From NCBI GenBank assembly GCA_013205085.1, contig JABMLH010000011.1:1-64000 (forward strand): a stretch of 64,000 nucleotides of DNA, written 5' to 3'. The notes beneath the pieces are model-generated. The model saw only the letters and a program-made list of their open reading frames with translations. It was not told the origin of the DNA and searched no databases. Positions 1 through 64,000 of the stretch are shown one piece after another (position 1 is the stretch's first letter; each line of letters begins with the position of its first letter). A program made the translations under genes and the position numbers. The DNA is from Microbacteriaceae bacterium VKM Ac-2854 (GTDB lineage Bacteria > Actinomycetota > Actinomycetes > Actinomycetales > Microbacteriaceae).

Positions 1-77
1 ACTGCCGGACTGCCGGACTGCCGGACTGCCGGACTGCCGGACTGCCGGACTGCCGGACTGCCGGACTGCCGGACTGC
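1..77. repeat. Tandem repeat of ACTGCCGG
   Basis: Nine exact copies of the 8-mer ACTGCCGG run from base 1 to 72, followed by a partial copy. The window begins inside the array, so its true length is unknown. Short direct repeats beside an inverted repeat and a partition gene are typical of plasmid iterons or centromeres. An assembly breakpoint on a longer array is equally possible. Confidence 0.9.
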
Positions 78-80
78 GTT

Positions 81-147
81 ACTTACAGAGTAACGGAGTA
101 ATGAGGTGAGGTCAAGTCGAACTCCGTAGTTACCGAACTCTGTAAGT
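81..147. promoter_or_regulatory. Long interrupted inverted repeat, possible centromere or operator
   Basis: ACTTACAGAGT at 81-91 is the exact reverse complement of ACTCTGTAAGT at 137-147. Inside them, CGGAGT at 94-99 pairs with ACTCCG at 121-126. The right part also holds CGTAGTTAC (124-132) and GTAAGTACG (142-150), which recur in the inverted repeat after the parB-like gene at 2103-2144. The shared motifs suggest two binding sites for one plasmid protein. Confidence 0.6.
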
Positions 148-1126
148 ACGGGATTCCGAGCGCGTTGTCATGGGGTTAGGCGTTACAGGTCGTTGCTCCC
201 GGATCGGCCTGTGACCTTGCACTTTGTGCCAGGGCGTCGTGCGTGTCCAGCCGTGAGGAGTTTGGACGGTGGCGGTCTTTTGATTGGCGCGGACGACGGG
301 GTACCAGGAGCCGCCGATCTGGACGGAGTCGCCGGCGTTCACTTCGGCTTTGCTGTAGAGGTGGGCGGATCCGGACTCGTGTTGAGCCTGTTGGTGCTTG
401 GTTCCAGTAGGTGAGCTGGTCGCTGTGTTCGGCGAGGTCGGCGAGCAGCTGCTTGCGACGGTCGCCTTGGGCGGGTGAGACGACGATTCCGCTGGTGGTT
501 TCGGTGTAGCCGTTGAGGCGTCGTTGGATGCCGCGGAGCTCGGCTTCGAGGCGGTTGATGCGGTTGCCGACGGTGGTGGGGGAGATGTGGGCTCCGTGGG
601 CGTGGCTCGCGGTTTCGGCTGCAGCGTGCGCGGCGCTGGCGTCGGCGTCGGCCGCGAGGGCCTGGCTGTAGGTGGTGTGTGCGTTGTCGATCGCGCGGCG
701 GTGGCGGTTCTCGGAGTGGTGGCCGATGTGGATGGGTTCGCCGGCGGGTGGGAGTTTGGCGTGGGCGACGTCGGCGCGGGCGTGCGCGGCATCGGCGGCT
801 GCGTCGAGCCTGGCGGCGCGGGCGGTGAGACGTTGGGTGCGGAGTTGCATCCGCTGAGTTCGATCCGCTTCGACCTCGGCCGCTGGCCGGGTGCGGGCGT
901 CGAGGTCGAGGTCGACCCGGTGGCCGGCTGTGCGGAGGGCTTCGGCGGTGGCGGCGATTGTGGTGCGGTTCGGTAGGGTGTCTCGGGATCGCGGGATGTA
1001 CCAGCCGCAGGTGGGGCTGTACTTCCATCCGTGGCTGCGGAGGATCGGCGCGGTTCCGTCGTGCTTGGTGGTCCCGTCGATGAGGGTGCCGTCGGCGGCG
1101 CGGTGGGTGACGGTGAGCGTGTTCAC
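130..1126 (-). pseudogene. DUF3560 family protein, frameshifted
   Basis: The first 240 or so residues read in one minus-strand frame from ATG at 1126: a short N-terminal region with GWKYSPTCGWYIPRSRD, then a long Ala/Arg-rich helical region. Near base 400 this frame leaves the family pattern. The expected end (GDSVQIGGSWYPVVRANQKT, then a Trp-rich stretch) continues in a second frame that stops at 130. Dropping one C from the GGAACCAAG context restores a single reading YWNKHQQAQHESG. DUF3560 proteins are common on actinobacterial plasmids and their function is unknown. The shift could be a real mutation or a base-call error. If it is real, the gene loses its most conserved C-terminal domain. 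Confidence 0.75.
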
Positions 1127-1197
1127 AGGGGTTCCTTTCGGGCGGTGGGCTGGGGCCGGTGTCGGTTACGGAGACACCGGCCCCAGCGGGTGCGGGG

Positions 1198-1608
1198 TTA
1201 GCGGATGAAGGTTTCGGCGGCGTCGACCACGGCGGGGGCGTAGTCGAACAGGCTGGTCACGGCGTTCACGATTTCGCGCGTCGGGCCGACCTCCAGGGTG
1301 CGGGTGAGCAGTTCGTGCTGCTCGGGGCTGAGGGGGACGGTTTCGCCTTCGTCGTCGTGACCGAGCGCGACGGCGTTTCCGAAGATCGCCCCGGGCCAGC
1401 CGAGCGCGTGTGCGGCGAAGGTGGCGCGGAGGTTCAGCTGTGGCGCGTCGACGAGCAGACCTTCCTCGTCGACCCAGAGGTCGATGTTGTGAGCGCAGCT
1501 GGCGGCCTCGATGACGCGGCAGCCGATGGCGGCGCTGATGGTGGTGAAGTCGAGGCTGGTCAGGGTGACCGTTTCGACGGCGTGCGGGGTGATGCGGATG
1601 GTGTCCAT
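1198..1608 (-). CDS. DUF3846 domain-containing protein
   Basis: 136 residues from ATG at 1608, preceded by an AAAGG ribosome binding site; the open frame upstream of this is a shadow. The VDEEGLLVDAPQLNLRATF stretch and the following GNAVALG match the DUF3846 pattern (EEG, then N-RAT, then a glycine-rich strand). Members are small acidic plasmid and phage proteins of unknown function. It is followed by the DUF3560 gene on the same strand with a 70-base gap, a pairing that suits plasmid accessory DNA. The start lies only about 20 bases from a truncated parA tail on the opposite strand, so its promoter region overlaps a recombination junction. Confidence 0.75.
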   Translation of the reverse strand: MDTIRITPHAVETVTLTSLDFTTISAAIGCRVIEAASCAHNIDLWVDEEGLLVDAPQLNLRATFAAHALGWPGAIFGNAVALGHDDEGETVPLSPEQHELLTRTLEVGPTREIVNAVTSLFDYAPAVVDAAETFIR

Positions 1609-1626
1609 GTGTGGACCTTTCGTTGA

Positions 1627-1728
1627 TCGTTTTTCCCTAAGGCCAAGGAAGACCTGAACACCATCACCAAGGAGCTGCTGTCTATCTGGGCGAACAGCGT
1701 CAACAGCGGGAAGGGACAGCGCGCATGA
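1627..1728 (+). pseudogene. Truncated ParA C-terminal tail
   Basis: From just after an in-frame stop at 1624 the sequence encodes about 33 residues including FPKAKEDLNTITKELLSIWA, ending in TGA at 1726-1728. That stop overlaps the ATG of the next gene as ATGA, the usual parA-parB arrangement. I read it as the last part of a ParA-type partition ATPase whose body, including the Walker motifs, has been removed. The DUF3846 gene sits directly upstream on the opposite strand. The identification rests on the tail sequence and the coupling to a parB-like gene. Confidence 0.55.
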
Positions 1729-2108
1729 CCGGCAGCAAGAAGAACCTTGGAGCTCTCCTGAGCACGGCGGTCGCGGCGGCCGAGCCCGCCGCGGCGGCAT
1801 CCGCGGCACCGCCACTGGCCGCCGGCCGCGAGCCGGCGAAACCGGCCGCGTCGCCGGAGCCCCGCTCGTCCGGCTTCTGGCAAGACTTCGAACGCAAAGA
1901 CACGCGGATTCGGCAGGACCAACTTGAGTGGCTCGAGAGCACCCGCAAATCGCTCAACCGCGCCAAAGGCAGCGGGGTGGGGGAACGGCTTACTGACAAC
2001 ACGTTGGTCCGTGTAGCCCTCGATCTCCTTCGCAGCCGTTCTGAAGCGCTGGCCGGCACCACGGAGGCGGAGCTGCGAGCATCTGTTGGGCTGAGCGAAT
2101 CATCGTAA
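1725..2108 (+). CDS. Small ParB-like / ribbon-helix-helix partition protein
   Basis: 127 residues. An Ala/Pro-rich disordered N-terminus (about 1-45) is followed by a charged segment (FERKDTRIRQDQLEWLEST) and RLTDNTLVRVALDLLRSR, which fits the helical part of a ribbon-helix-helix DNA-binding domain. Its ATG overlaps the stop of the parA remnant, as in parA-parB operons. A strong inverted repeat (2103-2144) covers its stop codon and a related repeat lies at 81-147. The likely job is centromere binding for partition or autoregulation. Without a local intact ParA it would need one supplied elsewhere. Confidence 0.6.
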   Translation: MTGSKKNLGALLSTAVAAAEPAAAASAAPPLAAGREPAKPAASPEPRSSGFWQDFERKDTRIRQDQLEWLESTRKSLNRAKGSGVGERLTDNTLVRVALDLLRSRSEALAGTTEAELRASVGLSESS

Positions 2109-2144
2109 CTACGTTGTATGTAAGTACGTACTACGTAGTTACGA
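2103..2144. promoter_or_regulatory. Inverted repeat downstream of parB-like gene, probable centromere/operator
   Basis: TCGTAACTACGT (2103-2114) and ACGTAGTTACGA (2133-2144) are perfect 12-base inverted arms around 18 bases, which contain the palindrome AGTACGTACT (2123-2132). It shares CGTAGTTAC and GTAAGTACG with the element at 81-147. Confidence 0.7.
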
Positions 2145-2169
2145 ACACACGAGTTGATATCGTGCCGAG

Positions 2170-2700
2170 ATGGTTTCATCTCTGGTCCGGAAGATCGTCA
2201 GCAAGCACGAACGGGAGTTACGGCTGATGCAGCGCAAGCTGTTCACCTCGGACGGGGATCGGCCGGATCTTGCGGTGAAGCGTTCGCCCGCGGAGATGCT
2301 TGCTCTGAGCGCTCGACTGCCTCGGCTGCAGGCCAGAGCCCTGTCGAACCGTCGCGCTCAGGTCTCCGTGCTGATGGATCGCGGGCCGGCGTTAGAGATG
2401 GAGCCGGGATCCGGTGTGGATCCGGCGTGGAATATGGTCACGGTGTCGGTGAAGGCGACGAACCTCCTCGTGGGCGGATCCGAAATGCTCGACGCCGACG
2501 AGTACGTGGCATGGGCTCAGGCAGCAGTCGGCGAACAGTGGGCGAACCGGCTGTACACGGCGGGAGCCATGTCGGGGTCAGGGGCGGGGGAGAAGCGCCT
2601 GTCAACGTTCTACTTCTACGTGTTTACGGACGAGAGCGGCGCGGCTGTGTTCAAGCCGGCGAACTGGTCGCTCGACCTGCAGGAAGTCAGCTCGAGCTAA
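2170..2700 (+). CDS. Hypothetical plasmid protein
   Basis: 176 residues, family not recognised. The N-terminus is basic (VRKIVSKHERELRLMQRKLF). The rest looks like a soluble alpha/beta protein with aromatic strands near the C-terminus (LSTFYFYVFTDESG, VFKPANWSLDLQ). It begins 26 bases after the inverted repeat at 2103-2144 and has only a weak ribosome binding site at the ATG. Its last four bases overlap, tail to tail, the replication gene on the other strand. The position between partition and replication genes suggests a maintenance role, but nothing in the sequence shows one. Confidence 0.6.
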   Translation: MVSSLVRKIVSKHERELRLMQRKLFTSDGDRPDLAVKRSPAEMLALSARLPRLQARALSNRRAQVSVLMDRGPALEMEPGSGVDPAWNMVTVSVKATNLLVGGSEMLDADEYVAWAQAAVGEQWANRLYTAGAMSGSGAGEKRLSTFYFYVFTDESGAAVFKPANWSLDLQEVSSS

Positions 2701-4760
2701 GCGACGCGGACGGCGCCGAGTATCTCGGTCAGCAGCCGCTCTCCTGGCCAGGCGTCGACGGAGGACTCGATAGCGGCCTTGTTGGCGGTCGCATCCGGCT
2801 TTGTCCGGTGAGCGACGCCTCCGCGTTCTTCGTTGACGATCCGGCGGGCTTCGCGCCAGTCGAGTCGGCCGTCAGCTCGGCGTGGGTGCGGGCCGAAGGC
2901 GTGAGTGCCGTCGTCGGGAAGGAGCGCAAGTTGGCCTCGGCCTGGTCGGTGCTGCTGGCCGGTTCGGCGTGGGGCTCGCACCCAGCTGTCCTCAGCGCGC
3001 CACCAGGCCCACAAGTCGCGCTCAATGCCGTAGCGGCGCTCTCGGTCGGCGAGGCGGCCGTCGACGTCGAGACGAACCGCCGCAGCTCGACGTCGGTCAA
3101 CGCTGGGCAGGCGCCAGCCGGCGCGGCTCTGAATGAGCACACGAGCGTCGGTGAGCCGGTCGAGAGTGCGGGCTGTCTGGGCGGGAGTCGCACCGGTCAA
3201 CTTGCCGAACTCAGCGAGGGTCTGGCTGTTGCTCGTAGCGCGAGCGTAAGTGTTGCCCGCATGGTGTCCGAGAGCGGGTGCTGTTGTGAAGAGGTCGTGG
3301 GTAGCCGCCGTGATCCGAGTGGTCAGCTGGCGGAGGAGGGTAATTCTCTCAGCGGCCCCAGCCCCTGCGGGGCGTGGGTCCGCTTGTGACCGGGCGGTGT
3401 CGGAGTTGCTGTGGAAACTGGTGGCACGGCTGATTCGCCAGCGGGCACCGCGGGCCCCCTCGGCTGCGGCCGCATGTTGGATCCAGCCGTCCCGGGCGAG
3501 GCGGAGAAGCGCTGTACGGGCTGTCTCGCGGCCGATACCGGCCAGGAGGGCCAGGCGGCGGGTGTCGGCTTCGAGGGTGGCGCTGAGGGCCTGCAGCGCG
3601 AGGACGCTGAGGACGTCGAGGACGCGACGGTCTGCAGGTCCGCCGTGGTGGGTCCAGCGGCCGCCGGCAGTGTCGGCACGGGTTTGCACGTCGCGGATGT
3701 AGGCGGCGATCTCGTCGGCGCGGGTGTCGAAGGTGGGATCATCCCCGATCTGGCGATCGCTGCTCGCGACGTGCTTGACGGCCTTGTCCCACTGCCGGCG
3801 GAGAAGCCGGGCGGCGTCGACGCGGCCGCGGGAGCGCCGGCCGCTGCGGGTGCGCGCGGAGCGCACGTGCTCGAGCCCGGGCGCGGTGTCGACAAGAGCG
3901 GCGATGTCGCGATGGCGCCAGTGCGCGGCCGCAGCGGCGATCAGGATGCGCCAGAGCACAGCAGAGGCGTTGCTGGCAGCCGCGTCCTCCTGCAGCGCGG
4001 CCGCGGCACCGGCGGACAGCTCATGGCGTGGCCCGGGGATGAAGAGCCGGGCATGCTCATCCAGGGGAAGCGGCCGGTCCGGATCCAGATCGACGGCCGG
4101 CTCGGCGTCGTCGACGAGCGCGGCCACAGCCTCGACGAGCTGACGCACCTGCGCGGCCGTGCCCGCGGGTGCCGTGAGCGTGGCGAGATCGCCGCTGAGG
4201 ACGGTGGAATGGCCGCCGTCGCGGTGCGGAGCTCCGGGCGGCCTGACGCATCCGGTGACGGGGTTGCTGAGCGGGCTGAGGTCAAGGCTGGGGCAGAGGT
4301 CGCGGGTGAGGCGTGCCAGCGTGGCGATCGTGTCGGCGTCGACGCTCTCGGCCAGGGCGGTCCATACGTGGCGGCCTCCGGTGGGGCCGGATGCGCACAC
4401 CACGGCGTCGAGGCCGGCGCCGGCAAGCAGGTCGGCGATCGCCGCGGCGTCGCGCTCGGCCGCGGCAGCGGCGCCGGCGGACTTCGCGTCGAGGTCGAAG
4501 CAGAGAAGGCGGAAGCGGCCCTCGCCGTCAGCGAGGTAGACCGCCCACGGTCGGTCGGGCTCGGCCGCGTCGATGCGACGTCGGCCGGTGTAGGCGTTCA
4601 GCTGACGGCCGTCGGCGTCGACGGCGGCCAGGCGCACGCTCGAGCGGGGACTGAACGCACGCGTGAGCGCCCAGGCGGCACTAAGAGCCGCAGGGTCGCT
4701 GAGCAGGGCAGCGCGATTCGGCCTTGAATCCCGCGCCCCATCCTGTACACTTCCAGGCAT
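2697..4760 (-). CDS. Plasmid replication protein, primase-like with winged-helix region
   Basis: 687 residues from ATG at 4760, preceded by a GGGAGG ribosome binding site. Residues 85-93 read LLCFDLDAK and 124-133 read SGPTGGRHVW. These match the acidic DxD and the Gly/His motifs of archaeo-eukaryotic primase-like domains in actinobacterial plasmid Rep proteins. The second half has at least two winged-helix-like stretches (LALLAGIGRETARTALLRL; KLTGATPAQTARTLDRL), typical of origin-binding initiators. I take it as the initiator/primase of the replicon. Its leader holds an inverted repeat (4797-4837) that could form copy-control structure. No iterons are obvious next to it. Confidence 0.7.
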   Translation of the reverse strand: MPGSVQDGARDSRPNRAALLSDPAALSAAWALTRAFSPRSSVRLAAVDADGRQLNAYTGRRRIDAAEPDRPWAVYLADGEGRFRLLCFDLDAKSAGAAAAAERDAAAIADLLAGAGLDAVVCASGPTGGRHVWTALAESVDADTIATLARLTRDLCPSLDLSPLSNPVTGCVRPPGAPHRDGGHSTVLSGDLATLTAPAGTAAQVRQLVEAVAALVDDAEPAVDLDPDRPLPLDEHARLFIPGPRHELSAGAAAALQEDAAASNASAVLWRILIAAAAAHWRHRDIAALVDTAPGLEHVRSARTRSGRRSRGRVDAARLLRRQWDKAVKHVASSDRQIGDDPTFDTRADEIAAYIRDVQTRADTAGGRWTHHGGPADRRVLDVLSVLALQALSATLEADTRRLALLAGIGRETARTALLRLARDGWIQHAAAAEGARGARWRISRATSFHSNSDTARSQADPRPAGAGAAERITLLRQLTTRITAATHDLFTTAPALGHHAGNTYARATSNSQTLAEFGKLTGATPAQTARTLDRLTDARVLIQSRAGWRLPSVDRRRAAAVRLDVDGRLADRERRYGIERDLWAWWRAEDSWVRAPRRTGQQHRPGRGQLALLPDDGTHAFGPHPRRADGRLDWREARRIVNEERGGVAHRTKPDATANKAAIESSVDAWPGERLLTEILGAVRVA

Positions 4761-4796
4761 AGAGAAGCCTCCCGTGAGGGCTGGTGGAACTGATTA

Positions 4797-4837
4797 GCTC
4801 TGAACCCAGTGGTTTGGTCGCCTGGCGGGTTCTGAGC
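4797..4837. promoter_or_regulatory. Inverted repeat in the leader of the replication gene
   Basis: GCTCTGAACCC (4797-4807) pairs with GGGTTCTGAGC (4827-4837) with one mismatch and a 19-base loop, 36 bases upstream of the rep start. In a rep leader, stem-loops often take part in antisense or attenuation copy control. It could equally be part of the promoter region. Confidence 0.45.
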
Positions 4838-4850
4838 TACGAATCTTCTA

Positions 4851-4880
4851 GAAGCCCGTCGCGCAAGCGGCGGGCTTCTT
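4851..4880. terminator. Stem-loop terminator between the small RHH-like gene and rep
   Basis: GAAGCCCGTCGC (4851-4862) pairs with GCGGCGGGCTTC (4867-4878) with one G-T wobble and a GCAA tetraloop, followed by TT on the plus strand. It lies just past the stop of the minus-strand gene at 4885 and probably separates that gene from rep. Confidence 0.7.
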
Positions 4881-4884
4881 TCGT

Positions 4885-5130
4885 CTATGCGACGCGGTCG
4901 ATAGGCAACTCCATTTGCTGGCGGAAGACCCAGTTGTCCGGGATTTGGACCTGGCCGTCATCGTTCTTCAGCATGTCAACGAGGGCGTCGATGATGGCCC
5001 AACGGGTGGCGCCAGTCGTCTCAGCGAGCCTGTCGATCGCTTCATGCGTTTCTGGTGTGAGCTTCGCGAAGAAGTCCACGGTGGGCGTTCCTGGGGCACG
5101 GCGGGTGCCGAGCACGATGTCACGGTCCAT
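4885..5130 (-). CDS. Small DNA-binding protein, ribbon-helix-helix-like
   Basis: 81 residues if translation begins at the ATG at 5130, with GGTGAG four bases upstream. An upstream in-frame ATG at 5169 would add 13 residues, and both remain possible. TVDFFAKLTPETHEAIDRLA followed by TTGATRWAIIDALVDML has the strand-then-two-helices form of a ribbon-helix-helix repressor. Lying upstream of rep on the same strand and ending in a terminator, it is a candidate copy-number or partition regulator. No database family is recognised with certainty. Confidence 0.55.
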   Translation of the reverse strand: MDRDIVLGTRRAPGTPTVDFFAKLTPETHEAIDRLAETTGATRWAIIDALVDMLKNDDGQVQIPDNWVFRQQMELPIDRVA

Positions 5131-5337
5131 GCGCTCACCGTAGAGGTCGGTATATATATTGCTCGGCATTAAGGCGGCGTGTCGTGTGGCCGATGCATCC
5201 TTGTCGTAGGCACCCGTAGGCACCCACGGGACGCGCGGCAGGGCGGGCAAAGAGGCCCAGGCTACCGGCAGATCGGAGGATGGACATTTCACGATGGCTA
5301 GAGTACACGTGCAGATAGTTCGGCTGCCTCGCTACCG

Positions 5338-5354
5338 CCTGAGTCAAGCTCAGG
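5338..5354. promoter_or_regulatory. Inverted repeat before the XRE gene, possible operator
   Basis: CCTGAG (5338-5343) and CTCAGG (5349-5354) flank five bases, about 32 bases before the XRE start. This is where an autoregulatory operator would be expected. Confidence 0.4.
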
Positions 5355-5385
5355 TACGTCTCGTTTTTGGGTAGTGTTGCTGGTC

Positions 5386-6060
5386 ATGGGCAAGCGCGCG
5401 GCTGATTCGTCGACTGACTACTCTCGGCGAGTTGCTGAGGTACTCGACACGTACCGGGTCCGAGCGGGGCTGACTCATGACCAGCTCCTCCAGGCGGCGG
5501 GTTTCTCACCGAGCTACTACTACACGCGGCGCCGCGGTGACGCCGCTTACACGACGAACGATGTCGACAAGATGTCGCAGGCCCTTCGGGTGGCTCGGCT
5601 GACTATCTGGACCGCAGCTGAGGAGGCGTTGCTGCCCGACAACGCAAACTGGACTGTCCGCGTCGACGGTCGCGAGTTCGGTCGCCGGCTGCGGTTCCTG
5701 CTTGGCCTAACCGAGGATGACGACGCGCACCTCCTCGCCGCTGAAAAACTCGCAGGGATCGACACTACGTTGAACCATGAGGAGCGGGTTGCGCTTCTGA
5801 CGTCGACTGGGATGTTGCGCATTGAAATCTCGACGATCGAGGCAATAGCTGACCACTTTAGGATCAATGCGGAATACCTGAAGGACATGACGCGGCCTGA
5901 CCATGCTGCGCAGGTCGAAGCGGAGATCGGATTCGATCGCGCACTTGTCGCCACGGGCGCCTCTGGCGTGCGTGGCCGAACGTTGGGCGGAATCTCACCC
6001 GAGGCGCTTCGTGAGATCACAGAGGCGATCCTCTCGATCAATGATGAGGATGGCCACTGA
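5386..6060 (+). CDS. XRE-type HTH transcriptional regulator
   Basis: 224 residues from ATG at 5386; an in-frame GTG at 5374 is an alternative start. Residues about 18-60 (LDTYRVRAGLTHDQLLQAAG, then SPSYYYTRRRGDAAYT) form a Cro/C1-type helix-turn-helix. The second half (EERVALLTSTGMLRIEISTI, EAIADHFRINAEYLKDM) looks like a further helical or HTH-like region, so the protein may carry two. Its stop overlaps the ATG of the ImmA/IrrE gene. XRE and ImmA pairs usually work as a repressor and the protease that removes it. It heads a four-gene operon with overlapping junctions. Confidence 0.8.
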   Translation: MGKRAADSSTDYSRRVAEVLDTYRVRAGLTHDQLLQAAGFSPSYYYTRRRGDAAYTTNDVDKMSQALRVARLTIWTAAEEALLPDNANWTVRVDGREFGRRLRFLLGLTEDDDAHLLAAEKLAGIDTTLNHEERVALLTSTGMLRIEISTIEAIADHFRINAEYLKDMTRPDHAAQVEAEIGFDRALVATGASGVRGRTLGGISPEALREITEAILSINDEDGH

Positions 6061-6557
6061 TGTCCGTTGCGGACGGTCAGCTCATTTGGGCCCGCTCGAC
6101 AGAGATCTCGGCACGAGCGCTTACAGTCTACCGAGCACTGGGATTGAGTTCGGCTCGCGATATCAACGACGTAATCAATCTCGTCGCAAATTTCTGCGGC
6201 AAGCAGATCCGCATCGAGGCTGTCGGTAATAAAAAATGGGAGAAAGTCACGGGACTAGTCTTCCATCACGACAAGTATATAAGGATCCTCGTGCGATCCT
6301 CCGATACTAGGATTTTTCGTTGCCACTGCGTCTTGCACGAACTGAGTCATGTTCTCCTAGAACATCCGGACTGTCAGTGCCTAAACAAGGTAGGTGTTGA
6401 GCAGCGAAATGGTAGCCCCGTTGGCCGCGCGCGGTTTACCGACAGAGATATGTCTCCGGAGGACCGCATCCTCGAGGGTGAGGCGGAGGCGCTGGCAGGA
6501 TTTATTGCGCTCGACGTGCTGACGCCTGATTTCCGAAGTGAGGAGCCGTTTGGTTGA
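6060..6557 (+). CDS. ImmA/IrrE family metallo-endopeptidase
   Basis: 165 residues. HELSHVLLEH at about 93-102 gives the zinc-binding HExxH, and EGEAEALAG (about 139-147) supplies the downstream Glu, as in ImmA/IrrE proteins. Cysteines flank the motif (CHC at 88-90, CQC at 105-107), which is uncommon and could add a metal or redox feature. The gene overlaps the XRE gene by one base and overlaps the following membrane gene. Known relatives cleave a partner XRE repressor after a stress signal. By analogy this one would control its own operon, which is inference. Confidence 0.85.
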   Translation: MSVADGQLIWARSTEISARALTVYRALGLSSARDINDVINLVANFCGKQIRIEAVGNKKWEKVTGLVFHHDKYIRILVRSSDTRIFRCHCVLHELSHVLLEHPDCQCLNKVGVEQRNGSPVGRARFTDRDMSPEDRILEGEAEALAGFIALDVLTPDFRSEEPFG

Positions 6558-7539
6558 GGCGGTGCGCCTGGGGGCGTTCGTCGTCCTGGTAGCAGTGTTC
6601 CTGTTGCGTGGACGCTCGGCGAAGAATCGCCCGGAGACACGCCTGTCGTGGTACGCGTCGGGCGTGGGTGCCCTGGCAATGTTCGTCTCCGGCGCCGTCT
6701 TCCCGAGCAACTGGATCGACGCAGCGTTAGGCGGTGTGAACATGAGCAACCTGCTCCAGAACATCCTGACAACGGTCGCGTTCTGGCTGCTGGTCCAGGC
6801 CGTACTTACTCAGAACGGTCAGACTAAGTCTCTCCGCGAGCTGAGGTGGTGGCCGCCGCTTGCGATCATCGTGGTCTTCTCCATACCGTTCATGCTCATC
6901 ACGGGACGCGGAACAGCGCCGTCCGGGTTCATCACAAGTCACGCGGAGGATGTTTGGCTGTGGCTTTACGCGTCGATCTACATGGCGGCGATCGCTGGCC
7001 TATCGGCGATCATCCTCATCCGACAAAATCGCGACGTTCCACGCAGGCCCTTCCGGCTTTTCACAGTAGGCGCGTCGTTGGTCATTGTCGGGAGTCTCGC
7101 CGAGATCGCGGCACTGACTATTGACCTGTTCACTCCGGTGCATCCGAGTTTCCTGTACGCACTGTTTGACCCCTTCTTCTTCCCGGGCGTAATTCTCATC
7201 GTTCTAGGAATCGGCGCCTTCTCGATCTACTTGCGCCAGCAACATGCCCAACTGGCCGAATATTTGGAGGATTTACGTGAGATCCTAAAAACTAGGGGAG
7301 CGGCGGTCGCGCTAGACGTCGCGGAACCTATGACACGGGAGGATGCGAACTCAGCGACCTATTCCCTATACATCGAGATCAACGATGCGGTCAATATCGG
7401 TACGTTGACTCTAACAAAAGCGGAAGAGCGGTTGATCCGACAAATGGATGACATCTACGCCTCGCGCGGTATGGTGAAGGGTCTTTTCGAAGGCGGCAAG
7501 CGAGTGGCAGTCTTTGCGCCGGATTGGACCCAGCGATGA
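6538..7539 (+). CDS. Polytopic membrane protein, MAB_1171c/DUF6545-like
   Basis: Up to 333 residues. The start is either GTG at 6538 or TTG at 6550; an AGGAG at 6541-6545 sits just before the latter. About seven hydrophobic segments fill residues 8-240 (for example AFVVLVAVFLL, LAIIVVFSIPFMLI, PFFFPGVILIVLGIGAF). A cytoplasmic tail of about 100 residues follows, with KAEERLIRQMDDIYASRGM near its end. This layout resembles actinobacterial membrane proteins labelled MAB_1171c-type putative transporters, which often neighbour XRE and ImmA genes. I am fairly sure of the topology and less sure of the family name. It overlaps both neighbours, so the four products are probably made in set ratios. 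Confidence 0.6.
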   Translation: MRSRLVEAVRLGAFVVLVAVFLLRGRSAKNRPETRLSWYASGVGALAMFVSGAVFPSNWIDAALGGVNMSNLLQNILTTVAFWLLVQAVLTQNGQTKSLRELRWWPPLAIIVVFSIPFMLITGRGTAPSGFITSHAEDVWLWLYASIYMAAIAGLSAIILIRQNRDVPRRPFRLFTVGASLVIVGSLAEIAALTIDLFTPVHPSFLYALFDPFFFPGVILIVLGIGAFSIYLRQQHAQLAEYLEDLREILKTRGAAVALDVAEPMTREDANSATYSLYIEINDAVNIGTLTLTKAEERLIRQMDDIYASRGMVKGLFEGGKRVAVFAPDWTQR

Positions 7540-8717
7540 AGTTGAGGCCGCTCCAGGTAATGGCGTTGTGGCTCGGTACGGCGTGTGCCGGCGCGGCGGG
7601 GCTGTCGATCATCCTCGGGAGACGCGTCGTGCTTCCCCGCCCACCTCGTACCGTTCGCATCATTGGAATCGACGAACGACAGGTCCGCCTTGAACGTACC
7701 GCGGAGACTACACATCCGGGAACGTACGGCCTGTGGATTGATGAAGATGACGTCCACCTGCAGTTGGGACGCGTTCACGATGCCGAAACCGATGACGGCG
7801 TGGTCACAAGGGACATCCTGGCTCGAACCGGCGGCAACGCGACCTCGCAGCGAGGCCGGTTCACTGGTCACCTGTTCCACGGGCCGGGCTCGATCGGCGC
7901 TCCAGTCAACGAAGTACACATCCCCGTTCCGGGTGGCATCGCCCCAGCATGGCTGTTCCCTGCCGCCAGCGATGCTGCAGGTGGCGTGTGGGCAATTCAT
8001 ATCCATGGGATTCGCACCTCGAGAATCACGGCCCTCCGGTCTGTACCTGCAGCGCTCGAGATGGGACTTCCCTCTCTCGTGGTCTCCTTCCGAGGCGACG
8101 GCGACGGACCCACTGTGCCGAGAGGCGCTTCGTCTCTCGGCACGAGTGAATGGGAAGACGTTGATGCGGCCATCGCGTATGCAGTAGATCATGGCGCCAG
8201 CGGAGTTCTTCTTTTCGGATGGTCCTTGGGAGGAGGGGTCGCCCTGCAGCTCACGGAGTTGTCCAAGTTCCGCAGCCACATCGTCGGACTCATCCTGGTG
8301 GCGCCCACTACCGACTGGCGCGCGATCATCGCCGCCGGGGCGCAACGCAGCGGGTTGCCAGCACAGGCCGGCTGGCTCGCAACGGCCGCGCTCTCAGATC
8401 GAGTGTTGAGCAAGCTCGTCGGCGCTGTCGAACCCATCGATTTCGATCGACTTGACTGGTGCTCGTCTGACCGACTTCGCGTTCCAGCCCTAGTTCTGCA
8501 CTCAACGGGCGATCGCGATGTGCCATTTGCGATCAGTCAACGGTTTGCGGACGCGAACCCGAATGTCCAGCTGTCCGAGCTGGTCAGTGCGCCCCACGGG
8601 TGGGAGTTCAACACCGACCCCCAAAACTTCAATCGAACGATTCGCGCCTGGTATGAGAGCCTCAACCTCGGTCACCGGTGCGCGCAACCGGCCCCGACCG
8701 ACACTGTGCGTAATTAG
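7536..8717 (+). CDS. Membrane-anchored alpha/beta hydrolase
   Basis: 393 residues from ATG at 7536, which overlaps the previous stop. One N-terminal hydrophobic segment (VMALWLGTACAGAAGLSIIL) anchors it. Residues 150-360 form an alpha/beta hydrolase: HIHGIR (oxyanion region, about 155-160), nucleophile elbow GWSLGG (Ser about 230), STGDRDVP (Asp about 326-328) and SAPHGWEF (His about 354). The substrate is unknown. About 120 residues before the hydrolase core match no domain I know. As the last gene of the XRE-ImmA-membrane operon it is the probable effector, for instance hydrolysing a lipid or peptide signal. Confidence 0.75.
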   Translation: MKLRPLQVMALWLGTACAGAAGLSIILGRRVVLPRPPRTVRIIGIDERQVRLERTAETTHPGTYGLWIDEDDVHLQLGRVHDAETDDGVVTRDILARTGGNATSQRGRFTGHLFHGPGSIGAPVNEVHIPVPGGIAPAWLFPAASDAAGGVWAIHIHGIRTSRITALRSVPAALEMGLPSLVVSFRGDGDGPTVPRGASSLGTSEWEDVDAAIAYAVDHGASGVLLFGWSLGGGVALQLTELSKFRSHIVGLILVAPTTDWRAIIAAGAQRSGLPAQAGWLATAALSDRVLSKLVGAVEPIDFDRLDWCSSDRLRVPALVLHSTGDRDVPFAISQRFADANPNVQLSELVSAPHGWEFNTDPQNFNRTIRAWYESLNLGHRCAQPAPTDTVRN

Positions 8718-8754
8718 AACGCCGATGTACTGTTTATTGAGGTAGTGTCATCTC

Positions 8755-9075
8755 ATGCACGATGCTCTACACGGGGATCCCGAAGTACGCCCTGTGATCT
8801 CCGCCGATCCGGTGACACTCCTACTTTCACTTCCCCGATATCGCCTCGTGGCTGCACTGATCCACTCAGGACCAGCCACCTGCACCGAACTCGCCACCCG
8901 GCTCGCACTCAACGCCACCACAGTTCGTTCGCACCTCCGCGCCCTCGCAGGCGCAGGGCTCCTGAAAACATGGGTCCCCGTCGACAGCATCCGAAACTCG
9001 CGGGTGTACGCCGTCAACAGCAGCGCGCTGTCCTCCGCCTACCGGGCCGACCCGTTACGCCTAGCTGTCGTCTGA
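8755..9075 (+). CDS. Winged-helix (ArsR-like) regulator
   Basis: 106 residues. RLVAALIHSGPATCTELATR, then LALNATTVRSHLRALAGAGL and a short wing, form a compact ArsR/MarR-like winged helix with no sensor domain. A GAGG lies 11 bases before the ATG. The gene is convergent with the regulator at 9061-9447 and overlaps it by 15 bases. Between them they separate the XRE operon from the conjugation operon, so either could control transfer. No ligand-binding cysteines are seen. Confidence 0.7.
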   Translation: MHDALHGDPEVRPVISADPVTLLLSLPRYRLVAALIHSGPATCTELATRLALNATTVRSHLRALAGAGLLKTWVPVDSIRNSRVYAVNSSALSSAYRADPLRLAVV

Positions 9076-9447
9076 CGAATCCAGGGCCTCTGCAGCCCCG
9101 GGGCCTTCGAACAGATGGGTAAGCGGCATGTCCAGCATCGTTCGCAGCTTCGGCGCGTCCACGCGGTACCGCGGGGCGAGACCGCGGCGGTCTTGACCCT
9201 TCGGGATGTCGGAGATCACCACGCCGGCTTCCTCGAGCTTGTCGAGGTGTCGACGGACGGTGATCTCCTTCTTCTCAGGAACTGCGTCCCTGATGGGACC
9301 GAAGCGGGAGCCTGACTCCCTGTCTGCAGTGTGCAACAGGAACAGCAAGATTCGGTAGTTGATCGGGTCGCCGGTCACGTTTAGAGCCACTTTTACCTCG
9401 TCTGGAATCGAATCCCCGTCCGTAGGCCCTGGCATGCCGTCCATCAT
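9061..9447 (-). CDS. Winged-helix regulator next to the conjugation operon
   Basis: 128 residues. INYRILLFLLH, EITVRRHLDKLEEAGVVI and RGLAPRYRVD form a winged-helix domain of the ArsR/MarR fold. The short acidic N-terminus begins MMDGMPGPTDGD. It is transcribed away from the adhesin-sortase-T4SS operon, with 169 bases between its start and that of the adhesin gene, so it is well placed to repress the operon. It overlaps the convergent regulator at 8755-9075 by 15 bases. The role is inferred from position. Confidence 0.7.
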   Translation of the reverse strand: MMDGMPGPTDGDSIPDEVKVALNVTGDPINYRILLFLLHTADRESGSRFGPIRDAVPEKKEITVRRHLDKLEEAGVVISDIPKGQDRRGLAPRYRVDAPKLRTMLDMPLTHLFEGPGAAEALDSSDDS

Positions 9448-9616
9448 GACGCAGGCCCACCCGCGGCAGACCGGGGGGATGCATGCCGCCCCACTTTCAG
9501 TGATAGCAACAGTACATCCAGTGTTGCCTAAAGATCATCCATTGTTAGTATGGCGCGAGCGGGTCGATCGGCCCGCCTCGGAGCGGGCAGCGCCCGCATG
9601 TAAGAGATGAGCACTG
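9448..9616. promoter_or_regulatory. Divergent promoter region of the conjugation operon
   Basis: This gap separates the winged-helix regulator from the adhesin gene. An AT-richer stretch (about 9500-9552) should hold promoters for both directions. It is followed by GC-rich hairpins, including GCGGGC/GCCCGC at 9583-9597, just before the adhesin start. The hairpin could reduce translation of the long operon. Confidence 0.45.
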
Positions 9617-12600
9617 ATGAATCCATTGAGACGGGCGGACGCGCCCCCTCACGAGGAACGTCCGGGTGGCCGCGGTTCGCGGTTGAAGGGCTTCCTCACT
9701 TCGCCGCCTGGTGCGGCGCACCGTGGTCGGATGCCGATGCGGACTCGCCTGATCGCCGCCACGGTGGCGCTCGGTTGCGTGGTTGGTACTGCTGGCAGCT
9801 TCGGCGTGGTGTCCACGTTCGTGTCGGCCAGCTCTGCGCAGGCCGCGACGATGGGTCCCGGTGTGATCTGGGACGGCGACGGCGAAAGCCATCTGTCGGC
9901 GTACATCCAGCCGGATGGGTCCAAGACCATCTGTCTGCAGGTGAACGCGTCGATCCCGTGGTCGACCACCCCGGGCCCGTCGCTGAATGGTGACTGGAAC
10001 AGTTTGTCGCCGAACGTGATCGCGGGCATCAACGGGGTCCTCGCGGAGAACCAGGGCGTCGAGGACGGTTACACGTGGGCTGCGATCCAGGCTGCGGGCT
10101 GGGATGTCGCGGACCACGACAACTACCAGGCCAACGGCGGCGACGCCTACTACCTGGCCCGCGCGAACAGCGGCCAGGCGGCCGTTCAGGCGCTGAAGGA
10201 TCAGTTCGTCGCGCAGATGCTCGCCGGGCAGGCTGCAAGCGGCGGCACGGTCGATTTCGCATCCTCGCTGTCCTACACGATCGACCCGGCGACGTTGACC
10301 GGAACCGTCCGGTATGACGCGGACCGTGCGGTGGCCCCGGTCGTGCATCTGACGAACGCGACGTTCCAGGACACGGGAACCGCAGATCGGGTGATGTCGG
10401 CGGGGGAGACCCTGCCGATCAACGTGATCCCGAACGCGGACGCGACGTTCCAGGTATCCGCGACGTCGGATGAGGTGACCGAGCAGGGTCCGGAGGGTTA
10501 TGCCGGGAACATCACCACGTGGGCGCCCGGTGCACCGGGCGAGCAGTGGACCGGTGGCCCGGGCCAGAAGGTGTCCACGACGTACCGCACGGTCGCCGCG
10601 ACCAGCGCCAGCGACCCGATCCCGAACCTGTTCTCTCCGATCGCGTCGACCGAGGTGTCCACGCAGCGCGTCGACGCCGGTCAGCAGGCCACGGACAAGA
10701 TCCACGTCGGTGTTGCTGAGGGCTCCTCCGAGTGGCGCAAGCTCGGTGACGGCTCGTACGCACCGGTCACCTACTGGGTGAAGATGTTCGGCGCCTACGA
10801 CGAGATGCCGGCCACGACCGCGGACATCCCCGCGGGCGCCCCGGTGGCCGGCGAGACGTCGTTCGTCGCGAACGGTCCCGGCGACTACACGGTGTCGCTC
10901 CCGGTCCCGGCAGCGGGCTTCTACACGTTCGTGACCGGCGTTGACGCTTCGGCGCAGACCTCGCGGGTGCAGACCATGCTCCCGAAGGACTACTCGTGGC
11001 ACGACTCGTTCGCGCCCGTCCCGGAGACCTTCGTCTCCCCGTTCGACGTGAACGCCTCGAGCCTGGTCAAGGACAACGAGATCCCCGTCTCGGCTGACTC
11101 GATCGACACCCTCACGGTGAAGGACACCGGAGCGTGGCTGAAGAAGGACGGCAAGCTCGTCGCGGTCACCTTCAAGGGCACCGCGTTCTGGGTCGCCGGC
11201 ACCGGCGACGTCCCGGCTACCAAGCCGGACACCGCCACGGTGCTCACGACGTCGACCATCGTCGCGACCGGCCCGGGCACCTACACCTCCGACGCCGCCA
11301 CGGCGCCGGTCGGCTCGGCCGGACGCATCGTCTGGGTGTGGTCCACCGCCGACACGCTGTACAACAACAGCTGGGCGGACATCTGGAACTCGGCCGGCGA
11401 GGTCGTGGAGGTGACGACTCCGGACGTGCACACCAACGCCACCCCGTCCGTTCCTCTCACCGAGGGCGCGAAGGATGAGGCGATCGTCGACGGCGAGGTG
11501 CCCGCGGGCGCCACGGTCACGTTCGAGGCCTACAAGCAGTCCGGCGATAAGGCGACCTGCACGGTCGACAACCGCGTCTACGACGGCACCAACGAGCCGG
11601 TCGCGGTCACCGCGGGCGACAACGACAAGAAGTCGTACTGGTCCAAGGAGATCCGCTTCACCACGGTCGGCACCTACTACTGGGTCGAGACGCTGCGCAC
11701 GAAGACCGGCGCGGTCATCCACCGCGGCGAGTGCGGAGCACCGGGGGAGACCACCAAGGTCACCATCCCCGGCGTGACCACGCAGGCGCAGACCGACGTC
11801 GCCCTCACCGACGGCGCGACCGACGTCGCGATCGTCACCGGCGACACCCCGAAGGGCGCCTCGCTGATCTGGAAGGCGTACCAGGCCAAGCCGGCCGCGG
11901 ACGGCACCGTTTCCGACAAGGCCGTCTGCGACGCGTCGACCCTCGTGGCCGACACGACGAAGAACCCGGTCGCGGTCGACAAGGCGGGCAGCTACACCTC
12001 GCCCGTCGTCGTCGCCACCTACGCCGGCAAGCTCTACTGGATCGAGTCCCTGCTGTCCTACGACGGCAAGGTCCTCGTCTCCGGCAAGTGCGGCCTGCCG
12101 AACGAAACCACCGTCGTTCACCCGACGCCCAACGTCCACACCAACGCGACCCCCGCCGGCAACATCGGCGACGCGGTGAAGGACGAAGCGATCGTCGACG
12201 GCATGGTGCCCGAGGGCGCCACGATCACGTTCGAGGCGTACAAGCAGACCGGCGATGCCGCGAGCTGCACGACTGACAACCGCGTCTACGACGGCACCGG
12301 CAGCCCGGTGGCGACGACGCCCGGTCAGAACGACAACGTCTCGTACTGGTCCAGTGAGACCCACTTCACCGAAGCGGGCACCTACTACTGGGTCGAGACG
12401 CTGAGCACCAAGGACGGCGCGGTCATCCACCGCGGCGAGTGCGGCGCCCCCGGCGAGACGACCGTCGTCTCCAAGGAGAGCGTGCTGCCCCTCGGCCTGG
12501 CCGACACCGGCGACAACCCGGCCCCATGGATCGGCGGCGGCATCGCCGCCCTCGTCCTCGGACTCGGCGCCGTGATGGTTGCCCGCAAGCGCCGCGCCAC

Positions 12601-12634
12601 CGCGGTCGTGACCGGCGACACCACCCAGGAGTAA
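9617..12634 (+). CDS. Wall-anchored adhesin with thioester-like domain and LAxTG signal
   Basis: 1005 residues. A 38-residue leader precedes a signal peptide (MPMRTRLIAATVALG to SSAQA). Translation may instead start at 9731, although neither site has a clear ribosome binding site. The first mature domain has KTICLQV (Cys about 106) and, 52 residues later, IQAAGWD (Gln about 158), resembling the Cys and TQxA-type Gln pair of Gram-positive thioester adhesin domains. Three related repeats follow (starting near 604, 723 and 840), with motifs such as EAYKQ and YYWVETL. LADTGDNP near 961, a hydrophobic segment and RKRR form a class E sortase signal. The sortase gene lies 157 bases downstream. As first gene of the conjugation operon it probably promotes mating contact. 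Confidence 0.75.
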   Translation: MNPLRRADAPPHEERPGGRGSRLKGFLTSPPGAAHRGRMPMRTRLIAATVALGCVVGTAGSFGVVSTFVSASSAQAATMGPGVIWDGDGESHLSAYIQPDGSKTICLQVNASIPWSTTPGPSLNGDWNSLSPNVIAGINGVLAENQGVEDGYTWAAIQAAGWDVADHDNYQANGGDAYYLARANSGQAAVQALKDQFVAQMLAGQAASGGTVDFASSLSYTIDPATLTGTVRYDADRAVAPVVHLTNATFQDTGTADRVMSAGETLPINVIPNADATFQVSATSDEVTEQGPEGYAGNITTWAPGAPGEQWTGGPGQKVSTTYRTVAATSASDPIPNLFSPIASTEVSTQRVDAGQQATDKIHVGVAEGSSEWRKLGDGSYAPVTYWVKMFGAYDEMPATTADIPAGAPVAGETSFVANGPGDYTVSLPVPAAGFYTFVTGVDASAQTSRVQTMLPKDYSWHDSFAPVPETFVSPFDVNASSLVKDNEIPVSADSIDTLTVKDTGAWLKKDGKLVAVTFKGTAFWVAGTGDVPATKPDTATVLTTSTIVATGPGTYTSDAATAPVGSAGRIVWVWSTADTLYNNSWADIWNSAGEVVEVTTPDVHTNATPSVPLTEGAKDEAIVDGEVPAGATVTFEAYKQSGDKATCTVDNRVYDGTNEPVAVTAGDNDKKSYWSKEIRFTTVGTYYWVETLRTKTGAVIHRGECGAPGETTKVTIPGVTTQAQTDVALTDGATDVAIVTGDTPKGASLIWKAYQAKPAADGTVSDKAVCDASTLVADTTKNPVAVDKAGSYTSPVVVATYAGKLYWIESLLSYDGKVLVSGKCGLPNETTVVHPTPNVHTNATPAGNIGDAVKDEAIVDGMVPEGATITFEAYKQTGDAASCTTDNRVYDGTGSPVATTPGQNDNVSYWSSETHFTEAGTYYWVETLSTKDGAVIHRGECGAPGETTVVSKESVLPLGLADTGDNPAPWIGGGIAALVLGLGAVMVARKRRATAVVTGDTTQE

Positions 12635-12791
12635 CCCTCCCGGTCTGCCGCGCAGCCACCGCCCACGAAGCGGCCTGCGCGGCAGACCACCCCTCACGCC
12701 CGAGAGGCGTGCCGGCGGATGCCGTTCCCCCAACGGCATCCGCCCGCAGACACCTCGGACACCACGTCAGACCCAGCTCAGGAAGATGATC

Positions 12792-13469
12792 ATGGCCACC
12801 ACCCCGAAGACGCCCTCCCGCCGCACGGTGCTCACCGCGCTCGGCGCTGGCGTCGCGCTCATCGGTGCCGGCGCGATCGCCTACCCGTTCGTGTGGCTCG
12901 AAGGTATTCAGAACGGCCTCACCCGGCAGAGTCAGCAGGACGCCGCGGCCGAGCAGACCTGGGGGAGCGCCCCGCAGATGCTCGTCGCGGCCGAGCCGGC
13001 CGCCGGGACCGACTTCGGCACCCTCTACGTGCCCCGCTTCGGCGCCGACTACGCCCGCATCATCCGCCAGGGCGTGGACCTCGCCACCGTCCTGGATCCC
13101 GGCCGCATCGGCCATTATCCCGGCACCGTCATGCCCGGCGGGATCGGCAACTTCTCGATCGCCGGCCACCGCAACGTGTCCGGAGCTCCGATGCACGACA
13201 TCGACAAGCTCGAGGCGGGCGACGTGATCTACGTCGCCACCGACGCCGGCTGGTTCACCTACCGCCACGTGTCCTCGCAGACGTTGCCGCCCACGGCCGT
13301 CGACGCGATCGCCCCGACCCCGTTCCACCCCGAGCAGGCGCCAACGTCCCGGTTCGCGACGCTGCAGTCCTGCACCGGCTTCGAATCCAGCGCGCGGATC
13401 CTCGCCCTCGCCGAGTTCGACACCTGGACCCCAACCGACCCCCGTACCCCCGCCGCCGCGGCCTCGTGA
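12792..13469 (+). CDS. Class E sortase
   Basis: 225 residues from ATG at 12792. AGGAAG lies six bases upstream, so I prefer this to the ATG at 12786. An N-terminal hydrophobic anchor follows SRRT. The sortase fold carries GHYPGT, IAGHRN (His about 126), LQSC (Cys about 194) and ARILALAEF (Arg about 202), giving the His-Cys-Arg catalytic set. The TLQSCTGF context differs slightly from the usual TLTTC-HP of this class. Class E enzymes cleave LAxTG, which is the motif in the protein encoded just upstream, so this looks like a dedicated sortase-substrate pair. Confidence 0.85.
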   Translation: MATTPKTPSRRTVLTALGAGVALIGAGAIAYPFVWLEGIQNGLTRQSQQDAAAEQTWGSAPQMLVAAEPAAGTDFGTLYVPRFGADYARIIRQGVDLATVLDPGRIGHYPGTVMPGGIGNFSIAGHRNVSGAPMHDIDKLEAGDVIYVATDAGWFTYRHVSSQTLPPTAVDAIAPTPFHPEQAPTSRFATLQSCTGFESSARILALAEFDTWTPTDPRTPAAAAS

Positions 13470-13563
13470 GCGGCGAGGAAGCGGATCCGGCCATGCCCCC
13501 GGCCGGATCCGCTCCCTGGCTTCTCACCCCACACAGCAACCCACTCACAGCACGAGGAACACG

Positions 13564-14718
13564 ATGACCGACACCGACACCCAGCCCGAGAACGCCGGCG
13601 GATTCCACGCCGGCACCCGCCGACGCTGGCCCCTGACACCCCGCACGACCGCGCTCATCGCCGCCGCCGTCCTCGTCGTCGCAGTCGGAGCGGGCGCCGG
13701 CATCGCAGCCGCGTCGGGAGCCAACGCCGACGCGACGGCCGCAGCGCACGCAGCCACCGCATCTGCTTCTGCCTCGGCCGCGGCAATCGAGCAGGCCGAG
13801 GCTCGGAAGAAGACCGATGAGGCCGCCGCGACACTCACCGCCGCCCGGACCGACGGGAAGACCCGATCGCTCGACGCCGCGAACCTCACCGCGGCCGCGG
13901 CCGGCGCCGTCGACGGCGCCGTGCTCGCTTCCGTCGACGCCGCCCGTACCGCGCTCGACCAGGCCGTGGCCGGCACCGACCGGCAGCAGATCGCCGTCAC
14001 GATGGGCGACGTCTGGAACCGCGAATCCGACGTCGCCAACCAGCTGCTCGCCCACGCGGACCTCACCCGCACGAACTCGCCCTATGCCGACGCCGACTCG
14101 GTGAACACGCTCACCGTCGCCCGAGAGGCCCTCGCCAACGCACTCGCCCAGAACAGCACCACCCTCGCCGACGCCGCGCGCACCGTCATCGACTGGATCG
14201 GCAAGACCGACCAGGCCAACGGCGCCGGCTACAACGCCGCCGTCGCCGCCGAAGCCGCCGCCTCGTCCAACTCGAGCAGCGACGACAGCGACAGCGGCTA
14301 CAGCGGGGGCAGCACCGGCAGCTCGAGCGGCGGATCCACCGGCGGCTCGAACTCGGGCTCGACCGGTAGCGCCGGAGGTTCCACAGGCGGATCCACCGGC
14401 GGCTCGTCGGGCGGCTCAAGCGGAGGCTCCACGGGTGGATCCAGCGGCGGCTCTGACGGGGGATCCAGCGGTGGCAGCAGCGGCGGTTCGTCGGGCGGGA
14501 GCGGCGGCGGAACGACCACGCCGACGTCGTCCTACTCGGTCGGGGAGACCGGTGGCGCGTACCCCGGCGACTGCGACGCGATCAACAGCGTGACCTTCAC
14601 CGAGCCCTCCTACATCGGCCCCAACACGTCCCTCATCGGCGCCGGCGGAACCGCCGGATGGAAGGTCACCTCCGTGAACGGCCTGACCGTCTCCATCCAG
14701 TACTACGCCTGCTACTGA
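13564..14718 (+). CDS. Membrane-anchored protein with Gly/Ser-rich linker
   Basis: 384 residues. One transmembrane helix (ALIAAAVLVVAVGAGAGIAAA, about 29-50) is followed by an Ala-rich helical region (60-230) likely to form a coiled coil. Then comes a Gly/Ser repeat of about 90 residues (units such as GGSTGGSSGGS), and a C-terminal domain of about 65 residues with two cysteines (PGDCDAIN and YYACY at the end) that may form a disulphide. The design, with a membrane anchor, stalk, flexible linker and small extracellular head, suits a surface component of the mating apparatus. Related proteins occur in actinobacterial T4SS operons. No enzymatic motif is seen. Confidence 0.65.
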   Translation: MTDTDTQPENAGGFHAGTRRRWPLTPRTTALIAAAVLVVAVGAGAGIAAASGANADATAAAHAATASASASAAAIEQAEARKKTDEAAATLTAARTDGKTRSLDAANLTAAAAGAVDGAVLASVDAARTALDQAVAGTDRQQIAVTMGDVWNRESDVANQLLAHADLTRTNSPYADADSVNTLTVAREALANALAQNSTTLADAARTVIDWIGKTDQANGAGYNAAVAAEAAASSNSSSDDSDSGYSGGSTGSSSGGSTGGSNSGSTGSAGGSTGGSTGGSSGGSSGGSTGGSSGGSDGGSSGGSSGGSSGGSGGGTTTPTSSYSVGETGGAYPGDCDAINSVTFTEPSYIGPNTSLIGAGGTAGWKVTSVNGLTVSIQYYACY

Positions 14719-14732
14719 GCCGGGACGAGCCC

Positions 14733-14864
14733 ATGTCGATCACTCGTCTCAGCGCCTGGACCGGGGTCGCGCTTGCCGCCACCGTCGCTCTCGTTCACGG
14801 CTTGCGGGCACTGCAGCGACGCGCGGACCAGGACGCGTTGCGCGAAGCGCTCGACGATTCCTGA
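14733..14864 (+). CDS. Small membrane protein
   Basis: 43 residues from ATG at 14733, preceded by GGGACGAG. One hydrophobic segment (WTGVALAATVALVHGL) is followed by a charged tail rich in Arg and Asp. It lies 14 bases after the linker protein gene in the same operon. Small single-span proteins of this kind are common in T4SS operons, but no family can be named. Confidence 0.5.
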   Translation: MSITRLSAWTGVALAATVALVHGLRALQRRADQDALREALDDS

Positions 14865-14919
14865 TCGTCCGGACCCGTCTCCCATCCGTTCCACCACCAC
14901 TAAAGAATCGAGATAGCTG

Positions 14920-15510
14920 ATGACCCTCATCGCGCGACGAACGCTTCCGCTGAGCATCGTCGACCGCTTCACCCGCCGCGGCCGCGAGACCGCCACCGTC
15001 GACGCCCACGCCGACGACACCGCCCCCATGCCGACCCTTCCCCCGCCGGCGTCGCTGATCGACTTTCCTCTCAACTTCAGCTGGCCGCGTCAAACGGATC
15101 AGCTGCAGCCGGAGGAGGCGGCGTGGACGATGACGGGTGACATGCTCGCCCTCGCGCAGCGGATCCGGCAGGCGCGCGGATTGACCGCGACGTCGGTGGT
15201 GCTGACGGCGATGGGGCTGTATCGACTGGACGTGCACCGGATCATCGCCGGGCACCCGACCGTGATCGGTCAGCTGAGCTTCACCGACCGCGGTGTGCTC
15301 ACCCGCGCCATCGCGTACACCGCCTTCCCGCAGGCACCGCACCACGTGCGCTCCGTGATGGCGTCGGCTCCGACGCTGGAATTCGCACTCGAACCGCCCA
15401 CTGACGAGGCAGAGGCAGGGGAAACCCTGGCCAGCTACCGCCAAGCCTTGCGGGACGTGACAGACGCCCTGCTCGCGTTCGAGATCTCACCCGAGGGAGA
15501 CGCCGCATGA
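14920..15510 (+). CDS. Hypothetical conjugation-operon protein
   Basis: 196 residues, no recognised family and no signal peptide or transmembrane segment. A basic, disordered N-terminus precedes a mostly helical C-terminal region (MLALAQRIRQARGL, VVLTAMGLYRLDVHRIIAGH, SYRQALRDVTDALLAFEI). It is likely cytoplasmic. The stop overlaps the start of the next gene (ATGA), so the two are probably translationally coupled. Confidence 0.6.
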   Translation: MTLIARRTLPLSIVDRFTRRGRETATVDAHADDTAPMPTLPPPASLIDFPLNFSWPRQTDQLQPEEAAWTMTGDMLALAQRIRQARGLTATSVVLTAMGLYRLDVHRIIAGHPTVIGQLSFTDRGVLTRAIAYTAFPQAPHHVRSVMASAPTLEFALEPPTDEAEAGETLASYRQALRDVTDALLAFEISPEGDAA

Positions 15511-16049
15511 CCGCGGTGATCGGAAGCCGCCACACAGGACCTGCGGCCGCAATCGACCCGAAGGGAAGCATGATGACCACCACGTCTCCCGCCTGGACCG
15601 TCCCCGCGATCGCCACGGCGATCGCGGCGCCGGCCGCGGCCGTGTCCACACCTGTCGGAGACGCCGACGACCGCTGGCAGCCGGCGAAGACCGCGCGGGA
15701 GCTGGAACAGCTCACTGACGCGTTCCACCTGATCACCACGAATGTCGCCGGCTACTCCGGCAGCTACTGGTCCGCCGTGAACCGTCTCGAAGCCGCCCGC
15801 CGCACCGCCAAGGGCGCCGCCCGCATCGCCCGCTACTCCGGGCCGCTACCCGCGCGGGAGCTGCGCACCATCGCCGACGTGCACGCCGGCCTGCAGGACG
15901 TCATCGTCGAGCTCGAGGCAGCGGCCTACGCACCCGCCCAGGCGACGCTGCGCGCCGCGCTGCTGCAGGACCTCGCCGACGCGGCCGCAGCGATCACGGC
16001 GCTGCAGCCGAGCGCGACTGCGTCGACGCTGACGGGAGCCGCAGCATGA
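15507..16049 (+). CDS. Hypothetical protein with AWTVPAI-type N-terminal segment
   Basis: 180 residues from the ATG overlapping the previous stop, or 159 from the ATG at 15570, which has a stronger ribosome binding site (AAGGGAAG). Just after the second start lies PAWTVPAIATAIAAPAAAVS. This closely resembles the export signal of the secreted-protein array at 46.8-60.4 kb but lacks the twin arginine. The rest is helical (ELEQLTDAFHLITTNV, LQDVIVELEAAAYAPAQ). It overlaps the next gene by four bases. It may be exported or membrane-associated. Function unknown. Confidence 0.6.
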   Translation: MTAVIGSRHTGPAAAIDPKGSMMTTTSPAWTVPAIATAIAAPAAAVSTPVGDADDRWQPAKTARELEQLTDAFHLITTNVAGYSGSYWSAVNRLEAARRTAKGAARIARYSGPLPARELRTIADVHAGLQDVIVELEAAAYAPAQATLRAALLQDLADAAAAITALQPSATASTLTGAAA

Positions 16050-16444
16050 GCGCCCTCAGCAGCGGCTTCGGCCACCTCGCAACGTCCGCTCGCCCGACTG
16101 CGGAGAGCGTCCTCAGCCGCTCCGACGTGATCGCGGGAGATCGTCGCCTCGATCGAGCACGCAGCGTGCTGCAGAAGGCGGAAATGCCCGCCGTACGCGA
16201 CACCGTCCTCCTCGGCCTCGCCGCCCTCGTCGCGTCGCTCGCGTACGGGCTGACCCTGCTCACGCAGGCGCTGCAGGTGCTGCCGAACGCAGCACCCGTG
16301 ACGGCCGCGGCCGCGTGGTACACGGCCGTCTACGGAGTCGTGATGCTGGCGTTCCTCGCCGGCGTCGTCGTGACGTGGACCTTCTGCGCGCTCCGGTACG
16401 GCGCCGCGCGACGCTCTCTCGAGCGCGCTGCCGGCCGCGCGTGA
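16046..16444 (+). CDS. Two-span membrane protein of the conjugation operon
   Basis: 132 residues. Two hydrophobic helices (VLLGLAALVASLAYGLTLLT and AVYGVVMLAFLAGVVVTWTF) lie in the second half, with a basic cytoplasmic end (RRSLERAAGRA). The first 50 residues are soluble. ATGA overlap with the preceding gene shows it belongs to the same operon. It may be a small channel or assembly subunit. No family assigned. Confidence 0.6.
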   Translation: MSALSSGFGHLATSARPTAESVLSRSDVIAGDRRLDRARSVLQKAEMPAVRDTVLLGLAALVASLAYGLTLLTQALQVLPNAAPVTAAAAWYTAVYGVVMLAFLAGVVVTWTFCALRYGAARRSLERAAGRA

Positions 16445-16452
16445 ACAGCTTC

Positions 16453-16515
16453 GTCACCGTTTCGCGGTGACGCCAGACCGGGCACGCGGTCACCGGTTCT
16501 GCGGAACCGGGTCGT
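16453..16515 (+). promoter_or_regulatory. Pair of GC-rich hairpins within the conjugation operon
   Basis: GTCACCG/CGGTGAC (16453-16471, loop TTTCG) is followed by CCGGTTC/GAACCGG around 16493-16510. The gap of 178 bases before the ParA-like gene is the widest in this part of the operon. The hairpins may attenuate or partly terminate transcription, or protect a processed end. There is no T-tract. Confidence 0.4.
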
Positions 16516-16622
16516 CGTGAGAAGGCCCCCAGCGGTCTTCCGGGTGGGGCGGTCTTGACCTGGACTGCTCCACCCGACCCTTCGTCTACCGGCCCATCCG
16601 CGGCCGCGAAAGGAACCCCCGA

Positions 16623-17783
16623 ATGTCCAGCATCACTCCCTTCGGCGGGGCGAGCCGCGCTCGCGGCTACCGCGAAGACACGCCCAGCACGCCGACCCGG
16701 CTCCGCCCCGCGGAACGCCCGGCCGAGCCAGCTCTCATCGACGCTGACACACTGCCCGATGACCAGCCGTCGCCCCCGGTGGAACCGGCCGCGCTGGAAT
16801 CCGCTGACACGAGCCTCGAAGAGGAGGAGTCGTGGGATCTGTCGGCCCCTGACCTGTCCGTTCCGATCGAGGAGAACCCGGCCGTCGCGTCCGAAGGGAT
16901 GCGCGGCTTCGTCGTTAAAGCCACCGGCGGCCTCATCAAGCTCGCGCCCGGCGCCGCTGAACTCGCGCACCTCGAGCTGACACGCCAGTTCGTCGACGAC
17001 GAACGCATCATCCGCCAAGCGACCTGGCGCCGCGCCGTATCCGTCCTCGTCGCGAACCGCAAAGGCGGCACCGGGAAGACCCCGACCGCTCTGTGCTTGG
17101 GCGGGATCCTCGCCGCCGTCCGCGGCGGATCCGTCGCGATCATGGAAGTGTCCGATGACCCCGGCGCCCTCACCTACCGCGCCGAAGGCTCGCCCACCCT
17201 CGGCCTGGGTGAACTGATCCGAGACCTGGAGCACATCACCTCCGCCGGCCAACTCGCCGGCTACACCGCCCCGCAAACCTCGTTCGCCTCCGTCATCGGC
17301 ACCGTCGGACACCGCGGCCGCCTCACCCGCGACAACGTCGTGTCCGTCGCCGCCGTGGTCGACGAGTTCTACGGCATCCGAGTCATGGACTCCGGCAACC
17401 AGCCCACCTCCGACGCCTTCGCCGGCGCCGTTGAATCCGCCGACGTCCTCGTCGTGCCCCTGCTGAACGCGGGAGACGCGGCGATGGAAGCCCTGGCGCT
17501 GCTGGACGAACTGGACCGTGCCGGCGGCCACGCCGCGGAGCTGGCGAAGAACGCGATTGTCGTGCGCCTCACCGATGGCCGGCCCGAGTCGCCGAAGGTC
17601 GTCGAACGCATCGACCGGCTTCTCCAACGGCGCAAGCCCGCCGGGATATACACCATCCCGTTCGACACCCACATCGCCGAACGCGCGCAGATCACCCTCG
17701 ACCAGCTCGCCCCAGACACCCGGCGCGAGTTCACCCACGTCGCCGCCGGCGTCGTCACCGTCCTGCAGACCACCGTCCGCTAA
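16623..17783 (+). CDS. ParA/MinD-family ATPase in the conjugation operon
   Basis: 386 residues. About 140 mostly disordered residues precede the ATPase domain, which opens with the deviant Walker A KGGTGKT (about 147-153). The expected downstream features follow: MEVSDDPG as the switch-like segment, RVMDSGNQ for Walker B, and VVPLLNAGDAAMEAL. In T4SS operons such ATPases are thought to recruit or position the secretion machine or relaxosome at the pole, rather than segregate the plasmid. Its place between membrane genes favours that. It is distinct from the truncated parA at 1627. Confidence 0.75.
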   Translation: MSSITPFGGASRARGYREDTPSTPTRLRPAERPAEPALIDADTLPDDQPSPPVEPAALESADTSLEEEESWDLSAPDLSVPIEENPAVASEGMRGFVVKATGGLIKLAPGAAELAHLELTRQFVDDERIIRQATWRRAVSVLVANRKGGTGKTPTALCLGGILAAVRGGSVAIMEVSDDPGALTYRAEGSPTLGLGELIRDLEHITSAGQLAGYTAPQTSFASVIGTVGHRGRLTRDNVVSVAAVVDEFYGIRVMDSGNQPTSDAFAGAVESADVLVVPLLNAGDAAMEALALLDELDRAGGHAAELAKNAIVVRLTDGRPESPKVVERIDRLLQRRKPAGIYTIPFDTHIAERAQITLDQLAPDTRREFTHVAAGVVTVLQTTVR

Positions 17784-17802
17784 CCCCTCGAAGGAACACC
17801 AT

Positions 17803-18123
17803 ATGAACCACGTCACCCTCCTCGCCTCCCGGATCAAGACGATCGACAACCCCCTCAACGGCGTCCTGCCCGACTTCACGATCTTCGGCGCCGAGTTCAC
17901 CGAGCTCTGGCAGAAACTCGTCGCCGGCGTCTGGGGCATCGCAATCGTGATCTCGGTCGTCTTCCTGATCATCGGCATCGTGAACATGGGCAAAGCCTCC
18001 GGAGGAGGCAACCCCCACGCCTACAAGGAGGGCCGCGGCCAAGCCCTCTGGGCAGGCATCGCCCTCGGCGGACTCGCGGGCCTGGCCGTCATCGTCGGCG
18101 CCATCCTCGCCCTCGTCGGCTGA
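17803..18123 (+). CDS. Small two-span protein, VirB2/TrbC-like
   Basis: 106 residues from ATG at 17803 with a GAAGGA ribosome binding site. Two transmembrane helices (GVWGIAIVISVVFLIIGIVNM and ALGGLAGLAVIVGAILALVG) are separated by a short basic loop. This size and topology fits pilin-like VirB2/TrbC subunits or their Gram-positive counterparts. Identification rests on topology and operon position rather than sequence identity. Confidence 0.55.
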   Translation: MNHVTLLASRIKTIDNPLNGVLPDFTIFGAEFTELWQKLVAGVWGIAIVISVVFLIIGIVNMGKASGGGNPHAYKEGRGQALWAGIALGGLAGLAVIVGAILALVG

Positions 18124-18131
18124 GCACCGCC

Positions 18132-18380
18132 ATGAACGGACCGACAGGCGCTCTTCCGCCCGACGAGGAGATCGTCGCCGCGCTGCTCGAAACAGCGCAC
18201 CTCATCCCGTTGCTGATCGGGGGAGTCCTGCTCCTAGCAGCGCTGTCCGCAGCGAGGTGGGTACGCCGACGGGTCCGGACCGAAGCCGTCGCACTCACGG
18301 TCCTCGCGGTCACCGGCGGGACCGGCATCGTCTCGGCCGCAGCCGGACTGGTCTCCTCAATGCTGAGCGCATATCACTAA
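18132..18380 (+). CDS. Small two-span membrane protein
   Basis: 82 residues. Two hydrophobic helices (LIPLLIGGVLLLAALSAA and AVALTVLAVTGGTGIVSAAAG) flank a basic loop WVRRRVRTE. It starts eight bases after the VirB2-like gene and has similar topology, so it may be a VirB3-like or second pilin-like subunit. No family match is certain. Confidence 0.55.
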   Translation: MNGPTGALPPDEEIVAALLETAHLIPLLIGGVLLLAALSAARWVRRRVRTEAVALTVLAVTGGTGIVSAAAGLVSSMLSAYH

Positions 18381-18402
18381 CCGGTCTCTGGAAGGAACCA
18401 CC

Positions 18403-19119
18403 ATGAGCAACGCATCCCCCAAGCCCCCTGCACGCCGCTGGCCTTGGATCGTCGGCGGCACCGTCGCGATCGTCGCCGCGGTGGGGGCCTGGGCGTATTT
18501 CGCGCCCGCAACCGTCGAGAACGTTCCGAGCGCGACCGCGACAGCAGTGCCCACGGCATCGCCGACGGCCTCGGCCGCGCCGGTGTCGACATTCTCCCCC
18601 TCACCGATCACGATCGAGGCGCCCACCGGGTGCCTCGGCGGCACCGGACGAGACGCGGACATGGTGTTGACCGCTGTCGCGCAGGCCCCGGACACCAGCA
18701 GCGGGGCCGTGGAGGTCGCGGCTGCGTTCATGCGGTGGATCCACCAGTACCCGGTGCCCGCTGCCGCCGACGCGCAGCGCGTGCAAGACGTCGCGATCGA
18801 CACGTCGACTGGCACGGATGCAGTGGCGTCGTTCGCAGCTAACCCGAACCTTTCCGGCGGCGCGGCCGCCGATGGGGAGGCGTTCTACCTTTCTACGGCG
18901 CCAGGGGTCTATTACCTCGACTCGTTCACCGAGGACACCGCGACGGTCACCATCGGCACGGGCATCGTCCTCAACGGCGCGCTGGACCCGATCCACCACC
19001 AGGGCCAGACCTACGTGCTGCGCTGGGTCGACGCTCACTGGATGCTCGTCGATGCATACCCGACCGACCGGCCCGCCGAGCTGTTCACCATCGGCACCGC
19101 GTTCACGGGCGGCTGCTGA
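18403..19119 (+). CDS. Bitopic T4SS protein, VirB8/TcpC-like
   Basis: 238 residues. A short cytoplasmic N-terminus, one transmembrane helix (WIVGGTVAIVAAVGAWAYF, about 14-33), a Ser/Thr/Pro linker (to about 75) and a compact extracellular domain. AVEVAAAFMRWIHQYPVP and the closing beta strands (VLRWVDAHWMLVDAYPTD) resemble the NTF2-like fold of VirB8/TcpC proteins. Those scaffold the mating channel in Gram-positive T4SS. It overlaps the next gene by one base. Similarity is structural and moderate. Confidence 0.55.
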   Translation: MSNASPKPPARRWPWIVGGTVAIVAAVGAWAYFAPATVENVPSATATAVPTASPTASAAPVSTFSPSPITIEAPTGCLGGTGRDADMVLTAVAQAPDTSSGAVEVAAAFMRWIHQYPVPAAADAQRVQDVAIDTSTGTDAVASFAANPNLSGGAAADGEAFYLSTAPGVYYLDSFTEDTATVTIGTGIVLNGALDPIHHQGQTYVLRWVDAHWMLVDAYPTDRPAELFTIGTAFTGGC

Positions 19120-20564
19120 TGCAGAGGCTGAATCCGATCACCGACACCGTAGAAGCGATCACTGGTGCGATCGATTTCGTGAATGATCCGTGGGGTCGCG
19201 CGTTCAAGGTGTTGAAGGATGCGGCGTCGGGTCTGGCGAAGGAGGTGTTGCCGGCGTTGACGTCGGCGACGTTGCCGGATCTGTCGGTTGGCTGGTTCGT
19301 GGACGCGTATCGGATCGCGTTCGCGGCCGCGATTCTGGTCGCGATCGTGCTGCTGATCCCCATGCTCGTGAGCACCGCTCGCGGCGCGATGGCGGGCCGG
19401 GACCTGGCGCAGTCGATCCTGTTGTACTTCCCGGTGTTCCTGATCTGCGGCATGTTCGGGCCCGCGTTCGGCGTGACGCTGGTTGCGTTCTTCCACTCCC
19501 TCTCTGACCTGCTGGCGCAGTGGGGCGTGATCGGGTCGGCGACCGCTTCGCTGGCGACGCTGCAGGGGATGATCGACAACAACGACGGGCAGGGCGTTGC
19601 CGGCGGCCTGTTCATGTCGATTCTGCTGATGCTGGGCACCATCGCCGCCCTCGTGCTGGTGCTGATCGTGCTCGTCATCCAGCTGATCACGCTTTATCTC
19701 TCTGGCGTGGTGATGGCGTTGGGCATCGTGTGGATGATCGACCCGCGATACCGCTCGTTCGCGGCAAAGATCCCGACGATGTGGTTGGCGCTGTTGGCGT
19801 CTCATCCGCTGCTGTTCTTCCTGCTGGGCGTCACGTTCAACATGACGGCCGGCAACGTGGGCAGCTTCGGATCCTCGACGACGCTGCAGGCACTGGTGCA
19901 GGGTCTGGTCGCGATCCTCGCGATGGTCGCCGCGGCGATCTCGCCGTTGCTGCTGATGAAGTTCGCGCCCGTGCTGCCCGCCGCCGCGGCGGGCGCTGCT
20001 GCAGGGGTGTCCGCGGCCGGGGTGATCGGGTCTCCGAACCTGACCAGCTGGATGGGCCGCAACAGCGACTCCGGTGGCGGCGCCAGCACGTCGACATCGA
20101 CGAGCGAGTCGGAGACGCAGTCCACCTCGAGCACATCCAGCTCGGCTGAATCCGGATCCGGAACAGGTGCGGGCGCGACGACGGGGACGACGTCGATGAC
20201 CGATGCCGGCGACGACGACGCCACCGCCACGGGCGGTGGGTCCTCCGGTGGCGGCGGTCGTCACGCGGCGCCGGCGACGGATCCGATCGGCGCCTCCGCG
20301 ACGGGCGAGGTCGGCGGCGCTGGAGCTGAGGCCGGGCTGGCCGAAGCGGGCGCTGCAGGTGCGGGGACCGCGGCCGAGGTCGGCGGCACTGAAGCGCTGG
20401 TCGCTGCCGGTGCGGCAGAGTCCGCATCCGGCGTGGGCGCGGTCATCGGCGTGCCGACGCTGCTCGCAGCGGGAGCGGTGAAGGCCGGACAGATGGCGAC
20501 GCAGACGGCGCTGTCGGCGACGGAGAAGGCGGCCGACATGGCCGAGAACAACGGAGAGGCATAA
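19119..20564 (+). CDS. Polytopic T4SS channel protein, VirB6/TrbL-like
   Basis: 481 residues. Residues 60-300 contain about six or seven transmembrane helices (for example IAFAAAILVAIVLLIPMLV, LGTIAALVLVLIVLVIQLIT, MWLALLASHPLLFFLLGV). A Ser/Thr/Gly/Ala-rich tail of about 170 residues follows. This is the usual shape of VirB6/TrbL-like channel proteins in actinobacteria. The neighbours are SCO6880 downstream and a VirB8-like protein upstream. Confidence 0.7.
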   Translation: MQRLNPITDTVEAITGAIDFVNDPWGRAFKVLKDAASGLAKEVLPALTSATLPDLSVGWFVDAYRIAFAAAILVAIVLLIPMLVSTARGAMAGRDLAQSILLYFPVFLICGMFGPAFGVTLVAFFHSLSDLLAQWGVIGSATASLATLQGMIDNNDGQGVAGGLFMSILLMLGTIAALVLVLIVLVIQLITLYLSGVVMALGIVWMIDPRYRSFAAKIPTMWLALLASHPLLFFLLGVTFNMTAGNVGSFGSSTTLQALVQGLVAILAMVAAAISPLLLMKFAPVLPAAAAGAAAGVSAAGVIGSPNLTSWMGRNSDSGGGASTSTSTSESETQSTSSTSSSAESGSGTGAGATTGTTSMTDAGDDDATATGGGSSGGGGRHAAPATDPIGASATGEVGGAGAEAGLAEAGAAGAGTAAEVGGTEALVAAGAAESASGVGAVIGVPTLLAAGAVKAGQMATQTALSATEKAADMAENNGEA

Positions 20565-20568
20565 GACC

Positions 20569-22224
20569 ATGACCGACGCACACGTGCGCTACATCGGCGG
20601 AGAGTCCGGGCACCGCAGCTTCTTCGGCGGCACGCATTCCAAGTCCCGGATCGTGTTCCTCGCCCTATTCGCGGTGGCCGGCCTGATCGGCACTCCGCTG
20701 CTGGGCTGGCCCGCGCTGGCGGGAGCCGCGCTCGGAGTCGGTGTGACGCTGATCGCCACCGTCCGCACGCATCGCGGTTCGATCGCTGACCGCCGCCGGG
20801 TGAGCCGGCGGTGGAAGGCGCGCGTGAACGCGGGAACGGACCGGTTCACGCCGTACACCGACGAGGCATGGGACGCGGCGCAGGCCGCGGCCGAGCAGGC
20901 GCGCGGGCGGGTCGCGAAGTGGGAGACGAGCCGTGACCTCGCTGCGATCCGAGCGCTGCCCGATGGGGCGGACGGCATGGGCTGGCTGCAGTCCGGCCGC
21001 AGCATGCCCGGCGTCGCCTGGCACGCGCCGATGGGGGAGCAGGAGTACCTCTCCGTCGTGTTCTCCGTCACCGGGCAGCTGCGCGGCATCGAAGCACCCA
21101 CGGTGCTGAACCGGGCCGCGTCCGCGTGGGGCGGCTTCCTCGCCGCCCGCGCCGCCCCCGCATCGCTGGCACGGCGGGCGCAGACCGTGACGCGGATCCT
21201 GCCCGCGGACTCCGCGCTGCAGGAGTTCTGGGTCCTCGCGTCCCTGGACCACAACGTGCCCGAGCAGCTGGCGGGCCAGTACGAGGAGGCGCAGCGCTCC
21301 TATGCCGACGTGATCCGGCTCGCCTCGGCCGGCGCCATGGTGCAACGCCACTACGTCACGATCGTGTGGCCGCTCAGCCCCGCGTTCCGGGACACCGCCG
21401 CGAAGTACGCCGACGGGCGCGCGGGATGGCGGATCCTGATGAGTCAGGAAATCGCCGCGGCCGAGCGCGGCCTCGCGGACGCGCGGATGGGGCAAGTGCA
21501 GGCGCTGACCGCCCGCCAAGTGGTCGGGATGATGCTGCACCAGCAGAACCCGTCCCGCCCGATCGACATGATCGCCGGCATCGACCCGGCCCGCCCCGGC
21601 CTGCCCTCGCACGACGAGCTGTCCGCGCACGTGGTCGACGACGTCGACCCCCTCGACGACGAGCCGGTGCAGTGGTGGCATCGCACCGCCCGGATCGTGC
21701 CCGACTCGATGGCCACCGCCGGCAGGACACCGTTGTGGACGTTGGATCTGCTGATCGGCTCGCAGCTGCAGGTGATGCGCACCGTGTCCTTCCACCACGA
21801 GCTGGTGCCCGCGGCGGAAGCGAAGGCCGCGGCCCGCAGCGACCTGGTCCGCGACAGCGCCGAGGTCCTCTCCCGCCGGCAGGCCGGCCAGATCGACGTC
21901 GGCGACACCCAAGCCGCGATGAGCGCCGCGCAGCGCCGCGCGAAAGACCTCGTCGCCGGATCCAACCACCACGGCGACAACTGGGTCGGCTACATCACGA
22001 TCTCCGCCCGCACCCGCACCCAGCTCGGGCAAGCATCCCGGCAGCTGGCGGACCTGTGCTCGAACGCGCTCGGCATCGAGCAGCTCGACTGGCAGGACTC
22101 CTACCAAGCCGCCGCATCCGGCACCACCTGGCCCATCGGGCGCGGCATCGCCCCCTCGAGCACGTCTCTCTCCGCCCGCCTCTACACCGGCCTCGCCGGC
22201 ACCACCGACAAGGAAGCACTCTGA
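20569..22224 (+). CDS. SCO6880 family T4SS protein
   Basis: 551 residues. Two adjacent N-terminal transmembrane helices (IVFLALFAVAGLIGTPLLGW, ALAGAALGVGVTLIATV) precede a large soluble domain with SVVFSVTG, PADSALQEFWVLASLDH and NWVGYITISARTRTQLGQAS. This matches the SCO6880 family, which pairs with VirB4 and seems to supply PrgI-like and VirB4 N-terminal functions. Here the separate VirB4 ATPase lacks such an N-terminal half. Its stop overlaps the next ATG. Confidence 0.85.
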   Translation: MTDAHVRYIGGESGHRSFFGGTHSKSRIVFLALFAVAGLIGTPLLGWPALAGAALGVGVTLIATVRTHRGSIADRRRVSRRWKARVNAGTDRFTPYTDEAWDAAQAAAEQARGRVAKWETSRDLAAIRALPDGADGMGWLQSGRSMPGVAWHAPMGEQEYLSVVFSVTGQLRGIEAPTVLNRAASAWGGFLAARAAPASLARRAQTVTRILPADSALQEFWVLASLDHNVPEQLAGQYEEAQRSYADVIRLASAGAMVQRHYVTIVWPLSPAFRDTAAKYADGRAGWRILMSQEIAAAERGLADARMGQVQALTARQVVGMMLHQQNPSRPIDMIAGIDPARPGLPSHDELSAHVVDDVDPLDDEPVQWWHRTARIVPDSMATAGRTPLWTLDLLIGSQLQVMRTVSFHHELVPAAEAKAAARSDLVRDSAEVLSRRQAGQIDVGDTQAAMSAAQRRAKDLVAGSNHHGDNWVGYITISARTRTQLGQASRQLADLCSNALGIEQLDWQDSYQAAASGTTWPIGRGIAPSSTSLSARLYTGLAGTTDKEAL

Positions 22225-22676
22225 TGCTCGACGTGGAGACTATGCCGGCGCAGTCGATCCTCCTGACGCCATTGGCGGTGCAGGCGTGGGAGCACGAGAC
22301 GCCCTGCGCGGAGGGTGACCGCATCCGTTGGCGGGAGCTGACCGTGGCGATGGGGGACTGGTTTTACCTCCCGACCGACCAGGCAGGTCGAACCAGCGAC
22401 TACGTGATCACGCCCGCCAACGCGGAGGAGTGGGCCTTGCTTCCCGGTCCGATCGTGCCCAACGTGATCCCCGCCGGTGGGATCAGGTTCACCGCGACCA
22501 CACTTGCTGACTTTCTCGACCAGGCCGCAGAGCATCTGGGCACGATCATCGCGTTCAATCTGGGCGTCACACCACCTGCGCTCCCCGGGGAGAAGATCCC
22601 GGGCTGGCCCGCACACCGACCTGTGGTGTCCCTCTGGGCGGAGCAAACGGCCACGCCGGGTGAGGTTCACCGGTGA
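22224..22676 (+). CDS. Hypothetical conjugation-operon protein
   Basis: 150 residues, soluble and acidic, no family recognised. It starts at the ATG overlapping the SCO6880 stop. Notable stretches are WRELTVAMGDWFYLPTDQAG and VSLWAEQTA near the end. Its last ten bases overlap the 3' end of an opposite-strand gene. Translational coupling to SCO6880 suggests a role in transfer. Confidence 0.6.
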   Translation: MLDVETMPAQSILLTPLAVQAWEHETPCAEGDRIRWRELTVAMGDWFYLPTDQAGRTSDYVITPANAEEWALLPGPIVPNVIPAGGIRFTATTLADFLDQAAEHLGTIIAFNLGVTPPALPGEKIPGWPAHRPVVSLWAEQTATPGEVHR

Positions 22677-23539
22677 ATGTGCAGGTGAGCGGCATCAGCG
22701 ATGCCGAGAGAAAGATCTCCGTTGAAACTGTCCGGCCTGAAAACAAGTGCGTCTATTCGAATGCCCCACGCCGTGAGCGCGGGCGCATGAAGGGGGTAGT
22801 GAAAGCGGCCAACGGCATGCGGCCAGCTACCGCCCGACACGGCGGCCGCTCGCACGCGAACGGTCTGTCCGCCCCGCTGATTCACCTTGGAAGGATCGGC
22901 CGAAACGCAACGCACGAACACGGGATGACGGATCCCGCGGCCCGTGACGCGACGCCGGAGATCCTGCAGCGACTGCTCGTCTGGGCCGAACACGAAATCG
23001 TCCCAGGCGATCAGGTCTCGTCCGTGTCGGAGGGTGAAACGTTCGCGGATCGTCGGGTCTTGAACGTGCAGGTCGAGGAAGTCGGCCATTCGGCGAGCGG
23101 AACGCATAAGAAGACGCGGGTTCGGCGCAACGGTCGAGCGGCGTTGTGCCGTGTCGGGGTCGACAATCACAAGCCGCGCTCCGATCGTGTCGGTGTTGTG
23201 CGGGTTGACGATCTCAACAATCGTGACACCGCCGGCGTTCGCGTCGGAGGCGAGATCGTGCACGATTCGCGCGACATCGTAAGGACACCCGGGCACGTGG
23301 AACTGCGTCGGATCGCTCCCGCTGCCCGGGCGAGAGGCGAAGAACGATCGGCGAGGGCTGACCGTGTCACCCCGATGCACGTCGGTCCGGGCTCGGTGGA
23401 CCAGAACAACGGTGCAACCGCCGGTGGGACAGGCCCAGAACGTCGATGGCTTCTGGCCGTGCGCATCGGCGTGATCCGTGACCTCTTCAGCCGTCCATAG
23501 ACGGCTCTCGCCCAGTATTCGCGCTACTCCCACACCCAT
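22667..23539 (-). CDS. Hypothetical protein transcribed against the conjugation operon
   Basis: 290 residues from ATG at 23539. The minus frame has high G/C at third positions and reads as a folded protein. A possible metal site (CPTGGC, about 37-42, and PGCPYD further on) is followed by GARLVIVDPDTAQR, RSARRMADFLDLHVQDPTIR and DLIAWDDFVFGPDEQSLQDL. I recognise no family. The overlapping plus-strand frame is less protein-like. It interrupts an otherwise unidirectional T4SS operon between SCO6880 and VirB4, so it looks like an inserted cargo gene. It overlaps the preceding gene tail to tail. Confidence 0.6.
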   Translation of the reverse strand: MGVGVARILGESRLWTAEEVTDHADAHGQKPSTFWACPTGGCTVVLVHRARTDVHRGDTVSPRRSFFASRPGSGSDPTQFHVPGCPYDVARIVHDLASDANAGGVTIVEIVNPHNTDTIGARLVIVDPDTAQRRSTVAPNPRLLMRSARRMADFLDLHVQDPTIRERFTLRHGRDLIAWDDFVFGPDEQSLQDLRRRVTGRGIRHPVFVRCVSADPSKVNQRGGQTVRVRAAAVSGGSWPHAVGRFHYPLHAPALTAWGIRIDALVFRPDSFNGDLSLGIADAAHLHIHR

Positions 23540-23587
23540 CCCGAAATTCTCTCAAAATCGGCTGAATACGGACAGGAAACCATTCTG

Positions 23588-25138
23588 ATGACCCGCAACA
23601 CTTTCGATACACCTCTCGCGTCCGGATCTGCCCTTGTAACCACACCCGACGATGCACGGACGGGTGACGAGCTCAGCGCGACGAAGCCGCAACGCCGAGG
23701 CTTGCGCCTGTTCCGCGACCCGGCGAAGAACCTGGATCTGACCGGCGCCGACGCGGACGCCGCGGCGGCGGGGGAGGTGCTGCCGTGGGAGCATCCCGGG
23801 ACGCGGCTGCGCACCTCGAGCGGGAAGGGTCGACGCGGCTGGTACGCGCCGGCCTCGAAGGGCGCGCCGTCGACGACGCGGCAGGCGGAGATCCTGAACA
23901 CGGCCCTCATCGGGCCGCCCACCGGGACTGACGGCATCGTGAACGGGCGCGACATGCTCTCGCGCACGATGATCGCGCACGACCCGTTCACCGCCTACAA
24001 CGCGTCGCCGCGGAAGATCACCTCCCCGAACTGTGTCGTGTCGGGAACGGTCGGGAACGGGAAGTCGTCGCTGACAAAGACGGTGTTCGTGTTGCGACCG
24101 CTGATCCTGGAGAAGCGCCGCGCGATCATCTTCGACAAGAAGAAGAAGGCCGACGAGGCGGGGGAGGGCGAGTACGCCGACGTCGCGCGCCGCTTCGGCT
24201 CCGACCCGATCGTGTTCACCGAAGATGCCACGTCCACGAAGCTGAACCTGTTCGACCCGATGATGTCCCGCGGCGGCGGCGACAAGGGCCAAGAGCGGCT
24301 GCTGCGCACCATCACCAGCCTCGCCAACGGCGGCCAACCGCTGTCGAAATGGGAGAAGAAAGCGCTGCGCTCCGCCCTAACCGGGATGCGCGGCACGGAA
24401 GCGCGCCGGCGCCCGCATGTGCTCACCGACCTGCTCCCGCACCTCGGTCGCGTCGCCGACGACCTCAGCACCGGCGACTACGCGCCGGACGTGAAAGCGA
24501 AGGTGCACGAGGCGGGGATCTCGGTGCGGTTGACGCTGGAAGAGCTGCTGGAGGACTACGGCTCGATGTTCGACGGGCAGACGTCCTCGGCGGTGGACCT
24601 GCGCGGGAAGCTGACCTCGTTCGACATCTCGCAGCTGCCCGACGAGGGCGCCGCGATCCCGGTCGTGATGGCGCTCGGACACGAATGGATGATGGGCCGC
24701 CTCACCGGAGAGCGCGGCTGGGGCACCAACGTGATCTGGGAAGAGGGCTGGCACATGATCGGTGGGCCCTCGGCTCACCTGATCCGCTCGTCGACGAAGC
24801 TGTCGCGCTCGCTGGGCCTGTGCAACGTGTTCGTGATGCACAAAGGCCAGACCGACATCCCCGTCGACTCGCCCGGCATGGCGATCATCAAGGAAGCGCA
24901 GACGATCTACACCTTCGCGCAGGACCGCCGCGAAGACGCCGAATGGTGCGCCCGCACCTTCAACTACGCCCCCGAGACCGTCGACCTCCTCATGCGTTTG
25001 AAGCCCGGCCACTTCGTGTTCAAGTACGGCGCGGAACCCGAAACCCACGTCCGCCACATCCGCTCGCCGTGGGAAGCCGCCGTCACGAACACGGACGAAG
25101 CGATCGCCGCGCTGAACAACAGCGCCGCCAGCCTGTAA
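23588..25138 (+). CDS. VirB4-like T4SS ATPase
   Basis: 516 residues. After a disordered N-terminus (to about 75) comes the ATPase domain: Walker A GTVGNGKSS (about 153-161), FDKKKKADE, and NVIWEEGWHMI (about 380) in the Walker B position, where Glu-Glu replaces the more usual Asp-Glu. HIRSPWEAAV and other C-terminal stretches fit VirB4/TraC proteins. It energises pilus assembly or substrate translocation. It corresponds to the C-terminal half of longer VirB4 proteins, the rest probably supplied by SCO6880. Confidence 0.85.
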   Translation: MTRNTFDTPLASGSALVTTPDDARTGDELSATKPQRRGLRLFRDPAKNLDLTGADADAAAAGEVLPWEHPGTRLRTSSGKGRRGWYAPASKGAPSTTRQAEILNTALIGPPTGTDGIVNGRDMLSRTMIAHDPFTAYNASPRKITSPNCVVSGTVGNGKSSLTKTVFVLRPLILEKRRAIIFDKKKKADEAGEGEYADVARRFGSDPIVFTEDATSTKLNLFDPMMSRGGGDKGQERLLRTITSLANGGQPLSKWEKKALRSALTGMRGTEARRRPHVLTDLLPHLGRVADDLSTGDYAPDVKAKVHEAGISVRLTLEELLEDYGSMFDGQTSSAVDLRGKLTSFDISQLPDEGAAIPVVMALGHEWMMGRLTGERGWGTNVIWEEGWHMIGGPSAHLIRSSTKLSRSLGLCNVFVMHKGQTDIPVDSPGMAIIKEAQTIYTFAQDRREDAEWCARTFNYAPETVDLLMRLKPGHFVFKYGAEPETHVRHIRSPWEAAVTNTDEAIAALNNSAASL

Positions 25139-25151
25139 CGGAGGATCCACC

Positions 25152-26270
25152 GTGAAGATCGCCCCCTGGGCCTCCGCGATCGGCGCGCTGCTGCTCGTGT
25201 TCCTCGTCGGGATCACGATGTCGGGATCCGCGGCCGCGAGCTGCAGCGGCGCCGGCGGCCGCGCGGACGCCGTCGCCGCGTCCACGCACGCCCCGGTCGC
25301 CGGCTACAGCGGCGACCAGCTCGCGAACGCCGCGCTCATCATCAACGCCGGCGCAGCTCTCGGCCTGCCCGTGCGGGCGCAGCAGATCGGGGTGATGACC
25401 GCGATCGGGGAATCCGGTCTGCGCAACATCACCTACGGCGACGACATCAACGGCGTCACCAACCCCGACGGCACCCTCACCTGCTCCCTCGGCCTGTTCC
25501 AGCAGCAGTGGTGCCTCGGCTCCTGGGGCACCCGCGCGGAAGTCCTCGACCCGACCCACGCGGCCACGGCGTTCTTCACCCGACTCAAGGGCGTAGCCGG
25601 CTACGAGACGCTGGATCCGTCGCAGGCCGCGCACCAGGTGCAAGGCAACGCCGACCCGGGCCACTACACCCCGTTCTTCGCCGCGGCACAGCAGATCGTG
25701 ACCGCGCTCACCAGCGCCGCCGGATCCGGAACCACCTGCACGATCGGCGCCGTCTCCGGAGACGCGAAAGCCCTCGCGCAGAACCTCGTCACCGCGCTGG
25801 ACAACGGCCAGCTGACCGTGCTCGAGGACCAGTACGCGCAGCAGCTTCGCGGCGTCGCCGCCGGCACCGCGGCCGCCAACTGCGGCATCGACCCGCGCGT
25901 GCTGCAGCTGATCACCATCGCCCTGAACACGTTCGGGAAAGTCGGCGTCTCCGACCTCAACCGGCAATGCACCGGCTCCCTCGCCGGCGCCGGCACCAGC
26001 TCGTCCCACTGGATCAACGGCGGCGGCGAAGCCGTCGACTTCTACAGCCTCGGCGGCACCGCGCTCACCGGCGCCGACGGCAAATCGGTGCAGCTGATCA
26101 CGACGCTAGACCCGACCGTGCCCGCCGGCGCCCGGATCGGGCAGTCCAACTGCCGCCCCGGTCCGCTGCCGCTGGCGCACTTCACCGAGTTCGACGACAC
26201 CTGCAACCACCTCCACGTCGACCTCGCCTACACCAACAACGCACCCCTCACCATCACCACCGGCGCCTAA
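25152..26270 (+). CDS. Two-domain peptidoglycan hydrolase of the T4SS
   Basis: 372 residues, GTG start. A signal or anchor segment (SAIGALLLVFLVGITM) precedes a lysozyme/transglycosylase-like domain (about 50-185) with AIGESGLRN (Glu as probable catalytic acid), SLGLFQQQWCLGSWG and DPTHAATAFFTRL. A second domain (about 240-372) has SSHWINGGGEAVDF and CNHLHVDLAY, the His, Asp and HxH-like pattern of M15/LAS peptidases. One protein would thus cut both glycan and peptide bonds to open the wall for the mating channel, as VirB1 proteins do. Confidence 0.75.
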   Translation: MKIAPWASAIGALLLVFLVGITMSGSAAASCSGAGGRADAVAASTHAPVAGYSGDQLANAALIINAGAALGLPVRAQQIGVMTAIGESGLRNITYGDDINGVTNPDGTLTCSLGLFQQQWCLGSWGTRAEVLDPTHAATAFFTRLKGVAGYETLDPSQAAHQVQGNADPGHYTPFFAAAQQIVTALTSAAGSGTTCTIGAVSGDAKALAQNLVTALDNGQLTVLEDQYAQQLRGVAAGTAAANCGIDPRVLQLITIALNTFGKVGVSDLNRQCTGSLAGAGTSSSHWINGGGEAVDFYSLGGTALTGADGKSVQLITTLDPTVPAGARIGQSNCRPGPLPLAHFTEFDDTCNHLHVDLAYTNNAPLTITTGA

Positions 26271-26290
26271 CGCCGCGGAAGGAGAACCCC

Positions 26291-26671
26291 GTGACCATCA
26301 CCTCAGCAGCAGCACCCGCGGCCGCTTACGAGCGCGAGTACGCGGAAGTCGCGCGCCTGATCGAACACATCGCCACGGCCTCTCACCGCGCCGAACCGTT
26401 GCCGGCCGAGGACCCACGCCACGGCGTCGACGCGCGCGAACTCGTCGCCGCCCTCGAGCTGGGCGAGGCCGTCCCGCCGCTGCCGGGCGCGGTCGACAAC
26501 CTCATCGGCACCTTCACCCGCATCATCAGCGCCAGGCCCGGCGCGCGGCGTCCCGACCGGGAGCAGGCGCAAACGAATCTGCGCTGGCTGTACAAGCGGA
26601 TGACCGACTTCACGACCGCCACCCTTCCCGCTCCCGCCGAGCACAACCACCCCGGTGCCGTGCGTCCCTGA
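26291..26671 (+). CDS. Hypothetical conjugation-operon protein
   Basis: 126 residues from GTG at 26291, with AAGGAG upstream. Helical and soluble (REYAEVARLIEHIATASHR, ARELVAALELGEAVPP, QTNLRWLYKRMTDF). No family recognised. It sits between the peptidoglycan hydrolase and another helical protein. Confidence 0.6.
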   Translation: MTITSAAAPAAAYEREYAEVARLIEHIATASHRAEPLPAEDPRHGVDARELVAALELGEAVPPLPGAVDNLIGTFTRIISARPGARRPDREQAQTNLRWLYKRMTDFTTATLPAPAEHNHPGAVRP

Positions 26672-26694
26672 CGCGCACCACGAAAGGACACCCC

Positions 26695-28260
26695 ATGGCC
26701 AGAACCCGCGCCCGTCACGGCGACGAATTCCTCGCAGCAGCACTGCCGCTCGCTCAGATCTACCTCCCCGAGGTGGCCATCGACCACCTCACCGCGGCGT
26801 CGGCACGATCGATCGCCGACCAGCTGCACCAGGCCCGCCCGATCACTCCCGCCGACGACTTCTTGTACCCCACTCGTCAACTGTGGGAGGCCGTCGCTAG
26901 CTCGCCGCAGGACCGCGAAACCGTTCTCGGATCCGCCCGCAAAGCCGCCGAACTGGGGGAGCGCGTCGAGACCATCTTCCAGACCAAACCGATCGGCGTC
27001 ATCGTCGACGACAAGTGGGATGGACAGGTCAGGCAGGCGCTGCAGCAGACCGAAACGTACCGTGACCAGCTGGCCCGAATGTCCCTCTCGGCAGTCATCG
27101 GGATGGCTGAACGGCGGGAAATCGCGCAGCAGATGTCACTCACGGACGCCGCCCGTCCGGAAGAGTTCATGGCCCTGCGTCAAGAACGAGCCGGCGACCT
27201 GGCGCTGCTCGCTGACATCACGAATGACCGGCTCCACGTCAAGACGCAGTCGTTCGACCAGATGTGGGGCGCGGGACTCGGCGACGTGATCCGGATCGCG
27301 AGCAAGTGGGAAGGTCTCGACATCGAGATCACGCAGGTCGCGGACCAGGTGAATCAGGCGATCAACACCGCTGCCCGACCGGAGGTCTTTCCGGCCTTCG
27401 ACGACGCCTACCAGGACGCCAGAGACCGCTTGCAAAGTTGGACCTACGACAACGAGCGACCGGAATACTTCGCGTCCGTGCTCTCCGGAATGAACTCCGC
27501 CATGGACGGATTCATGGCAGCGCCGCGACCCGTGGACGCTGAACGGATCGCCGTGGAAGCACGGTTGACGCACGAGAGCATCAACCTCGCCGGCGTCCGG
27601 GAGAAATTCGACCAGGTTCACCTCGGCGCACCTGTCCCTCCCGATCTTGACCCGGCCGAGCTGACAACGGCGATCGGAACGCAGCGCGCCGCGCGCGACG
27701 CCCGCGATCAGTTCGTCGAGCTCGGGGCAGAACGGGAGCGTCGTCAGCAGCTCGCGGCGAGCCTGGTGGAGCGGTACGCGCCGGTCCTCGGCGCCGCGAC
27801 CCCCGAGATCAGCGCGGCCATCGACCGCGCCGACGTCCGCGCCCTCAACTCGTTCACCCCCGGTGCCGGGGAGCCGAACTGGGCTGCCATCGGTCCCGAG
27901 AAGGTCTTCGAGATCAGTGTCCGCTCGAACCTCACGCACATCCTGAAAGGAGGGCTGGACCCGGCCTTGACTCTCGCCGCGGTCGAACGCCTCGACGAGT
28001 ACGGCAGCGGGTTGCAGCCGAGCTTCGCACCCGAACCCTTCACCCTGCCGACCGTGCGCGCCGAGCGGGCGCTGTCGGCATCGGCTGAAACGGTCGACGT
28101 CGGCGCCGCGCGCACAGCGATTCGGGAAAGTCAGGTCCAACCCGGTCGCAGCTGGCGTGACACGGCACGACCCGGGCTGGTCGACGACCACGAGGAGCAC
28201 GCCCTGACCGCCCCTGCAGCGCAGCTCGAGGCAGACAAGCCTCGCGGCCTTCGCCTGTAA
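26695..28260 (+). CDS. Large helical protein of the conjugation operon
   Basis: 521 residues, soluble, predominantly alpha-helical, with no transmembrane segment or ATPase motif. Examples are DQVNQAINTAARPEVFPAFD, LTTAIGTQRAARDARDQFVE and ERRQQLAASLVERYAP. The helical character and the place before VirD4 would suit an accessory or scaffold protein of the coupling complex. I cannot assign a family. Codon use matches the neighbours. Confidence 0.6.
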   Translation: MARTRARHGDEFLAAALPLAQIYLPEVAIDHLTAASARSIADQLHQARPITPADDFLYPTRQLWEAVASSPQDRETVLGSARKAAELGERVETIFQTKPIGVIVDDKWDGQVRQALQQTETYRDQLARMSLSAVIGMAERREIAQQMSLTDAARPEEFMALRQERAGDLALLADITNDRLHVKTQSFDQMWGAGLGDVIRIASKWEGLDIEITQVADQVNQAINTAARPEVFPAFDDAYQDARDRLQSWTYDNERPEYFASVLSGMNSAMDGFMAAPRPVDAERIAVEARLTHESINLAGVREKFDQVHLGAPVPPDLDPAELTTAIGTQRAARDARDQFVELGAERERRQQLAASLVERYAPVLGAATPEISAAIDRADVRALNSFTPGAGEPNWAAIGPEKVFEISVRSNLTHILKGGLDPALTLAAVERLDEYGSGLQPSFAPEPFTLPTVRAERALSASAETVDVGAARTAIRESQVQPGRSWRDTARPGLVDDHEEHALTAPAAQLEADKPRGLRL

Positions 28261-28351
28261 CAACTCGCCGTGCGCGCCGCGTGAGCGGTGGCGACGCGCG
28301 CACGAACGACCTCAACGCTCACCCATCCCTCTGAAGACAAGGACCAACACC

Positions 28352-28846
28352 ATGGCAATTCCCACCATCTGGGACATCGACTTCTCCTGCGGCCACTCCG
28401 AGCAGCGAGACCTCTCCGACAAGCCCGCCGGCAAGCGCGCGGGGCTGGCCGAGTGGCTCTCCAAGTCGCCCTGCTTCGACTGCTACAAGGCGGCCCGCGG
28501 ATCCACCGTGAGCGCCGAGGTGAAAGCCGAACGCGAGCAACGCCGCCAGCTGGCGATCGAATGGGCCGGAGTCAACGAACTTGCCCCGCTGCGCGGAACC
28601 GACAAGCAGAAGGACTGGGCGGTGCGGGTGCGACACGAGATGCTGCAGGCCGCGTACGCGGTCCTGGTGGAGCAGCAGGGCATGGCCGAATCCGACTATG
28701 ACCGTTCCGTGCTCGAACCTGCTCGCCTGGTCGATTCGGCCCGCTGGTGGCTCGACAACCGAGAAACCGAGGTCGCCGACCTCCCGGAGCTCCTGGCCGA
28801 TGCCGGGCTGGATGAGAGCGCATCCTCGACGGAGAACCCGCTGTGA
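28352..28846 (+). CDS. Hypothetical protein with CxH/CxxC zinc-like motif
   Basis: 164 residues. IDFSCGHSEQ and, about 30 residues later, SPCFDCYKAA give a Cys-x-His and Cys-x-x-Cys set suited to one zinc ion. The rest is helical and acidic at the end. It overlaps the start of VirD4 by four bases. A small zinc protein coupled to VirD4 may be a substrate adaptor, which is inference from position. Confidence 0.6.
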   Translation: MAIPTIWDIDFSCGHSEQRDLSDKPAGKRAGLAEWLSKSPCFDCYKAARGSTVSAEVKAEREQRRQLAIEWAGVNELAPLRGTDKQKDWAVRVRHEMLQAAYAVLVEQQGMAESDYDRSVLEPARLVDSARWWLDNRETEVADLPELLADAGLDESASSTENPL

Positions 28847-30540
28847 CCAGCGAGCCGGATGCGGGCCGGGACGCGGCCCGCGTCGCCGTCGCCGCCGTGG
28901 TGATCGGCATGCTCATCGGGTCGGCGTGGCTCGCGTTCAGCTGGGGATCCGCGATCGCCGGCGTGAACCCCGTCGCTCCGACCGGCCTGCCCGAGCTGAT
29001 CACGGGGTTCAAGACCGGGCAGCTGACCTGGCCGATCGCGTCGACGGTGATCTTCTTCGTTCTGCTGCTCGTCGCGGTCGCCCTGGTCGTGACGGCGACG
29101 ATCCTCTGGGCTCGACGCCGCAACCGCAAGGTGCACAACGCAGCTGCAGCGCGGATGGCGGAACGCGACCCGCGAGCGATGACGACGAAGAGCCGCGCGA
29201 AGCAGGCGGCGGAGCTGCACCCGGAAGCGCCCGTGGCGATCGCGCCGGGCCTGGTCGTGGGCGCCACCGCGAACGGACAGACCGTGTTTCACTCGTGGCG
29301 ACAATGCGCGGCCTACGTGATGGGCCCGGGCACGTTCAAAACCACCGCGTTCGTGGTCCCGCACATGCTCACCGCGCCGGCGGCCGCGATCGTGACCAGC
29401 AACAAGCTCGACGGGATCCACGAGATCATTCGCGGCCGCCGCCACGCGATCACCGGGGGAGACACCTTCGTGTTCGATCCGGAGAAGCTGATGGGCGGTG
29501 ATGGGCAGCCAACGTTCACGTTCAACCCGTTCGAGGGTGTGGAGACGATCGACGACGCGCGACAACTCGTCGCGATCTTCGAACTCTCCACCAAGGGCGA
29601 GAAGGAGTCGGCCGGGCACGCGCAGTTCGATACCAACGGTCGCGACCTACTCGCCGGCTGCTTTCTCGCCGCCGCGCTCGAGGGGCTCTCGATCGCGAGG
29701 GCCCACGCGTGGGTATCGAGCGAGAAGGGCATGAAGGACGCTCTGACGGTTCTGGAGCGGCACCGCGCGATGGGCGCAGTGCGGATGATGTCCGGGATTC
29801 TGGGGACCGTCGCCGACGAAACCCGCTCCGGCTACATCTCCACCGCGCAGCGTATGCTCTCCGGCCTCGCGAACGATGCGATCGTGGCGTGGGCGGTACC
29901 GATGAAGGACGTGCCGGCATTCGACGCCGCCGAATTCGTCAACGGACGGAACACGCTGGTGCTGCTGTCCAAAGCCGGCGGCGCCAGCGGCGCCCTCATG
30001 ACCACGCTCGTGCGCATCGTGTGCCGCGCTGCCGAGCAGGCCGCGTACGCGACCGAGCGGCGCCGCCTGCCGGCGCCGATGGTCGTCGAGCTGGACGAGT
30101 GCGCCAACGTGGTGAAGTGGAACGAACTGCCCGAGCTGTTCTCCTACTACGGCTCGCTCGGCATCGTCGTCTCCGCCTACTTCCAGTCCGTCGCGCAAGC
30201 GAAGAACCTGTTCGGCGACACCCGGTTCGGCACCCTCTGGGACGCGGCGAACCCCGCCGTGTACGGCGGCGGATCCAAAGACGAACGGTTCCTCGACGGG
30301 ATCTCGAAGCTCCTCGGCGAATACGACGAACTCACCCCGTCCACGTCCTACGGTCCCTCCGGTGCGTCGACGTCGACGCATCGCGCCCGCCGGCGAGTGA
30401 TGTCCGTGGCCGAGCTGTCAGAGATGGATCCCCGACACGCGATCGTCCTCGGCGACAGCAACGTCCTCGTCCACAAGCTGCCGTTCTTCGAGGATGAGGA
30501 GCTGAAGCAGCTCGCCACCGCGACGGGCGGGGCGAGCTGA
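28843..30540 (+). CDS. VirD4/TraG-type coupling protein
   Basis: 565 residues. Two N-terminal transmembrane helices (VAVAAVVIGMLIGSAWLAF and VIFFVLLLVAVALVVTATIL) anchor it. Walker A is GPGTFKTT (about 160) and Walker B VVELDECANV (about 412). The C-terminal part (LPELFSYYGSLGIVVSAYFQ, QAKNLFGDTRFGTLWDAAN) is typical of TraM-recognition/TraG coupling proteins. It links the relaxase-DNA complex to the channel. The relaxase that it should serve is encoded at 34171-38574. The stop overlaps the ATG of the DUF4913 gene. Confidence 0.9.
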   Translation: MTSEPDAGRDAARVAVAAVVIGMLIGSAWLAFSWGSAIAGVNPVAPTGLPELITGFKTGQLTWPIASTVIFFVLLLVAVALVVTATILWARRRNRKVHNAAAARMAERDPRAMTTKSRAKQAAELHPEAPVAIAPGLVVGATANGQTVFHSWRQCAAYVMGPGTFKTTAFVVPHMLTAPAAAIVTSNKLDGIHEIIRGRRHAITGGDTFVFDPEKLMGGDGQPTFTFNPFEGVETIDDARQLVAIFELSTKGEKESAGHAQFDTNGRDLLAGCFLAAALEGLSIARAHAWVSSEKGMKDALTVLERHRAMGAVRMMSGILGTVADETRSGYISTAQRMLSGLANDAIVAWAVPMKDVPAFDAAEFVNGRNTLVLLSKAGGASGALMTTLVRIVCRAAEQAAYATERRRLPAPMVVELDECANVVKWNELPELFSYYGSLGIVVSAYFQSVAQAKNLFGDTRFGTLWDAANPAVYGGGSKDERFLDGISKLLGEYDELTPSTSYGPSGASTSTHRARRRVMSVAELSEMDPRHAIVLGDSNVLVHKLPFFEDEELKQLATATGGAS

Positions 30541-31037
30541 TGGACGTGCTCGAGCAGAAGCTGCAGGACGACTTCGTGCAGTGGGTAACCGATCGGCTCT
30601 CCCGCATCGAACGACGTCCGAACGCCTGGTGCCCACAATGGTGGGCACACCCCGAAGCCGTCGACCGGCTGTACGCGCTGCACCAGGCGTGGGTGAAAGC
30701 GCAACGCACCGGCACGCTGATCTCTTGGTGGAACTACGACTGGGCCATCCAATGGCCGACCCTGACACAGCCCGGCGGCGTGCTCGACGGCTGCTCGTCC
30801 CTCGAGCACGTCGCGCCGACGCTGCCGGAGATGCAGTTCACCGCAGTTCCCGACGGCACCGACCTCGCACTCCCGTTCCCACCTGCCGGAGACCACCTCG
30901 ACGAAGACCGGGCCGGCGGCGAAGACGATCAGGACGAGGTGGAACGACGGCTCCAAGCCGAACGTGCGGCGCAGGAAGAAGCGATCCTTGCGCAGCTGAT
31001 GGGCGATGATGACGACCCAGACGACTTCGCATCCTGA
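30540..31037 (+). CDS. DUF4913 domain-containing protein
   Basis: 165 residues. RPNAWCPQWWAHPEAVDRLY and the Trp-rich WWNYDWAIQWPTL are the hallmark of DUF4913, found beside VirD4 genes in actinobacterial conjugative elements. The C-terminus is a charged coiled stretch (DEVERRLQAERAAQEEAIL). Last gene of the conjugation operon, followed by a strong terminator. A decayed copy of its 3' end lies at 32601-32694. Confidence 0.8.
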   Translation: MDVLEQKLQDDFVQWVTDRLSRIERRPNAWCPQWWAHPEAVDRLYALHQAWVKAQRTGTLISWWNYDWAIQWPTLTQPGGVLDGCSSLEHVAPTLPEMQFTAVPDGTDLALPFPPAGDHLDEDRAGGEDDQDEVERRLQAERAAQEEAILAQLMGDDDDPDDFAS

Positions 31038-31060
31038 CAGCATCCGGTAGCCGCACCGCG

Positions 31061-31096
31061 CAGCGCCCCTCACCTCCTGCGAGGTGAGGGGCGCTG
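31061..31096 (+). terminator. Terminator of the conjugation operon
   Basis: A perfect 16-base stem (31061-31076 with 31081-31096; arms contain GCGCCCCTCACCTC) with a CTGC loop. There is no T-tract, as often in high-GC actinobacteria. A shorter related hairpin sequence (CCGAGGTGAGAGGCGC) lies near 32731-32747 after the DUF4913 remnant. Confidence 0.8.
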
Positions 31097-31163
31097 ATGC
31101 CTGGGGTCGGAGCCAGGCGAGCCGCACGCGAGAACGACGCGGTCAACAACAACCTTGCGCACC

Positions 31164-31185
31164 TAAATCTACCTAGGTAGATTTA
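31164..31185. promoter_or_regulatory. PadR operator, 22-base perfect palindrome
   Basis: TAAATCTACCT and its exact reverse complement meet with no spacer, ending four bases before the PadR ATG at 31190. The position suggests autorepression. It leaves no room for an ordinary ribosome binding site, so the transcript may be leaderless. Confidence 0.8.
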
Positions 31186-31189
31186 GCGC

Positions 31190-31498
31190 ATGAAGTTGAC
31201 TCGATCCCGTCTCGCAGTGGCCCTGGCCTTGCTCGACGACCCTCAGGCTCGCCAGTGGGGCTACGAGCTCTGCAAGCGCGCGCAGATCCGGTCGGGCGTC
31301 CTCTATCCGATCCTCAACCGCTTCCTCGAAGACGGCTGGCTCGAGGACGGCTGGGAGGACGCCAAGGAGATCACGGAGAAGCGGCCACCGCGGCGTTACT
31401 ACCGCCTCACCGACCTCGGGATCCGCGAGCTGGGTGGCCTCGTCGCCCGCGCACAAAACGATGTCCGGTTCACCGCACAACCACGTTGGGGCGTGTGA
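31190..31498 (+). CDS. PadR-family transcriptional regulator
   Basis: 102 residues. ARQWGYELCKRAQIRSGVLY, PILNRFLEDGWLE and RRYYRLTDLGIRELG form the PadR winged helix (the GYEL, SGxLYPxL and RYYxLT signature), with almost no C-terminal dimerisation helix. A perfect palindrome lies immediately upstream. It is followed two bases later by a sugar transferase gene that it probably controls. PadR proteins usually repress until they bind a small molecule. Confidence 0.85.
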   Translation: MKLTRSRLAVALALLDDPQARQWGYELCKRAQIRSGVLYPILNRFLEDGWLEDGWEDAKEITEKRPPRRYYRLTDLGIRELGGLVARAQNDVRFTAQPRWGV

Positions 31499-31500
31499 TC

Positions 31501-32505
31501 ATGACTCCCGTTGATATCGCCGCCGCCTTCCTGAACGGCACCTGGCCCGTTCTCTTCTGGGCCGGGATCGCTCTGTGCGTCGCGTTGGGCTTCCTGCCCG
31601 GCATCATCGTCCGGCTGGCGTCCTTGATGTTCCCGAAGGGCGACCCGAGACGGCGCGAGATGATCGCGGAAACGTACGTGCAGAAATGGCATGAACGTCC
31701 CTTGTGGGCGTTCGAACAGATCGAGCGGGGATTCACTGAAGGTCTCCCCGGCCGCTGGAAGCTGCGCGTCCGCGGCCTCGCTCGCCGTGACCGCCGTCTC
31801 GCGAAACGATTCCTTGACCTGACCCTGTCCAGCATCTACCTGCTGACGCTCATCCCGGTGTTCCTGGTGCTCGGCATACTCATCCGAAACGACTCACCCG
31901 GCCCGATCCTGTTTCGCCAGACTCGCATCGGGAAGGACGGCAGACCTTTCACGCTGCTGAAGTTCCGAAGCATGCATGCGGACGCCGAAGCTCGCCTCTT
32001 GCAATTGATCGCGGAGACCAAGGAGACCGAGGCGACGCGCATCTTGTTCAAGATTCGTGAGGATCCTCGGATCACGCCGCTCGGGAGGATGATGCGCAAG
32101 TTCAGCCTCGACGAGCTGCCCAGCCTCATCAACGTATTCCGCGGCGAGATGAGTATGGTCGGCTCACGTCCGGACTTGCCCACGGACCCCTGGCCGCGAG
32201 CCGACGTCACCCAGAAACCGGGACTGTCCGGACTGTGGCCGATCAGCTACCGCCTGCTGGACGAAGACAGCGACGACGGCGATTACGCCAAGACGTGGTC
32301 CCTCAGCCGTGATATCGCCATCATGGTCTTGACCATGTGGACGAGCGTTAGACCTCCGGTCTTCATCGGTAGGACGGCCGAAAGCAGAGAACGTTTCCGT
32401 CTGGCCCAGCAAACGGTGCTGCGCCGTGTGACGATCAGCGTCCGTGTGGTCGGCTATGTGCTCTTGGCCCTGATCCTGATCGGGATCGTTGGGCAACTTC
32501 TGTAG
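31501..32505 (+). CDS. Polyprenyl-phosphate sugar transferase
   Basis: 334 residues from ATG at 31501; a GTG at 31495 is also possible. An N-terminal helix (FWAGIALCVALGFLPGIIV), a soluble stretch, then the bacterial sugar transferase domain: KRFLDLTLSSIYLLTLIPVF, SPGPILFRQTRIGKDG, FTLLKFRSMHADAE and SLDELPSLINVFRGEMSMVG. A C-terminal hydrophobic tail ends the protein. These enzymes move a sugar phosphate onto undecaprenyl phosphate, the first step of exopolysaccharide or glycan synthesis. No glycosyltransferase cluster surrounds it, so it may alter host surface glycans under PadR control. Confidence 0.85.
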   Translation: MTPVDIAAAFLNGTWPVLFWAGIALCVALGFLPGIIVRLASLMFPKGDPRRREMIAETYVQKWHERPLWAFEQIERGFTEGLPGRWKLRVRGLARRDRRLAKRFLDLTLSSIYLLTLIPVFLVLGILIRNDSPGPILFRQTRIGKDGRPFTLLKFRSMHADAEARLLQLIAETKETEATRILFKIREDPRITPLGRMMRKFSLDELPSLINVFRGEMSMVGSRPDLPTDPWPRADVTQKPGLSGLWPISYRLLDEDSDDGDYAKTWSLSRDIAIMVLTMWTSVRPPVFIGRTAESRERFRLAQQTVLRRVTISVRVVGYVLLALILIGIVGQLL

Positions 32506-32520
32506 AGGACGCACAATCAG

Positions 32521-32551
32521 GAGAGGGACCCCACGGGGTCCCTCTCTTTTT
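32521..32551 (+). terminator. Rho-independent terminator after the sugar transferase
   Basis: GAGAGGGACC (32521-32530) pairs with GGTCCCTCTC (32537-32546), followed by TTTTT. It starts 15 bases after the stop codon. Confidence 0.9.
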
Positions 32552-32600
32552 CGCTGGCGCTGGACGCTCTCCGGCCCGGACTAGAGGCGCGGGAGAAACG

Positions 32601-32694
32601 GACGACCAGGAAGAAGTAGAACGTCGACTGCTGGGGCGAACGCCTGGCCAAGGAGGAAGCCGTGCTCGTGCAGCTGATGGACGACGACCCGTGA
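32601..32694 (+). pseudogene. Remnant of a second DUF4913 gene (3' end)
   Basis: The bases encode DDQEEVERRLL in one frame and AKEEAVLVQLMDDDP then stop in another. They match the end of the intact DUF4913 protein (QDEVERRLQAE, QEEAILAQLMGDDDDP). At least one frameshift separates the halves and no start exists. A degraded copy of the terminator hairpin follows. Confidence 0.7.
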
Positions 32695-33033
32695 CTCGAT
32701 TAGAACCCCACCCGTCGCACCCCACACCCCTCCGAGGTGAGAGGCGCTGCTGCGTCGCCGACGCAGCGCCAGCCGCGCCTGCAGTCGACCGCAGCGGTGC
32801 GGAACACCAGACCCACCGTCAAAACTAGCCACGACACCCATCGGTAATGAGCCGCGAAAACTGGTCGAGCGGCCCCTCGAGAGGAGGAGAAACGTCTGCA
32901 GGAGCAGCCAACTTAGAAACTTCTTGACCTTCGGTCGAGGTCGAGAGTTAACTGAGCGCACACCCGGTCTGGTCGGGTGTGTGAGGATGCGAGCCAGGTG
33001 CTTCGCGTCGGGGGAAATCCAGAGGGGGAACAA
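32695..33033. other. Gap with decayed DNA, no intact gene
   Basis: About 340 bases without a convincing gene. It contains the remains of the DUF4913 terminator region (near 32731) and, at the end, the ribosome binding site of the gene at 33034. No other feature is seen. Confidence 0.6.
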
Positions 33034-33330
33034 TTGGAAGCAGAATTTGTGCAGCCTGTCGGGGTGCAGGAAGCTCCTGTTTTTCGCGTTCGACTGTGGG
33101 AGCCGCCGGCCGAGGACGGCTTCGCGTGGCTTGTCGACGATTGGGAGCTCACTGGAGGTGACCTCGACGAGGTCCTTCTGTGGGCAGAAGAACACGCCAA
33201 GGGCAACCCGTACGAACTGTTCGTGCGTGCGGGTTCGCCTGACTTTTACCGTCTCCGCGGCCGACCGGCCGATGACGGTGGTACCCAAGAAACCGTCATT
33301 CTGCGCACTGATTCTTCACCCAATGAATGA
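33034..33330 (+). CDS. Small acidic hypothetical protein
   Basis: 98 residues from TTG at 33034, chosen because AGAGGGGG ends five bases upstream. An in-frame GTG at 32977 would add 19 unlikely residues. Acidic protein with DGFAWLVDDWELTGGDLDEV and VLLWAEEHAKGNPYELFVRA. No signal peptide and no known domain. It ends 16 bases before a gene for a secreted protein, so the two may form an operon. Confidence 0.6.
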   Translation: MEAEFVQPVGVQEAPVFRVRLWEPPAEDGFAWLVDDWELTGGDLDEVLLWAEEHAKGNPYELFVRAGSPDFYRLRGRPADDGGTQETVILRTDSSPNE

Positions 33331-33346
33331 GTGAGAGGTGCGATCC

Positions 33347-33970
33347 ATGCGTTCTATTCGTGAGAAGAAGATGCTGACTGCTCAACCACCACGCCGAGGG
33401 CGCACGCGTCGTCGCGCGATCGCCTCGGCGGTAATGGCGGTTGCGCTCACCATCACCGGTCTGACCGTGGGAGCTACCCCGGCAAACGCCGTTGTGGTTG
33501 GTGCCTGCACGATCAAGGCCAACAACCCTCACGCATCCGGGCATGTGTCCGGTGCGATCAACGCAGAGGGATCCCTGCGATGCACGATCGGGATGACCGA
33601 GATCTACATCAGGGCCTACCTCGAGAAGTCGGGAGGTTCCTCCTGGGGCGGGAACACGCAATCCTGGCTGAATACCCCTGCCGGCATGACCTACAGCAGC
33701 TTCGCGAACACCTCGTGCTCGCAAGCGCCCGGCACCTTCCGAACCCGCGTCTCGTACACGTTCACGTCGCCTCCTGGAGTTAACCCCTCCTACACGGCGA
33801 ACACCATCTATTCGCCATGGATCGGGCTTGCCTGCGGCGTGTCCCGCGTCGCGCCGCAATCGGCTGACAGCGCCGACGCTAAGTGGACCAGCGAAAAGGC
33901 TCTTCCCGACGGGGTCACCTTGAAGGACGCCCCCGGCGGCGCGGAGCTGATCTTCACCTTCCAGAACTGA
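33347..33970 (+). CDS. Small secreted protein
   Basis: 207 residues from ATG at 33347 with AGAGG eight bases upstream. A Sec signal peptide has a basic start (RRGRTRRR), a core (IASAVMAVALTITGLTVGA) and a cleavage site near TPANA. The mature part of about 160 residues is beta-rich with cysteines (GACTIKA, LRCTIGM, NTSCSQ, LACGVS) that can form two disulphides. No family recognised. A strong hairpin follows the stop. Confidence 0.7.
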   Translation: MRSIREKKMLTAQPPRRGRTRRRAIASAVMAVALTITGLTVGATPANAVVVGACTIKANNPHASGHVSGAINAEGSLRCTIGMTEIYIRAYLEKSGGSSWGGNTQSWLNTPAGMTYSSFANTSCSQAPGTFRTRVSYTFTSPPGVNPSYTANTIYSPWIGLACGVSRVAPQSADSADAKWTSEKALPDGVTLKDAPGGAELIFTFQN

Positions 33971-33982
33971 CCGAGATCTCCG

Positions 33983-34021
33983 TGAACTGACCGCCGCGAA
34001 ATCTTCGCGGCGGTCAGTTCA
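33983..34021 (+). terminator. Terminator after the secreted-protein gene
   Basis: A perfect 18-base stem (33983-34000 with 34004-34021, arms containing CTGACCGCCGCGAA) with loop ATC. Long GC stem without a T-tract, 12 bases after the stop. Confidence 0.85.
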
Positions 34022-34170
34022 GTTCGCTCGGAAAGAGCCGCCGGCGTACGTGCGACACCTCGGCCAGTTCTGCACCGTGCGTTGACCCCGAACGGCGGCG
34101 CACCGACAGAGCGCAAGATCGGCGCGAAAGAGCGTGTGCCCGAGCAGCCAGCATCGACCGCGTTGCGGCT

Positions 34171-37100
34171 CTATAGCCGCATGGCGCGCTGCTGCTCCAA
34201 GGGGTTCGGTTCCTCGCGAAGCCTGGTCGGGTCTGGCAGCATTCCGGGAGCCGATTCGTTCGGGCGCAGGGCCGCGCGGTTCTCTTCCTGACGTTGCGTC
34301 TCCGTCAGACCTCGCGCGTCCTGCTGCCGGTGAGCGAGCGTGGTGCGGCGCACCTGCTCGTCGCCGCGCGTCGCCACGGCCAGGCGCAGCAACGGGTCAG
34401 GACCGGCCGCGAGCTGCACGGCCGGCCGTTGGGCCCGCGCGAACGACGGCGACGGAACGGGCGCGCCCTGATGCGTCCGGTACACGGCGCCGTCGTTCTG
34501 CAGCCGGTCCCGCAGGCGTGCCGCGACGGGATCCGCTGCAGCATGGCGTTCCGGAATCGGGGTCGTCTCGGACGCGGGGATCGTGTGCAGGCTCCGGTAC
34601 GTTTCGACGTCGACCACGAGACGGGACCAGACGCGTTGCACCCGCGGCCCGGCGTCCGGCATCGGCAGGTGCTCCCGGGTCCAGGCGGGCGGTTCGGTCG
34701 CAGTGTGGGCGCGCTGCTGCTCCAGCTGCAGCGCGATGTCCTGGTGCCGCTGAGCGAGGTGCTGGCGCCATTCCTCGGGCAGCCGGCTGTCAGTGAGGCC
34801 GGCGGCGGGGGCGATCCAGTCGGGCACGGCGGAGGTCGATTTCGGGGCCGGCTGCTGGTCAGGTTCGAAGCGGCGCAGTCGTGTTTCGGCGGCGAGCTTG
34901 TTCTCCAGGACCCGTGCGCGCCAGACCCGATCGGTGAGCGCGGCAGGGTCCTGGTCCGTGCCGGGCGTGTACGCGGCGGGGCGTTGGCTGCGCGGTCCGC
35001 GGGCCAGGTTCTCGCGGATCCGATCGCTCGCGGGCAGCTGCTCACGGGCACGGGTTTCTTCGCGCAGCGCGAGGATCTCGCGGGCTCGAGCGCGGATCAG
35101 GTCGCGGTCCTGGTACAGCTCGGGGTTGCGCATGTCGGCGCGGCGCTGCGCGACCCGGTCGGCGATCGCGGCATCCGTGAGGTGCCCGTAGGTGCGCTGT
35201 GCACGTTCCGTGTCGGTGGCGGGAGAGTGGGCGGCGAGGGCGCGTTCGGCGTTCTCCCGGTCGGTGCGGGCGCGGTCGAGTGCGCGCTGCAGCGCGGCCA
35301 GGCCCATGCCGGCCAGGGCGCGATCGGTGGGGAGAGTGTCGGTGCGGGCGGTGTTATTCCGGATCCGCGCAGCGAGGAACGCGGCCGGGTTCTCCGGGGG
35401 AGTGTCGCCGAGGTCGCCGTCGTTCCAGGCGTTGCTTAGCGCTCGTTCGGGGCTGATGCCGACCCGTTCAGCGTCCTGCAGCGCGGTTCGCATCGACGCC
35501 CAACCGGTGCTATCGCGCAGCTGGTCGGTGGCGACCGTGCCGATCACGTCGGACGCGACGGCTTCGAAGCGGACGTCGTCCGCGCGTTCGGCGACGTCGG
35601 CGTACTCGGCCAACGCCAGCTCGAGGGAGCCGATGCGGGTCTGCTCGGCGCGGATCGTTTCGGTGGCGGAGAGAGTGCGGTCGACGTTGCCGGCGATCTG
35701 CTGCAGGACGTCGTCGACGTGATCCCCGGGGTCGACGGCGACGTAGAGCTTGTTCTGGAAGCGGCCGCGGGTGAGGCCGACGTAGGCGTGTTCACGTTTC
35801 GTGCTGGCGGAGGCGAGGGAGTGGGCGGTGTCGACGGTCATGCCCTGCGAGCGGTGCACGGTCGACGCGTATCCGAGCTGCGTGTGCGCGGCCAGGTAGG
35901 TCTGGGGGAGGGTGATGCGGCCGCCGTTGCCGGCGTGCTCGGCCAGAACGGAGCCGTCTCGGTTGACGCGGAGCACTGTCCAGACGTCGTTGTTCAGCAC
36001 CCGGTCGCGGCCCTTGTTGTAGCGGAGGTCGCCGTTGTTCTTGCGGGTCACGATGACGTCGCCGGTGTGGGCGGAGAGCCCATCGCGCAGCGGCGCGGCG
36101 CGGCGGCCGGTGACTTGTCCGGTCGCGATCCGGTAGGCCTGGGCGCGGGCGGAGAGGTCCGCGACGGTCGCGTTGTCGTCCGCGATCATCAGCGATGTTT
36201 CTCCAGCGTCGATGTCGGCTTGCCAGGCGGCGTAGACCGCGTCGACCATCGCGTCGGCCGACCCCACGGTGACGCGGCCCTCGGCCTGGTACCAGTCGAA
36301 GGGGCGCACGTCCGGGTCCGCGTTGCGCAGCTGGAGTGAGGCGTCGGCTTCGGCCTGGTTGAGGGTGGTGGTGCCGTCGGGGTTGCGCAGCTGGAAGCGG
36401 TAGACGTCTTCGAGCTCGACGGCGCCGACCTCGCGTTGAATCAGCCGCAGCGCACCGCCGGCCTCGACGGCGCCGAGCTGGCGATCGTCACCGATGAAGC
36501 GCACCACGGCGCCACGTTCGGCGGCGATCCGCACGACTTGCGCGAGCCGGTCGGTGCCGGCCATGCCGGCCTCGTCGACCACGATCACGTCGCCCTCGCG
36601 CACGGTGCCGGTGAGCAGGAACCGGTGGATGGTGGACGTTTCGATGTTCAGGCTCTCGCCGAGGACACCGGCTGCAGCGGCGGAGGGGGCAAGGCCGATC
36701 ATGCGGCCGCCGGCGTTCTCGACCGCTCGCGCGGCGACGCGCAGGGCGGTGGTCTTGCCGGCGCCGGCCGGGCCGACGCCGATCAGCAGCCGCCGCTCCG
36801 AGGTGGCGAACGCGTGCGCCAGCCGCGCCTGCGCCGCATCCATCCCGGTCCCGTGTTCGGCGAGAGCGGCGTCGAAGTTCTCGGCCGATACGGTGCGGGT
36901 GCCGATGTGGCGGGCGGCATCCAGGAGGGTGTCTTCAGCGTCGAGGATGCGGCGGGAGGTGAACACCGCACGTCCGCGGTGCTCGTAGATCGAGGTCCCG
37001 TCGCGGCGGGTGAGTGGCGCGAACGTGGCGTGCGGGCTGGCCGGGGTGAGTGCGATGCTGTCGCGGATCGCGAGGTCTGCGATCGCGCGGATCGTGGCCT

Positions 37101-38574
37101 CGTCGACCAGGTCGTTCGCGTGGTGGTACTGCACCCAGCGGCGCGCTTCGGCTTCGACCGTGTGCGCACCCCACGTGGTGTGATGCTCCGAAACGCTCTC
37201 CAGCACGGCCGCCGCCACGTCCTCGAGCCGGATCCGTGAGGGGGTACGGTCGGCCGAGATCTCGTCGGCCGCGGCGCGTGCGATCGCGAGGATCCCATCG
37301 ACCGCGCCGAGCCCGGAGACGGCAACGGCCTGGCCGCGCCAGTCCTCCCGCAACGCTTCGAGGGAGCGAGCGTGTTCCTTCGCGGGCCGCGTTTCGAGGG
37401 TCGCTTGCTGCGCGATCTTCACGCGGGTCGCGGCGTCGGGTTCGTGGCCGTGCTGCCGCCGGTACTCCTTCTCCAGCCGCTTCGTGGTGTCCCGGATGGA
37501 CGCGGACCGGGACGAGAACGCGGTCATCAGCTCGGTGTCGATGCCGGCGATCTCCATCACCGGACGGCGCCCTTCGACCACGGTGCGGGCCTGCACGGCG
37601 ACGCCGAGACGGTCACGGATCGCGGCCATGACATGCTGGTTGTAGAACTCGGACGCGGCCACCGCCTGCTTATGCAGCAGCGCCCCATCGATCGCGCGCC
37701 ACCGGCCATCGACGCCCTGGACCTTGTTCGAGACAACCAGATGATCGTGCAGCTGCGGATCCCCGGTGCGGGAGTCGTAGTGCCGGAACCGCGACGCGAC
37801 CAGACCCCCACGCACGTCCTCCTGCGCTACACCGTCGCGGCCCGTGCGAGTCGTGATCGCGGTTTCCTCCAGATACTCCACGGCCGCAGCGATCGCGGAC
37901 TCGTGGGCCTGCTCGATCTGCTGGCGGGTGTCATCATCGCCCAACGCCCACAGCACGGAGACGGACTTCGACGGGGAGAACACCAGGTCATAGCCGGCGA
38001 CGGCCTGCTGCTGCGGCCGCGACGCGGCGGTGATGAACCGACCCAGTTCTTCCTTGTCGACCGGTTCGCGGCCCTTCGCGTCACGGAACGCGATCGCGCC
38101 CTCCCGCACTCTGATCCGGCGCCGTTCTTCAGCATTCGGTTCGCGATGGTTGATTCGAGTGAACGCCTCGTAACCGTCCCGGATCTGCGCGCCGAGCCCG
38201 TCCTCCTTGACGTCGTAGCGGTAGTAGGAGGCGCCCAGCTTGACCGCCGGATGCTTCGCTCCGGCGTCCAGCAGGGCGTCAGCGTTGGGATGCAGGCCCT
38301 CACCGTAGAGGGCCTTCATCTGCGCCTCCGTGACCTCGCCGTGCACGGACCGGGCGGCATCCGCGGCGAAGATCGGGCGGCCCTCAGCGTCGCGGCCGGT
38401 GACGATCTCACCGAGCCCGGCCAGGCCGGCGCCCATCCAGACGCCGGCGGGATTGCCGTCGGCGGTGTAGTAGTCGCCCAGCTCACGCTCCGTGTCGCGG
38501 CGGACATCGGCGGTCGCGACCTCGCTCGTGTAGTAGGTGTACCCGTCCCCCGCGGTCAGCTTGTGGAGGGTCAT
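34171..38574 (-). CDS. MobF-family relaxase-helicase (TrwC/TraI-like)
   Basis: 1467 residues from ATG at 38574; the upstream open frame is a shadow of the GC-rich oriT region. The N-terminus MTLHKLTAGDGYTYYT carries candidate catalytic tyrosines. LVFSPSKSVSVLWAL (about 197-211) and RFRHYDSRTGDPQLHDHLVV (His about 265, 276, 278) form the HUH metal site of TrwC relaxases. The middle is a RecD-like helicase with Walker A GVGPAGAGKTTALRV (about 600). The C-terminus is a long charged, helical tail. It nicks oriT, remains bound to the strand and unwinds the plasmid for export through VirD4. Confidence 0.92.
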   Translation of the reverse strand: MTLHKLTAGDGYTYYTSEVATADVRRDTERELGDYYTADGNPAGVWMGAGLAGLGEIVTGRDAEGRPIFAADAARSVHGEVTEAQMKALYGEGLHPNADALLDAGAKHPAVKLGASYYRYDVKEDGLGAQIRDGYEAFTRINHREPNAEERRRIRVREGAIAFRDAKGREPVDKEELGRFITAASRPQQQAVAGYDLVFSPSKSVSVLWALGDDDTRQQIEQAHESAIAAAVEYLEETAITTRTGRDGVAQEDVRGGLVASRFRHYDSRTGDPQLHDHLVVSNKVQGVDGRWRAIDGALLHKQAVAASEFYNQHVMAAIRDRLGVAVQARTVVEGRRPVMEIAGIDTELMTAFSSRSASIRDTTKRLEKEYRRQHGHEPDAATRVKIAQQATLETRPAKEHARSLEALREDWRGQAVAVSGLGAVDGILAIARAAADEISADRTPSRIRLEDVAAAVLESVSEHHTTWGAHTVEAEARRWVQYHHANDLVDEATIRAIADLAIRDSIALTPASPHATFAPLTRRDGTSIYEHRGRAVFTSRRILDAEDTLLDAARHIGTRTVSAENFDAALAEHGTGMDAAQARLAHAFATSERRLLIGVGPAGAGKTTALRVAARAVENAGGRMIGLAPSAAAAGVLGESLNIETSTIHRFLLTGTVREGDVIVVDEAGMAGTDRLAQVVRIAAERGAVVRFIGDDRQLGAVEAGGALRLIQREVGAVELEDVYRFQLRNPDGTTTLNQAEADASLQLRNADPDVRPFDWYQAEGRVTVGSADAMVDAVYAAWQADIDAGETSLMIADDNATVADLSARAQAYRIATGQVTGRRAAPLRDGLSAHTGDVIVTRKNNGDLRYNKGRDRVLNNDVWTVLRVNRDGSVLAEHAGNGGRITLPQTYLAAHTQLGYASTVHRSQGMTVDTAHSLASASTKREHAYVGLTRGRFQNKLYVAVDPGDHVDDVLQQIAGNVDRTLSATETIRAEQTRIGSLELALAEYADVAERADDVRFEAVASDVIGTVATDQLRDSTGWASMRTALQDAERVGISPERALSNAWNDGDLGDTPPENPAAFLAARIRNNTARTDTLPTDRALAGMGLAALQRALDRARTDRENAERALAAHSPATDTERAQRTYGHLTDAAIADRVAQRRADMRNPELYQDRDLIRARAREILALREETRAREQLPASDRIRENLARGPRSQRPAAYTPGTDQDPAALTDRVWRARVLENKLAAETRLRRFEPDQQPAPKSTSAVPDWIAPAAGLTDSRLPEEWRQHLAQRHQDIALQLEQQRAHTATEPPAWTREHLPMPDAGPRVQRVWSRLVVDVETYRSLHTIPASETTPIPERHAAADPVAARLRDRLQNDGAVYRTHQGAPVPSPSFARAQRPAVQLAAGPDPLLRLAVATRGDEQVRRTTLAHRQQDARGLTETQRQEENRAALRPNESAPGMLPDPTRLREEPNPLEQQRAMRL

Positions 38575-39045
38575 CACACCCAGCAGCATACCCAGAAGGT
38601 CAAAGATGCAAGAGGTGTGACGACCCAGTGACCGAAGAATGAGGGAACGAGCGCACGAGGAACGAGAAAGCGGGGTCAGGCCGAAACCGCAGGTTTCGCG
38701 CGGAGAAGACGCCCATGAAAGCGAACGAAGAGAGCACGGGCGGCTTCGGTGCGGCCAGGAACGAGGATGCGGCGGTGGGCGGGTGCAGCGAAGCGGAAGC
38801 CGTCCACGGACGAAGACGAGTGGGGCCGCACCCGCGAGGCCCGCGCCGACCAGGTGCGGCCGAGCAGACAGGGCAGCCGCAGGCACCTCCATCTCGCGCG
38901 CGGTGGACGCCGGCGAGGCAAGCCGTCCCCTCCCCGACGAAGGAGGGGACGGGGACGCAGCGAGACGCGCCGGCGTGCACCGCGCGCGAGCCCGCCGCGC
39001 GGGCGCTGCTACCGTCGGAGACGAAGACGCCCACCCCGGGATCGG
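38575..39045. other. Probable oriT region upstream of the relaxase
   Basis: About 470 bases of GC-rich DNA with no convincing gene. Open frames here are overlapping and Arg-rich. Close to the relaxase start are repeated GAACGAG units (about 38647, 38660) and GAAACCGCAGGTTTC, a perfect 15-base dyad near 38689-38703. In MobF plasmids oriT usually lies next to the relaxase gene, so this is the best place for it. The nick site cannot be read directly. Confidence 0.5.
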
Positions 39046-39060
39046 GTGTGGGCGTTAGGT
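39046..39060. repeat. 15-base direct repeat, copy 1
   Basis: GTGTGGGCGTTAGGT occurs here, 21 bases before the DUF4145 start, and again at 40693-40707 before another plus-strand gene. The matching position before two genes suggests a shared promoter or regulator site. Confidence 0.6.
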
Positions 39061-39081
39061 GTACCCGCCATAATCGGCTTC

Positions 39082-39711
39082 ATGCCGTCGATATTGTGTC
39101 CCTTCTGTCTGAACCGTTCGCACGCTTCCATCCAGTGGGGCCGTGTGTTTGAGAATGGCCGCAGGATTCGGATCGCGGCGACGTGCGATCACTGCGGCTC
39201 ACTGTCGTCGGCCGAGGGCCCGGTCTCCCTTTCAATGTCTGAGACGACCCACCCGGACAACATCAGTTCCGCTCTCGCCGGGAGGGAAAAGGAGTTGGAG
39301 TGGTGGCCAAAGGTCGGTGTCTCGCCGGAGGTCGAGGACGTTCCGCCATCGATTGCTCGCGCCGCGCGCGAGGCGTACTCAAGTGCCAGTGTTGGGAACT
39401 TCATGGCCGCGATCCTGATGGCTCGCACGGTCGTCGAAGCGACGGCAAAAGCGAACGAGATCGCAACAGGCACCCTGGCCAGCAAGATCAATCAGATGAA
39501 GGATCGGAGCCTGATTCGGCCGGCGATTGCTGAGCAAGCGCACGAGGTTCGCTTCATGGGCAATGACATGGCACATGGCGACATCGATGCCGCCCCCGAC
39601 GCCATCGACGCCGAAGAGATTCTCGCTCTGATGGGCGAAGTGCTCACCGAGGTCTTCCAAGGGCCCGCGCGCCTGGCGCGGATCCGCGCACGTCGCACAG
39701 AGCGAGGCTGA
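39082..39711 (+). CDS. DUF4145 domain protein with zinc ribbon
   Basis: 209 residues from ATG at 39082. An N-terminal zinc-ribbon-like part (LCPFCLN and, 30 residues on, CDHCGS) is followed by a DUF4145 region: ARAAREAYSSASVGNFMAAI, LMARTVVEATAKANEI, LASKINQMKDRSLI and RFMGNDMAHGD. DUF4145 occurs in restriction and defence-associated proteins as well as alone, and its function is unknown. The open frame upstream of 39082 runs into the oriT region and is not coding. Transcription may be driven from the 15-base repeat at 39046. Confidence 0.75.
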   Translation: MPSILCPFCLNRSHASIQWGRVFENGRRIRIAATCDHCGSLSSAEGPVSLSMSETTHPDNISSALAGREKELEWWPKVGVSPEVEDVPPSIARAAREAYSSASVGNFMAAILMARTVVEATAKANEIATGTLASKINQMKDRSLIRPAIAEQAHEVRFMGNDMAHGDIDAAPDAIDAEEILALMGEVLTEVFQGPARLARIRARRTERG

Positions 39712-39860
39712 CGGCGACTGCCAGCGGCACGCCTGGTGTTGGTGGTCGGGCCTCGAGTTCGTGGCATGGAGTCGACGCAGCTGGTGGAACGGATCGCAAA
39801 AAAGCACGGACGGGAGCTGGAACAGTCCTGCTCTCCGGCGCGAAAGATCAGCTGACGACG

Positions 39861-39971
39861 ATGTACTCCCGGCTCTTCCTCATCGACGACGGCTACGCGC
39901 TGGATCGGCCCGCGACGTGGGATCGCGGATCCGAACTCGTCGCGGTGCTCGGCCAGCCGGTGCGCAGCTAG
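39861..39971 (+). pseudogene. Possible gene remnant
   Basis: 36 residues (YSRLFLIDDGYALDRPATWD and RGSELVAVLGQPVRS) look protein-like. A different frame just upstream (MESTQLVERIAKKHGREL from 39766) also does, so this may be a small frameshifted gene. No ribosome binding site or family identified. Confidence 0.3.
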
Positions 39972-40309
39972 AGAGCGCGCATGGGCCGTGCCGGCTTGGG
40001 ATCCGGTTCCGGATCGGAGCCAGGGAGGGCAACCGAGTTCACAGCGTCGCGCATCTGCTTGGCCATGATGCGACGTTCCTCGTCTGTGGCTGGCCAGTCG
40101 GTGAGGACCGCGTGCACGATGACGCCGCCGCGCGCGGTCGTCTCCATCGGACGGCCCAGCTCGCGAGCGACAGCGCGCGCGATCCGGCGCCACTCATTGA
40201 GGGTGACGGGCAGCTGGTCGATCTGCGCGTGAGCGGATCCGCTCTGCTGCAGCTGCAAACGGGTGGACTCGGCCACACCAGCCGAGGGAAGAGATGCCAC
40301 CGCATTCAT
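39968..40309 (-). CDS. Hypothetical partner of the HicB-like protein
   Basis: 113 residues from ATG at 40309, which overlaps the stop of the gene before it (ATGA). The middle (QLPVTLNEWRRIARAVAREL, GVIVHAVLTDWPATDEERRI) is a small alpha/beta unit. No toxin signature such as the HicA GSH motif is present. With the upstream gene it forms a two-gene operon that resembles toxin-antitoxin modules in size and coupling only. Confidence 0.5.
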   Translation of the reverse strand: MNAVASLPSAGVAESTRLQLQQSGSAHAQIDQLPVTLNEWRRIARAVARELGRPMETTARGGVIVHAVLTDWPATDEERRIMAKQMRDAVNSVALPGSDPEPDPKPARPMRAL

Positions 40310-40611
40310 CCCTCCAGCGTAGAACCGGCAGCGCGAGCGTGGCGAGACGCGAGCCGGTCGACGAGCTGGACCGCCGGGATGGCGAGGTAGCGGATCCGGC
40401 CGACGTTGATCAAGTGAGGGGGAACGTTCAGCCACACGGCCGCGAGCTCGCGCGCGGACTCACGCACCTCGGTGCGGGAGCGGGCGGCACTGACGCAACC
40501 GAGTTCGGGAATACAGATCAGCCACACGAGCCCGTCGCGGGTGGTGAGGACGGTGACGTTACGCAACAGCGAACCTCGTTCCGTGACTCCGGCGCCGCCG
40601 AAGAGATCCAC
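40306..40611 (-). CDS. HicB-like small protein
   Basis: 101 residues. NVTVLTTRDGLVWLICIPEL, GCVSAARSRTEVRESAREL and AAVWLNVPPH follow the pattern of a HicB-type partial RNase H fold (two strands, a Pro/Gly turn, then a helix). HicB proteins are antitoxins. The usual DNA-binding tail is short here. It overlaps the next gene by four bases. Family call is tentative. Confidence 0.5.
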   Translation of the reverse strand: MDLFGGAGVTERGSLLRNVTVLTTRDGLVWLICIPELGCVSAARSRTEVRESARELAAVWLNVPPHLINVGRIRYLAIPAVQLVDRLASRHARAAGSTLEG

Positions 40612-40692
40612 GCTACCGCCGGCGGTGCCGAGAGCGCGTTCGGGGTGCGGTGGTACCGTGCTGGCAGGTCAACTTTTCACGCCCCAGCCGCA

Positions 40693-40707
40693 GTGTGGGC
40701 GTTAGGT
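40693..40707. repeat. 15-base direct repeat, copy 2
   Basis: Second exact copy of GTGTGGGCGTTAGGT, 25 bases before the ATG at 40733 (first copy at 39046-39060). Confidence 0.6.
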
Positions 40708-40732
40708 ATTTGGTGTGGAAGGAACTGGCCTG

Positions 40733-41149
40733 ATGGCTGTACGAACGAAGACTGCCGGCGCTGTGGATGCGAGAGCGAAAGCGCGCGAGCGTGCCGCTGC
40801 GTTCCGTGAGCGGGAGGCGAAGCTGGAGAGCTTCGCGGTGGACTACTTCACCTCGGCCGACAAGATCGACGCGATCGAAGTCGACCTTGAGGAATCGATC
40901 GTCAAGCTGCGCAAGCGCGCGGCGGAACGCGCGGCATCCGCGCGCGATGAGGTGAACGCTGCGATCGCCGGTATGGCCGCGTTGAGCGTGCCGGCGGTCG
41001 AGATCGCCGAACGCCTCGACCTGCCCGTGAACGCGGTGCGCGCCGCGCTGCGCAGCGCGGCCGATACCGGCGAAAGCGTCGGCGATGAGGCAGAACAGCC
41101 GGAGGCCGACGACGCGTCGGATGAGTCGCACGAGGAGTTCGCTGCGTGA
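40733..41149 (+). CDS. Small HTH-containing plasmid protein
   Basis: 138 residues from ATG at 40733, preceded by GGAAGGA. A charged helical N-terminus (AKARERAAAFREREAKLESF) leads to a helix-turn-helix-like stretch (SVPAVEIAERLDLPVNAVRA, then ALRSAA) and an acidic tail. The size and layout resemble mobilisation accessory proteins or small regulators. It lies 2.2 kb from the relaxase and on the opposite strand, with a shared 15-base repeat upstream. Function not established. Confidence 0.55.
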   Translation: MAVRTKTAGAVDARAKARERAAAFREREAKLESFAVDYFTSADKIDAIEVDLEESIVKLRKRAAERAASARDEVNAAIAGMAALSVPAVEIAERLDLPVNAVRAALRSAADTGESVGDEAEQPEADDASDESHEEFAA

Positions 41150-41213
41150 ACACGGAACGGACACGCCGACCAGGGGCGAGGGGCGCCGCCGCGATCACCG
41201 GTCCTGGTCCTGA

Positions 41214-41726
41214 ATGAACGCGGCCGGTGATCAGCTCACCATGAAGGCCTCGAGCCGGGATCGGTTCTGGTCGCACGTGATCAAAGGGCCGGCGGAGGAT
41301 GACTGCTGGATCTGGGTCGGCGCGATCGCGGACGACGGCTACGGCCGCTTCTGGACCAAAGCCGGCGGCCGTCAGCGCGTGCTGCGGCCCCAGCGCGTCG
41401 CGTACGAGCTGATCACCGGCCGCCCGCTGACCGAAGAAGTAATGCTGCTGCACTGGTGCGACGTCCCGCTGTGCGTGCATGCCACGGTCGACGCCGCGAC
41501 GTCGCACGTCCGGGAGGGAACGAACCGCGACAACATGCTCGACCGTTCCCAACGCGGCCGCTACGCTGGCCCGTCGACCGCGCTCGGTCAACGCGGCGTC
41601 GCGCGTAGCGAACGTGCGCAACGATCACGAGACCTGCGCGCCGTGCTGCTCGAGCACGGCTGGGATCGCGAACGCATGGCAGCCGCGGCCACCGGCGTCG
41701 ACGAAAACCAGCCGGCACTGTTCTAA
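41214..41726 (+). CDS. HNH-endonuclease-like protein
   Basis: 170 residues (or 161 from ATG at 41241). DCWIWVGAIADDGYGRFWTK opens a fold like that of phage and plasmid HNH nucleases. LLHWCDVPLCVHA, then HVREGTNRDNMLDRSQRGRY, match the HNH core (H-CDxPxCV, then H-x-GTxxDNM). The usual first His pair is partly altered (HWCD), so activity is uncertain. The C-terminus may be a short DNA-binding helical part (RAVLLEHGWDRERMAAAATG). Confidence 0.65.
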   Translation: MNAAGDQLTMKASSRDRFWSHVIKGPAEDDCWIWVGAIADDGYGRFWTKAGGRQRVLRPQRVAYELITGRPLTEEVMLLHWCDVPLCVHATVDAATSHVREGTNRDNMLDRSQRGRYAGPSTALGQRGVARSERAQRSRDLRAVLLEHGWDRERMAAAATGVDENQPALF

Positions 41727-41766
41727 CCGGATTGGAGCGGCGAAGTTCACAACGGCGCAGAGCCAG

Positions 41767-41898
41767 TCAGGCCGCGTCGTTCGCGGACCATTCGGCCCAG
41801 CAGCGGAGCCCGGTCACCGGTCCCGGGCTACGGCGCGGTCCTTTTCGAGTGTTGTCGTCCGCTCGGTGAACCCTGCCGAGTGCCCGGCCGACGGTCAT
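41767..41898 (-). CDS. Possible small protein
   Basis: 43 residues from ATG at 41898 (or GTG at 41901); the frame stays open upstream. RLVMTVGRALGRVHRADDNT and PGPVTGLRCWAEWSANDAA look protein-like, but no ribosome binding site or family supports it. It follows the small gene at 41964 on the same strand. Confidence 0.3.
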   Translation of the reverse strand: MTVGRALGRVHRADDNTRKGPRRSPGPVTGLRCWAEWSANDAA

Positions 41899-41963
41899 CA
41901 CCAGCCGGGGGTGCTCGAAGGCAAGCCCCGCGAACGCATCCCTGGCATCGACCGGGTAGGCGT

Positions 41964-42143
41964 CTACCGCGGTACTTCGGGATCCTCGGTGCGGGATGGG
42001 CGCGGGGGCTGACCGCGCTCGGTCAGGATTGCGTCGACTTCCGCGATCGCCGCATCGAGCGCGGCCGGCGCCGCCGTGTCTACGCGAGCGGCCAGGAGCG
42101 CGCGGTGAGCGTCCCGGATCAGCTCCGTCAGAGGATCGGTCAC
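41964..42143 (-). CDS. Small helical protein
   Basis: 59 residues from GTG at 42143 with a Gly-rich, purine upstream stretch. DPLTELIRDAHRALLAARVD and ALDAAIAEVDAILTERGQP make two helices. Probably a small plasmid protein downstream of the KfrA-like gene. No function known. Confidence 0.4.
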   Translation of the reverse strand: MTDPLTELIRDAHRALLAARVDTAAPAALDAAIAEVDAILTERGQPPRPSRTEDPEVPR

Positions 42144-42301
42144 CCCGCCATCCCAACCGCCGTGTTGAGCACCGAGCAAGCCCCCATCCGAAGGGAGCGC
42201 ATGGGGGCGGGGCTGGTGTACCAGCCGCACACCGGCCCTGGCTCGATCACCGGCGCACCTCCTGCGGCAGGTCTCGACGGCCGGATCGGAGGGTCCTGCA
42301 C

Positions 42302-42907
42302 TTACTTCTCGGGGGCGGCGGGGATGCGTGCGATCAGCGCGGCCTGGGTGGTCTGCAGCGCGGCGATCGTGCCATGTGCCTCGCTCAGTTCCGCCTGCAG
42401 CTGCGCGAGCGTCTGCGCGTAGTGGTCGCGCGTTGTGGACAGCTCCGCGACGGCCGCCTCGGTGGCCTCCCTACTCTCGTCCGCGGCAGCCTCGAAACGG
42501 CCGGCCTCGTCAGTAAGGCGCGCGACCTCCGCGGCGTGGGCCGCATTCGCGGCGTCGAGGTCCACGACGAGTTCGCCGAGTTCGCGCTCCTGGTGCGCCC
42601 GCGCCTCAACCCACTCCCGCTCCAGCGCCGCGTGCGTCTCGGCCGCCAGCCTCGACGCTTCGGACCACAAGCCTCCGGCCAGACGCGCGGCCTGTTCGAT
42701 CAGGGCCGGCGGAGCCGCGGCGATCGCGGATCCGGCGTTCTGTCGCTCTTCGCGCCACTGCTTCAGATACCGCGTCGCGTCCGCGTTCGACACCCCCGCC
42801 AGCTCCCGCACCGACGCGACCGTCGGGTTGCGTTCAGCGCCGATGGTGTCCGCCGCCGCGTACACCCGTTCCATGCTCGACAACTCAGCCACAGTCACAT
42901 CTCCCAA
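42302..42907 (-). CDS. KfrA-like DNA-binding coiled-coil protein
   Basis: 201 residues. The N-terminal domain (ERVYAAADTIGAERNPTVAS, VRELAGVSNADATRYLKQWR) is a helix-turn-helix of the KfrA N-terminal type. A long coiled coil follows (EREWVEARAHQERELGELVV to the C-terminus). KfrA proteins on plasmids bind their own promoter and help partition or stability. A 24-base dyad made of AGT/TAC triplets lies 12 bases before the start and is the likely operator. The gene is not coupled to a parA or parB here. Confidence 0.75.
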   Translation of the reverse strand: MGDVTVAELSSMERVYAAADTIGAERNPTVASVRELAGVSNADATRYLKQWREERQNAGSAIAAAPPALIEQAARLAGGLWSEASRLAAETHAALEREWVEARAHQERELGELVVDLDAANAAHAAEVARLTDEAGRFEAAADESREATEAAVAELSTTRDHYAQTLAQLQAELSEAHGTIAALQTTQAALIARIPAAPEK

Positions 42908-42918
42908 ACAATCGGAAT

Positions 42919-42942
42919 AGTAGTAGTAATCCTACTACTACT
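42919..42942. promoter_or_regulatory. KfrA-type operator, triplet palindrome
   Basis: AGTAGTAGTA (42919-42928) and TACTACTACT (42933-42942) are exact inverted arms around ATCC, just upstream of the KfrA-like gene. KfrA homologues usually repress themselves at such direct-and-inverted repeat sites. Confidence 0.75.
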
Positions 42943-42949
42943 CCGACGA

Positions 42950-43320
42950 TCGCGCTAGTGGTGCTCCACCGCCGGCGCGCTATCGAAGAGCGACGGGAGG
43001 GGGCCCATCGGCCCCGGGGCGTCATCACCGGGCAGGGTCGGCTCTCGGGGCCGCCCCGGCCGGGGCCACCATCCGGGGGAGGGGAGCGCCCTTGCCGCCG
43101 GGATGGCCGGCCCATCTGGCTCGCGGTCCCGACAACATCGGCAGAGCGCAGCGCTGCCGTCCAAGAGAACGAGGCCCCTCGTCAGCCGCGTTGGCGCACT
43201 CTCCGCACCCCCGGGCGACACGCTCGGCTTGAAGTGGGTGTAGCCAGGAGCCGGTACGCCCGCATGGTCCGCTTCTAACCGTCTTGACGAAACGCAACTA
43301 TCGGTCAAATCGATCAGAGT
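42950..43320. other. Gap without a convincing gene
   Basis: About 370 bases. Open frames on both strands are Pro/Arg/Gly-rich and overlap fully, with no ribosome binding site or recognisable motif. The end (43280-43350) holds the promoter of the Phd/RelE pair: TTGACG near 43283 and TACACT near 43340. Confidence 0.5.
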
Positions 43321-43351
43321 GACTGGAACGATCATTTGGTACACTCGGAGC

Positions 43352-43621
43352 ATGACCGATGTGCTGCCTGTTTCCGACGCTAAGCGACAGCTGGGCGCGA
43401 TTGTCGACCGGGCACACCTTGGTCACGAACCGGTCTACCTTTCGCGCCGCGGGCAGCGGGTCGTCGCCATCGTCGATGCCGACGAGTTTGATCGTCTTCT
43501 CGAACTGGCCGAAGACACCGAGGATGCGCAGGCGGCGATCGTGGCACGTCGCGAAATGGACGAGACGGCCGGTCTGCCGATCCCGTGGGACGTGGTGAAG
43601 GCGGAGCTCGGCCTGGCGTGA
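43352..43621 (+). CDS. Phd/YefM-family antitoxin
   Basis: 89 residues from ATG at 43352. LPVSDAKRQLGAIVDRAHLG, EPVYLSRRGQRVVAIVDADE and FDRLLELAED match the Phd/YefM antitoxin fold (strand, helix, VxLTRxGxxxAVIVxxxEY). The C-terminal 25 residues (ETAGLPIPWDVVKAEL) should bind and block the toxin. The stop overlaps the GTG of the RelE gene, the usual coupling for this pair. The antitoxin and complex normally repress their promoter. Confidence 0.85.
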   Translation: MTDVLPVSDAKRQLGAIVDRAHLGHEPVYLSRRGQRVVAIVDADEFDRLLELAEDTEDAQAAIVARREMDETAGLPIPWDVVKAELGLA

Positions 43622-43875
43622 GCTACCGCATCGACGTCGCCCCCGCCGCCGGGCGGCAGCTCCGCAAGCTCGACCCGCAAGCCCGGCGCCGAGTGCAGGC
43701 GGCAATCGAACTACTCGCCGAGGATCCGCGTCCGCCGACGGCGAAGATGCTCGTCAACAGCGGCGGCGCCTGGCGCGTACGCGTTGGCGACTACCGCATC
43801 GTGTACGACGTCGACGACGGGCTGCTTGTGGTCCTCGTTCTCTCAGCCGGACACCGCCGCGAGATCTATCGCTGA
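43618..43875 (+). CDS. RelE/ParE-family toxin
   Basis: 85 residues from GTG at 43618. YRIDVAPAAGRQLRKLDPQA, RRRVQAAIELLAEDPRP and WRVRVGDYRIVYDVDDGLLV are typical of RelE/ParE toxins (the R-x-G-DYRIVY block and a final VxxxxHRREIY). RelE enzymes cut mRNA in the ribosome. ParE enzymes poison gyrase, and the sequence alone cannot tell which applies. With the antitoxin it acts as an addiction module that keeps the plasmid. Confidence 0.88.
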   Translation: MSYRIDVAPAAGRQLRKLDPQARRRVQAAIELLAEDPRPPTAKMLVNSGGAWRVRVGDYRIVYDVDDGLLVVLVLSAGHRREIYR

Positions 43876-44610
43876 CCAGCGGGCCGCCAGACCTACGGCG
43901 ACGCGGCCGCTTGAACACGACCCGCCGAGCCGGCAGCTACCAACGGTCACCACACGTCAGGAGTCAACCGAACCTTCAGCAGTCCCCAACCAGACGGTTG
44001 CGAGACATAGTTGCAAGAATCACCCTCACACTGAACTGTGACGTTGATCGCTGGCCGGCGTTGATTCTTGATCGATTCGTGGCGTCAGCCGTTGATGACG
44101 AGGACTCTCGCGGCGGCTTCGCTAACTAGAACCCACCCCGTCACCGACAGTTGCGACGTTCCCTGGAACTCAAGTGCGAACGACAGGGGGCAAAACATCA
44201 TGCCGAGCCCAGCAGGCCAACCCCCACCAGGATCACTCCAAAGCAGGTACGAAGAAAGCAACGGGGCGACCGCAGCCGCTGAGCGGCCGCCAGGAACGAC
44301 GAAAGGGCCGGACCCACCCTCGGGTGGCTTCCAGCCCTTTCGTGTCTCGTCAGGCTTCCTCTGGCGGTTGCAGTTCGTCTGCGAGGTGGCCGGCTGGCGG
44401 CGCCGTGCAGGGCGCGGGGGATCGCCGGGCTTGTTCTCGTCTTGCGAGCCACCACAACGTTGTCGACGTTTTGCGGTCTCGCGCTGGCCGGTGGGGCCCT
44501 CGGTGGCGCTAGCGTCTCGTGGAGGCTCGCCGAACGGGTTGGGCGGAGGAGGCGCCGCGGAAAGGCGCTTTCGTTGGTTCCTCAGCCGCTGAGCCGATGG
44601 GTGCTGTGTT
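43876..44610. other. Long gap with one terminator and no clear gene
   Basis: About 735 bases. The only clear element is the hairpin at 44299-44343. A plus frame ending at 44624 has a hydrophobic stretch (TLSTFCGLALAGGALGGASV) followed by basic residues and could be a tiny membrane protein, but no start or ribosome binding site is convincing. The region probably carries decayed DNA. Confidence 0.45.
44299..44343. terminator. Hairpin terminator
   Basis: ACGAAAGGGC (44299-44308) pairs exactly with GCCCTTTCGT (44334-44343). A second stem (CCACC/GGTGG) sits inside. It may end transcripts from either direction. Confidence 0.6.
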
Positions 44611-45043
44611 CTATACGGCGATGAGGCGGTAGGTGGGCTGAATCGTGACGCCTGCGGTGGGTGTCGTCACGACTCCCTCGCCGTCGTTAGCGACCAGTGT
44701 CCTGTCGATGAAGGCGACGCTGTCGTCGGGGCAAATGTCCGGGAACAGGGTCCTTGTGAATAGGTATGACGCGGAGCCCTCGGACGATCCGGTCACTGAC
44801 TGCTGCCATTCGATGATGATGACGGCACCCGGCTGAAGCGGAGCGACGGTTGTGAACTGGGCTGCGGCGGTCTGGTTCTGTCCGTTGCCGGGGTGCCGTC
44901 CGCCGGGCGAAGCGAAGCGCCGCACCGATATGCCGCGTCCACAACTCCTGATACGCGCGGCCGTCTCCATCCCGGAGCAGACCCAGAAGCACGTCATCCG
45001 AATAGCCGGTGTACAACCCCGCCGACGTGTCCACTTGCGGCAT
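44611..45043 (-). pseudogene. ECF sigma factor stub joined out of frame to a secreted-protein tail
   Basis: From ATG at 45043 the first 50 residues (TGYSDDVLLGLLRDGDGRAY, QELWTRHIGAALRFARRTAP) are the N-terminus of an ECF-type sigma-70 factor, region 2. Near 44890 similarity ends. A second minus frame then carries an exported-protein-like C-terminus: TAAAQFTTVAPLQPGAVIII, SASYLFTRTLFPDICPDDSV and VTTPTAGVTIQPTYRLIAV, ending at 44611. The two pieces are out of frame. I read this as a deletion that fused a sigma gene to the end of a surface-protein gene, so neither is functional. Confidence 0.65.
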
Positions 45044-45179
45044 CCGCGATCCCTTCAGTGCAACTTCCCGAACGCGCGACGCGAAACCGGATAAGGCGAC
45101 ACGAGAATATCGGCCAGCGGTGCCCTCTGCTCAGCTACGCACTCCACGAGCACCCGCATCACGCCGAGATCGTGCATTC

Positions 45180-45198
45180 GAACACAAGACGAGCCGAA
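45180..45198. promoter_or_regulatory. Shared promoter element, copy 1
   Basis: GAACACAAGACGAGCCGAA, followed by ACGCGAAACG, lies 137 bases upstream of the sigma stub. It differs by one base from the element at 46350-46368 before the AraC-type gene. Confidence 0.6.
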
Positions 45199-45324
45199 AT
45201 GTGACGCGAAACGCTACTGACACCCCGTTGGAGATGATCGACTCTCAGGGAAGTGGTGCAGTTCGACTGCCGTTGCGACCGTGGGGGCGTGGGGTCTATG
45301 GCCCCGGACCGAGAGTCGGGTTTG

Positions 45325-46308
45325 TCACTGCGGCGGGTTCTTCAGTCGGCGGAGAACATCGCGCATCGTTCGAGCATTCGGGAAGCCGCTTTGACGAGCG
45401 ATCTTCTCGAAGTCGTCGCGGCCGCCGCGCGGCTGGGTTGCCAGGAGCTGTTCCGCGCGTTGGGCGCGCGCGCGCTGCAAGCTCTGCAGCGGTGTCGTCC
45501 CCGCCACCCGGAACACGCGTTGCAGGTACGGTTTCGACACGCCGAGCTGCGACGCGATCGTGTCCAGGGAGAACGTCGGATCCGCGAAGCGCGTGCCGAT
45601 CAACGTGGTCGCGCGTCGGAACAGCGCCCGTTCGGATGGCGATCCGGGGTGTGCGACTTCTGTATCAGCTTCGAGGATGACCGCCGCCAGGGCTGCCTCG
45701 AGCGACGCCTCGAAGTAGGGGAACTCCGCGGCCTGAGGTTCGATGGTCGAGTTCAGAAGTGCCGTCACGATCGATGCCAGCACGGAACGGGCGCCGTTCA
45801 ATTCCTCGGCATGATGCAGCACGCGATGCAGAGACAGCGGCGCAGGGATCCGCGCCGCACGGGTCTCGATCTGGATCAGCGCAGTCGGTTCCGCGAGCGT
45901 CAAAGCCAGCGGCTCCGACGGCTCGGAGAGAAGTAACGCGCCGACCTCGAAGGGCGCCACGCCGGACTCGGAGTCGGCCGTGGATCCGAGGCCCTCGATG
46001 ACCAGTGTCGCCTCGACGATGCCCGCCGTGTTCGGCGCCGAACGCCGAATCAACGTCGCCGGTGTGAGCCAGAAGCGCCGGATCGTGAAGTCGCCGTTCG
46101 TGATCTCATCCCCAAACAGCTGCAGTGTTCGGAGATCCGATTGCACACCCCAGCCTCGGATCGACAGCCAGTCCGCAGCCGCCTCAGCGATCCTCGACAC
46201 GTTCCGCTCGACCGCCCGCAACATCGGTGCACGCGCGGGCAGCCCCGCGGCGGAGGCGGGCGTGTACCGGAGGCTCTGCTCGTCCTGCGGCACTTCATCG
46301 ATCGACAT
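45325..46308 (-). CDS. AraC-type regulator of the secreted-protein array, paralog A
   Basis: 327 residues. The N-terminal sensor-like half contains WLSIRGWGVQ, LFGDEITNGDFTIRRFWLTP and ALLNSTIEPQ. The last 100 residues are the AraC/XylS double helix-turn-helix (LGVSKPYLQRVFRVAGTTPL, then GFPNARTMRDVLRR). The same blocks occur in the paralogs at 51004 and 58741. It is divergent from the Tat-type secreted protein at 46834 across 525 bases that contain repeated motifs. Likely an activator or repressor of that gene. No ligand is known. Confidence 0.8.
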   Translation of the reverse strand: MSIDEVPQDEQSLRYTPASAAGLPARAPMLRAVERNVSRIAEAAADWLSIRGWGVQSDLRTLQLFGDEITNGDFTIRRFWLTPATLIRRSAPNTAGIVEATLVIEGLGSTADSESGVAPFEVGALLLSEPSEPLALTLAEPTALIQIETRAARIPAPLSLHRVLHHAEELNGARSVLASIVTALLNSTIEPQAAEFPYFEASLEAALAAVILEADTEVAHPGSPSERALFRRATTLIGTRFADPTFSLDTIASQLGVSKPYLQRVFRVAGTTPLQSLQRARAQRAEQLLATQPRGGRDDFEKIARQSGFPNARTMRDVLRRLKNPPQ

Positions 46309-46833
46309 CGAGGCAATAGTCCAATGTCGATCGAGAGCCGAGCCACGTTGAACACAAAACGAGCCGAATCCGGTACGGATACGAAACGCGTAGCCGATGT
46401 GGGGACGTGAGAGAGCAGCCTCTCGGCCACGACGGCCATTTCCTACCCCACCGAATTGCTGGCGGCGGCGGACGGCCAGTCAACTAATCGCGAATGTAGG
46501 CCGCCTATCCGTCGGGCGTGATTTGCGTCGAACTTCGGCGTCTTTATCGTTCTGAGGCGGGTCGATGTCGACCTTGGGGCACCCACCCGAGAACGTAGGC
46601 GTAGGACCGGCCGAGGCGTCTTTCGCATCCGGGCGACAAGGAACGCGCCGGTCGGCGACGTCTTTCGCGTCGAACGGTCAAGCGTGTCGTCGCCGGAAAC
46701 ATCGCTCACCTAGTTTCGCGTCAGCGGTCTCAAAATCCGAAGCCGCGGCAGCCCCCTACGGGGCCGACCGAACGCGACGCCGTGCCCGCCTCCGTGTAGA
46801 CGTGGCGGCGTCCTCAACCTTGGGAGAACCTCC
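46309..46833. promoter_or_regulatory. Divergent intergenic region with repeated motifs
   Basis: 525 bases between AraC paralog A and the secreted protein. Near the AraC start is the shared element GAACACAAAACGAGCCGAA (46350-46368). On the other side GGCGTCTTT occurs at 46537 and 46615, and GACGTCTTTCGC at 46657. The last two are 42 bases apart, about four helical turns, as expected for AraC sites. GGCGTCTTT also lies at 58634, before paralog C. No other gene is seen. Confidence 0.55.
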
Positions 46834-47571
46834 GTGCATCCTGCCCACCCCTCAACGCCCAGCCGCCGATCCGTTGTCACCGCTGGAGCGTGGTCGGTCC
46901 CCGCGATCGCGCTTACCGTCGCCGCACCGTCCGCATCGGCTTCGACGTCGGTGCCGTTGCCTGCGCTGACTTTCCGTGTGCCGTTCACCTCACACGAGAT
47001 GCTGAGCTACGCGATCGAGCAGACCGGTTCGACCAACTGGATCGGACTCGTCAAGGACTACTACTACGGGCGCTTCGACAACGCGTCCTACGCCGCGATC
47101 ATGACCTGGGAATCCGAGACCGGAAACTCATTCCCTGCCACGGCCGCCGTCAGCGGCGCCGTGCAGTTCTACGTCAACGTGCGCTACGAGGCGAACAACG
47201 CGTCCGACGGATTCGGCTCCCTCTCGGATGGTCCCTTCATACGCAATGACACGGTCAGCGGAACGATGAGCTGGGCCGCGGGCCGCTACTACATGCCCGA
47301 CTACTCGGAGGTGATCGACGCGTACGACGTCGAGGCGAAAGCCAAGCTGGCTGAGCTTGAGGCCATCCTCTACCCGCAATGGGAGGCCCAGATCGACTGG
47401 GCAGAGGTGGGCCTAGGCACCGTCCGTGACCCGTATCAGTGGACCGCGACGTACACGGCAGCGCTCTCGTTCGCGTCGACCCCCTTCGCGATCCAACCCG
47501 ACTTCACGGGACTCGGCACACCGCCCACGATTGTCTACGACATCAACAATTTCCCATGGACAGCCGGCTGA
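46834..47571 (+). CDS. Tat-type secreted protein 1 of the array
   Basis: 245 residues, GTG start with GGGAGA upstream. The N-terminus reads SRRSVVTAGAWSVPAIALTV then AAPSASAS, the signal shared by all members of this array. The mature part (about 210 residues) has LSYAIEQTGSTNWIGLVKDY, many aromatic residues and no cysteines. I recognise no domain. It is divergent from AraC paralog A. No cell-wall sorting motif is present, so it is likely released or held by another means. Confidence 0.75.
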   Translation: MHPAHPSTPSRRSVVTAGAWSVPAIALTVAAPSASASTSVPLPALTFRVPFTSHEMLSYAIEQTGSTNWIGLVKDYYYGRFDNASYAAIMTWESETGNSFPATAAVSGAVQFYVNVRYEANNASDGFGSLSDGPFIRNDTVSGTMSWAAGRYYMPDYSEVIDAYDVEAKAKLAELEAILYPQWEAQIDWAEVGLGTVRDPYQWTATYTAALSFASTPFAIQPDFTGLGTPPTIVYDINNFPWTAG

Positions 47572-47728
47572 ACGTCCCGCGAAGGAGCCAGTTCGCGGCC
47601 ATGGAGCCCACCTTCCGATGGTCGCGTCCTGCGAAGTGAGAACGGTAACCAGACGCTCCCCGTACAGACATCCACCAATACCCCACGGACTGGGCCCGGT
47701 AGACGCCGCCGTGTCGGAATCGTGAATG

Positions 47729-47760
47729 AACGGGACTGTCTGATAAACGGTGTGTGGGTC
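47729..47760. mobile_element. IS256-like terminal sequence
   Basis: GGGACTGTCTGATAAACGG followed by TGTGTGGGTC resembles the terminal inverted repeat of IS256/mutator-type elements in actinobacteria. No transposase is attached. Confidence 0.4.
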
Positions 47761-47874
47761 TGGCGCATTTCTAGTATGCGTGGGGGTGAGATTCGGAGGC
47801 GGCGGTCGCGCCTTGGGTGGGCGTTCTCGGAAACACCCGGCCAAACACTCTCCGCATGAAGCATCCGCCAATGC

Positions 47875-47975
47875 GCCATGAAACCGAGGTCCGGCAGCAA
47901 CTGATGCCGAGTTCGGTCGCGATGGTGCGATGTCGGGCCATCTCGATGCCCTGGCGCCAGGTGATGGAGCGGTGC
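47875..47975 (-). pseudogene. IS30-family transposase fragment
   Basis: The minus strand encodes RSITWRQGIEMARHRTIATE, very like the IS30-type block R-S-x-T-W-D-Q-G-x-E-M-A-x-H. Downstream the frame degenerates. Confidence 0.45.
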
Positions 47976-48216
47976 TACTCGCGCTGCTCACCATAGGGCC
48001 TGGCCATCCCGAATTCCGTCCTTCGTAGACGAGCGATATTCGATTACGTGGATGTCACCACCCGGATGATGGGGATATCTCACCGCGTAGCGCGGAAGAC
48101 GATCCAGAAGCCCCCTCAAATCGCGCGAGTTTAGACATCCGGACGCGCGCGCACTGATATACAGGTTTTCCTTGTCGCGGGCGAAATTAGCCTATGTTGG
48201 AAGATAAGGAAACCAC

Positions 48217-48726
48217 ATGCAGAACATTCCCTCCTTCGACGGATCTTCGGAGCTTGAGCCGAACGATTCGCCCAAACGGCGGACCGTTATGGCTGGTGCG
48301 GCCTGGACGATTCCTGCGATCGCGGTTGCTGCGGCAGCTCCGCTAGCAGCTGCATCTACAGCGCCGCAACCGGACCTATACAATTTCGCTGCCACCGGTG
48401 GTGCAGCTGCCCCGGGCGAGAAGATCAGTCCATATGTACGGATTCGAAACCGGTCAACGAACCTGCCAGTCGCCGGTCAGATCGGCGTCGTCTTTTTCGC
48501 GCCGTCCGAAGGTTTCGAACTGCGAGACACGAATGGCGCTATTGTCGCCACGCTGCCTGGGACCCCTACAGACGCATCCGGGCGCTCGTTTCCGGCTGAC
48601 GGCGGCGTCTACGTGAAGATCGATACGGTGTCAGGGACGCTCGGTAGTCTCTCGGCGTCGTGGACCAGCCCGGCGCCGGAGAACCGGAACTACGGAACCG
48701 ACTCCCTCGACCTCGAGGCACTCTAG
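48217..48726 (+). CDS. Tat-type secreted protein 2, single Ig-like domain
   Basis: 169 residues. KRRTVMAGAAWTIPAIAVAA then AAPLAAAS is the array export signal. The mature 120 residues look like one bacterial Ig-like (Big_1/invasin-type) domain: PYVRIRNRSTNLPVAGQIGV, SGRSFPADGGVY and SGTLGSLSASW. The protein at 49878 has the same pattern (RIRDKATGAPIEGQ, RGVLGAIRATW), so the two are homologous. Promoter and AAGGAA ribosome binding site are good. No regulator is directly adjacent. Confidence 0.75.
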   Translation: MQNIPSFDGSSELEPNDSPKRRTVMAGAAWTIPAIAVAAAAPLAAASTAPQPDLYNFAATGGAAAPGEKISPYVRIRNRSTNLPVAGQIGVVFFAPSEGFELRDTNGAIVATLPGTPTDASGRSFPADGGVYVKIDTVSGTLGSLSASWTSPAPENRNYGTDSLDLEAL

Positions 48727-48940
48727 CCTCGACCCCTCACGCGTCAAACGAAGTTTCTTCACTACACCCCGTCCCTCCTAACCATCTCCGGCGTGCGTCT
48801 CGTATCCCTAGGGTTGCGAGACGTCTCGCGTTCCGATCGAGCGCGAGCACGGTTGACAGCGAAATTCGGTGTGAATGGCAGCGCTCGGTGGCGGCATTGT
48901 GACATCACTCCGTGTCGTAACACGGCCTCGCGCGCGAAGC

Positions 48941-48970
48941 GGTCGGTCCATCACGCGTGATGGACCGACC
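48941..48970. repeat. 30-base perfect palindrome
   Basis: Arms GGTCGGTCCATCACG (48941-48955) and its exact reverse complement (48956-48970) meet without a spacer. It covers the stop codon of the minus-strand DUF4440-like gene (48951). It may end that transcript or bind a dimeric protein. Confidence 0.85.
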
Positions 48971-49328
48971 CCTGGTGGTACACCGCACGCCATCTCGACT
49001 CGTGTCGACGCCAAACGGTCGCTCGTTGCGAGGGGCGTCCGGCGAAATGTAGTTGATATGTGACCAGGTAGAGGTCGTTCGCCAGTGCGAGAACTGAGAA
49101 GTTGTCGATGCGCCAGGCCTCGTCGTCGGGATCGGTACCGTCGGCGTAACGCCGTGCCACGGTATCGATGACGTCGCCACGGCTATAGAGCGCGCCGGAG
49201 GCGCCGACCTCGAAGAACTCATCCTCCAGCAGCGCGCTAATGGCTTCTCGGTCCGCGCCTGACGGAAGGCGGTGAGTGATCGGTTCCAGGGCCAGCAGCT
49301 GGCCAGCAGGATCCTCATGGTCTGTCAC
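48951..49328 (-). CDS. DUF4440/NTF2-like protein
   Basis: 125 residues from GTG at 49328, preceded by GAAAGAGAG. LPSGADREAISALLEDEFFE, VGASGALYSRGDVIDTVARR, LALANDLYLVTYQLHFAGRP and RRHESRWRAVYHQGS follow the cone-shaped NTF2/DUF4440 fold. No signal peptide. Members bind small molecules or lack an established function. It lies on the same strand as the gene at 49355 and may share its transcript. Confidence 0.75.
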   Translation of the reverse strand: MTDHEDPAGQLLALEPITHRLPSGADREAISALLEDEFFEVGASGALYSRGDVIDTVARRYADGTDPDDEAWRIDNFSVLALANDLYLVTYQLHFAGRPSQRATVWRRHESRWRAVYHQGSVHHA

Positions 49329-49354
49329 CAGTGCATTCTCTCTTTCGGCGTTGG

Positions 49355-49765
49355 TCACGGCCGTCTGCACGTCGCGCCTAAACGCGCCGACAGTCCCGCG
49401 GCGAAGGTGAGAGTGAAGGAGCGTCGTTCGCCCGCGTCGTTCTCGGCGACGACGAATCCGCCCAGCGCTGCTCTTACGATCCACCACTCGAGTGTTTTTC
49501 CGCTGCGGGCTTGGAATCGTGCGCCGGGTAGCGGCGTGCCGTGCTGCCGGGTCCGATCGCTCGTGAGAAGGATGCTGATCTGGTTGAGGGAAAATTGTTG
49601 CTCGATGTTCCCGACCGTCATTGCGGTTGCGGTGCCGCTATCGACGTGGGTGACGGTCCAGATGAGGCGTTCAAGAGGCCCGTCGGGCCCGCGGGTGGTG
49701 AACGCTGTTCCCGGGCCGATGGCCGATCGGCCGTCGGCCCGGGGTGTGGCGGCGGTTGAATTCAC
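49355..49765 (-). CDS. Hypothetical protein
   Basis: 136 residues, GTG start with GGAGA upstream. Beta-rich cytoplasmic protein (LIWTVTHVDSGTATAMTVGN, KTLEWWIVRAALGGFVVAEN). No family recognised. It lies upstream of the NTF2-like gene on the same strand and 112 bases after the array gene at 49878. Confidence 0.55.
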   Translation of the reverse strand: MNSTAATPRADGRSAIGPGTAFTTRGPDGPLERLIWTVTHVDSGTATAMTVGNIEQQFSLNQISILLTSDRTRQHGTPLPGARFQARSGKTLEWWIVRAALGGFVVAENDAGERRSFTLTFAAGLSARLGATCRRP

Positions 49766-49877
49766 GTGCTGTCTCCACTGGTATGCGGGCTCTTATGGCG
49801 GGTGGCGCGGAGTTGGACCCCATCGCCGATCGGGGTGGTGACGCTGCGGCCCAGCTCGCGAGAGTTGCTTGACGTTG

Positions 49878-50459
49878 TTAGTCGTTGACAGAGACGTCGA
49901 CGACGGCGGAGTAGGTGTTCCCGTCCAGGCCCACCCAGGTGGCGCGGATCGCTCCGAGAACCCCGCGGGGCGCATCGGTGTTGAAGGTGACGCTCCCTCG
50001 CGCTGCGCCGGTTGCGTCGCTGAGCGCTGATCCGATGTTCAAGGTGAAGGAGCCGCTGATGTATTCGAACAGCACCGTCTGACCTTCGATCGGCGCCCCG
50101 GTCGCCTTGTCGCGGATGCGCGCCCCGGGCCCATCCTCGGTTCCGGCGGAAAGGGTGGTCCCGGGCTCCCCAGTGGCCGAGATGCCGGCGAAGTCGTAAT
50201 CCAGTACGGGCTGTTCGCCGCTCGCGGCCGCGTTCGGCGCGGTCGCGACGATCGCAATCGCCGGGACGGCCCAGGCCGAGGCTCGCGTAATCGTGCGGCG
50301 GGAAAGGTTCTTGGGGTTGGATCGGCTGCTGCTTACCCCGAGCGGGGGTGGGATGCGAGCTATGTCGTTTCTGACCGCAGAATAAGTCGCGCCGCGCGTA
50401 TCGCGTCGGGTGCGGTCACTCTCAGCGAGATCGCCCAGGCGTCTTTCGTGAGCTGGCAT
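49878..50459 (-). CDS. Tat-type secreted protein 3, single Ig-like domain
   Basis: 193 residues if started at the ATG at 50459, which overlaps the preceding gene by 100 bases. No start codon lies closer to the signal, so translation may be coupled or the 5' end may be damaged. LSRRTITRASAWAVPAIAIV then ATAPNAAAS is the array signal. The mature part resembles the Ig-like domain of protein 2 (ARIRDKATGAPIEGQTVLF, TDAPRGVLGAIRATWVG). Upstream on the same strand are a small membrane protein and AraC paralog B. Confidence 0.65.
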   Translation of the reverse strand: MPAHERRLGDLAESDRTRRDTRGATYSAVRNDIARIPPPLGVSSSRSNPKNLSRRTITRASAWAVPAIAIVATAPNAAASGEQPVLDYDFAGISATGEPGTTLSAGTEDGPGARIRDKATGAPIEGQTVLFEYISGSFTLNIGSALSDATGAARGSVTFNTDAPRGVLGAIRATWVGLDGNTYSAVVDVSVND

Positions 50460-50902
50460 GAACCTGTTGTGGTGCGGCAGCTGGGGTCGGTGACGAGGAA
50501 CCCCGCATGTTCGAGGAGCTGTAGCGTCTGATCGCGCGCCCTGTCGGGATCGCTGACTTGGTAGGTGAAGTTCCAGACGGTGGGTGTTGTCGCGGTGTAG
50601 TCGTGGTCGGTGGCGATCAGCTCCCCGGGCACCACGTCGAGTGCCGCAGGAGCGTCGGTCGGGTAGGGGACCGTTTCGAGCCGGCCGGCAACATTCTGCG
50701 GATGCGGCTGGCGGAGCGCGTCGTCGCGCCCGACGGAGGGTTCGGGGTTCGTTGATGGATTGAAGGCGCCGCTGGCGATCAAGAGGGCAAGGATCCCTAG
50801 CGCGATCACGACGGCTATCCAGGGGCCGGTTCCTGGTGGATGTGGTGGTCGCGTTCCTTTTTGGTGGCTGATCGGTCGTGCTTGTGGTTCCCCTGGTCCC
50901 AT
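50360..50902 (-). CDS. Bitopic membrane protein
   Basis: 180 residues from ATG at 50902; the open frame upstream is not needed. One transmembrane helix (WIAVVIALGILALLIASGAF) separates a basic cytoplasmic N-terminus from an extracellular domain of about 120 residues with a possible disulphide (DPSCRTTTGSCQLTKDAW). The domain has helix and strand stretches like those of small extracellular sensor modules. It sits between AraC paralog B and secreted protein 3, so it might relay or tether. Function unknown. Confidence 0.6.
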   Translation of the reverse strand: MGPGEPQARPISHQKGTRPPHPPGTGPWIAVVIALGILALLIASGAFNPSTNPEPSVGRDDALRQPHPQNVAGRLETVPYPTDAPAALDVVPGELIATDHDYTATTPTVWNFTYQVSDPDRARDQTLQLLEHAGFLVTDPSCRTTTGSCQLTKDAWAISLRVTAPDAIRAARLILRSETT

Positions 50903-51003
50903 GCTTGTGATCCTAATTCGTGAGTGGCTGTCATGGTCTGGTTCGGTGGGCGGAGCTGATCGGGGTGGGCAGGGCGGTTGTCGCGTGGGTGAGCGGGATG
51001 ATC

Positions 51004-51951
51004 TCATCGGTTGAGTTCTCGTCTGATGACGTCGCGCATGGTTCGTATGCTCCGGAATCCTGTTCGTTGGGCGATGTCGGTGAGATCGTGTGCGCTGGTG
51101 GCGTTCAGGCTGGTGATCAGGTCGTGGGCGCGGAGCGCACGCGTGTGTTGAAGGTGGCGTAGAGGGGTTGTTCCTGCTTGGCGGAACACGAGTTGTACGT
51201 AGGAGGCAGAGACGCCGAGTTCCGCTGCGGCATCCGCGAGGCCGAAGTCGGGGTTCGCGAGGTGCGCAGCGAACAGCGCGACCGCTCGGCGATACAGAGA
51301 GCGTGACGCGGATGTCCCTGCAATGATGGGGGCGTCATGGTCATCGACGAGAAATGCCGATGCGGAGGACTCCGCTGCGGTACGCAGATAGGAGAACGAG
51401 GCGGATCGGGGATCGACGCTCGAGTTCAGGATCACGGTCGAGATGTTGCTGAAGGCGACCCGGCCTGCCGAGGACGCGGCTTGGCTTGCGATCAGTTGCT
51501 CCGAACCATCCCCCGCAGCGAGGTGGGCGCGCGGTGTTGTGAGGCTGATGAACGCTGCGGGAGCGACCGTTTCGATGGTGAGGGGTTGGCTGGGGTCGCT
51601 GAGCAGCGCTGACCCGGTTTCGAAAGAGACCTCCCCGAAACGGGCCGCCCTGATTCGGCCACGACCTTCGATCACGAGGGAGAGCTCCGCCGATCTGGAT
51701 GACGTTCGCCGGACGGGACGTACAGCGGTGAGAGCGGAAACCCACAGCCGCCGAAGCTCGAAACCCGAGGCGCGTACGGCGTCGCCGTAGAGGAAAAGGG
51801 GGCGCGCATCTCGCATCACGTGCCAGCCGCTCCGCGCCAGCCAATTGACCGCATCTCCGTCTCGGAGGGCGACATTCCGCTCCACCCAAACAGGATCAGG
51901 TGTCACGGATCTGCTCGGGCTATCGCCGAGAGTTGCTGAGTTGTCTCTCAC
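51004..51951 (-). CDS. AraC-type regulator of the secreted-protein array, paralog B
   Basis: 315 residues from GTG at 51951, chosen because it precedes the conserved part; other GTGs lie downstream. The conserved blocks are WLARSGWHVM, LFLYGDAVRASGFELRRLWV and VILNSSVDPR. The AraC helix-turn-helix pair is LGVSASYVQLVFRQAGTTPL with GFRSIRTMRDVIRR. It is divergent from the glycine-rich secreted protein at 52121. The space between carries ACACGAAT at 52006 and 52022. Compared with paralogs A and C the blocks are collinear, so they share ancestry and probably a ligand type. Confidence 0.8.
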   Translation of the reverse strand: MRDNSATLGDSPSRSVTPDPVWVERNVALRDGDAVNWLARSGWHVMRDARPLFLYGDAVRASGFELRRLWVSALTAVRPVRRTSSRSAELSLVIEGRGRIRAARFGEVSFETGSALLSDPSQPLTIETVAPAAFISLTTPRAHLAAGDGSEQLIASQAASSAGRVAFSNISTVILNSSVDPRSASFSYLRTAAESSASAFLVDDHDAPIIAGTSASRSLYRRAVALFAAHLANPDFGLADAAAELGVSASYVQLVFRQAGTTPLRHLQHTRALRAHDLITSLNATSAHDLTDIAQRTGFRSIRTMRDVIRRELNR

Positions 51952-52120
51952 GACTAAGACAATGGCGAAAGCTATACACCATGACGCGGGTGACGTGAGA
52001 CACGAATGGACAGTTCGTGAAACACGAATATTCCGCGGATATGTCGCCGAGTAGCTATCGCGTGGGCTGTACTCGATTCCGTTCCGCGGGAGTCGCGGGA
52101 GGAATGAGGAATAGCAGGCC
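51952..52120. promoter_or_regulatory. Divergent promoter region of AraC paralog B and glycine-rich protein
   Basis: Contains two ACACGAAT units (52006-52013, 52022-52029), 16 bases apart, as candidate AraC sites. The segment 52070-52112 (TACTCGATTCCGTTCCGCGG to GAGGAAT) is closely repeated at 54977-55018 before the paralogous glycine-rich gene. Confidence 0.55.
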
Positions 52121-53353
52121 GTGGTGAACGAGATGGAACAGACGGATGAGGGCGCCGGCCTTCCCGAAATAACCAGGATGGGTCGGCGAACGATCATGCA
52201 AGGCGCGGCGTGGACGATCCCGGTGGTCGTGGGAGCAGCGTCGGCGCCGCTCGCTGCGGCGTCGGTACCCAGCGAGTGCGTTCAGGTCGGATCGGTTGTC
52301 GGTTTGACGGTTCCTAATGTGTCGAATGGGGCGAACCAGGCTCCCACGAAGGTGGCGGGCGGCTACATGGTGAGCGTTCCGGCCGGTACGACGACAATCT
52401 GTTATCGAATCGGTGGTGGCGGTGGCGGCAGCGACACCGGGACCATCGGCGGATACGGCGGCGACGGCGGTAGCGGTGCGTTGATCACGGGGTCGATCCC
52501 GGCGAACATGGTCGGCTCGACCTTCCAGGTCATCATCGCTAGTGGCGGTCAGGGTTCCGAGTACGCGAACGCGGCCGGCTCGTCGCTGGACTACGGCGGA
52601 TCCGGGTACACGACCGGCGGTGACGGCGGGTTCTTCGCCGCCGGTGGCGGTGGTAGCTCGGCGATCCTGACCACGGGCGGATCTCCGCTCGTCGTCGCGG
52701 CCGGCGGTGGTGGCGGTGGAGGTAAGGGCGGTAACCCGCCTGGTCAGGACATCGGCTACAGCGGCGCCCACGGCGCTACCGCGGACGCCCTGATCCCCAA
52801 CGGCCCCGGCGGGACGGGTGTGATCACTCGCGACATCTCCGGCACCGTTCCGGCGACCATGTCCACGCCCGGCGGCGCAAGCGCGGTCTACGCAGCCGAC
52901 GGCGGCAACGGCCAGTCCGTCGGCTACAGCACGACGACTCAGATCAATGTCGGATTCTTCCTCCCGGACCCGAACCCGACGACGAAGCAGCCGGGGTGGG
53001 GGTTCCTCAGTCCCTTCACGAACGGCGCAACGGGACCCGGCGGCGGCGCGATGGGCGGCGGCGGCGGCGGCGGCGGCGGCGGCTACCAGAATGGTGGGCT
53101 CGCGGGGTCAGCGACCGCGAACGGCTGGAACGGTAACGTCAACACCGCAGCCGAGGTCTTCGGTGGTGGCGCCGGCGCGGGTCAGAGCTACGTGGCCACC
53201 GGAATCGGCGGCGGCTTCGACCCGGCTGGGGCCGGCAACGGCGGCTACGCCCCGACCTCGGGTGGCGTCTCCAACCCTGCTGTCCCCACCAGCCGCGGCG
53301 GCGACGGTTTCGCGACGTTCACCTTCTACCAAGGCTCCGACTGCGCCTGCTAA
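52121..53353 (+). CDS. Tat-type secreted protein 4, glycine-rich
   Basis: 410 residues from GTG at 52121 (ATG at 52133 also possible). GAGGAAT with good spacing precedes the GTG, and the same layout recurs at the paralog. GRRTIMQGAAWTIPVVVGAA then SAPLAAAS is the array signal. The mature protein is rich in glycine with regular Gly-Gly-X stretches (GGYGGDGGSGALITG, SSAILTTGGSPLVVAAGGGG), like the ALK-type glycine-rich domain found in many bacterial surface proteins. It ends in a Cys pair (DCAC). Divergent from AraC paralog B. Likely an exposed beta/polyglycine-helix adhesive protein. Confidence 0.75.
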   Translation: MVNEMEQTDEGAGLPEITRMGRRTIMQGAAWTIPVVVGAASAPLAAASVPSECVQVGSVVGLTVPNVSNGANQAPTKVAGGYMVSVPAGTTTICYRIGGGGGGSDTGTIGGYGGDGGSGALITGSIPANMVGSTFQVIIASGGQGSEYANAAGSSLDYGGSGYTTGGDGGFFAAGGGGSSAILTTGGSPLVVAAGGGGGGGKGGNPPGQDIGYSGAHGATADALIPNGPGGTGVITRDISGTVPATMSTPGGASAVYAADGGNGQSVGYSTTTQINVGFFLPDPNPTTKQPGWGFLSPFTNGATGPGGGAMGGGGGGGGGGYQNGGLAGSATANGWNGNVNTAAEVFGGGAGAGQSYVATGIGGGFDPAGAGNGGYAPTSGGVSNPAVPTSRGGDGFATFTFYQGSDCAC

Positions 53354-53689
53354 GCGCTCCGGCAGATCGTGCGCCACTCCCGGCGCACGATCTGCCACAA
53401 CCCATCGCGAATACCGGCGTGTCGGACTTCTGCGATCCGAACGCTCACCACTCCCCCTAGCAGAGAAAAGAAACCAACATGACGGGCGTAACGATCCGAA
53501 TTCCGGTCTCGCTTCAGCGCCGTCAAACCGATCGGTGATAATCGTCCTTATCCGTCGGCGGATGCTTCTGCCGCGCGCGAAAGCCGTCCGTCGGCGTCCG
53601 CGCGAGTGGAGCGTTGCCGTCGTGGTCGCGGCGTTTTCGCGTTCACAGACCGGACCGCCCACCGGCACCCGAACAAGGAGCACACCGCC
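53354..53689. other. Gap before secreted protein 5
   Basis: 336 bases. It begins with a weak hairpin (GGCGCACGATCTGCC region near 53370-53395) after the glycine-rich gene. A possible 19-residue ORF (53479-53538, MTGVTIRIPVSLQRRQTDR) has an AAAGAAA upstream and could be a leader peptide. The end carries the AAGGAG ribosome binding site of the next gene. Nothing else is seen. Confidence 0.4.
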
Positions 53690-54379
53690 ATGCCCACACC
53701 CGACACCGCTCGAGCCAGATCGATGAGCCTGCTCCCTCGACGAACCGTTGTCGCTGCAGCCGCTTGGGCGACACCCGTCCTCGCTTTCACCGCCGCAGCC
53801 CCGGCCGCTGTCGCGTCCGAATCGATGGTATGCCCCACAGGAGTGATGCCGGCCGTGATCGTGTCGCAACTCGATCCGTCCGACTGGCTCGTCTTTCAGG
53901 CGCGCTCATGGTGGACGATGTCAAGCAAATACTTCGGAATCGACACAACGCTCGTCGATCCCGCGGTCTACGGCACGACCTACGAATTCTCTCTGCTGGG
54001 CGGAACACGATTCACGACAACGAGCGGCGGCAGCGGCGTCGCCCCGTGGTACATGTTCCCGAGCACGTTCACAGGCACGGTCGGCTCGATCACCCCACTT
54101 CCCATCGTCGACGAGACGATCGGCGACGTGAACCTGCTGGTCGTGCCGGACGTCTACGACCCGAATTCGAACGTCGATGTGTCCTTCGACGCTTCCGATG
54201 CATACACGCCGTCGTCGGTGCAGTTCACCGTCGAGTTGCGATTCACCAGCCCGACGACGGGCCAGCAGATCGTCTGCATGCAAGAGCTCTTCTACGACGT
54301 CGCGAGCACATTCACCGGTGGGCCCATCATCAACGGACACGGCAACCTCCACCTGACAGGCACCATTGCCGCAGCCTGA
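53690..54379 (+). CDS. Tat-type secreted protein 5
   Basis: 229 residues from ATG at 53690, preceded by AAGGAG. LPRRTVVAAAAWATPVLAFT then AAAPAAVAS is a more diverged form of the array signal. The mature part of about 185 residues has MVCPTGVMPAVIVSQLDPSD, then Thr/Ser-rich beta strands (TFTGTVGSITPLPIVDE), DVSFDASDAYTPSSVQFTVE and QQIVCMQELFYDV, so one disulphide is possible. No domain recognised. It follows the glycine-rich gene in the same direction. Confidence 0.7.
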   Translation: MPTPDTARARSMSLLPRRTVVAAAAWATPVLAFTAAAPAAVASESMVCPTGVMPAVIVSQLDPSDWLVFQARSWWTMSSKYFGIDTTLVDPAVYGTTYEFSLLGGTRFTTTSGGSGVAPWYMFPSTFTGTVGSITPLPIVDETIGDVNLLVVPDVYDPNSNVDVSFDASDAYTPSSVQFTVELRFTSPTTGQQIVCMQELFYDVASTFTGGPIINGHGNLHLTGTIAAA

Positions 54380-54894
54380 CCCCAGGTCCCTCTCGAGTCG
54401 CAACCACCACGAACTCGCGGTGCTGACACACATGGCGGCGTTGCGGTCCCCCTGATTCCCCTCCCGTCGCGTCAAGGCGCTCTCGTCACAGCACGGCGCG
54501 CAGCGTCCGTGCGGCCGGTCTCGACGGATCAGTCTTGGAGATCTCGAACGAGTTCGAGCAGTCGGTCGGCGGTGCGCCGATCGGTGAATCTGTCACTTCG
54601 TCCCAGCAGGCCGGCCATGTTCTCCAGTACGTTCGCGGCGAAGTCGCTGGAGCCGTCTCGGGCGCAGGAATACGCGAACTCGGCATGATGAGCAGGACAC
54701 CTTCTTCCCCGGTGGGCGCGGCGTTGTTCGTCAGCAGAGGGCCTGGCATCTCGCCAGGGTAGGGGGCTGCCTGACGCTCTCGCCTAGCCACGGTCGATTT
54801 CGTTTTTCCGCGGTCTGTCGCATCGCGTTCTCAAGATCCGGGAGAGCCATTCTCCTCGAGAACGAACGAACTAGAAAAAGTCTTCCGTCGAGGT
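54380..54894. other. Gap with a gene fragment
   Basis: About 515 bases without an intact gene. A minus-strand fragment (54529-54705) is described separately. The part after 54760 is AT-richer and leads into the promoter of the next array gene. Confidence 0.5.
54529..54705 (-). pseudogene. C-terminal gene fragment
   Basis: An open minus frame encodes HHAEFAYSCARDGSSDFAAN, VLENMAGLLGRSDRFTDRRT and ADRLLELVRDLQD then stop. It looks like the helical end of a soluble protein, but has no start or upstream body. Source family unknown. Confidence 0.4.
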
Positions 54895-54976
54895 TGATGA
54901 CGCGAGAAGCGAGCACGAAGTTCCCGAAAGACGACGATTCTGAGCGTTCGTGGCGAACGCCGGAGTGCTTGAGGTC

Positions 54977-55025
54977 TACTCGATTTCGATCCGCGAGCGT
55001 CGTGGAAGAACGAGGAATTGTGATC
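54977..55025 (+). promoter_or_regulatory. Duplicated promoter and ribosome binding segment
   Basis: TACTCGATTTCGATCCGCGA to GAGGAAT (54977-55018) is a close copy of 52070-52112 in front of the other glycine-rich gene. GAGGAAT has good spacing to the TTG at 55026. Confidence 0.65.
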
Positions 55026-56186
55026 TTGGTAGAAGAGATGAAGCCGGAACTCCCCCAGCACGGGGCCGCTTCCGAACTGACCCGAAGCGGAGTCCATCGC
55101 CGCACGCTGGTACGGGGGGCGGCGTGGACGATCCCTGTCGTCGCCGTCGCGGCGACGGCCCCCACAGCAGCGGCAAGCGGATGCGTCAGCGGTAGCTTCA
55201 CAGCGACGGCGCCGAGCAGCTCGAGTAGCCCCGCGGCGACGACGAGCACGTTCGTTGTGCCCAACGCAGTGACCACGTTGACCTTCGCGGTCGCTGGGGG
55301 CGCCGGCGGCAGCGCGACCTATTGGGATCACGCGCCCGTTGGACGCGGCGGTGACGGCGCCCTCGTGAACGGGACCCTGGCCGTGACCCCGGGCCAGGTC
55401 CTGACCCTTATCGTCGGCCAGGGCGGCATGGGCGAGGACAACATCGCAGGCGATGTCGATGGCGCCTCCGGTGTGGCGCCAGGGCGCGCCGGCGGCGGCG
55501 GCTACGGCGACGGCGGATCCACCCTCTGGTCCGGCGGCCCGAACGCCTTCTACGACAGTTTCGCGGGCGGATCCGGCGGCGGCGGGTCCGCCATTCTGTT
55601 GGGCGGCTCCCCGCTCGTCATCGCGGGCGGCGGCGGCGGCTCCGGCGCATGGAACGGCCGCGACATCCCCACCAGCCCCGGATACGGCAAACCACCGCAG
55701 AACGGCGGCAGCGGCAACGCTAACGGCACCGCCAATGGGTCGGACGGTAACAACTCCGAACTCGCCGCCGGCGGATGGTTCCCCCCGACGTGGACCGTCT
55801 CCGCTGGACACGGAGCGATCGGGGCAACACCGGGCGTCGGCGGTAGCACCGGGACCGGCTCGGGCGGCACAACCACGCTTCTGCCCGGACTCGCCGCGAC
55901 CGGACAAAACGGCGCGGCCGGCGTATCCGCGGCGCGCGGCGGCCGCGCGCTCGTCTCCGGTGCCGGCGGCGGCGGCTATGCAGGCGGTGGATCCGGAGGC
56001 CGCACAGACACGGCATCAGTTCCCAGCACGACCATCCCCTGGGCCATGGCAGGCGCCGCCGGCGGAGCGGGATCCAGCTTCCTCTCCCCCGCAGCAGGCG
56101 GCACCTTCACCCAAGCCGGCAACTCCCCCACCGCGCCCCTCGTGCGCAACCCCGGATGGATCACGCTGTCCTGGACCTGCGAATAA
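55026..56186 (+). CDS. Tat-type secreted protein 6, glycine-rich paralog
   Basis: 386 residues from TTG at 55026 (ATG at 55038 possible). The non-ATG start is preferred by comparison with the gene at 52121. HRRTLVRGAAWTIPVVAVAA then TAPTAAAS is the array signal. The mature protein again has many Gly-Gly-X stretches (LTFAVAGGAGGSATYW, PLVIAGGGGGSGAWN) and ends in TLSWTCE. It is a paralog of the protein at 52121. A perfect hairpin terminator follows. No full-length regulator is divergent from it, but a small AraC-like gene lies downstream. Confidence 0.75.
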   Translation: MVEEMKPELPQHGAASELTRSGVHRRTLVRGAAWTIPVVAVAATAPTAAASGCVSGSFTATAPSSSSSPAATTSTFVVPNAVTTLTFAVAGGAGGSATYWDHAPVGRGGDGALVNGTLAVTPGQVLTLIVGQGGMGEDNIAGDVDGASGVAPGRAGGGGYGDGGSTLWSGGPNAFYDSFAGGSGGGGSAILLGGSPLVIAGGGGGSGAWNGRDIPTSPGYGKPPQNGGSGNANGTANGSDGNNSELAAGGWFPPTWTVSAGHGAIGATPGVGGSTGTGSGGTTTLLPGLAATGQNGAAGVSAARGGRALVSGAGGGGYAGGGSGGRTDTASVPSTTIPWAMAGAAGGAGSSFLSPAAGGTFTQAGNSPTAPLVRNPGWITLSWTCE

Positions 56187-56227
56187 CACCCACAATCGCA
56201 GCTCCGCGAGCGACCCAGTTGAACGAA

Positions 56228-56258
56228 ACGCGGTCGCGGGTCGCACCCGCGACCGCGT
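56228..56258 (+). terminator. Terminator after secreted protein 6
   Basis: ACGCGGTCGCGGGT (56228-56241) pairs exactly with ACCCGCGACCGCGT (56245-56258), loop CGC. Starts 41 bases after the stop. Confidence 0.85.
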
Positions 56259-56306
56259 GAATCCGCCAGTCACCATTGACCGGGCATAACGCAGGACGGA
56301 GGTAGT

Positions 56307-56334
56307 CGGGGCCACGACCGGCACCGTGGCCCCG
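56307..56334. terminator. Second hairpin after secreted protein 6
   Basis: CGGGGCCACG (56307-56316) and CGTGGCCCCG (56325-56334). A very similar hairpin (GGGGCCACGGT) lies at 57417-57444, so the pair brackets the two small genes between them. Confidence 0.65.
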
Positions 56335-56512
56335 GCCCTTCCTAATCCCGCCCAGCACGCCTCGCCTACACGGCACACCCACAGTGACGCCCGCACCACT
56401 TAAAGAGTGAGCATCACCTCACGGCGCTGCCTCTGGCTTCGCGATCGCTCCGACCGGCTCCCACACCTCCACTGCGCGAGGCACATACACAACGATCCAT
56501 CAGATAGCGAAT

Positions 56513-56917
56513 ATGAACATAACGAACAACCGGGCCCTCTCCCGCGAGACGGCGCAGAACGCGCGCAAGATCGTGTTGCAGGCGCTGGGCCAGTTCCGAG
56601 ACCCGCACCTCACCCCCGCGCGGATCCTTCGCACCGCGAACGTTCCACCGCTGCGGACGGCGATCCGATTCCGGCGCGCGTTCGGGCACTCGCTCGCAAC
56701 ACATCTCACCCTGCTGCGCGTCGCCGCGGCGACCGAGGCCATGATCGGCGCGGATCCCCGAGACCCCGACCCGCTGACCACCATCGCCCAGACGGCCGGA
56801 TTCACCGACGCCGCCGCGCTAGGACGAGCATTCCGCCGTCACCGACAAACCAGCAGCTATGAAGCCCTCCTGCGAATCAGCGCGGCCCGCGACCGGCCAC
56901 GACCCGAACAGGACTAA
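56513..56917 (+). CDS. Short AraC-like DNA-binding protein
   Basis: 134 residues. Only the C-terminal AraC double helix-turn-helix is present: TPARILRTANVPPLRTAIRF and TTIAQTAGFTDAAALGRAFR, then RHRQTSSYEALLR. It lacks the sensor half of the three longer regulators. No ribosome binding site precedes the ATG, and AGATAGCGAATATG runs into it, so the mRNA may be leaderless. AGATAGCGAA recurs at 57487 and TATAGCGAA at 57528. It could modulate the other AraC proteins by competing for sites. Confidence 0.65.
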   Translation: MNITNNRALSRETAQNARKIVLQALGQFRDPHLTPARILRTANVPPLRTAIRFRRAFGHSLATHLTLLRVAAATEAMIGADPRDPDPLTTIAQTAGFTDAAALGRAFRRHRQTSSYEALLRISAARDRPRPEQD

Positions 56918-57100
56918 GCCCGACACCCCATCTCGCACCGTATCGGCGAAGGCAGAGCGAAGAACACCTGCACACCTGGTCAACGAAACCGGTGCCACAT
57001 AGCAAAGATGTGCGCTCGGCGCAAGATGCTGCGCTTGACTTTCAAGCGAAGCGACTTCTTGTCATGCTGATATCGGCATCTTGCTGACGGAAAGGGGCCG

Positions 57101-57322
57101 ATGACACACGATCGCGTCTACATCCTGATCGACAGAGGATTATGGGGTAGTGAGCGGATGGTCGGCGCTTATCTGACAGAGAAGGCTCTTCGCGCCGCGA
57201 TCGACATCCGCCGCTTGGACCTGACGGTCGACATCGGTGACACGCTGCTCGTTCAAACCTGGGCCGGAGGGAATCTTCTCTGCAGCCGCAAGGGCTCAGA
57301 ACTCATCGACGATACCGCCTAG
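57101..57322 (+). CDS. Small hypothetical protein
   Basis: 73 residues with GGAAAGGGG before the ATG. Soluble alpha/beta protein (DRVYILIDRGLWGSERMVGA, YLTEKALRAAIDIRRLDLTV, GDTLLVQTWAGGNLLCSRKG). No family known. Between two related hairpins and near the operator-like repeat at 57483. Confidence 0.55.
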   Translation: MTHDRVYILIDRGLWGSERMVGAYLTEKALRAAIDIRRLDLTVDIGDTLLVQTWAGGNLLCSRKGSELIDDTA

Positions 57323-57416
57323 TTCGGCACCGTAGTGCCGCGACTGTTGGGCAGCTCCAGAGAAGAACGACGCCTGGCGCAGGAACGTAACCACTGCGAG
57401 GGATTAGTTCGAAAGT

Positions 57417-57444
57417 GGGGCCACGGTCCGCCAACCGTGGCCCC
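57417..57444. terminator. Hairpin terminator
   Basis: GGGGCCACGGT (57417-57427) pairs exactly with ACCGTGGCCCC (57434-57444). Related to the hairpin at 56307-56334. Confidence 0.75.
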
Positions 57445-57482
57445 GGGGCAGCCGACCGGGGGATGGTCGATCTGCCGAGTCA

Positions 57483-57512
57483 TTTAGATAGCGAACCCGT
57501 TCACCATCTAAA
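57483..57512. promoter_or_regulatory. 30-base imperfect palindrome, possible operator
   Basis: TTTAGAT (57483-57489) and ATCTAAA (57506-57512) are exact arms. GAAC and GTTC pair inside. It lies 170 bases beyond the 3' end of secreted protein 7 with no gene start nearby, so its target is unclear. Confidence 0.5.
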
Positions 57513-57683
57513 ATGACCAGTGCTCACTATAGCGAATGTCTGCTTCGCTTCCCTACATAGACAAATCCCGTCGAGGCCCACCGCCGTGATCAGGCGACGG
57601 CGAGACAGACGTCGCGGCAGCAAGGCCACGCCGTCCGTTCGTCGCAGTCATCCTCGCGGACGACAGCCTCGGCGGTGTGCGGG

Positions 57684-58502
57684 TTAGTTGCAGCTGAAGG
57701 CGAAGAGGTTGGTGAGTGCGGCCGTGTGGTCGGGCTGCGCGTCGGACCACTGACCGGCGGCGGTGAGGGCGAGTTTGGGGCTGAGCGCGCCGATTGCGGA
57801 GGTCCAGGCGCTGGAGATGACGGGGATGGCCGTGGCGATGGAGTTGATGAGCGCGAAGCCGGGAACGCCGGTGACATCCGGGGGGACGAGGGCGCCGAAG
57901 TAGCCCCAGAAGGTGTCATCGCCGGGCACGAGCCCGTTCAGAGTCAGTTCACGCTGGATGTCCCAGGTGACGCTGATCGTCACGGTCGCCGCGAGCCCGG
58001 AACCGTTGATGACGCGAGTGACGGTGGGCGGGGAGAGGTAGTCGCCCAGGCTGGTCGGGGAGATCCAGAAGTCGCCGGCGACCTTGGGCCCGCTGACGGC
58101 GAGGGCGGCCGGGGTGAGCACGGCGGCGACGATCGCGGTGGCGTAGGCAAGGGAGAACGCATCGAACGCGGCTTCGAAGGCGAGGTTGTTGGTTGCGTCG
58201 ATCCCGAACGGGGCGGGAAGGTTCAGGCTCCAGGTTCCCGTGGCGGTCTCGGTGACCACGAGCTGGCTGGGGATGGGTTCGGAGGGGCTATCCGCATGCA
58301 CCCGGAACCCGGGCGCGATAAGCCCGGTGCCACCAGCGTCTAGGACGCAGTCGCTGACGATACTCACGTTCCACGGGTTGGTACTGGGAGATGCTGACGC
58401 CATGGGCGCGGCGACCGCGACCGCGACCGCGGGCACCGTCCACGCGGCGCCCTTGACGAGGGTGCGGCGGCGGGGACCGCTGGCGGGAATGATGTCGTTC
58501 AT
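57684..58502 (-). CDS. Tat-type secreted protein 7
   Basis: 272 residues from ATG at 58502 with AGGAG upstream. RRRTLVKGAAWTVPAVAVAV then AAPMASAS is the array signal. The mature part of about 230 residues begins NPWNVSIVSDCVLDAGGTGL and ends TNLFAFSCN, so the two cysteines may be bridged. The middle is hydrophobic and beta/alpha mixed (AYATAIVAAVLTPAALAVSG). No domain recognised. It is divergent from AraC paralog C across 238 bases that include a GGCGTCTTT motif at 58634. Confidence 0.75.
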   Translation of the reverse strand: MNDIIPASGPRRRTLVKGAAWTVPAVAVAVAAPMASASPSTNPWNVSIVSDCVLDAGGTGLIAPGFRVHADSPSEPIPSQLVVTETATGTWSLNLPAPFGIDATNNLAFEAAFDAFSLAYATAIVAAVLTPAALAVSGPKVAGDFWISPTSLGDYLSPPTVTRVINGSGLAATVTISVTWDIQRELTLNGLVPGDDTFWGYFGALVPPDVTGVPGFALINSIATAIPVISSAWTSAIGALSPKLALTAAGQWSDAQPDHTAALTNLFAFSCN

Positions 58503-58740
58503 GAGGGCTCCTGGTGTTTCGGGTGCGGGGCTCGGAGAGCGGAGATGACCGCTCGGTGTCTGTAGCGAGTGTGGCGATCGGGTTCGCGTTGTTGCGACAT
58601 AATCTCGGAAATGGTTTCTTTCGCCCCTTCCGGTGGCGTCTTTCAGCCGGAGTGCGTCACGCGGGCAGGGTCTTCGCGCCACCCCTGCAAGAGAAACCTG
58701 CTGCAGCGTTGAGCTGCCGACCCGATATTTGGAGGATGAC

Positions 58741-59637
58741 ATGGCCGACTTCTCGGTCGAACGACAATTAGCGCTACAGAATGAGGAGGCCGTCAGCTGG
58801 CTGGAGCATCGCGGTTTTCAGGTGCACAGCTACACGCGTCCGTTTCACGTGTTCACGGACGAGATTCGGCAGGACGACTTCGTGTTGCGTCGGGTGTGGT
58901 TCACGGCCGCCCACGCGTCTCGGGCGGCCGACACGGGGCCGGAACGTCGTTTCGAGGCGTCTTTGGTGATCGAGGGCGACGGGACGGTCGATATCGATCG
59001 CGCAGGCGCGATCGGTCTCGGTGCCGGGCAGCTGCTGCTGCGCACCCGGGCGGTGCCGCTGGAGGTGCGCACCACGCAGCCGGCGGCCGTGATTCAGGTG
59101 GAATCGAAGTGGGACCGGCTAACGCATCTCGGATCCGCTCCGACGGAACCGTTCGAGGCGAATGAGGAGTACGCGAGCGTGTTCGCCACCCTCGCCACCG
59201 CGATCCTCAACTCCACGATCGGTCCGACCGATGGCGGTTTCACCGCGCTACGGCGCGCCGTCGAAGCGGCGCTCTCCGCGATCGTGGCCGACCCTTTGAC
59301 CGGGATCAGGCAGCGAATGGCTTCGGCGGCGCAATGGACCCTGTATCAGCGGGCGGTGACTCTGATCGCTGCCCGCGCGGACGACGCCGCCCTGGACGTC
59401 TCCGTCCTGGCGAGTGAGCTCGCAGTGTCCAAGCAGTATCTGCAGCGCGCCTTCCGCGCGGCGGGGACGTCGCCGATGCGGTACCTCCGACTCGTCCGTG
59501 CCACCAACGCGCGCGCCCTCCTCGATGCCAACCCTGCAGCCGGCCGAGATGACCTCGAGGCCATCGCCCACCAGACCGGGTTCAACACCGTGGAAACCAT
59601 GAACGACGTCATCACCCGCGAACTCAGACCCAGCTAA
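58741..59637 (+). CDS. AraC-type regulator of the secreted-protein array, paralog C
   Basis: 298 residues from ATG at 58741 with a GGAGG ribosome binding site. Conserved blocks: WLEHRGFQVH, HVFTDEIRQDDFVLRRVWFT, AILNSTIGPT, then the AraC helix-turn-helix LAVSKQYLQRAFRAAGTSPM with GFNTVETMNDVITR. The cupin-like middle part (SLVIEGDGTVDIDRAGAIGL) aligns with the SLVIEGRGRIRAARFGEVSF region of paralog B. It is divergent from secreted protein 7 and convergent with secreted protein 8. It probably controls one or both. Confidence 0.82.
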   Translation: MADFSVERQLALQNEEAVSWLEHRGFQVHSYTRPFHVFTDEIRQDDFVLRRVWFTAAHASRAADTGPERRFEASLVIEGDGTVDIDRAGAIGLGAGQLLLRTRAVPLEVRTTQPAAVIQVESKWDRLTHLGSAPTEPFEANEEYASVFATLATAILNSTIGPTDGGFTALRRAVEAALSAIVADPLTGIRQRMASAAQWTLYQRAVTLIAARADDAALDVSVLASELAVSKQYLQRAFRAAGTSPMRYLRLVRATNARALLDANPAAGRDDLEAIAHQTGFNTVETMNDVITRELRPS

Positions 59638-59692
59638 CCCTCGACACTAACCCTCGACGAGATCCTGGCGGCGCTCCGGCGGGAGAACGAGG

Positions 59693-59718
59693 AGGGCGCG
59701 GGCAGATGCCCGCGCCCT
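59693..59718. terminator. Hairpin terminator between convergent genes
   Basis: AGGGCGCGGGCA (59693-59704) pairs exactly with TGCCCGCGCCCT (59707-59718). The two-base gap means the innermost pairs must open. It lies between AraC paralog C and convergent secreted protein 8. Confidence 0.75.
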
Positions 59719-59823
59719 ATCGTCGGCTGCTCACCAGACGCTGACGACGAACCGACCTTAGTGCCCGCCCGAGATCGCAGGTCTCGCCGCACCGCGTGCG
59801 GGCTGCCGCCCTGCCGGGGGGAC

Positions 59824-60435
59824 TCAGTCGTCGGAGTCGATCACGTGCACGGTGAATGTGGTCGAGGACAGTGTCGATCCGTCGGTCGCGACCACGTCGA
59901 TCGTGAAGATGCTCGTGGCCACCACGTCGTTCCCGAACTCGTCCGAGGTAGAGATGAAGAGGTTGCCCGTCGTCGCCAGGCCCGGCCGGACGATGGTTTC
60001 CCCGATGCGGTCCTCGAATTCGCTGGTGCTGTGCTCGACACGAGTGGGAGCATCGACGAAGAAGAGCACGTACGGGCCGAAGATCCCGGGGCTGGGTGAG
60101 GCGACGGTCGTGTTCGTCACCCGGACGGTCGCACCGGCGGTCGGGTTCGTGACGGTGTATCCGACGCCGTAGGTGAGGTCACCGGCGCCGTTGCCGAGGT
60201 AGCGGTGATCACCGACGAGGTTGAACGTCCCGGTCGCGGCGTCATAGCTGGAGACACGGCCCGGCTCCGACTCGGACTGACCGTTGAACGTGAGGACGAC
60301 GACGTTCGAGCCGGTCCAGTTGGACGCCGCAGCCATCGGCGCAGCACTCGCGGCCGCCACCGCGGGAATGGTCCAAGCGGCACCATGGACGATGGTTCGT
60401 CGGCGCACGTTGTTCGGCTGGGTGATGTCGTTCAT
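59824..60435 (-). CDS. Tat-type secreted protein 8
   Basis: 203 residues. RRRTIVHGAAWTIPAVAAAS then AAPMAAAS is the array signal. The mature part of 165 residues is beta-rich and acidic: NVVVLTFNGQSESEPGRVSS, LTYGVGYTVTNPTAGATVRV and VVATDGSTLSSTTFTVHVID. It has the look of one or two small beta-sandwich domains and lacks cysteine. N-terminal MNDI is also shared with protein 7, suggesting recent common origin of the 5' ends. A dyad at 60496-60532 lies upstream. Confidence 0.75.
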   Translation of the reverse strand: MNDITQPNNVRRRTIVHGAAWTIPAVAAASAAPMAAASNWTGSNVVVLTFNGQSESEPGRVSSYDAATGTFNLVGDHRYLGNGAGDLTYGVGYTVTNPTAGATVRVTNTTVASPSPGIFGPYVLFFVDAPTRVEHSTSEFEDRIGETIVRPGLATTGNLFISTSDEFGNDVVATSIFTIDVVATDGSTLSSTTFTVHVIDSDD

Positions 60436-60774
60436 AACACTCCACGGGTTCGAGATCGGAATGCGCGGACGGTCAAATGTTGCTTATCCGCGCACATTCG
60501 AGTGTGGCAAGAGCGCTCTCCCGCACTCGAATCCAGCTCGATACCGGCGCCGTTCACCCCGAATGGTGGCGCCTTTCACCACATCCCGTCACTAGAGCAC
60601 GATCCTCGGGTCGCTCCATTCCGACGTCTTCCGACCTCGAATCGGGCAACAACCAACCCGAAAACGGACGCCTACGCTGGCGAATCCCCCGGGCATTGGC
60701 GGAACGTGCTCGCCTGCCATCCCGAGGCGCTCCGAACGGAAGTCCGCACCGTCATCGCCCTCAGCGGTGGAAGC
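60436..60774. promoter_or_regulatory. Upstream region of secreted protein 8
   Basis: About 340 bases without a gene. It holds the dyad at 60496-60532 and should contain the promoter for the minus-strand gene. The other side is the 3' end of the TetR gene. Confidence 0.45.
60496..60532. promoter_or_regulatory. Nested dyad, candidate operator
   Basis: ATTCGAGTG (60496-60504) and CACTCGAAT (60524-60532) are exact arms. At their centre is the palindrome AGAGCGCTCT (60510-60519). About 60 bases upstream of the start of secreted protein 8. Confidence 0.55.
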
Positions 60775-61485
60775 TCAGCGCGGTAGCGCTCCGGAGGCCG
60801 AGCTGAGCCGCTGTAGCCACTCGGTCATCAAACGTGTCTCGCTCGCTCCGAGAATGTCGGGACGCGCCGCTGCGAGTTCGATGACCCGGCGGATATCAAC
60901 GTGTTCAGTTTCCGGCGTCGACGTTGACGCGGTTCCTGTGATCGCGGCGATAGCCCCCTCGCGGACAGCGACACTCAGCGGACGGTCCTCCTCGGCGAGA
61001 ACGATCTGTCGCAGCGTGACCCCGATGTTGGCGACGAGGACATGGGACGCAGCTTGTTGCGGCGGCACCACCAGCCGGCCCTGCTCGGCCGCCCGCTCGG
61101 TGAGTTCCAGCAGCAGTTCACTGGGACGCGATTGGGCAGCCGGCGAGTAACCGGGACGGACCTTGCCGTACATGAGGGTGTAGAACCCGGGGTTGGTCAG
61201 CCCGAACCGCACGTGCGCGTCCCAGCCGAGCCGAAGGTCGCGGATCGGATCCCCGGTGTGTTCCTGAGCGCTCTTCTGCGTGAGATACAGGTCGAAACCA
61301 CGCTCGATAACCGCCTCGATCAGCCCGCTCTTACTCCCAAAGAAGTGATAAAGCGTCGGCATCTTCACGCCCACCTGATCACACACGGCTCGGAGCGAGA
61401 ACTCCTCCCCCGGTGCGGCCGCGATGAGGTTCGCGGCCGCCTCGAGCAGGCGCTCCCGAGTGTCACCTTTCGCCGTCTCTGTCAC
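60775..61485 (-). CDS. TetR-family transcriptional regulator
   Basis: 236 residues. The N-terminal helix-turn-helix is TRERLLEAAANLIAAAPGEE and FSLRAVCDQVGVKMPTLYHF, then FGSKSGLIEAVIERG. The ligand domain (80-236) is helical and not assignable. It is divergent from a short-chain dehydrogenase gene with 72 bases between. TCGCTA/TAGCGA (61487-61510) lies there and is a likely operator. Regulators in this setting usually repress the adjacent oxidoreductase. Confidence 0.88.
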   Translation of the reverse strand: MTETAKGDTRERLLEAAANLIAAAPGEEFSLRAVCDQVGVKMPTLYHFFGSKSGLIEAVIERGFDLYLTQKSAQEHTGDPIRDLRLGWDAHVRFGLTNPGFYTLMYGKVRPGYSPAAQSRPSELLLELTERAAEQGRLVVPPQQAASHVLVANIGVTLRQIVLAEEDRPLSVAVREGAIAAITGTASTSTPETEHVDIRRVIELAAARPDILGASETRLMTEWLQRLSSASGALPR

Positions 61486-61486
61486 C

Positions 61487-61510
61487 TCGCTATAGTACCT
61501 GGTGTAGCGA
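61487..61510. promoter_or_regulatory. Inverted repeat, probable TetR operator
   Basis: TCGCTA (61487-61492) and TAGCGA (61505-61510) with a 12-base centre, directly beside the TetR start and 47 bases before the dehydrogenase ATG. Confidence 0.6.
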
Positions 61511-61557
61511 GACTACATGAGTCCATATGTTCGATACACACGAGGAAACGAAGACAG

Positions 61558-62313
61558 ATGACGAAGCACACACTGGAAAACAAGAACGTCCTGGTCGCGG
61601 CGGGCGCCAAAAACCTCGGCGGCCTGATCAGCCGCCAGGCCGCCGAGGCCGGCGCCAACGTGGCCATCCACTACAACTCGGAATCCACGCGCGCCGCAGC
61701 CGAGGAAACCCTCGCGGCCGTTGAGGGATTCGGACGCACCGGCGTCATCCTCACAGGCGATCTGACTGTTCCGGCCAACGTGGAGAAGTTGTTCGCCGAC
61801 GCGGCGGCCGCGATCGGTCCGATCGACGTCGCGGTGAACACCGTCGGCAAGGTGCTGCGGAAGCCGATCGTGGACACCACCGAAGGTGAGTATGATTCGA
61901 TGTTCGATATCAACTCGAAGGCGGCGTACTTCTTCATTAAGGAGGCCGGCAAGCACCTCACGGACGGCGGCAAGATCATCACGATCGTGACCTCGCTACT
62001 CGCGGCGTTCACGGACGGCTATTCCACCTACGCCGGTGGCAAGAGCCCGGTGGAGCACTTCACTCGGGCGGCGGCGAAAGAATTCGCCGACCGGGGCATC
62101 TCGGTCACCGCAATCGCTCCCGGCCCCATGGACACGCCGTTCTTCTACGGCCAGGAGACTCCCGAGCGTGTCACGTTCCACAAGTCGCAGGCGCTGGGCA
62201 ACCAGCTCACCCACATCGAGGACATCGCACCGATCGTGACCTTCCTCGCCACCGACGGCTGGTGGATCACCGGTCAGACCATCTTCGCCAACGGCGGCTA
62301 CACCACCCGCTAA
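61558..62313 (+). CDS. Short-chain dehydrogenase/reductase
   Basis: 251 residues from ATG at 61558 with GAGGAAA upstream. A Rossmann start (VLVAAGAKNLGGLISRQAA, in place of the classical TGxxxGIG), the VNTVGKV block in the NNAG position, and the catalytic Ser about 146 with YAGGK (Tyr about 158, Lys about 162). IAPGPMDTPFF follows. It oxidises or reduces an alcohol/ketone with NAD(P). The substrate is unknown. Downstream is an NTF2-like gene on the same strand. Confidence 0.88.
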   Translation: MTKHTLENKNVLVAAGAKNLGGLISRQAAEAGANVAIHYNSESTRAAAEETLAAVEGFGRTGVILTGDLTVPANVEKLFADAAAAIGPIDVAVNTVGKVLRKPIVDTTEGEYDSMFDINSKAAYFFIKEAGKHLTDGGKIITIVTSLLAAFTDGYSTYAGGKSPVEHFTRAAAKEFADRGISVTAIAPGPMDTPFFYGQETPERVTFHKSQALGNQLTHIEDIAPIVTFLATDGWWITGQTIFANGGYTTR

Positions 62314-62333
62314 CCCACGACAAGGAACCCCAC

Positions 62334-62663
62334 ATGACCTCCATTCAGATCCCCGAACCCGTCGCGTCGTTCATCGCCGCCGTCAACAACCAGGACAACG
62401 CCGCGTTCATCAGCGCGTTCAGCAACGACGCGTTCGTCGATGACTGGGGCACCAAGTACGAAGGCCTGCCCGCCATCACGACGTGGAGCGATCGCGAACT
62501 CCTCGGCGCCAAAGGCACCCTCACTCCCGAAAGCGTCAGCCAGAAAGGCTCCACGATCACCGTCATCGGCGACTGGCGCAGCTCGTTCGCGAACGGGCTC
62601 TCGCTCTTCCGATTCGCCATCGACGGCGACAAGATCACCTCCATGACCATCCGCGAAGGCTAA
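62334..62663 (+). CDS. NTF2-like (SnoaL-type) protein
   Basis: 109 residues, 20 bases after the dehydrogenase. PVASFIAAVNNQDNAAFISA, FSNDAFVDDWGTKYEGLPAI and TTWSDRELLGAKG, then beta strands, form a nuclear transport factor 2-like fold, seen in SnoaL-type isomerases and small-molecule binding proteins. It likely works with the dehydrogenase on the same substrate. Confidence 0.8.
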   Translation: MTSIQIPEPVASFIAAVNNQDNAAFISAFSNDAFVDDWGTKYEGLPAITTWSDRELLGAKGTLTPESVSQKGSTITVIGDWRSSFANGLSLFRFAIDGDKITSMTIREG

Positions 62664-62768
62664 CCACTCAGCATCCCGCGCGGAAGTGGGCGCGGCCTCG
62701 CTTCGAGCGTCGCGCCCACGACCCCTTCCCCTCCCTTCATCGGCCCTCTCACCACAACGAAAACGGTC

Positions 62769-63986
62769 ATGTCGCCTGACGATTCCCGTCCCGCCCGGCC
62801 AGTCCGCCCTCGGTTCAGGCTCACGTTCATGCGCGCTCGCGAACCTCGCGAAACGCGTCGAGCGGCCAACCCCCTCGAGCTGTTCTTCGACCTCGTCTTC
62901 GTCGTCGCGGTCTCCTTCTCCTCAGCAGAACTGCATCACCTCGAATCCGACGGACACGCGGGAGCGGGGATCCTCGGCTACCTGATGGTGTTCTTCGCGA
63001 TCTGGTGGGCCTGGATGAACTTCACCTGGTTCGCCACCTCCTTCGCCATCGACGACTGGCTCTACCGGGCCATGACCATCATCCAGATGGGCGGCGTACT
63101 CATCCTCGCCGCCGGCGCCGCCCCAGCCATGACCGAACACGACTTCACCCTGGTCACCATCGGCTACGTCATCATGCGCCTCGCCCTCGTCGGACAATGG
63201 CTCCGAGCCGCCGCCAGCGCTCCCGCGTTCCGTTCCACCGCGCTGCGCTACGCGAGCGCCATCACCACCGTTCAGCTGCTCTGGATCGCGCGCTTGTTTC
63301 TGCCCGAGACGGCTGGCTTCATCGGCTTCTTCATCCTCGCCGCAGCCGAGATCGCGGTCCCGATCTGGGCCGAATCCCAGCACCCAACTCCCTGGAACGC
63401 GCACCACATCGCCGAACGGTTCAGCCTTTTCACTCTGATCCTGCTCGGTGAGTCAATCCTCGCCTCCGCAAACGCCGTCGTCGACGCGATCGAAACCGGC
63501 CACCACATCAGTGACCTTCTCGTCATATCCGCGTCAGGTCTTGTCATCGCGGCCGGAATGTGGTGGGTTTACTTCGCTCGCGAGCACCACGAACACATCA
63601 CCAGTCTTCGCACCTCGCTCACTTTCGGGTACTTCCACTACCTGATCTTCGCCGCGGCCGGCGCATTCTCCGCCGGCATCGAAATCGCCATCGACGCAAC
63701 CACCGGCGACACCGACCTCAACCACTCCGCAGCGGCTGCCATGCTCAGCATCCCGGTCGCAACGTTCTTCCTCGCCGTCTGGTGGCTCACACTCCGCCGA
63801 TCCCTGCGCACGAGCGGGACGAGCATCTTTCTGGCCGGTGTCGCCATCACCCTCGCCGGGATCGTTCTGCCCGGCCTGTGGTCCGTGGCGTTCGTCGCCC
63901 TCGGCGCAGTCGTCACGCTCGTCGCCGTCGAAACCGGTTCCTCAACCGAACTCGACCACGACGACGCCGTCGAGCAGAACGCCTAA
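62769..63986 (+). CDS. LtrA-family membrane protein
   Basis: 405 residues with about eleven transmembrane helices. NPLELFFDLVFVVAVSFSSA, IWWAWMNFTWFATSFAIDDW, HHIAERFSLFTLILLGESIL and FGYFHYLIFAAAGAF are characteristic of the low temperature requirement protein A family. The family is widespread in actinobacteria. The biochemical function is not established. Separated from the preceding gene by 105 bases. Confidence 0.88.
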   Translation: MSPDDSRPARPVRPRFRLTFMRAREPRETRRAANPLELFFDLVFVVAVSFSSAELHHLESDGHAGAGILGYLMVFFAIWWAWMNFTWFATSFAIDDWLYRAMTIIQMGGVLILAAGAAPAMTEHDFTLVTIGYVIMRLALVGQWLRAAASAPAFRSTALRYASAITTVQLLWIARLFLPETAGFIGFFILAAAEIAVPIWAESQHPTPWNAHHIAERFSLFTLILLGESILASANAVVDAIETGHHISDLLVISASGLVIAAGMWWVYFAREHHEHITSLRTSLTFGYFHYLIFAAAGAFSAGIEIAIDATTGDTDLNHSAAAAMLSIPVATFFLAVWWLTLRRSLRTSGTSIFLAGVAITLAGIVLPGLWSVAFVALGAVVTLVAVETGSSTELDHDDAVEQNA

Positions 63987-64000
63987 TCCCGGGACTCCTC

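Follow-up and report, generated by a model that had tools for sequence, protein, structure and literature searches.

The window analysed here is a 64,000-nucleotide stretch of DNA from Microbacteriaceae bacterium VKM Ac-2854, in which an earlier note had described, from 46834 to 60435, eight genes for secreted proteins with one export signal in common. All eight were confirmed near those positions, and a six-frame scan for RR...W-x-x-P recovered each of them together with a single spurious match, at 8286 in a stop-containing frame. The main feature overlooked in that note is a set of AraC regulators next to the genes, with promoter repeats that are specific to each pair: three full-length AraC-type regulators and one HTH-only AraC piece lie among the eight array genes.

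45325..46308, minus strand: AraC-type regulator, divergent from 46834; member of the AraC clade described below (HTH_18, 39.9 bits; cut-off 33.6)
46615..46669, plus strand: tentative half-site-like repeats, GGCGTCTTTCGC / GACGTCTTTCGC, 42 bp apart (2 x 21), upstream of 46834; weaker copies at 46537 and 46515
46834..47571, plus strand: predicted exported protein 1; signal at 46849-46953; no Pfam or NCBIfam match; mature part without Cys
48217..48726, plus strand: predicted exported protein 2, related to protein 3
49878..50459, minus strand: predicted exported protein 3; weakly Ig-like (Big_1 match under its cut-off); translation probably starts closer to the signal
51004..52197, minus strand: AraC-type regulator, clade member, divergent from 52121 (HTH_18, 38.8 bits, cut-off 33.6; AraC_binding_2, 29.8 bits, cut-off 27)
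51994..52028, plus strand: putative operator, CGTGAGACACGAA / CGTGAAACACGAA, 22-bp spacing, 139 bp upstream of the start at 52133
52121..53353, plus strand: predicted exported protein 4; glycine-rich; Cys near both ends
53606..54379, plus strand: predicted exported protein 5; start probably 53723
54894..56186, plus strand: predicted exported protein 6 (55026 in the earlier note); glycine-rich; Cys near both ends; start probably 55038
56513..56917, plus strand: AraC HTH domain only (HTH_18, 34.4 bits; cut-off 33.6); no sensor-domain match
57684..58502, minus strand: predicted exported protein 7; Cys near both ends
58633..59637, plus strand: AraC-type regulator, clade member, divergent from 57684 and tail-to-tail with 59824 (HTH_18, 42.9 bits; cut-off 33.6); conserved part from 58735
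59824..60435, minus strand: predicted exported protein 8; carries the signal
60546..60580, minus strand: putative operator, GGTGAAAGGCGCC / GGTGAACGGCGCC, 22-bp spacing, 145 bp upstream of the 59824 start

Because its conserved region spans 51010-51903, the regulator at 51004..52197 probably starts near 51903. AraC_binding_2 passes its cut-off in this protein only; the other two full-length regulators align along it, and 56513 has no match. Scans for promoters and terminators gave four sigma-70 matches against 2.1 (sd 1.3) in shuffles and seven terminators against 9.3, and a tandem-repeat scan of the window from 44 to 62 kb returned short arrays only.

Aligning the eight array signals requires gaps at the ends alone and gives 36 columns, of which 10 are invariant, and a profile built from them defines a gap-free signal of 27 residues and fixed length, of the twin-arginine type, that is carried by diverse, probably exported and mostly unrelated payloads. 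The twin arginine stands exactly nine residues ahead of W-x-x-P in 85 of 86 genus sequences, and hydrophobic residues follow it in 85 of the 86. When set beside the consensus features of Tat signals, the sequence is ordinary in its RR followed by hydrophobic residues at +3/+4, its moderately hydrophobic core and its AxA end, and the genome encodes TatC in one copy; it departs from them in its fixed gap-free length, in a near-invariant Trp at +9 and Pro at +12 and +21, and in giving no TAT_signal match over cut-off. In the whole genome the Pfam TAT_signal model scored nowhere above that cut-off, and only one of 37 signals was listed, at 9.9 bits. The earlier note had allowed that the signal might be the generic Tat consensus of its lineage. 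It is not, because it is patchy within the family (34 of 299 genomes and 16 of 85 genera, our own included) and nearly absent beyond it. For the suggestion that the signal might also tether the proteins no evidence was found; the signal closes with an ordinary AxA-type site. The reported lack of a sortase anchor held: a scan of 85 genus proteins flagged neither a sortase motif nor a hydrophobic tail at the C-terminus, and the two LPxTG-like strings that occur within 60 residues of the C-terminus, both in proteins from outside the window, are not followed by a hydrophobic tail.

The genome carries 37 signal genes in all, and they are clustered beyond chance. When 37 genes were placed at random 20,000 times on one 4.75-Mb line, at most five fell within 13.6 kb, against the eight observed; 22 of the 37 have a neighbouring signal gene within 7 kb (random mean 3.7, maximum 14). 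The search profile came from the eight array genes themselves, but of the 29 genes outside the window 14 likewise have a neighbour at that distance. The array is not the self-contained system that had been proposed, because those 29 copies sit elsewhere in the genome.

Across the genus, many regulators of one AraC clade lie beside signal genes. A profile of this clade matches AraC-type chains in the PDB, with AdpA and SoxS among the solved relatives; when the AraC alignment was run against named genomes, one locus came up, which was irrelevant. Genus-wide, 48 of 67 clade genes have a signal gene no more than 1 kb away (divergent in 30 cases, tail-to-tail in 15 and on the same strand in 3), and in one relative six of them are interleaved with six signal starts within 13 kb. 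Across 40 pairs, AraC identity correlates with payload similarity (Mantel r = 0.372, with none of 5000 permutations as high), a result that holds when permuting only within genomes. Mean identity among the regulators is 0.231 in the sensor half and 0.369 in the HTH half. Several observations count against reading these genes as dedicated switches. Only three of the eight array genes have a full-length divergent AraC gene in the window, 21 of the 37 signal genes in the genome have no AraC gene scoring 60 or more within 3 kb in the fetched stretches, and 4 of 14 other genus genomes carry signal genes and no clade AraC gene at E <= 1e-30. Furthermore, this radiation contains a nested, conserved clade made up of eleven AraC genes remote from signal genes and one that is close to a signal gene.

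Half-sites of E. coli AraC are spaced 21 bp apart. In 40 upstream regions, direct repeats matching at 11 or more of 13 positions occurred five times at a spacing of 21 and five times at 22, against 0.15 and 0.32 in dinucleotide shuffles. Repeats of at least 10/13 at 21-22 bp, lying 80-160 bp from the start, were found in 18 of 40 divergent pairs (0.85-1.04 in shuffles), while other spacings gave a mean of 0.94 and a maximum of 2 at the same distance. The chosen half-sites differ between pairs, with on average 4.5 of 13 positions matching, and within the 64-kb window strong 22-bp repeats occur just twice, each time upstream of an array gene. Against the switch reading, 22 of the 40 divergent pairs have no 10/13 repeat where one would be expected, 57684 has no strong repeat and 46834 only the 42-bp one. 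Among signal genes without a divergent AraC gene, 10/13 repeats appeared in 5 of 46 (shuffles 1.29) and 11/13 repeats in 3 of 46 (shuffles 0.11), the latter three all tail-to-tail with a clade AraC gene; these repeats likewise count against it. Sorted by AraC proximity, strong repeats occurred in 12 of 62 genes within 3 kb and 1 of 24 beyond, a difference that is not significant (Fisher p = 0.10).

These could be ordinary secreted proteins with a lineage-specific Tat signal, their AraC neighbours having no special meaning. The many signal copies outside the window, the 21 genes with no AraC gene nearby and the four genomes with signals alone fit such an account, but the AraC neighbourhood, the co-relatedness and the spacing-specific repeats all exceed controls, and 265 of 299 family genomes show no copy of the signal at the threshold used; we regard this account as unlikely.

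Cassette evolution, in which one signal DNA segment was repeatedly recombined onto new payloads, was the interpretation of the earlier note, and would explain why unrelated payloads have a signal in common. At fourfold sites, however, agreement in our own genome stays at the level expected from codon usage (0.426 vs 0.414 for the full set of 37 genes; 0.369 vs 0.356 for the eight), and on this evidence conservation of the signal acts at the protein level and is not due to recent copying. Two window payloads, searched in 299 genomes, each have their sole relative in our own genome and none in the other 298, which could suit cassette exchange; yet these relatives bear the same kind of signal, as payload paralogs do. 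Recent swapping is thus unsupported, fourfold sites being at expectation and payload relatives keeping their signal. One relative has fourfold sites somewhat above expectation (0.622 vs 0.565), and ancient swapping is possible, but as an explanation of the array we consider the idea improbable.

The description of the payloads as unrelated stands for the most part; the exceptions are 48217 and 49878, which are related (33% identity, one BLAST cluster), and 52121 and 54894, both glycine-rich (35%). A payload 76% identical to protein 5 lies on contig C14 and bears this kind of signal too, and protein 7 has one relative on contig C5 (37%), likewise beside clade AraC genes. The Ig-like label is weak, with Big_1 seen in 49878 only (E 0.025, 15.1 bits against a cut-off of 34.9). 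A Cys lies near each end in 42 of 83 payloads, against a mean of 0.8 in shuffles. Models of 49878 (AlphaFold, with 48217 in the alignment; pLDDT 53.0) and of payload 57684 (single sequence; pLDDT 52.8) were poor; no fold was obtained with confidence for any payload, which weighs against the reading favoured below. In PDB sequences, neither a repeat payload nor a window AraC protein nor payload 57684 gave a meaningful match, and plasmid searches with the latter two gave no match. Repeated payloads occur in relatives, and in the commonest payload family many proteins contain tandem units of ~68-86 residues that are nearly identical. Pfam searches of nine payloads outside the eight placed DUF11 over cut-off in one. 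Rubredoxin/DUF3850 passed in one perfect-repeat protein by whole-protein score and in no single stretch, and was read as a repeat artefact. Payloads acting as toxins or bacteriocins, with AraC proteins sensing competitors, might be expected to be diverse within multi-gene arrays and sometimes without relatives in the 298 other genomes, as here, but no toxin or enzyme family scored over cut-off in the eight (Pfam, NCBIfam) and we doubt strongly that these are antagonism loci.

The reading that we favour, and hold to be probable, is that a repertoire of exported proteins for recognition or adhesion, separately switched by AraC regulators, has expanded in the genus and that the window contains its largest cluster. 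Each member bears the one fixed-length signal and no enzyme domain was found; many form modules with an AraC/XylS-type regulator of the dedicated clade, often divergently transcribed. Such a regulator would recognise its own private pair of direct half-sites, separated by about two helical turns and placed ~80-160 bp upstream of the start of the partner gene. Its variable N-terminal domain would sense a cue, in response to which the regulator would switch that payload on. The payload would then be exported through Tat and cut at AxA; once outside the cell, it may serve in binding, in adhesion or as a decoy, and in many payloads a disulfide would join the two ends. More tentatively, only one or a few members of a recognition or decoy repertoire, many with their own sensor and private operator, may be displayed per specific cue, on a fixed chassis of 27-residue signal and end-to-end cysteine clasp, with sensor, operator and payload diversifying together.

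Separately controlled repertoires of outside-facing proteins are best known in host-associated microbes. Such a repertoire seems to have been assembled in this genus from ordinary components: a fixed signal, numerous AraC sensors whose operators differ from one another, and payloads that change fast. Should the pairs prove to be insulated, nature would have supplied a set of orthogonal AraC switches, in which the joint divergence of AraC specificity and operator could be studied directly. The Trp/Pro-locked signal raises the question of whether Tat, or a partner of Tat, reads beyond the twin arginine. A literature search of titles and abstract openings, whose coverage excludes most subscription papers, returned no paper describing this system.

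The tandem payloads resemble recently amplified beta-propellers, as presented in PMC9218822, in their near-identical units; they differ in that the likeness here is one of sequence repeats alone, RCC1-like and Reg_prop matches being below cut-off. For the regulators, the closest systems are E. coli AraC-araBAD, an AraC/XylS regulator with a divergent target (PMC6018408), and CdhR of P. aeruginosa, whose direct-repeat binding sites lie upstream of the divergent caiX promoter (PMC5806209). Our modules are alike in HTH_18, in divergent layout and, in some pairs, in direct repeats upstream of the target, and one of the three window regulators has an AraC_binding_2-like N-terminal domain. In contrast to both systems, the regulators adjoin exported proteins of no known family rather than catabolic genes, and they exist in many paralogous copies, each apparently with its own half-site.

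The same twin-arginine signal opens eight genes between 46834 and 60435, named here by coordinate, as the earlier note had outlined correctly. Its description of the payloads, the probably exported parts behind the signal, as unrelated holds for most of them, but two pairs are related (48217/49878 and 52121/54894, the last being the gene it placed at 55026), which leaves six kinds, not eight. Searches of Pfam and NCBIfam gave no family above cut-off in any of the eight proteins. The start used for each gene was the nearest ATG at most 45 codons before the signal, or else the nearest GTG or TTG, and the start position of several signal genes is uncertain. Regulation is absent from the earlier note: interleaved with the eight genes are three full-length regulators of AraC type and a further piece with only the helix-turn-helix (HTH):

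45325-46308, minus strand, AraC-type regulator
51004-52197, minus strand, AraC-type regulator
56513-56917, plus strand, HTH-only AraC-type piece
58633-59637, plus strand, AraC-type regulator

Two other proteins lie inside the array, one with DUF4440 (48951-49487) and a small one that matches no family (50360-51007). At 60775-62313 a TetR regulator is divergent from an SDR oxidoreductase, whose best plasmid match (80.4%), in Curtobacterium sp. MCJR17_020, covers annotated features that are themselves an SDR gene and a TetR gene.

In the genome that carries the array, a profile built from the eight signals, with 150 of 228 initial candidates scored, found 42 matches: 37 strong ones at E <= 3.3e-8 and another five, weak, at E >= 0.009. 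At E <= 1e-5 all 15 genomes of the genus (own genome included) have the signal, with 5-37 copies each; so does one genome among 10 from the family's other genera, and none among 15 from other families. With a profile widened to 52 signals, at least 34 of 299 family genomes and at least 16 of 85 genera (counting the own genus) gave a match, both lower bounds because no more than 26 candidates per genome were scored; in a phylum sample of 296 genomes (own included), one match in one genome fell outside the family. Pfam TAT_signal, with 16 weak places in the own genome, meets one of the signal set. The possibility that the signal is merely a generic Tat consensus, which the earlier note had raised against itself, is therefore no explanation, given this patchy distribution in family and phylum.

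The twin arginine lies exactly nine residues ahead of W-x-x-P in 85 of 86 genus sequences, and most are gap-free up to the AxA-S end, in a set gathered by profile and biased towards it. In the per-column table the near-invariant columns are slightly undercounted, since a sequence whose N-region is short sits one position out of register. When fourfold-degenerate sites were compared at positions with equal residues, agreement was no higher than codon usage predicts (own genome, 0.426 versus 0.414 expected; window, 0.369 versus 0.356), which argues against recent spread of a DNA cassette as the cause in the own genome. As judged from the sequences, the signal is maintained at the protein level. 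In one relative, agreement was 0.622 versus 0.565 expected, and some recent copying of the signal is possible there.

The regulators form a dedicated AraC clade, with nine clear members in the own genome (E <= 2.4e-36) and, with at most 60 candidates scored per genome among 40 relatives, at least 67 matches at E <= 1e-30, spread over 11 genomes of a single genus. In the fetched surroundings, a signal gene lies within 1 kb of 48 of these 67, with 30 regulators divergent from the nearest signal gene, 15 tail-to-tail and 3 on the same strand. Six of the remaining 19 are 1.2-2.2 kb from a signal gene, two are at 4 and 8 kb, and 11 are far away; the latter 11 and one of the six constitute a conserved clade. 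This group, mostly distant from signal genes, is present in 9 of 14 other genus genomes and is nested in the array-linked radiation. The relatives' regions were picked for their AraC matches, so there the proportion of signal genes accompanied by an AraC is not a fair measure, whereas the proportion of AraC genes accompanied by a signal gene is. In the own genome, which is free of that bias, a divergent clade AraC lies within 1.3 kb of 6 of 37 signal genes, and an AraC of profile score >=60 within 3 kb of 16 of 37; the signal family is therefore wider than the regulator clade. One relative has six signal starts interleaved with six clade AraC genes inside 13 kb. Beyond the genus, 20 regions were fetched; in 8 of them, including 4 of 7 from one genome (G101), an AraC-like match falls 3 kb or less from a signal gene. 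In another genus (g27), four genomes (loci L138, L147, L149, L156) each have an AraC-like match some 2 kb away from a similar signal gene, in what looks like one conserved locus. At 325-327 kb of contig C1 and 30-32 kb of contig C18 in the own genome (L031, L050), tandem AraC HTH matches lie directly upstream of signal-bearing proteins on the same strand, perhaps as a second regulator layout. Decay of the regulators may be common, because 5 of the 67 clade matches in relatives have an in-frame stop.

Direct repeats of at least 11/13 in 40 upstream regions peak at spacings of 21 and 22 bp, with 5 at each (0.15 and 0.32 expected, respectively); of 47 spacings, the next-highest is 26, with 3. At 10/13 or better, 18 of the 40 divergent pairs have a repeat of 21-22 bp spacing 80-160 bp from the start, versus 0.85-1.04 after mononucleotide shuffling; other spacing pairs average 0.94 and never exceed 2. 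Agreement of the two half-sites inside one pair follows from the way they were chosen, and the informative part is the dissimilarity between pairs (best-of-four mean, 4.5 of 13), to which two ortholog pairs, at 13 of 13, are the exception. For a third close relative (G009 C63), whose HTH is 82% identical to one ortholog-pair member, another site was chosen in this comparison, though the shared site is also present there at an equal score of 10. Across the whole 64-kb window, repeats of at least 11/13 at 22-bp spacing number just two, upstream of 52121 and 59824. At 21-bp spacing the count is six; two fall in the 44-62 kb interval, neither of them in front of an array gene. Upstream of 46834 there is only a repeat at 42-bp spacing, and no strong repeat was found upstream of 57684. 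Repeats are fewer at signal genes without a divergent AraC: of 46 such genes, 5 reach 10/13 (1.29 in shuffles) and 3 reach 11/13 (0.11). For all of those three (59824, one gene in genome G010 and one in G013) a clade AraC stands tail-to-tail, an arrangement suggesting that the regulator would act on the payload promoter regardless of its own gene's orientation. Counting against private operators are the upstream regions of 46834 and 57684, the 22 of the 40 divergent pairs with no repeat of at least 10/13 in the expected place, and the relation of a strong repeat to AraC proximity, which gave p = 0.10.

AraC identity and payload similarity are correlated across the 40 divergent pairs (Mantel r = 0.372, matched by 0 of 5000 permutations both overall and within genomes), a correlation partly fed by orthologous modules common to several species; by this measure, AraC and payload behave as units. 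Of the two halves of the regulator, the sensor varies more (mean identity 0.231, versus 0.369 for the HTH). A tree of 68 clade members has 42 genome-label changes versus a shuffled mean of 49.3 (minimum 44), and grouping by genome this modest makes it probable that a good part of the radiation is older than the species. The nine own members sit in a group of 12 (support 0.94).

In the sampled genus regions, most members of the commonest payload cluster (35 of 86) show, as judged by eye, an Ig-like first part; behind it, many have tandem units some 68-86 residues long. DNA repeats of score >=150, up to 99% alike, are present in 18 of 86 signal genes, and such near-identity points to repeat amplification. 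Near-identical intragenic tandem units in exported proteins were seen at fetched loci L097, L087, L084 and others (for example, 207 bp x 3.7 at 96% and 222 bp x 3.0 at 99%). We infer a propeller fold for the tandem-unit payloads; one tested own-genome member of the C1/C18 group has an RCC1-like propeller likeness, below cut-off. One cysteine in the first 35 residues and one in the last six occur in 42 of 83 payloads (shuffled mean 0.8, maximum 4), and in 40 of the 45 with exactly two cysteines. Thirty-two of the 42, one being an odd short frame, are non-independent members of the commonest cluster; the other 10 represent at least five further kinds, including 52121, 54894 and 57684 of the window. 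For two window payloads, a search of 299 family genomes gave relatives in the own genome only, each with the same kind of signal.

We propose that a fixed chassis of signal, AraC regulator and, in many cases, a cysteine clasp would carry quickly changing parts, namely sensor, operator and payload. Such a combination fits better with a set of separately switched exported binding proteins than with housekeeping secretion.
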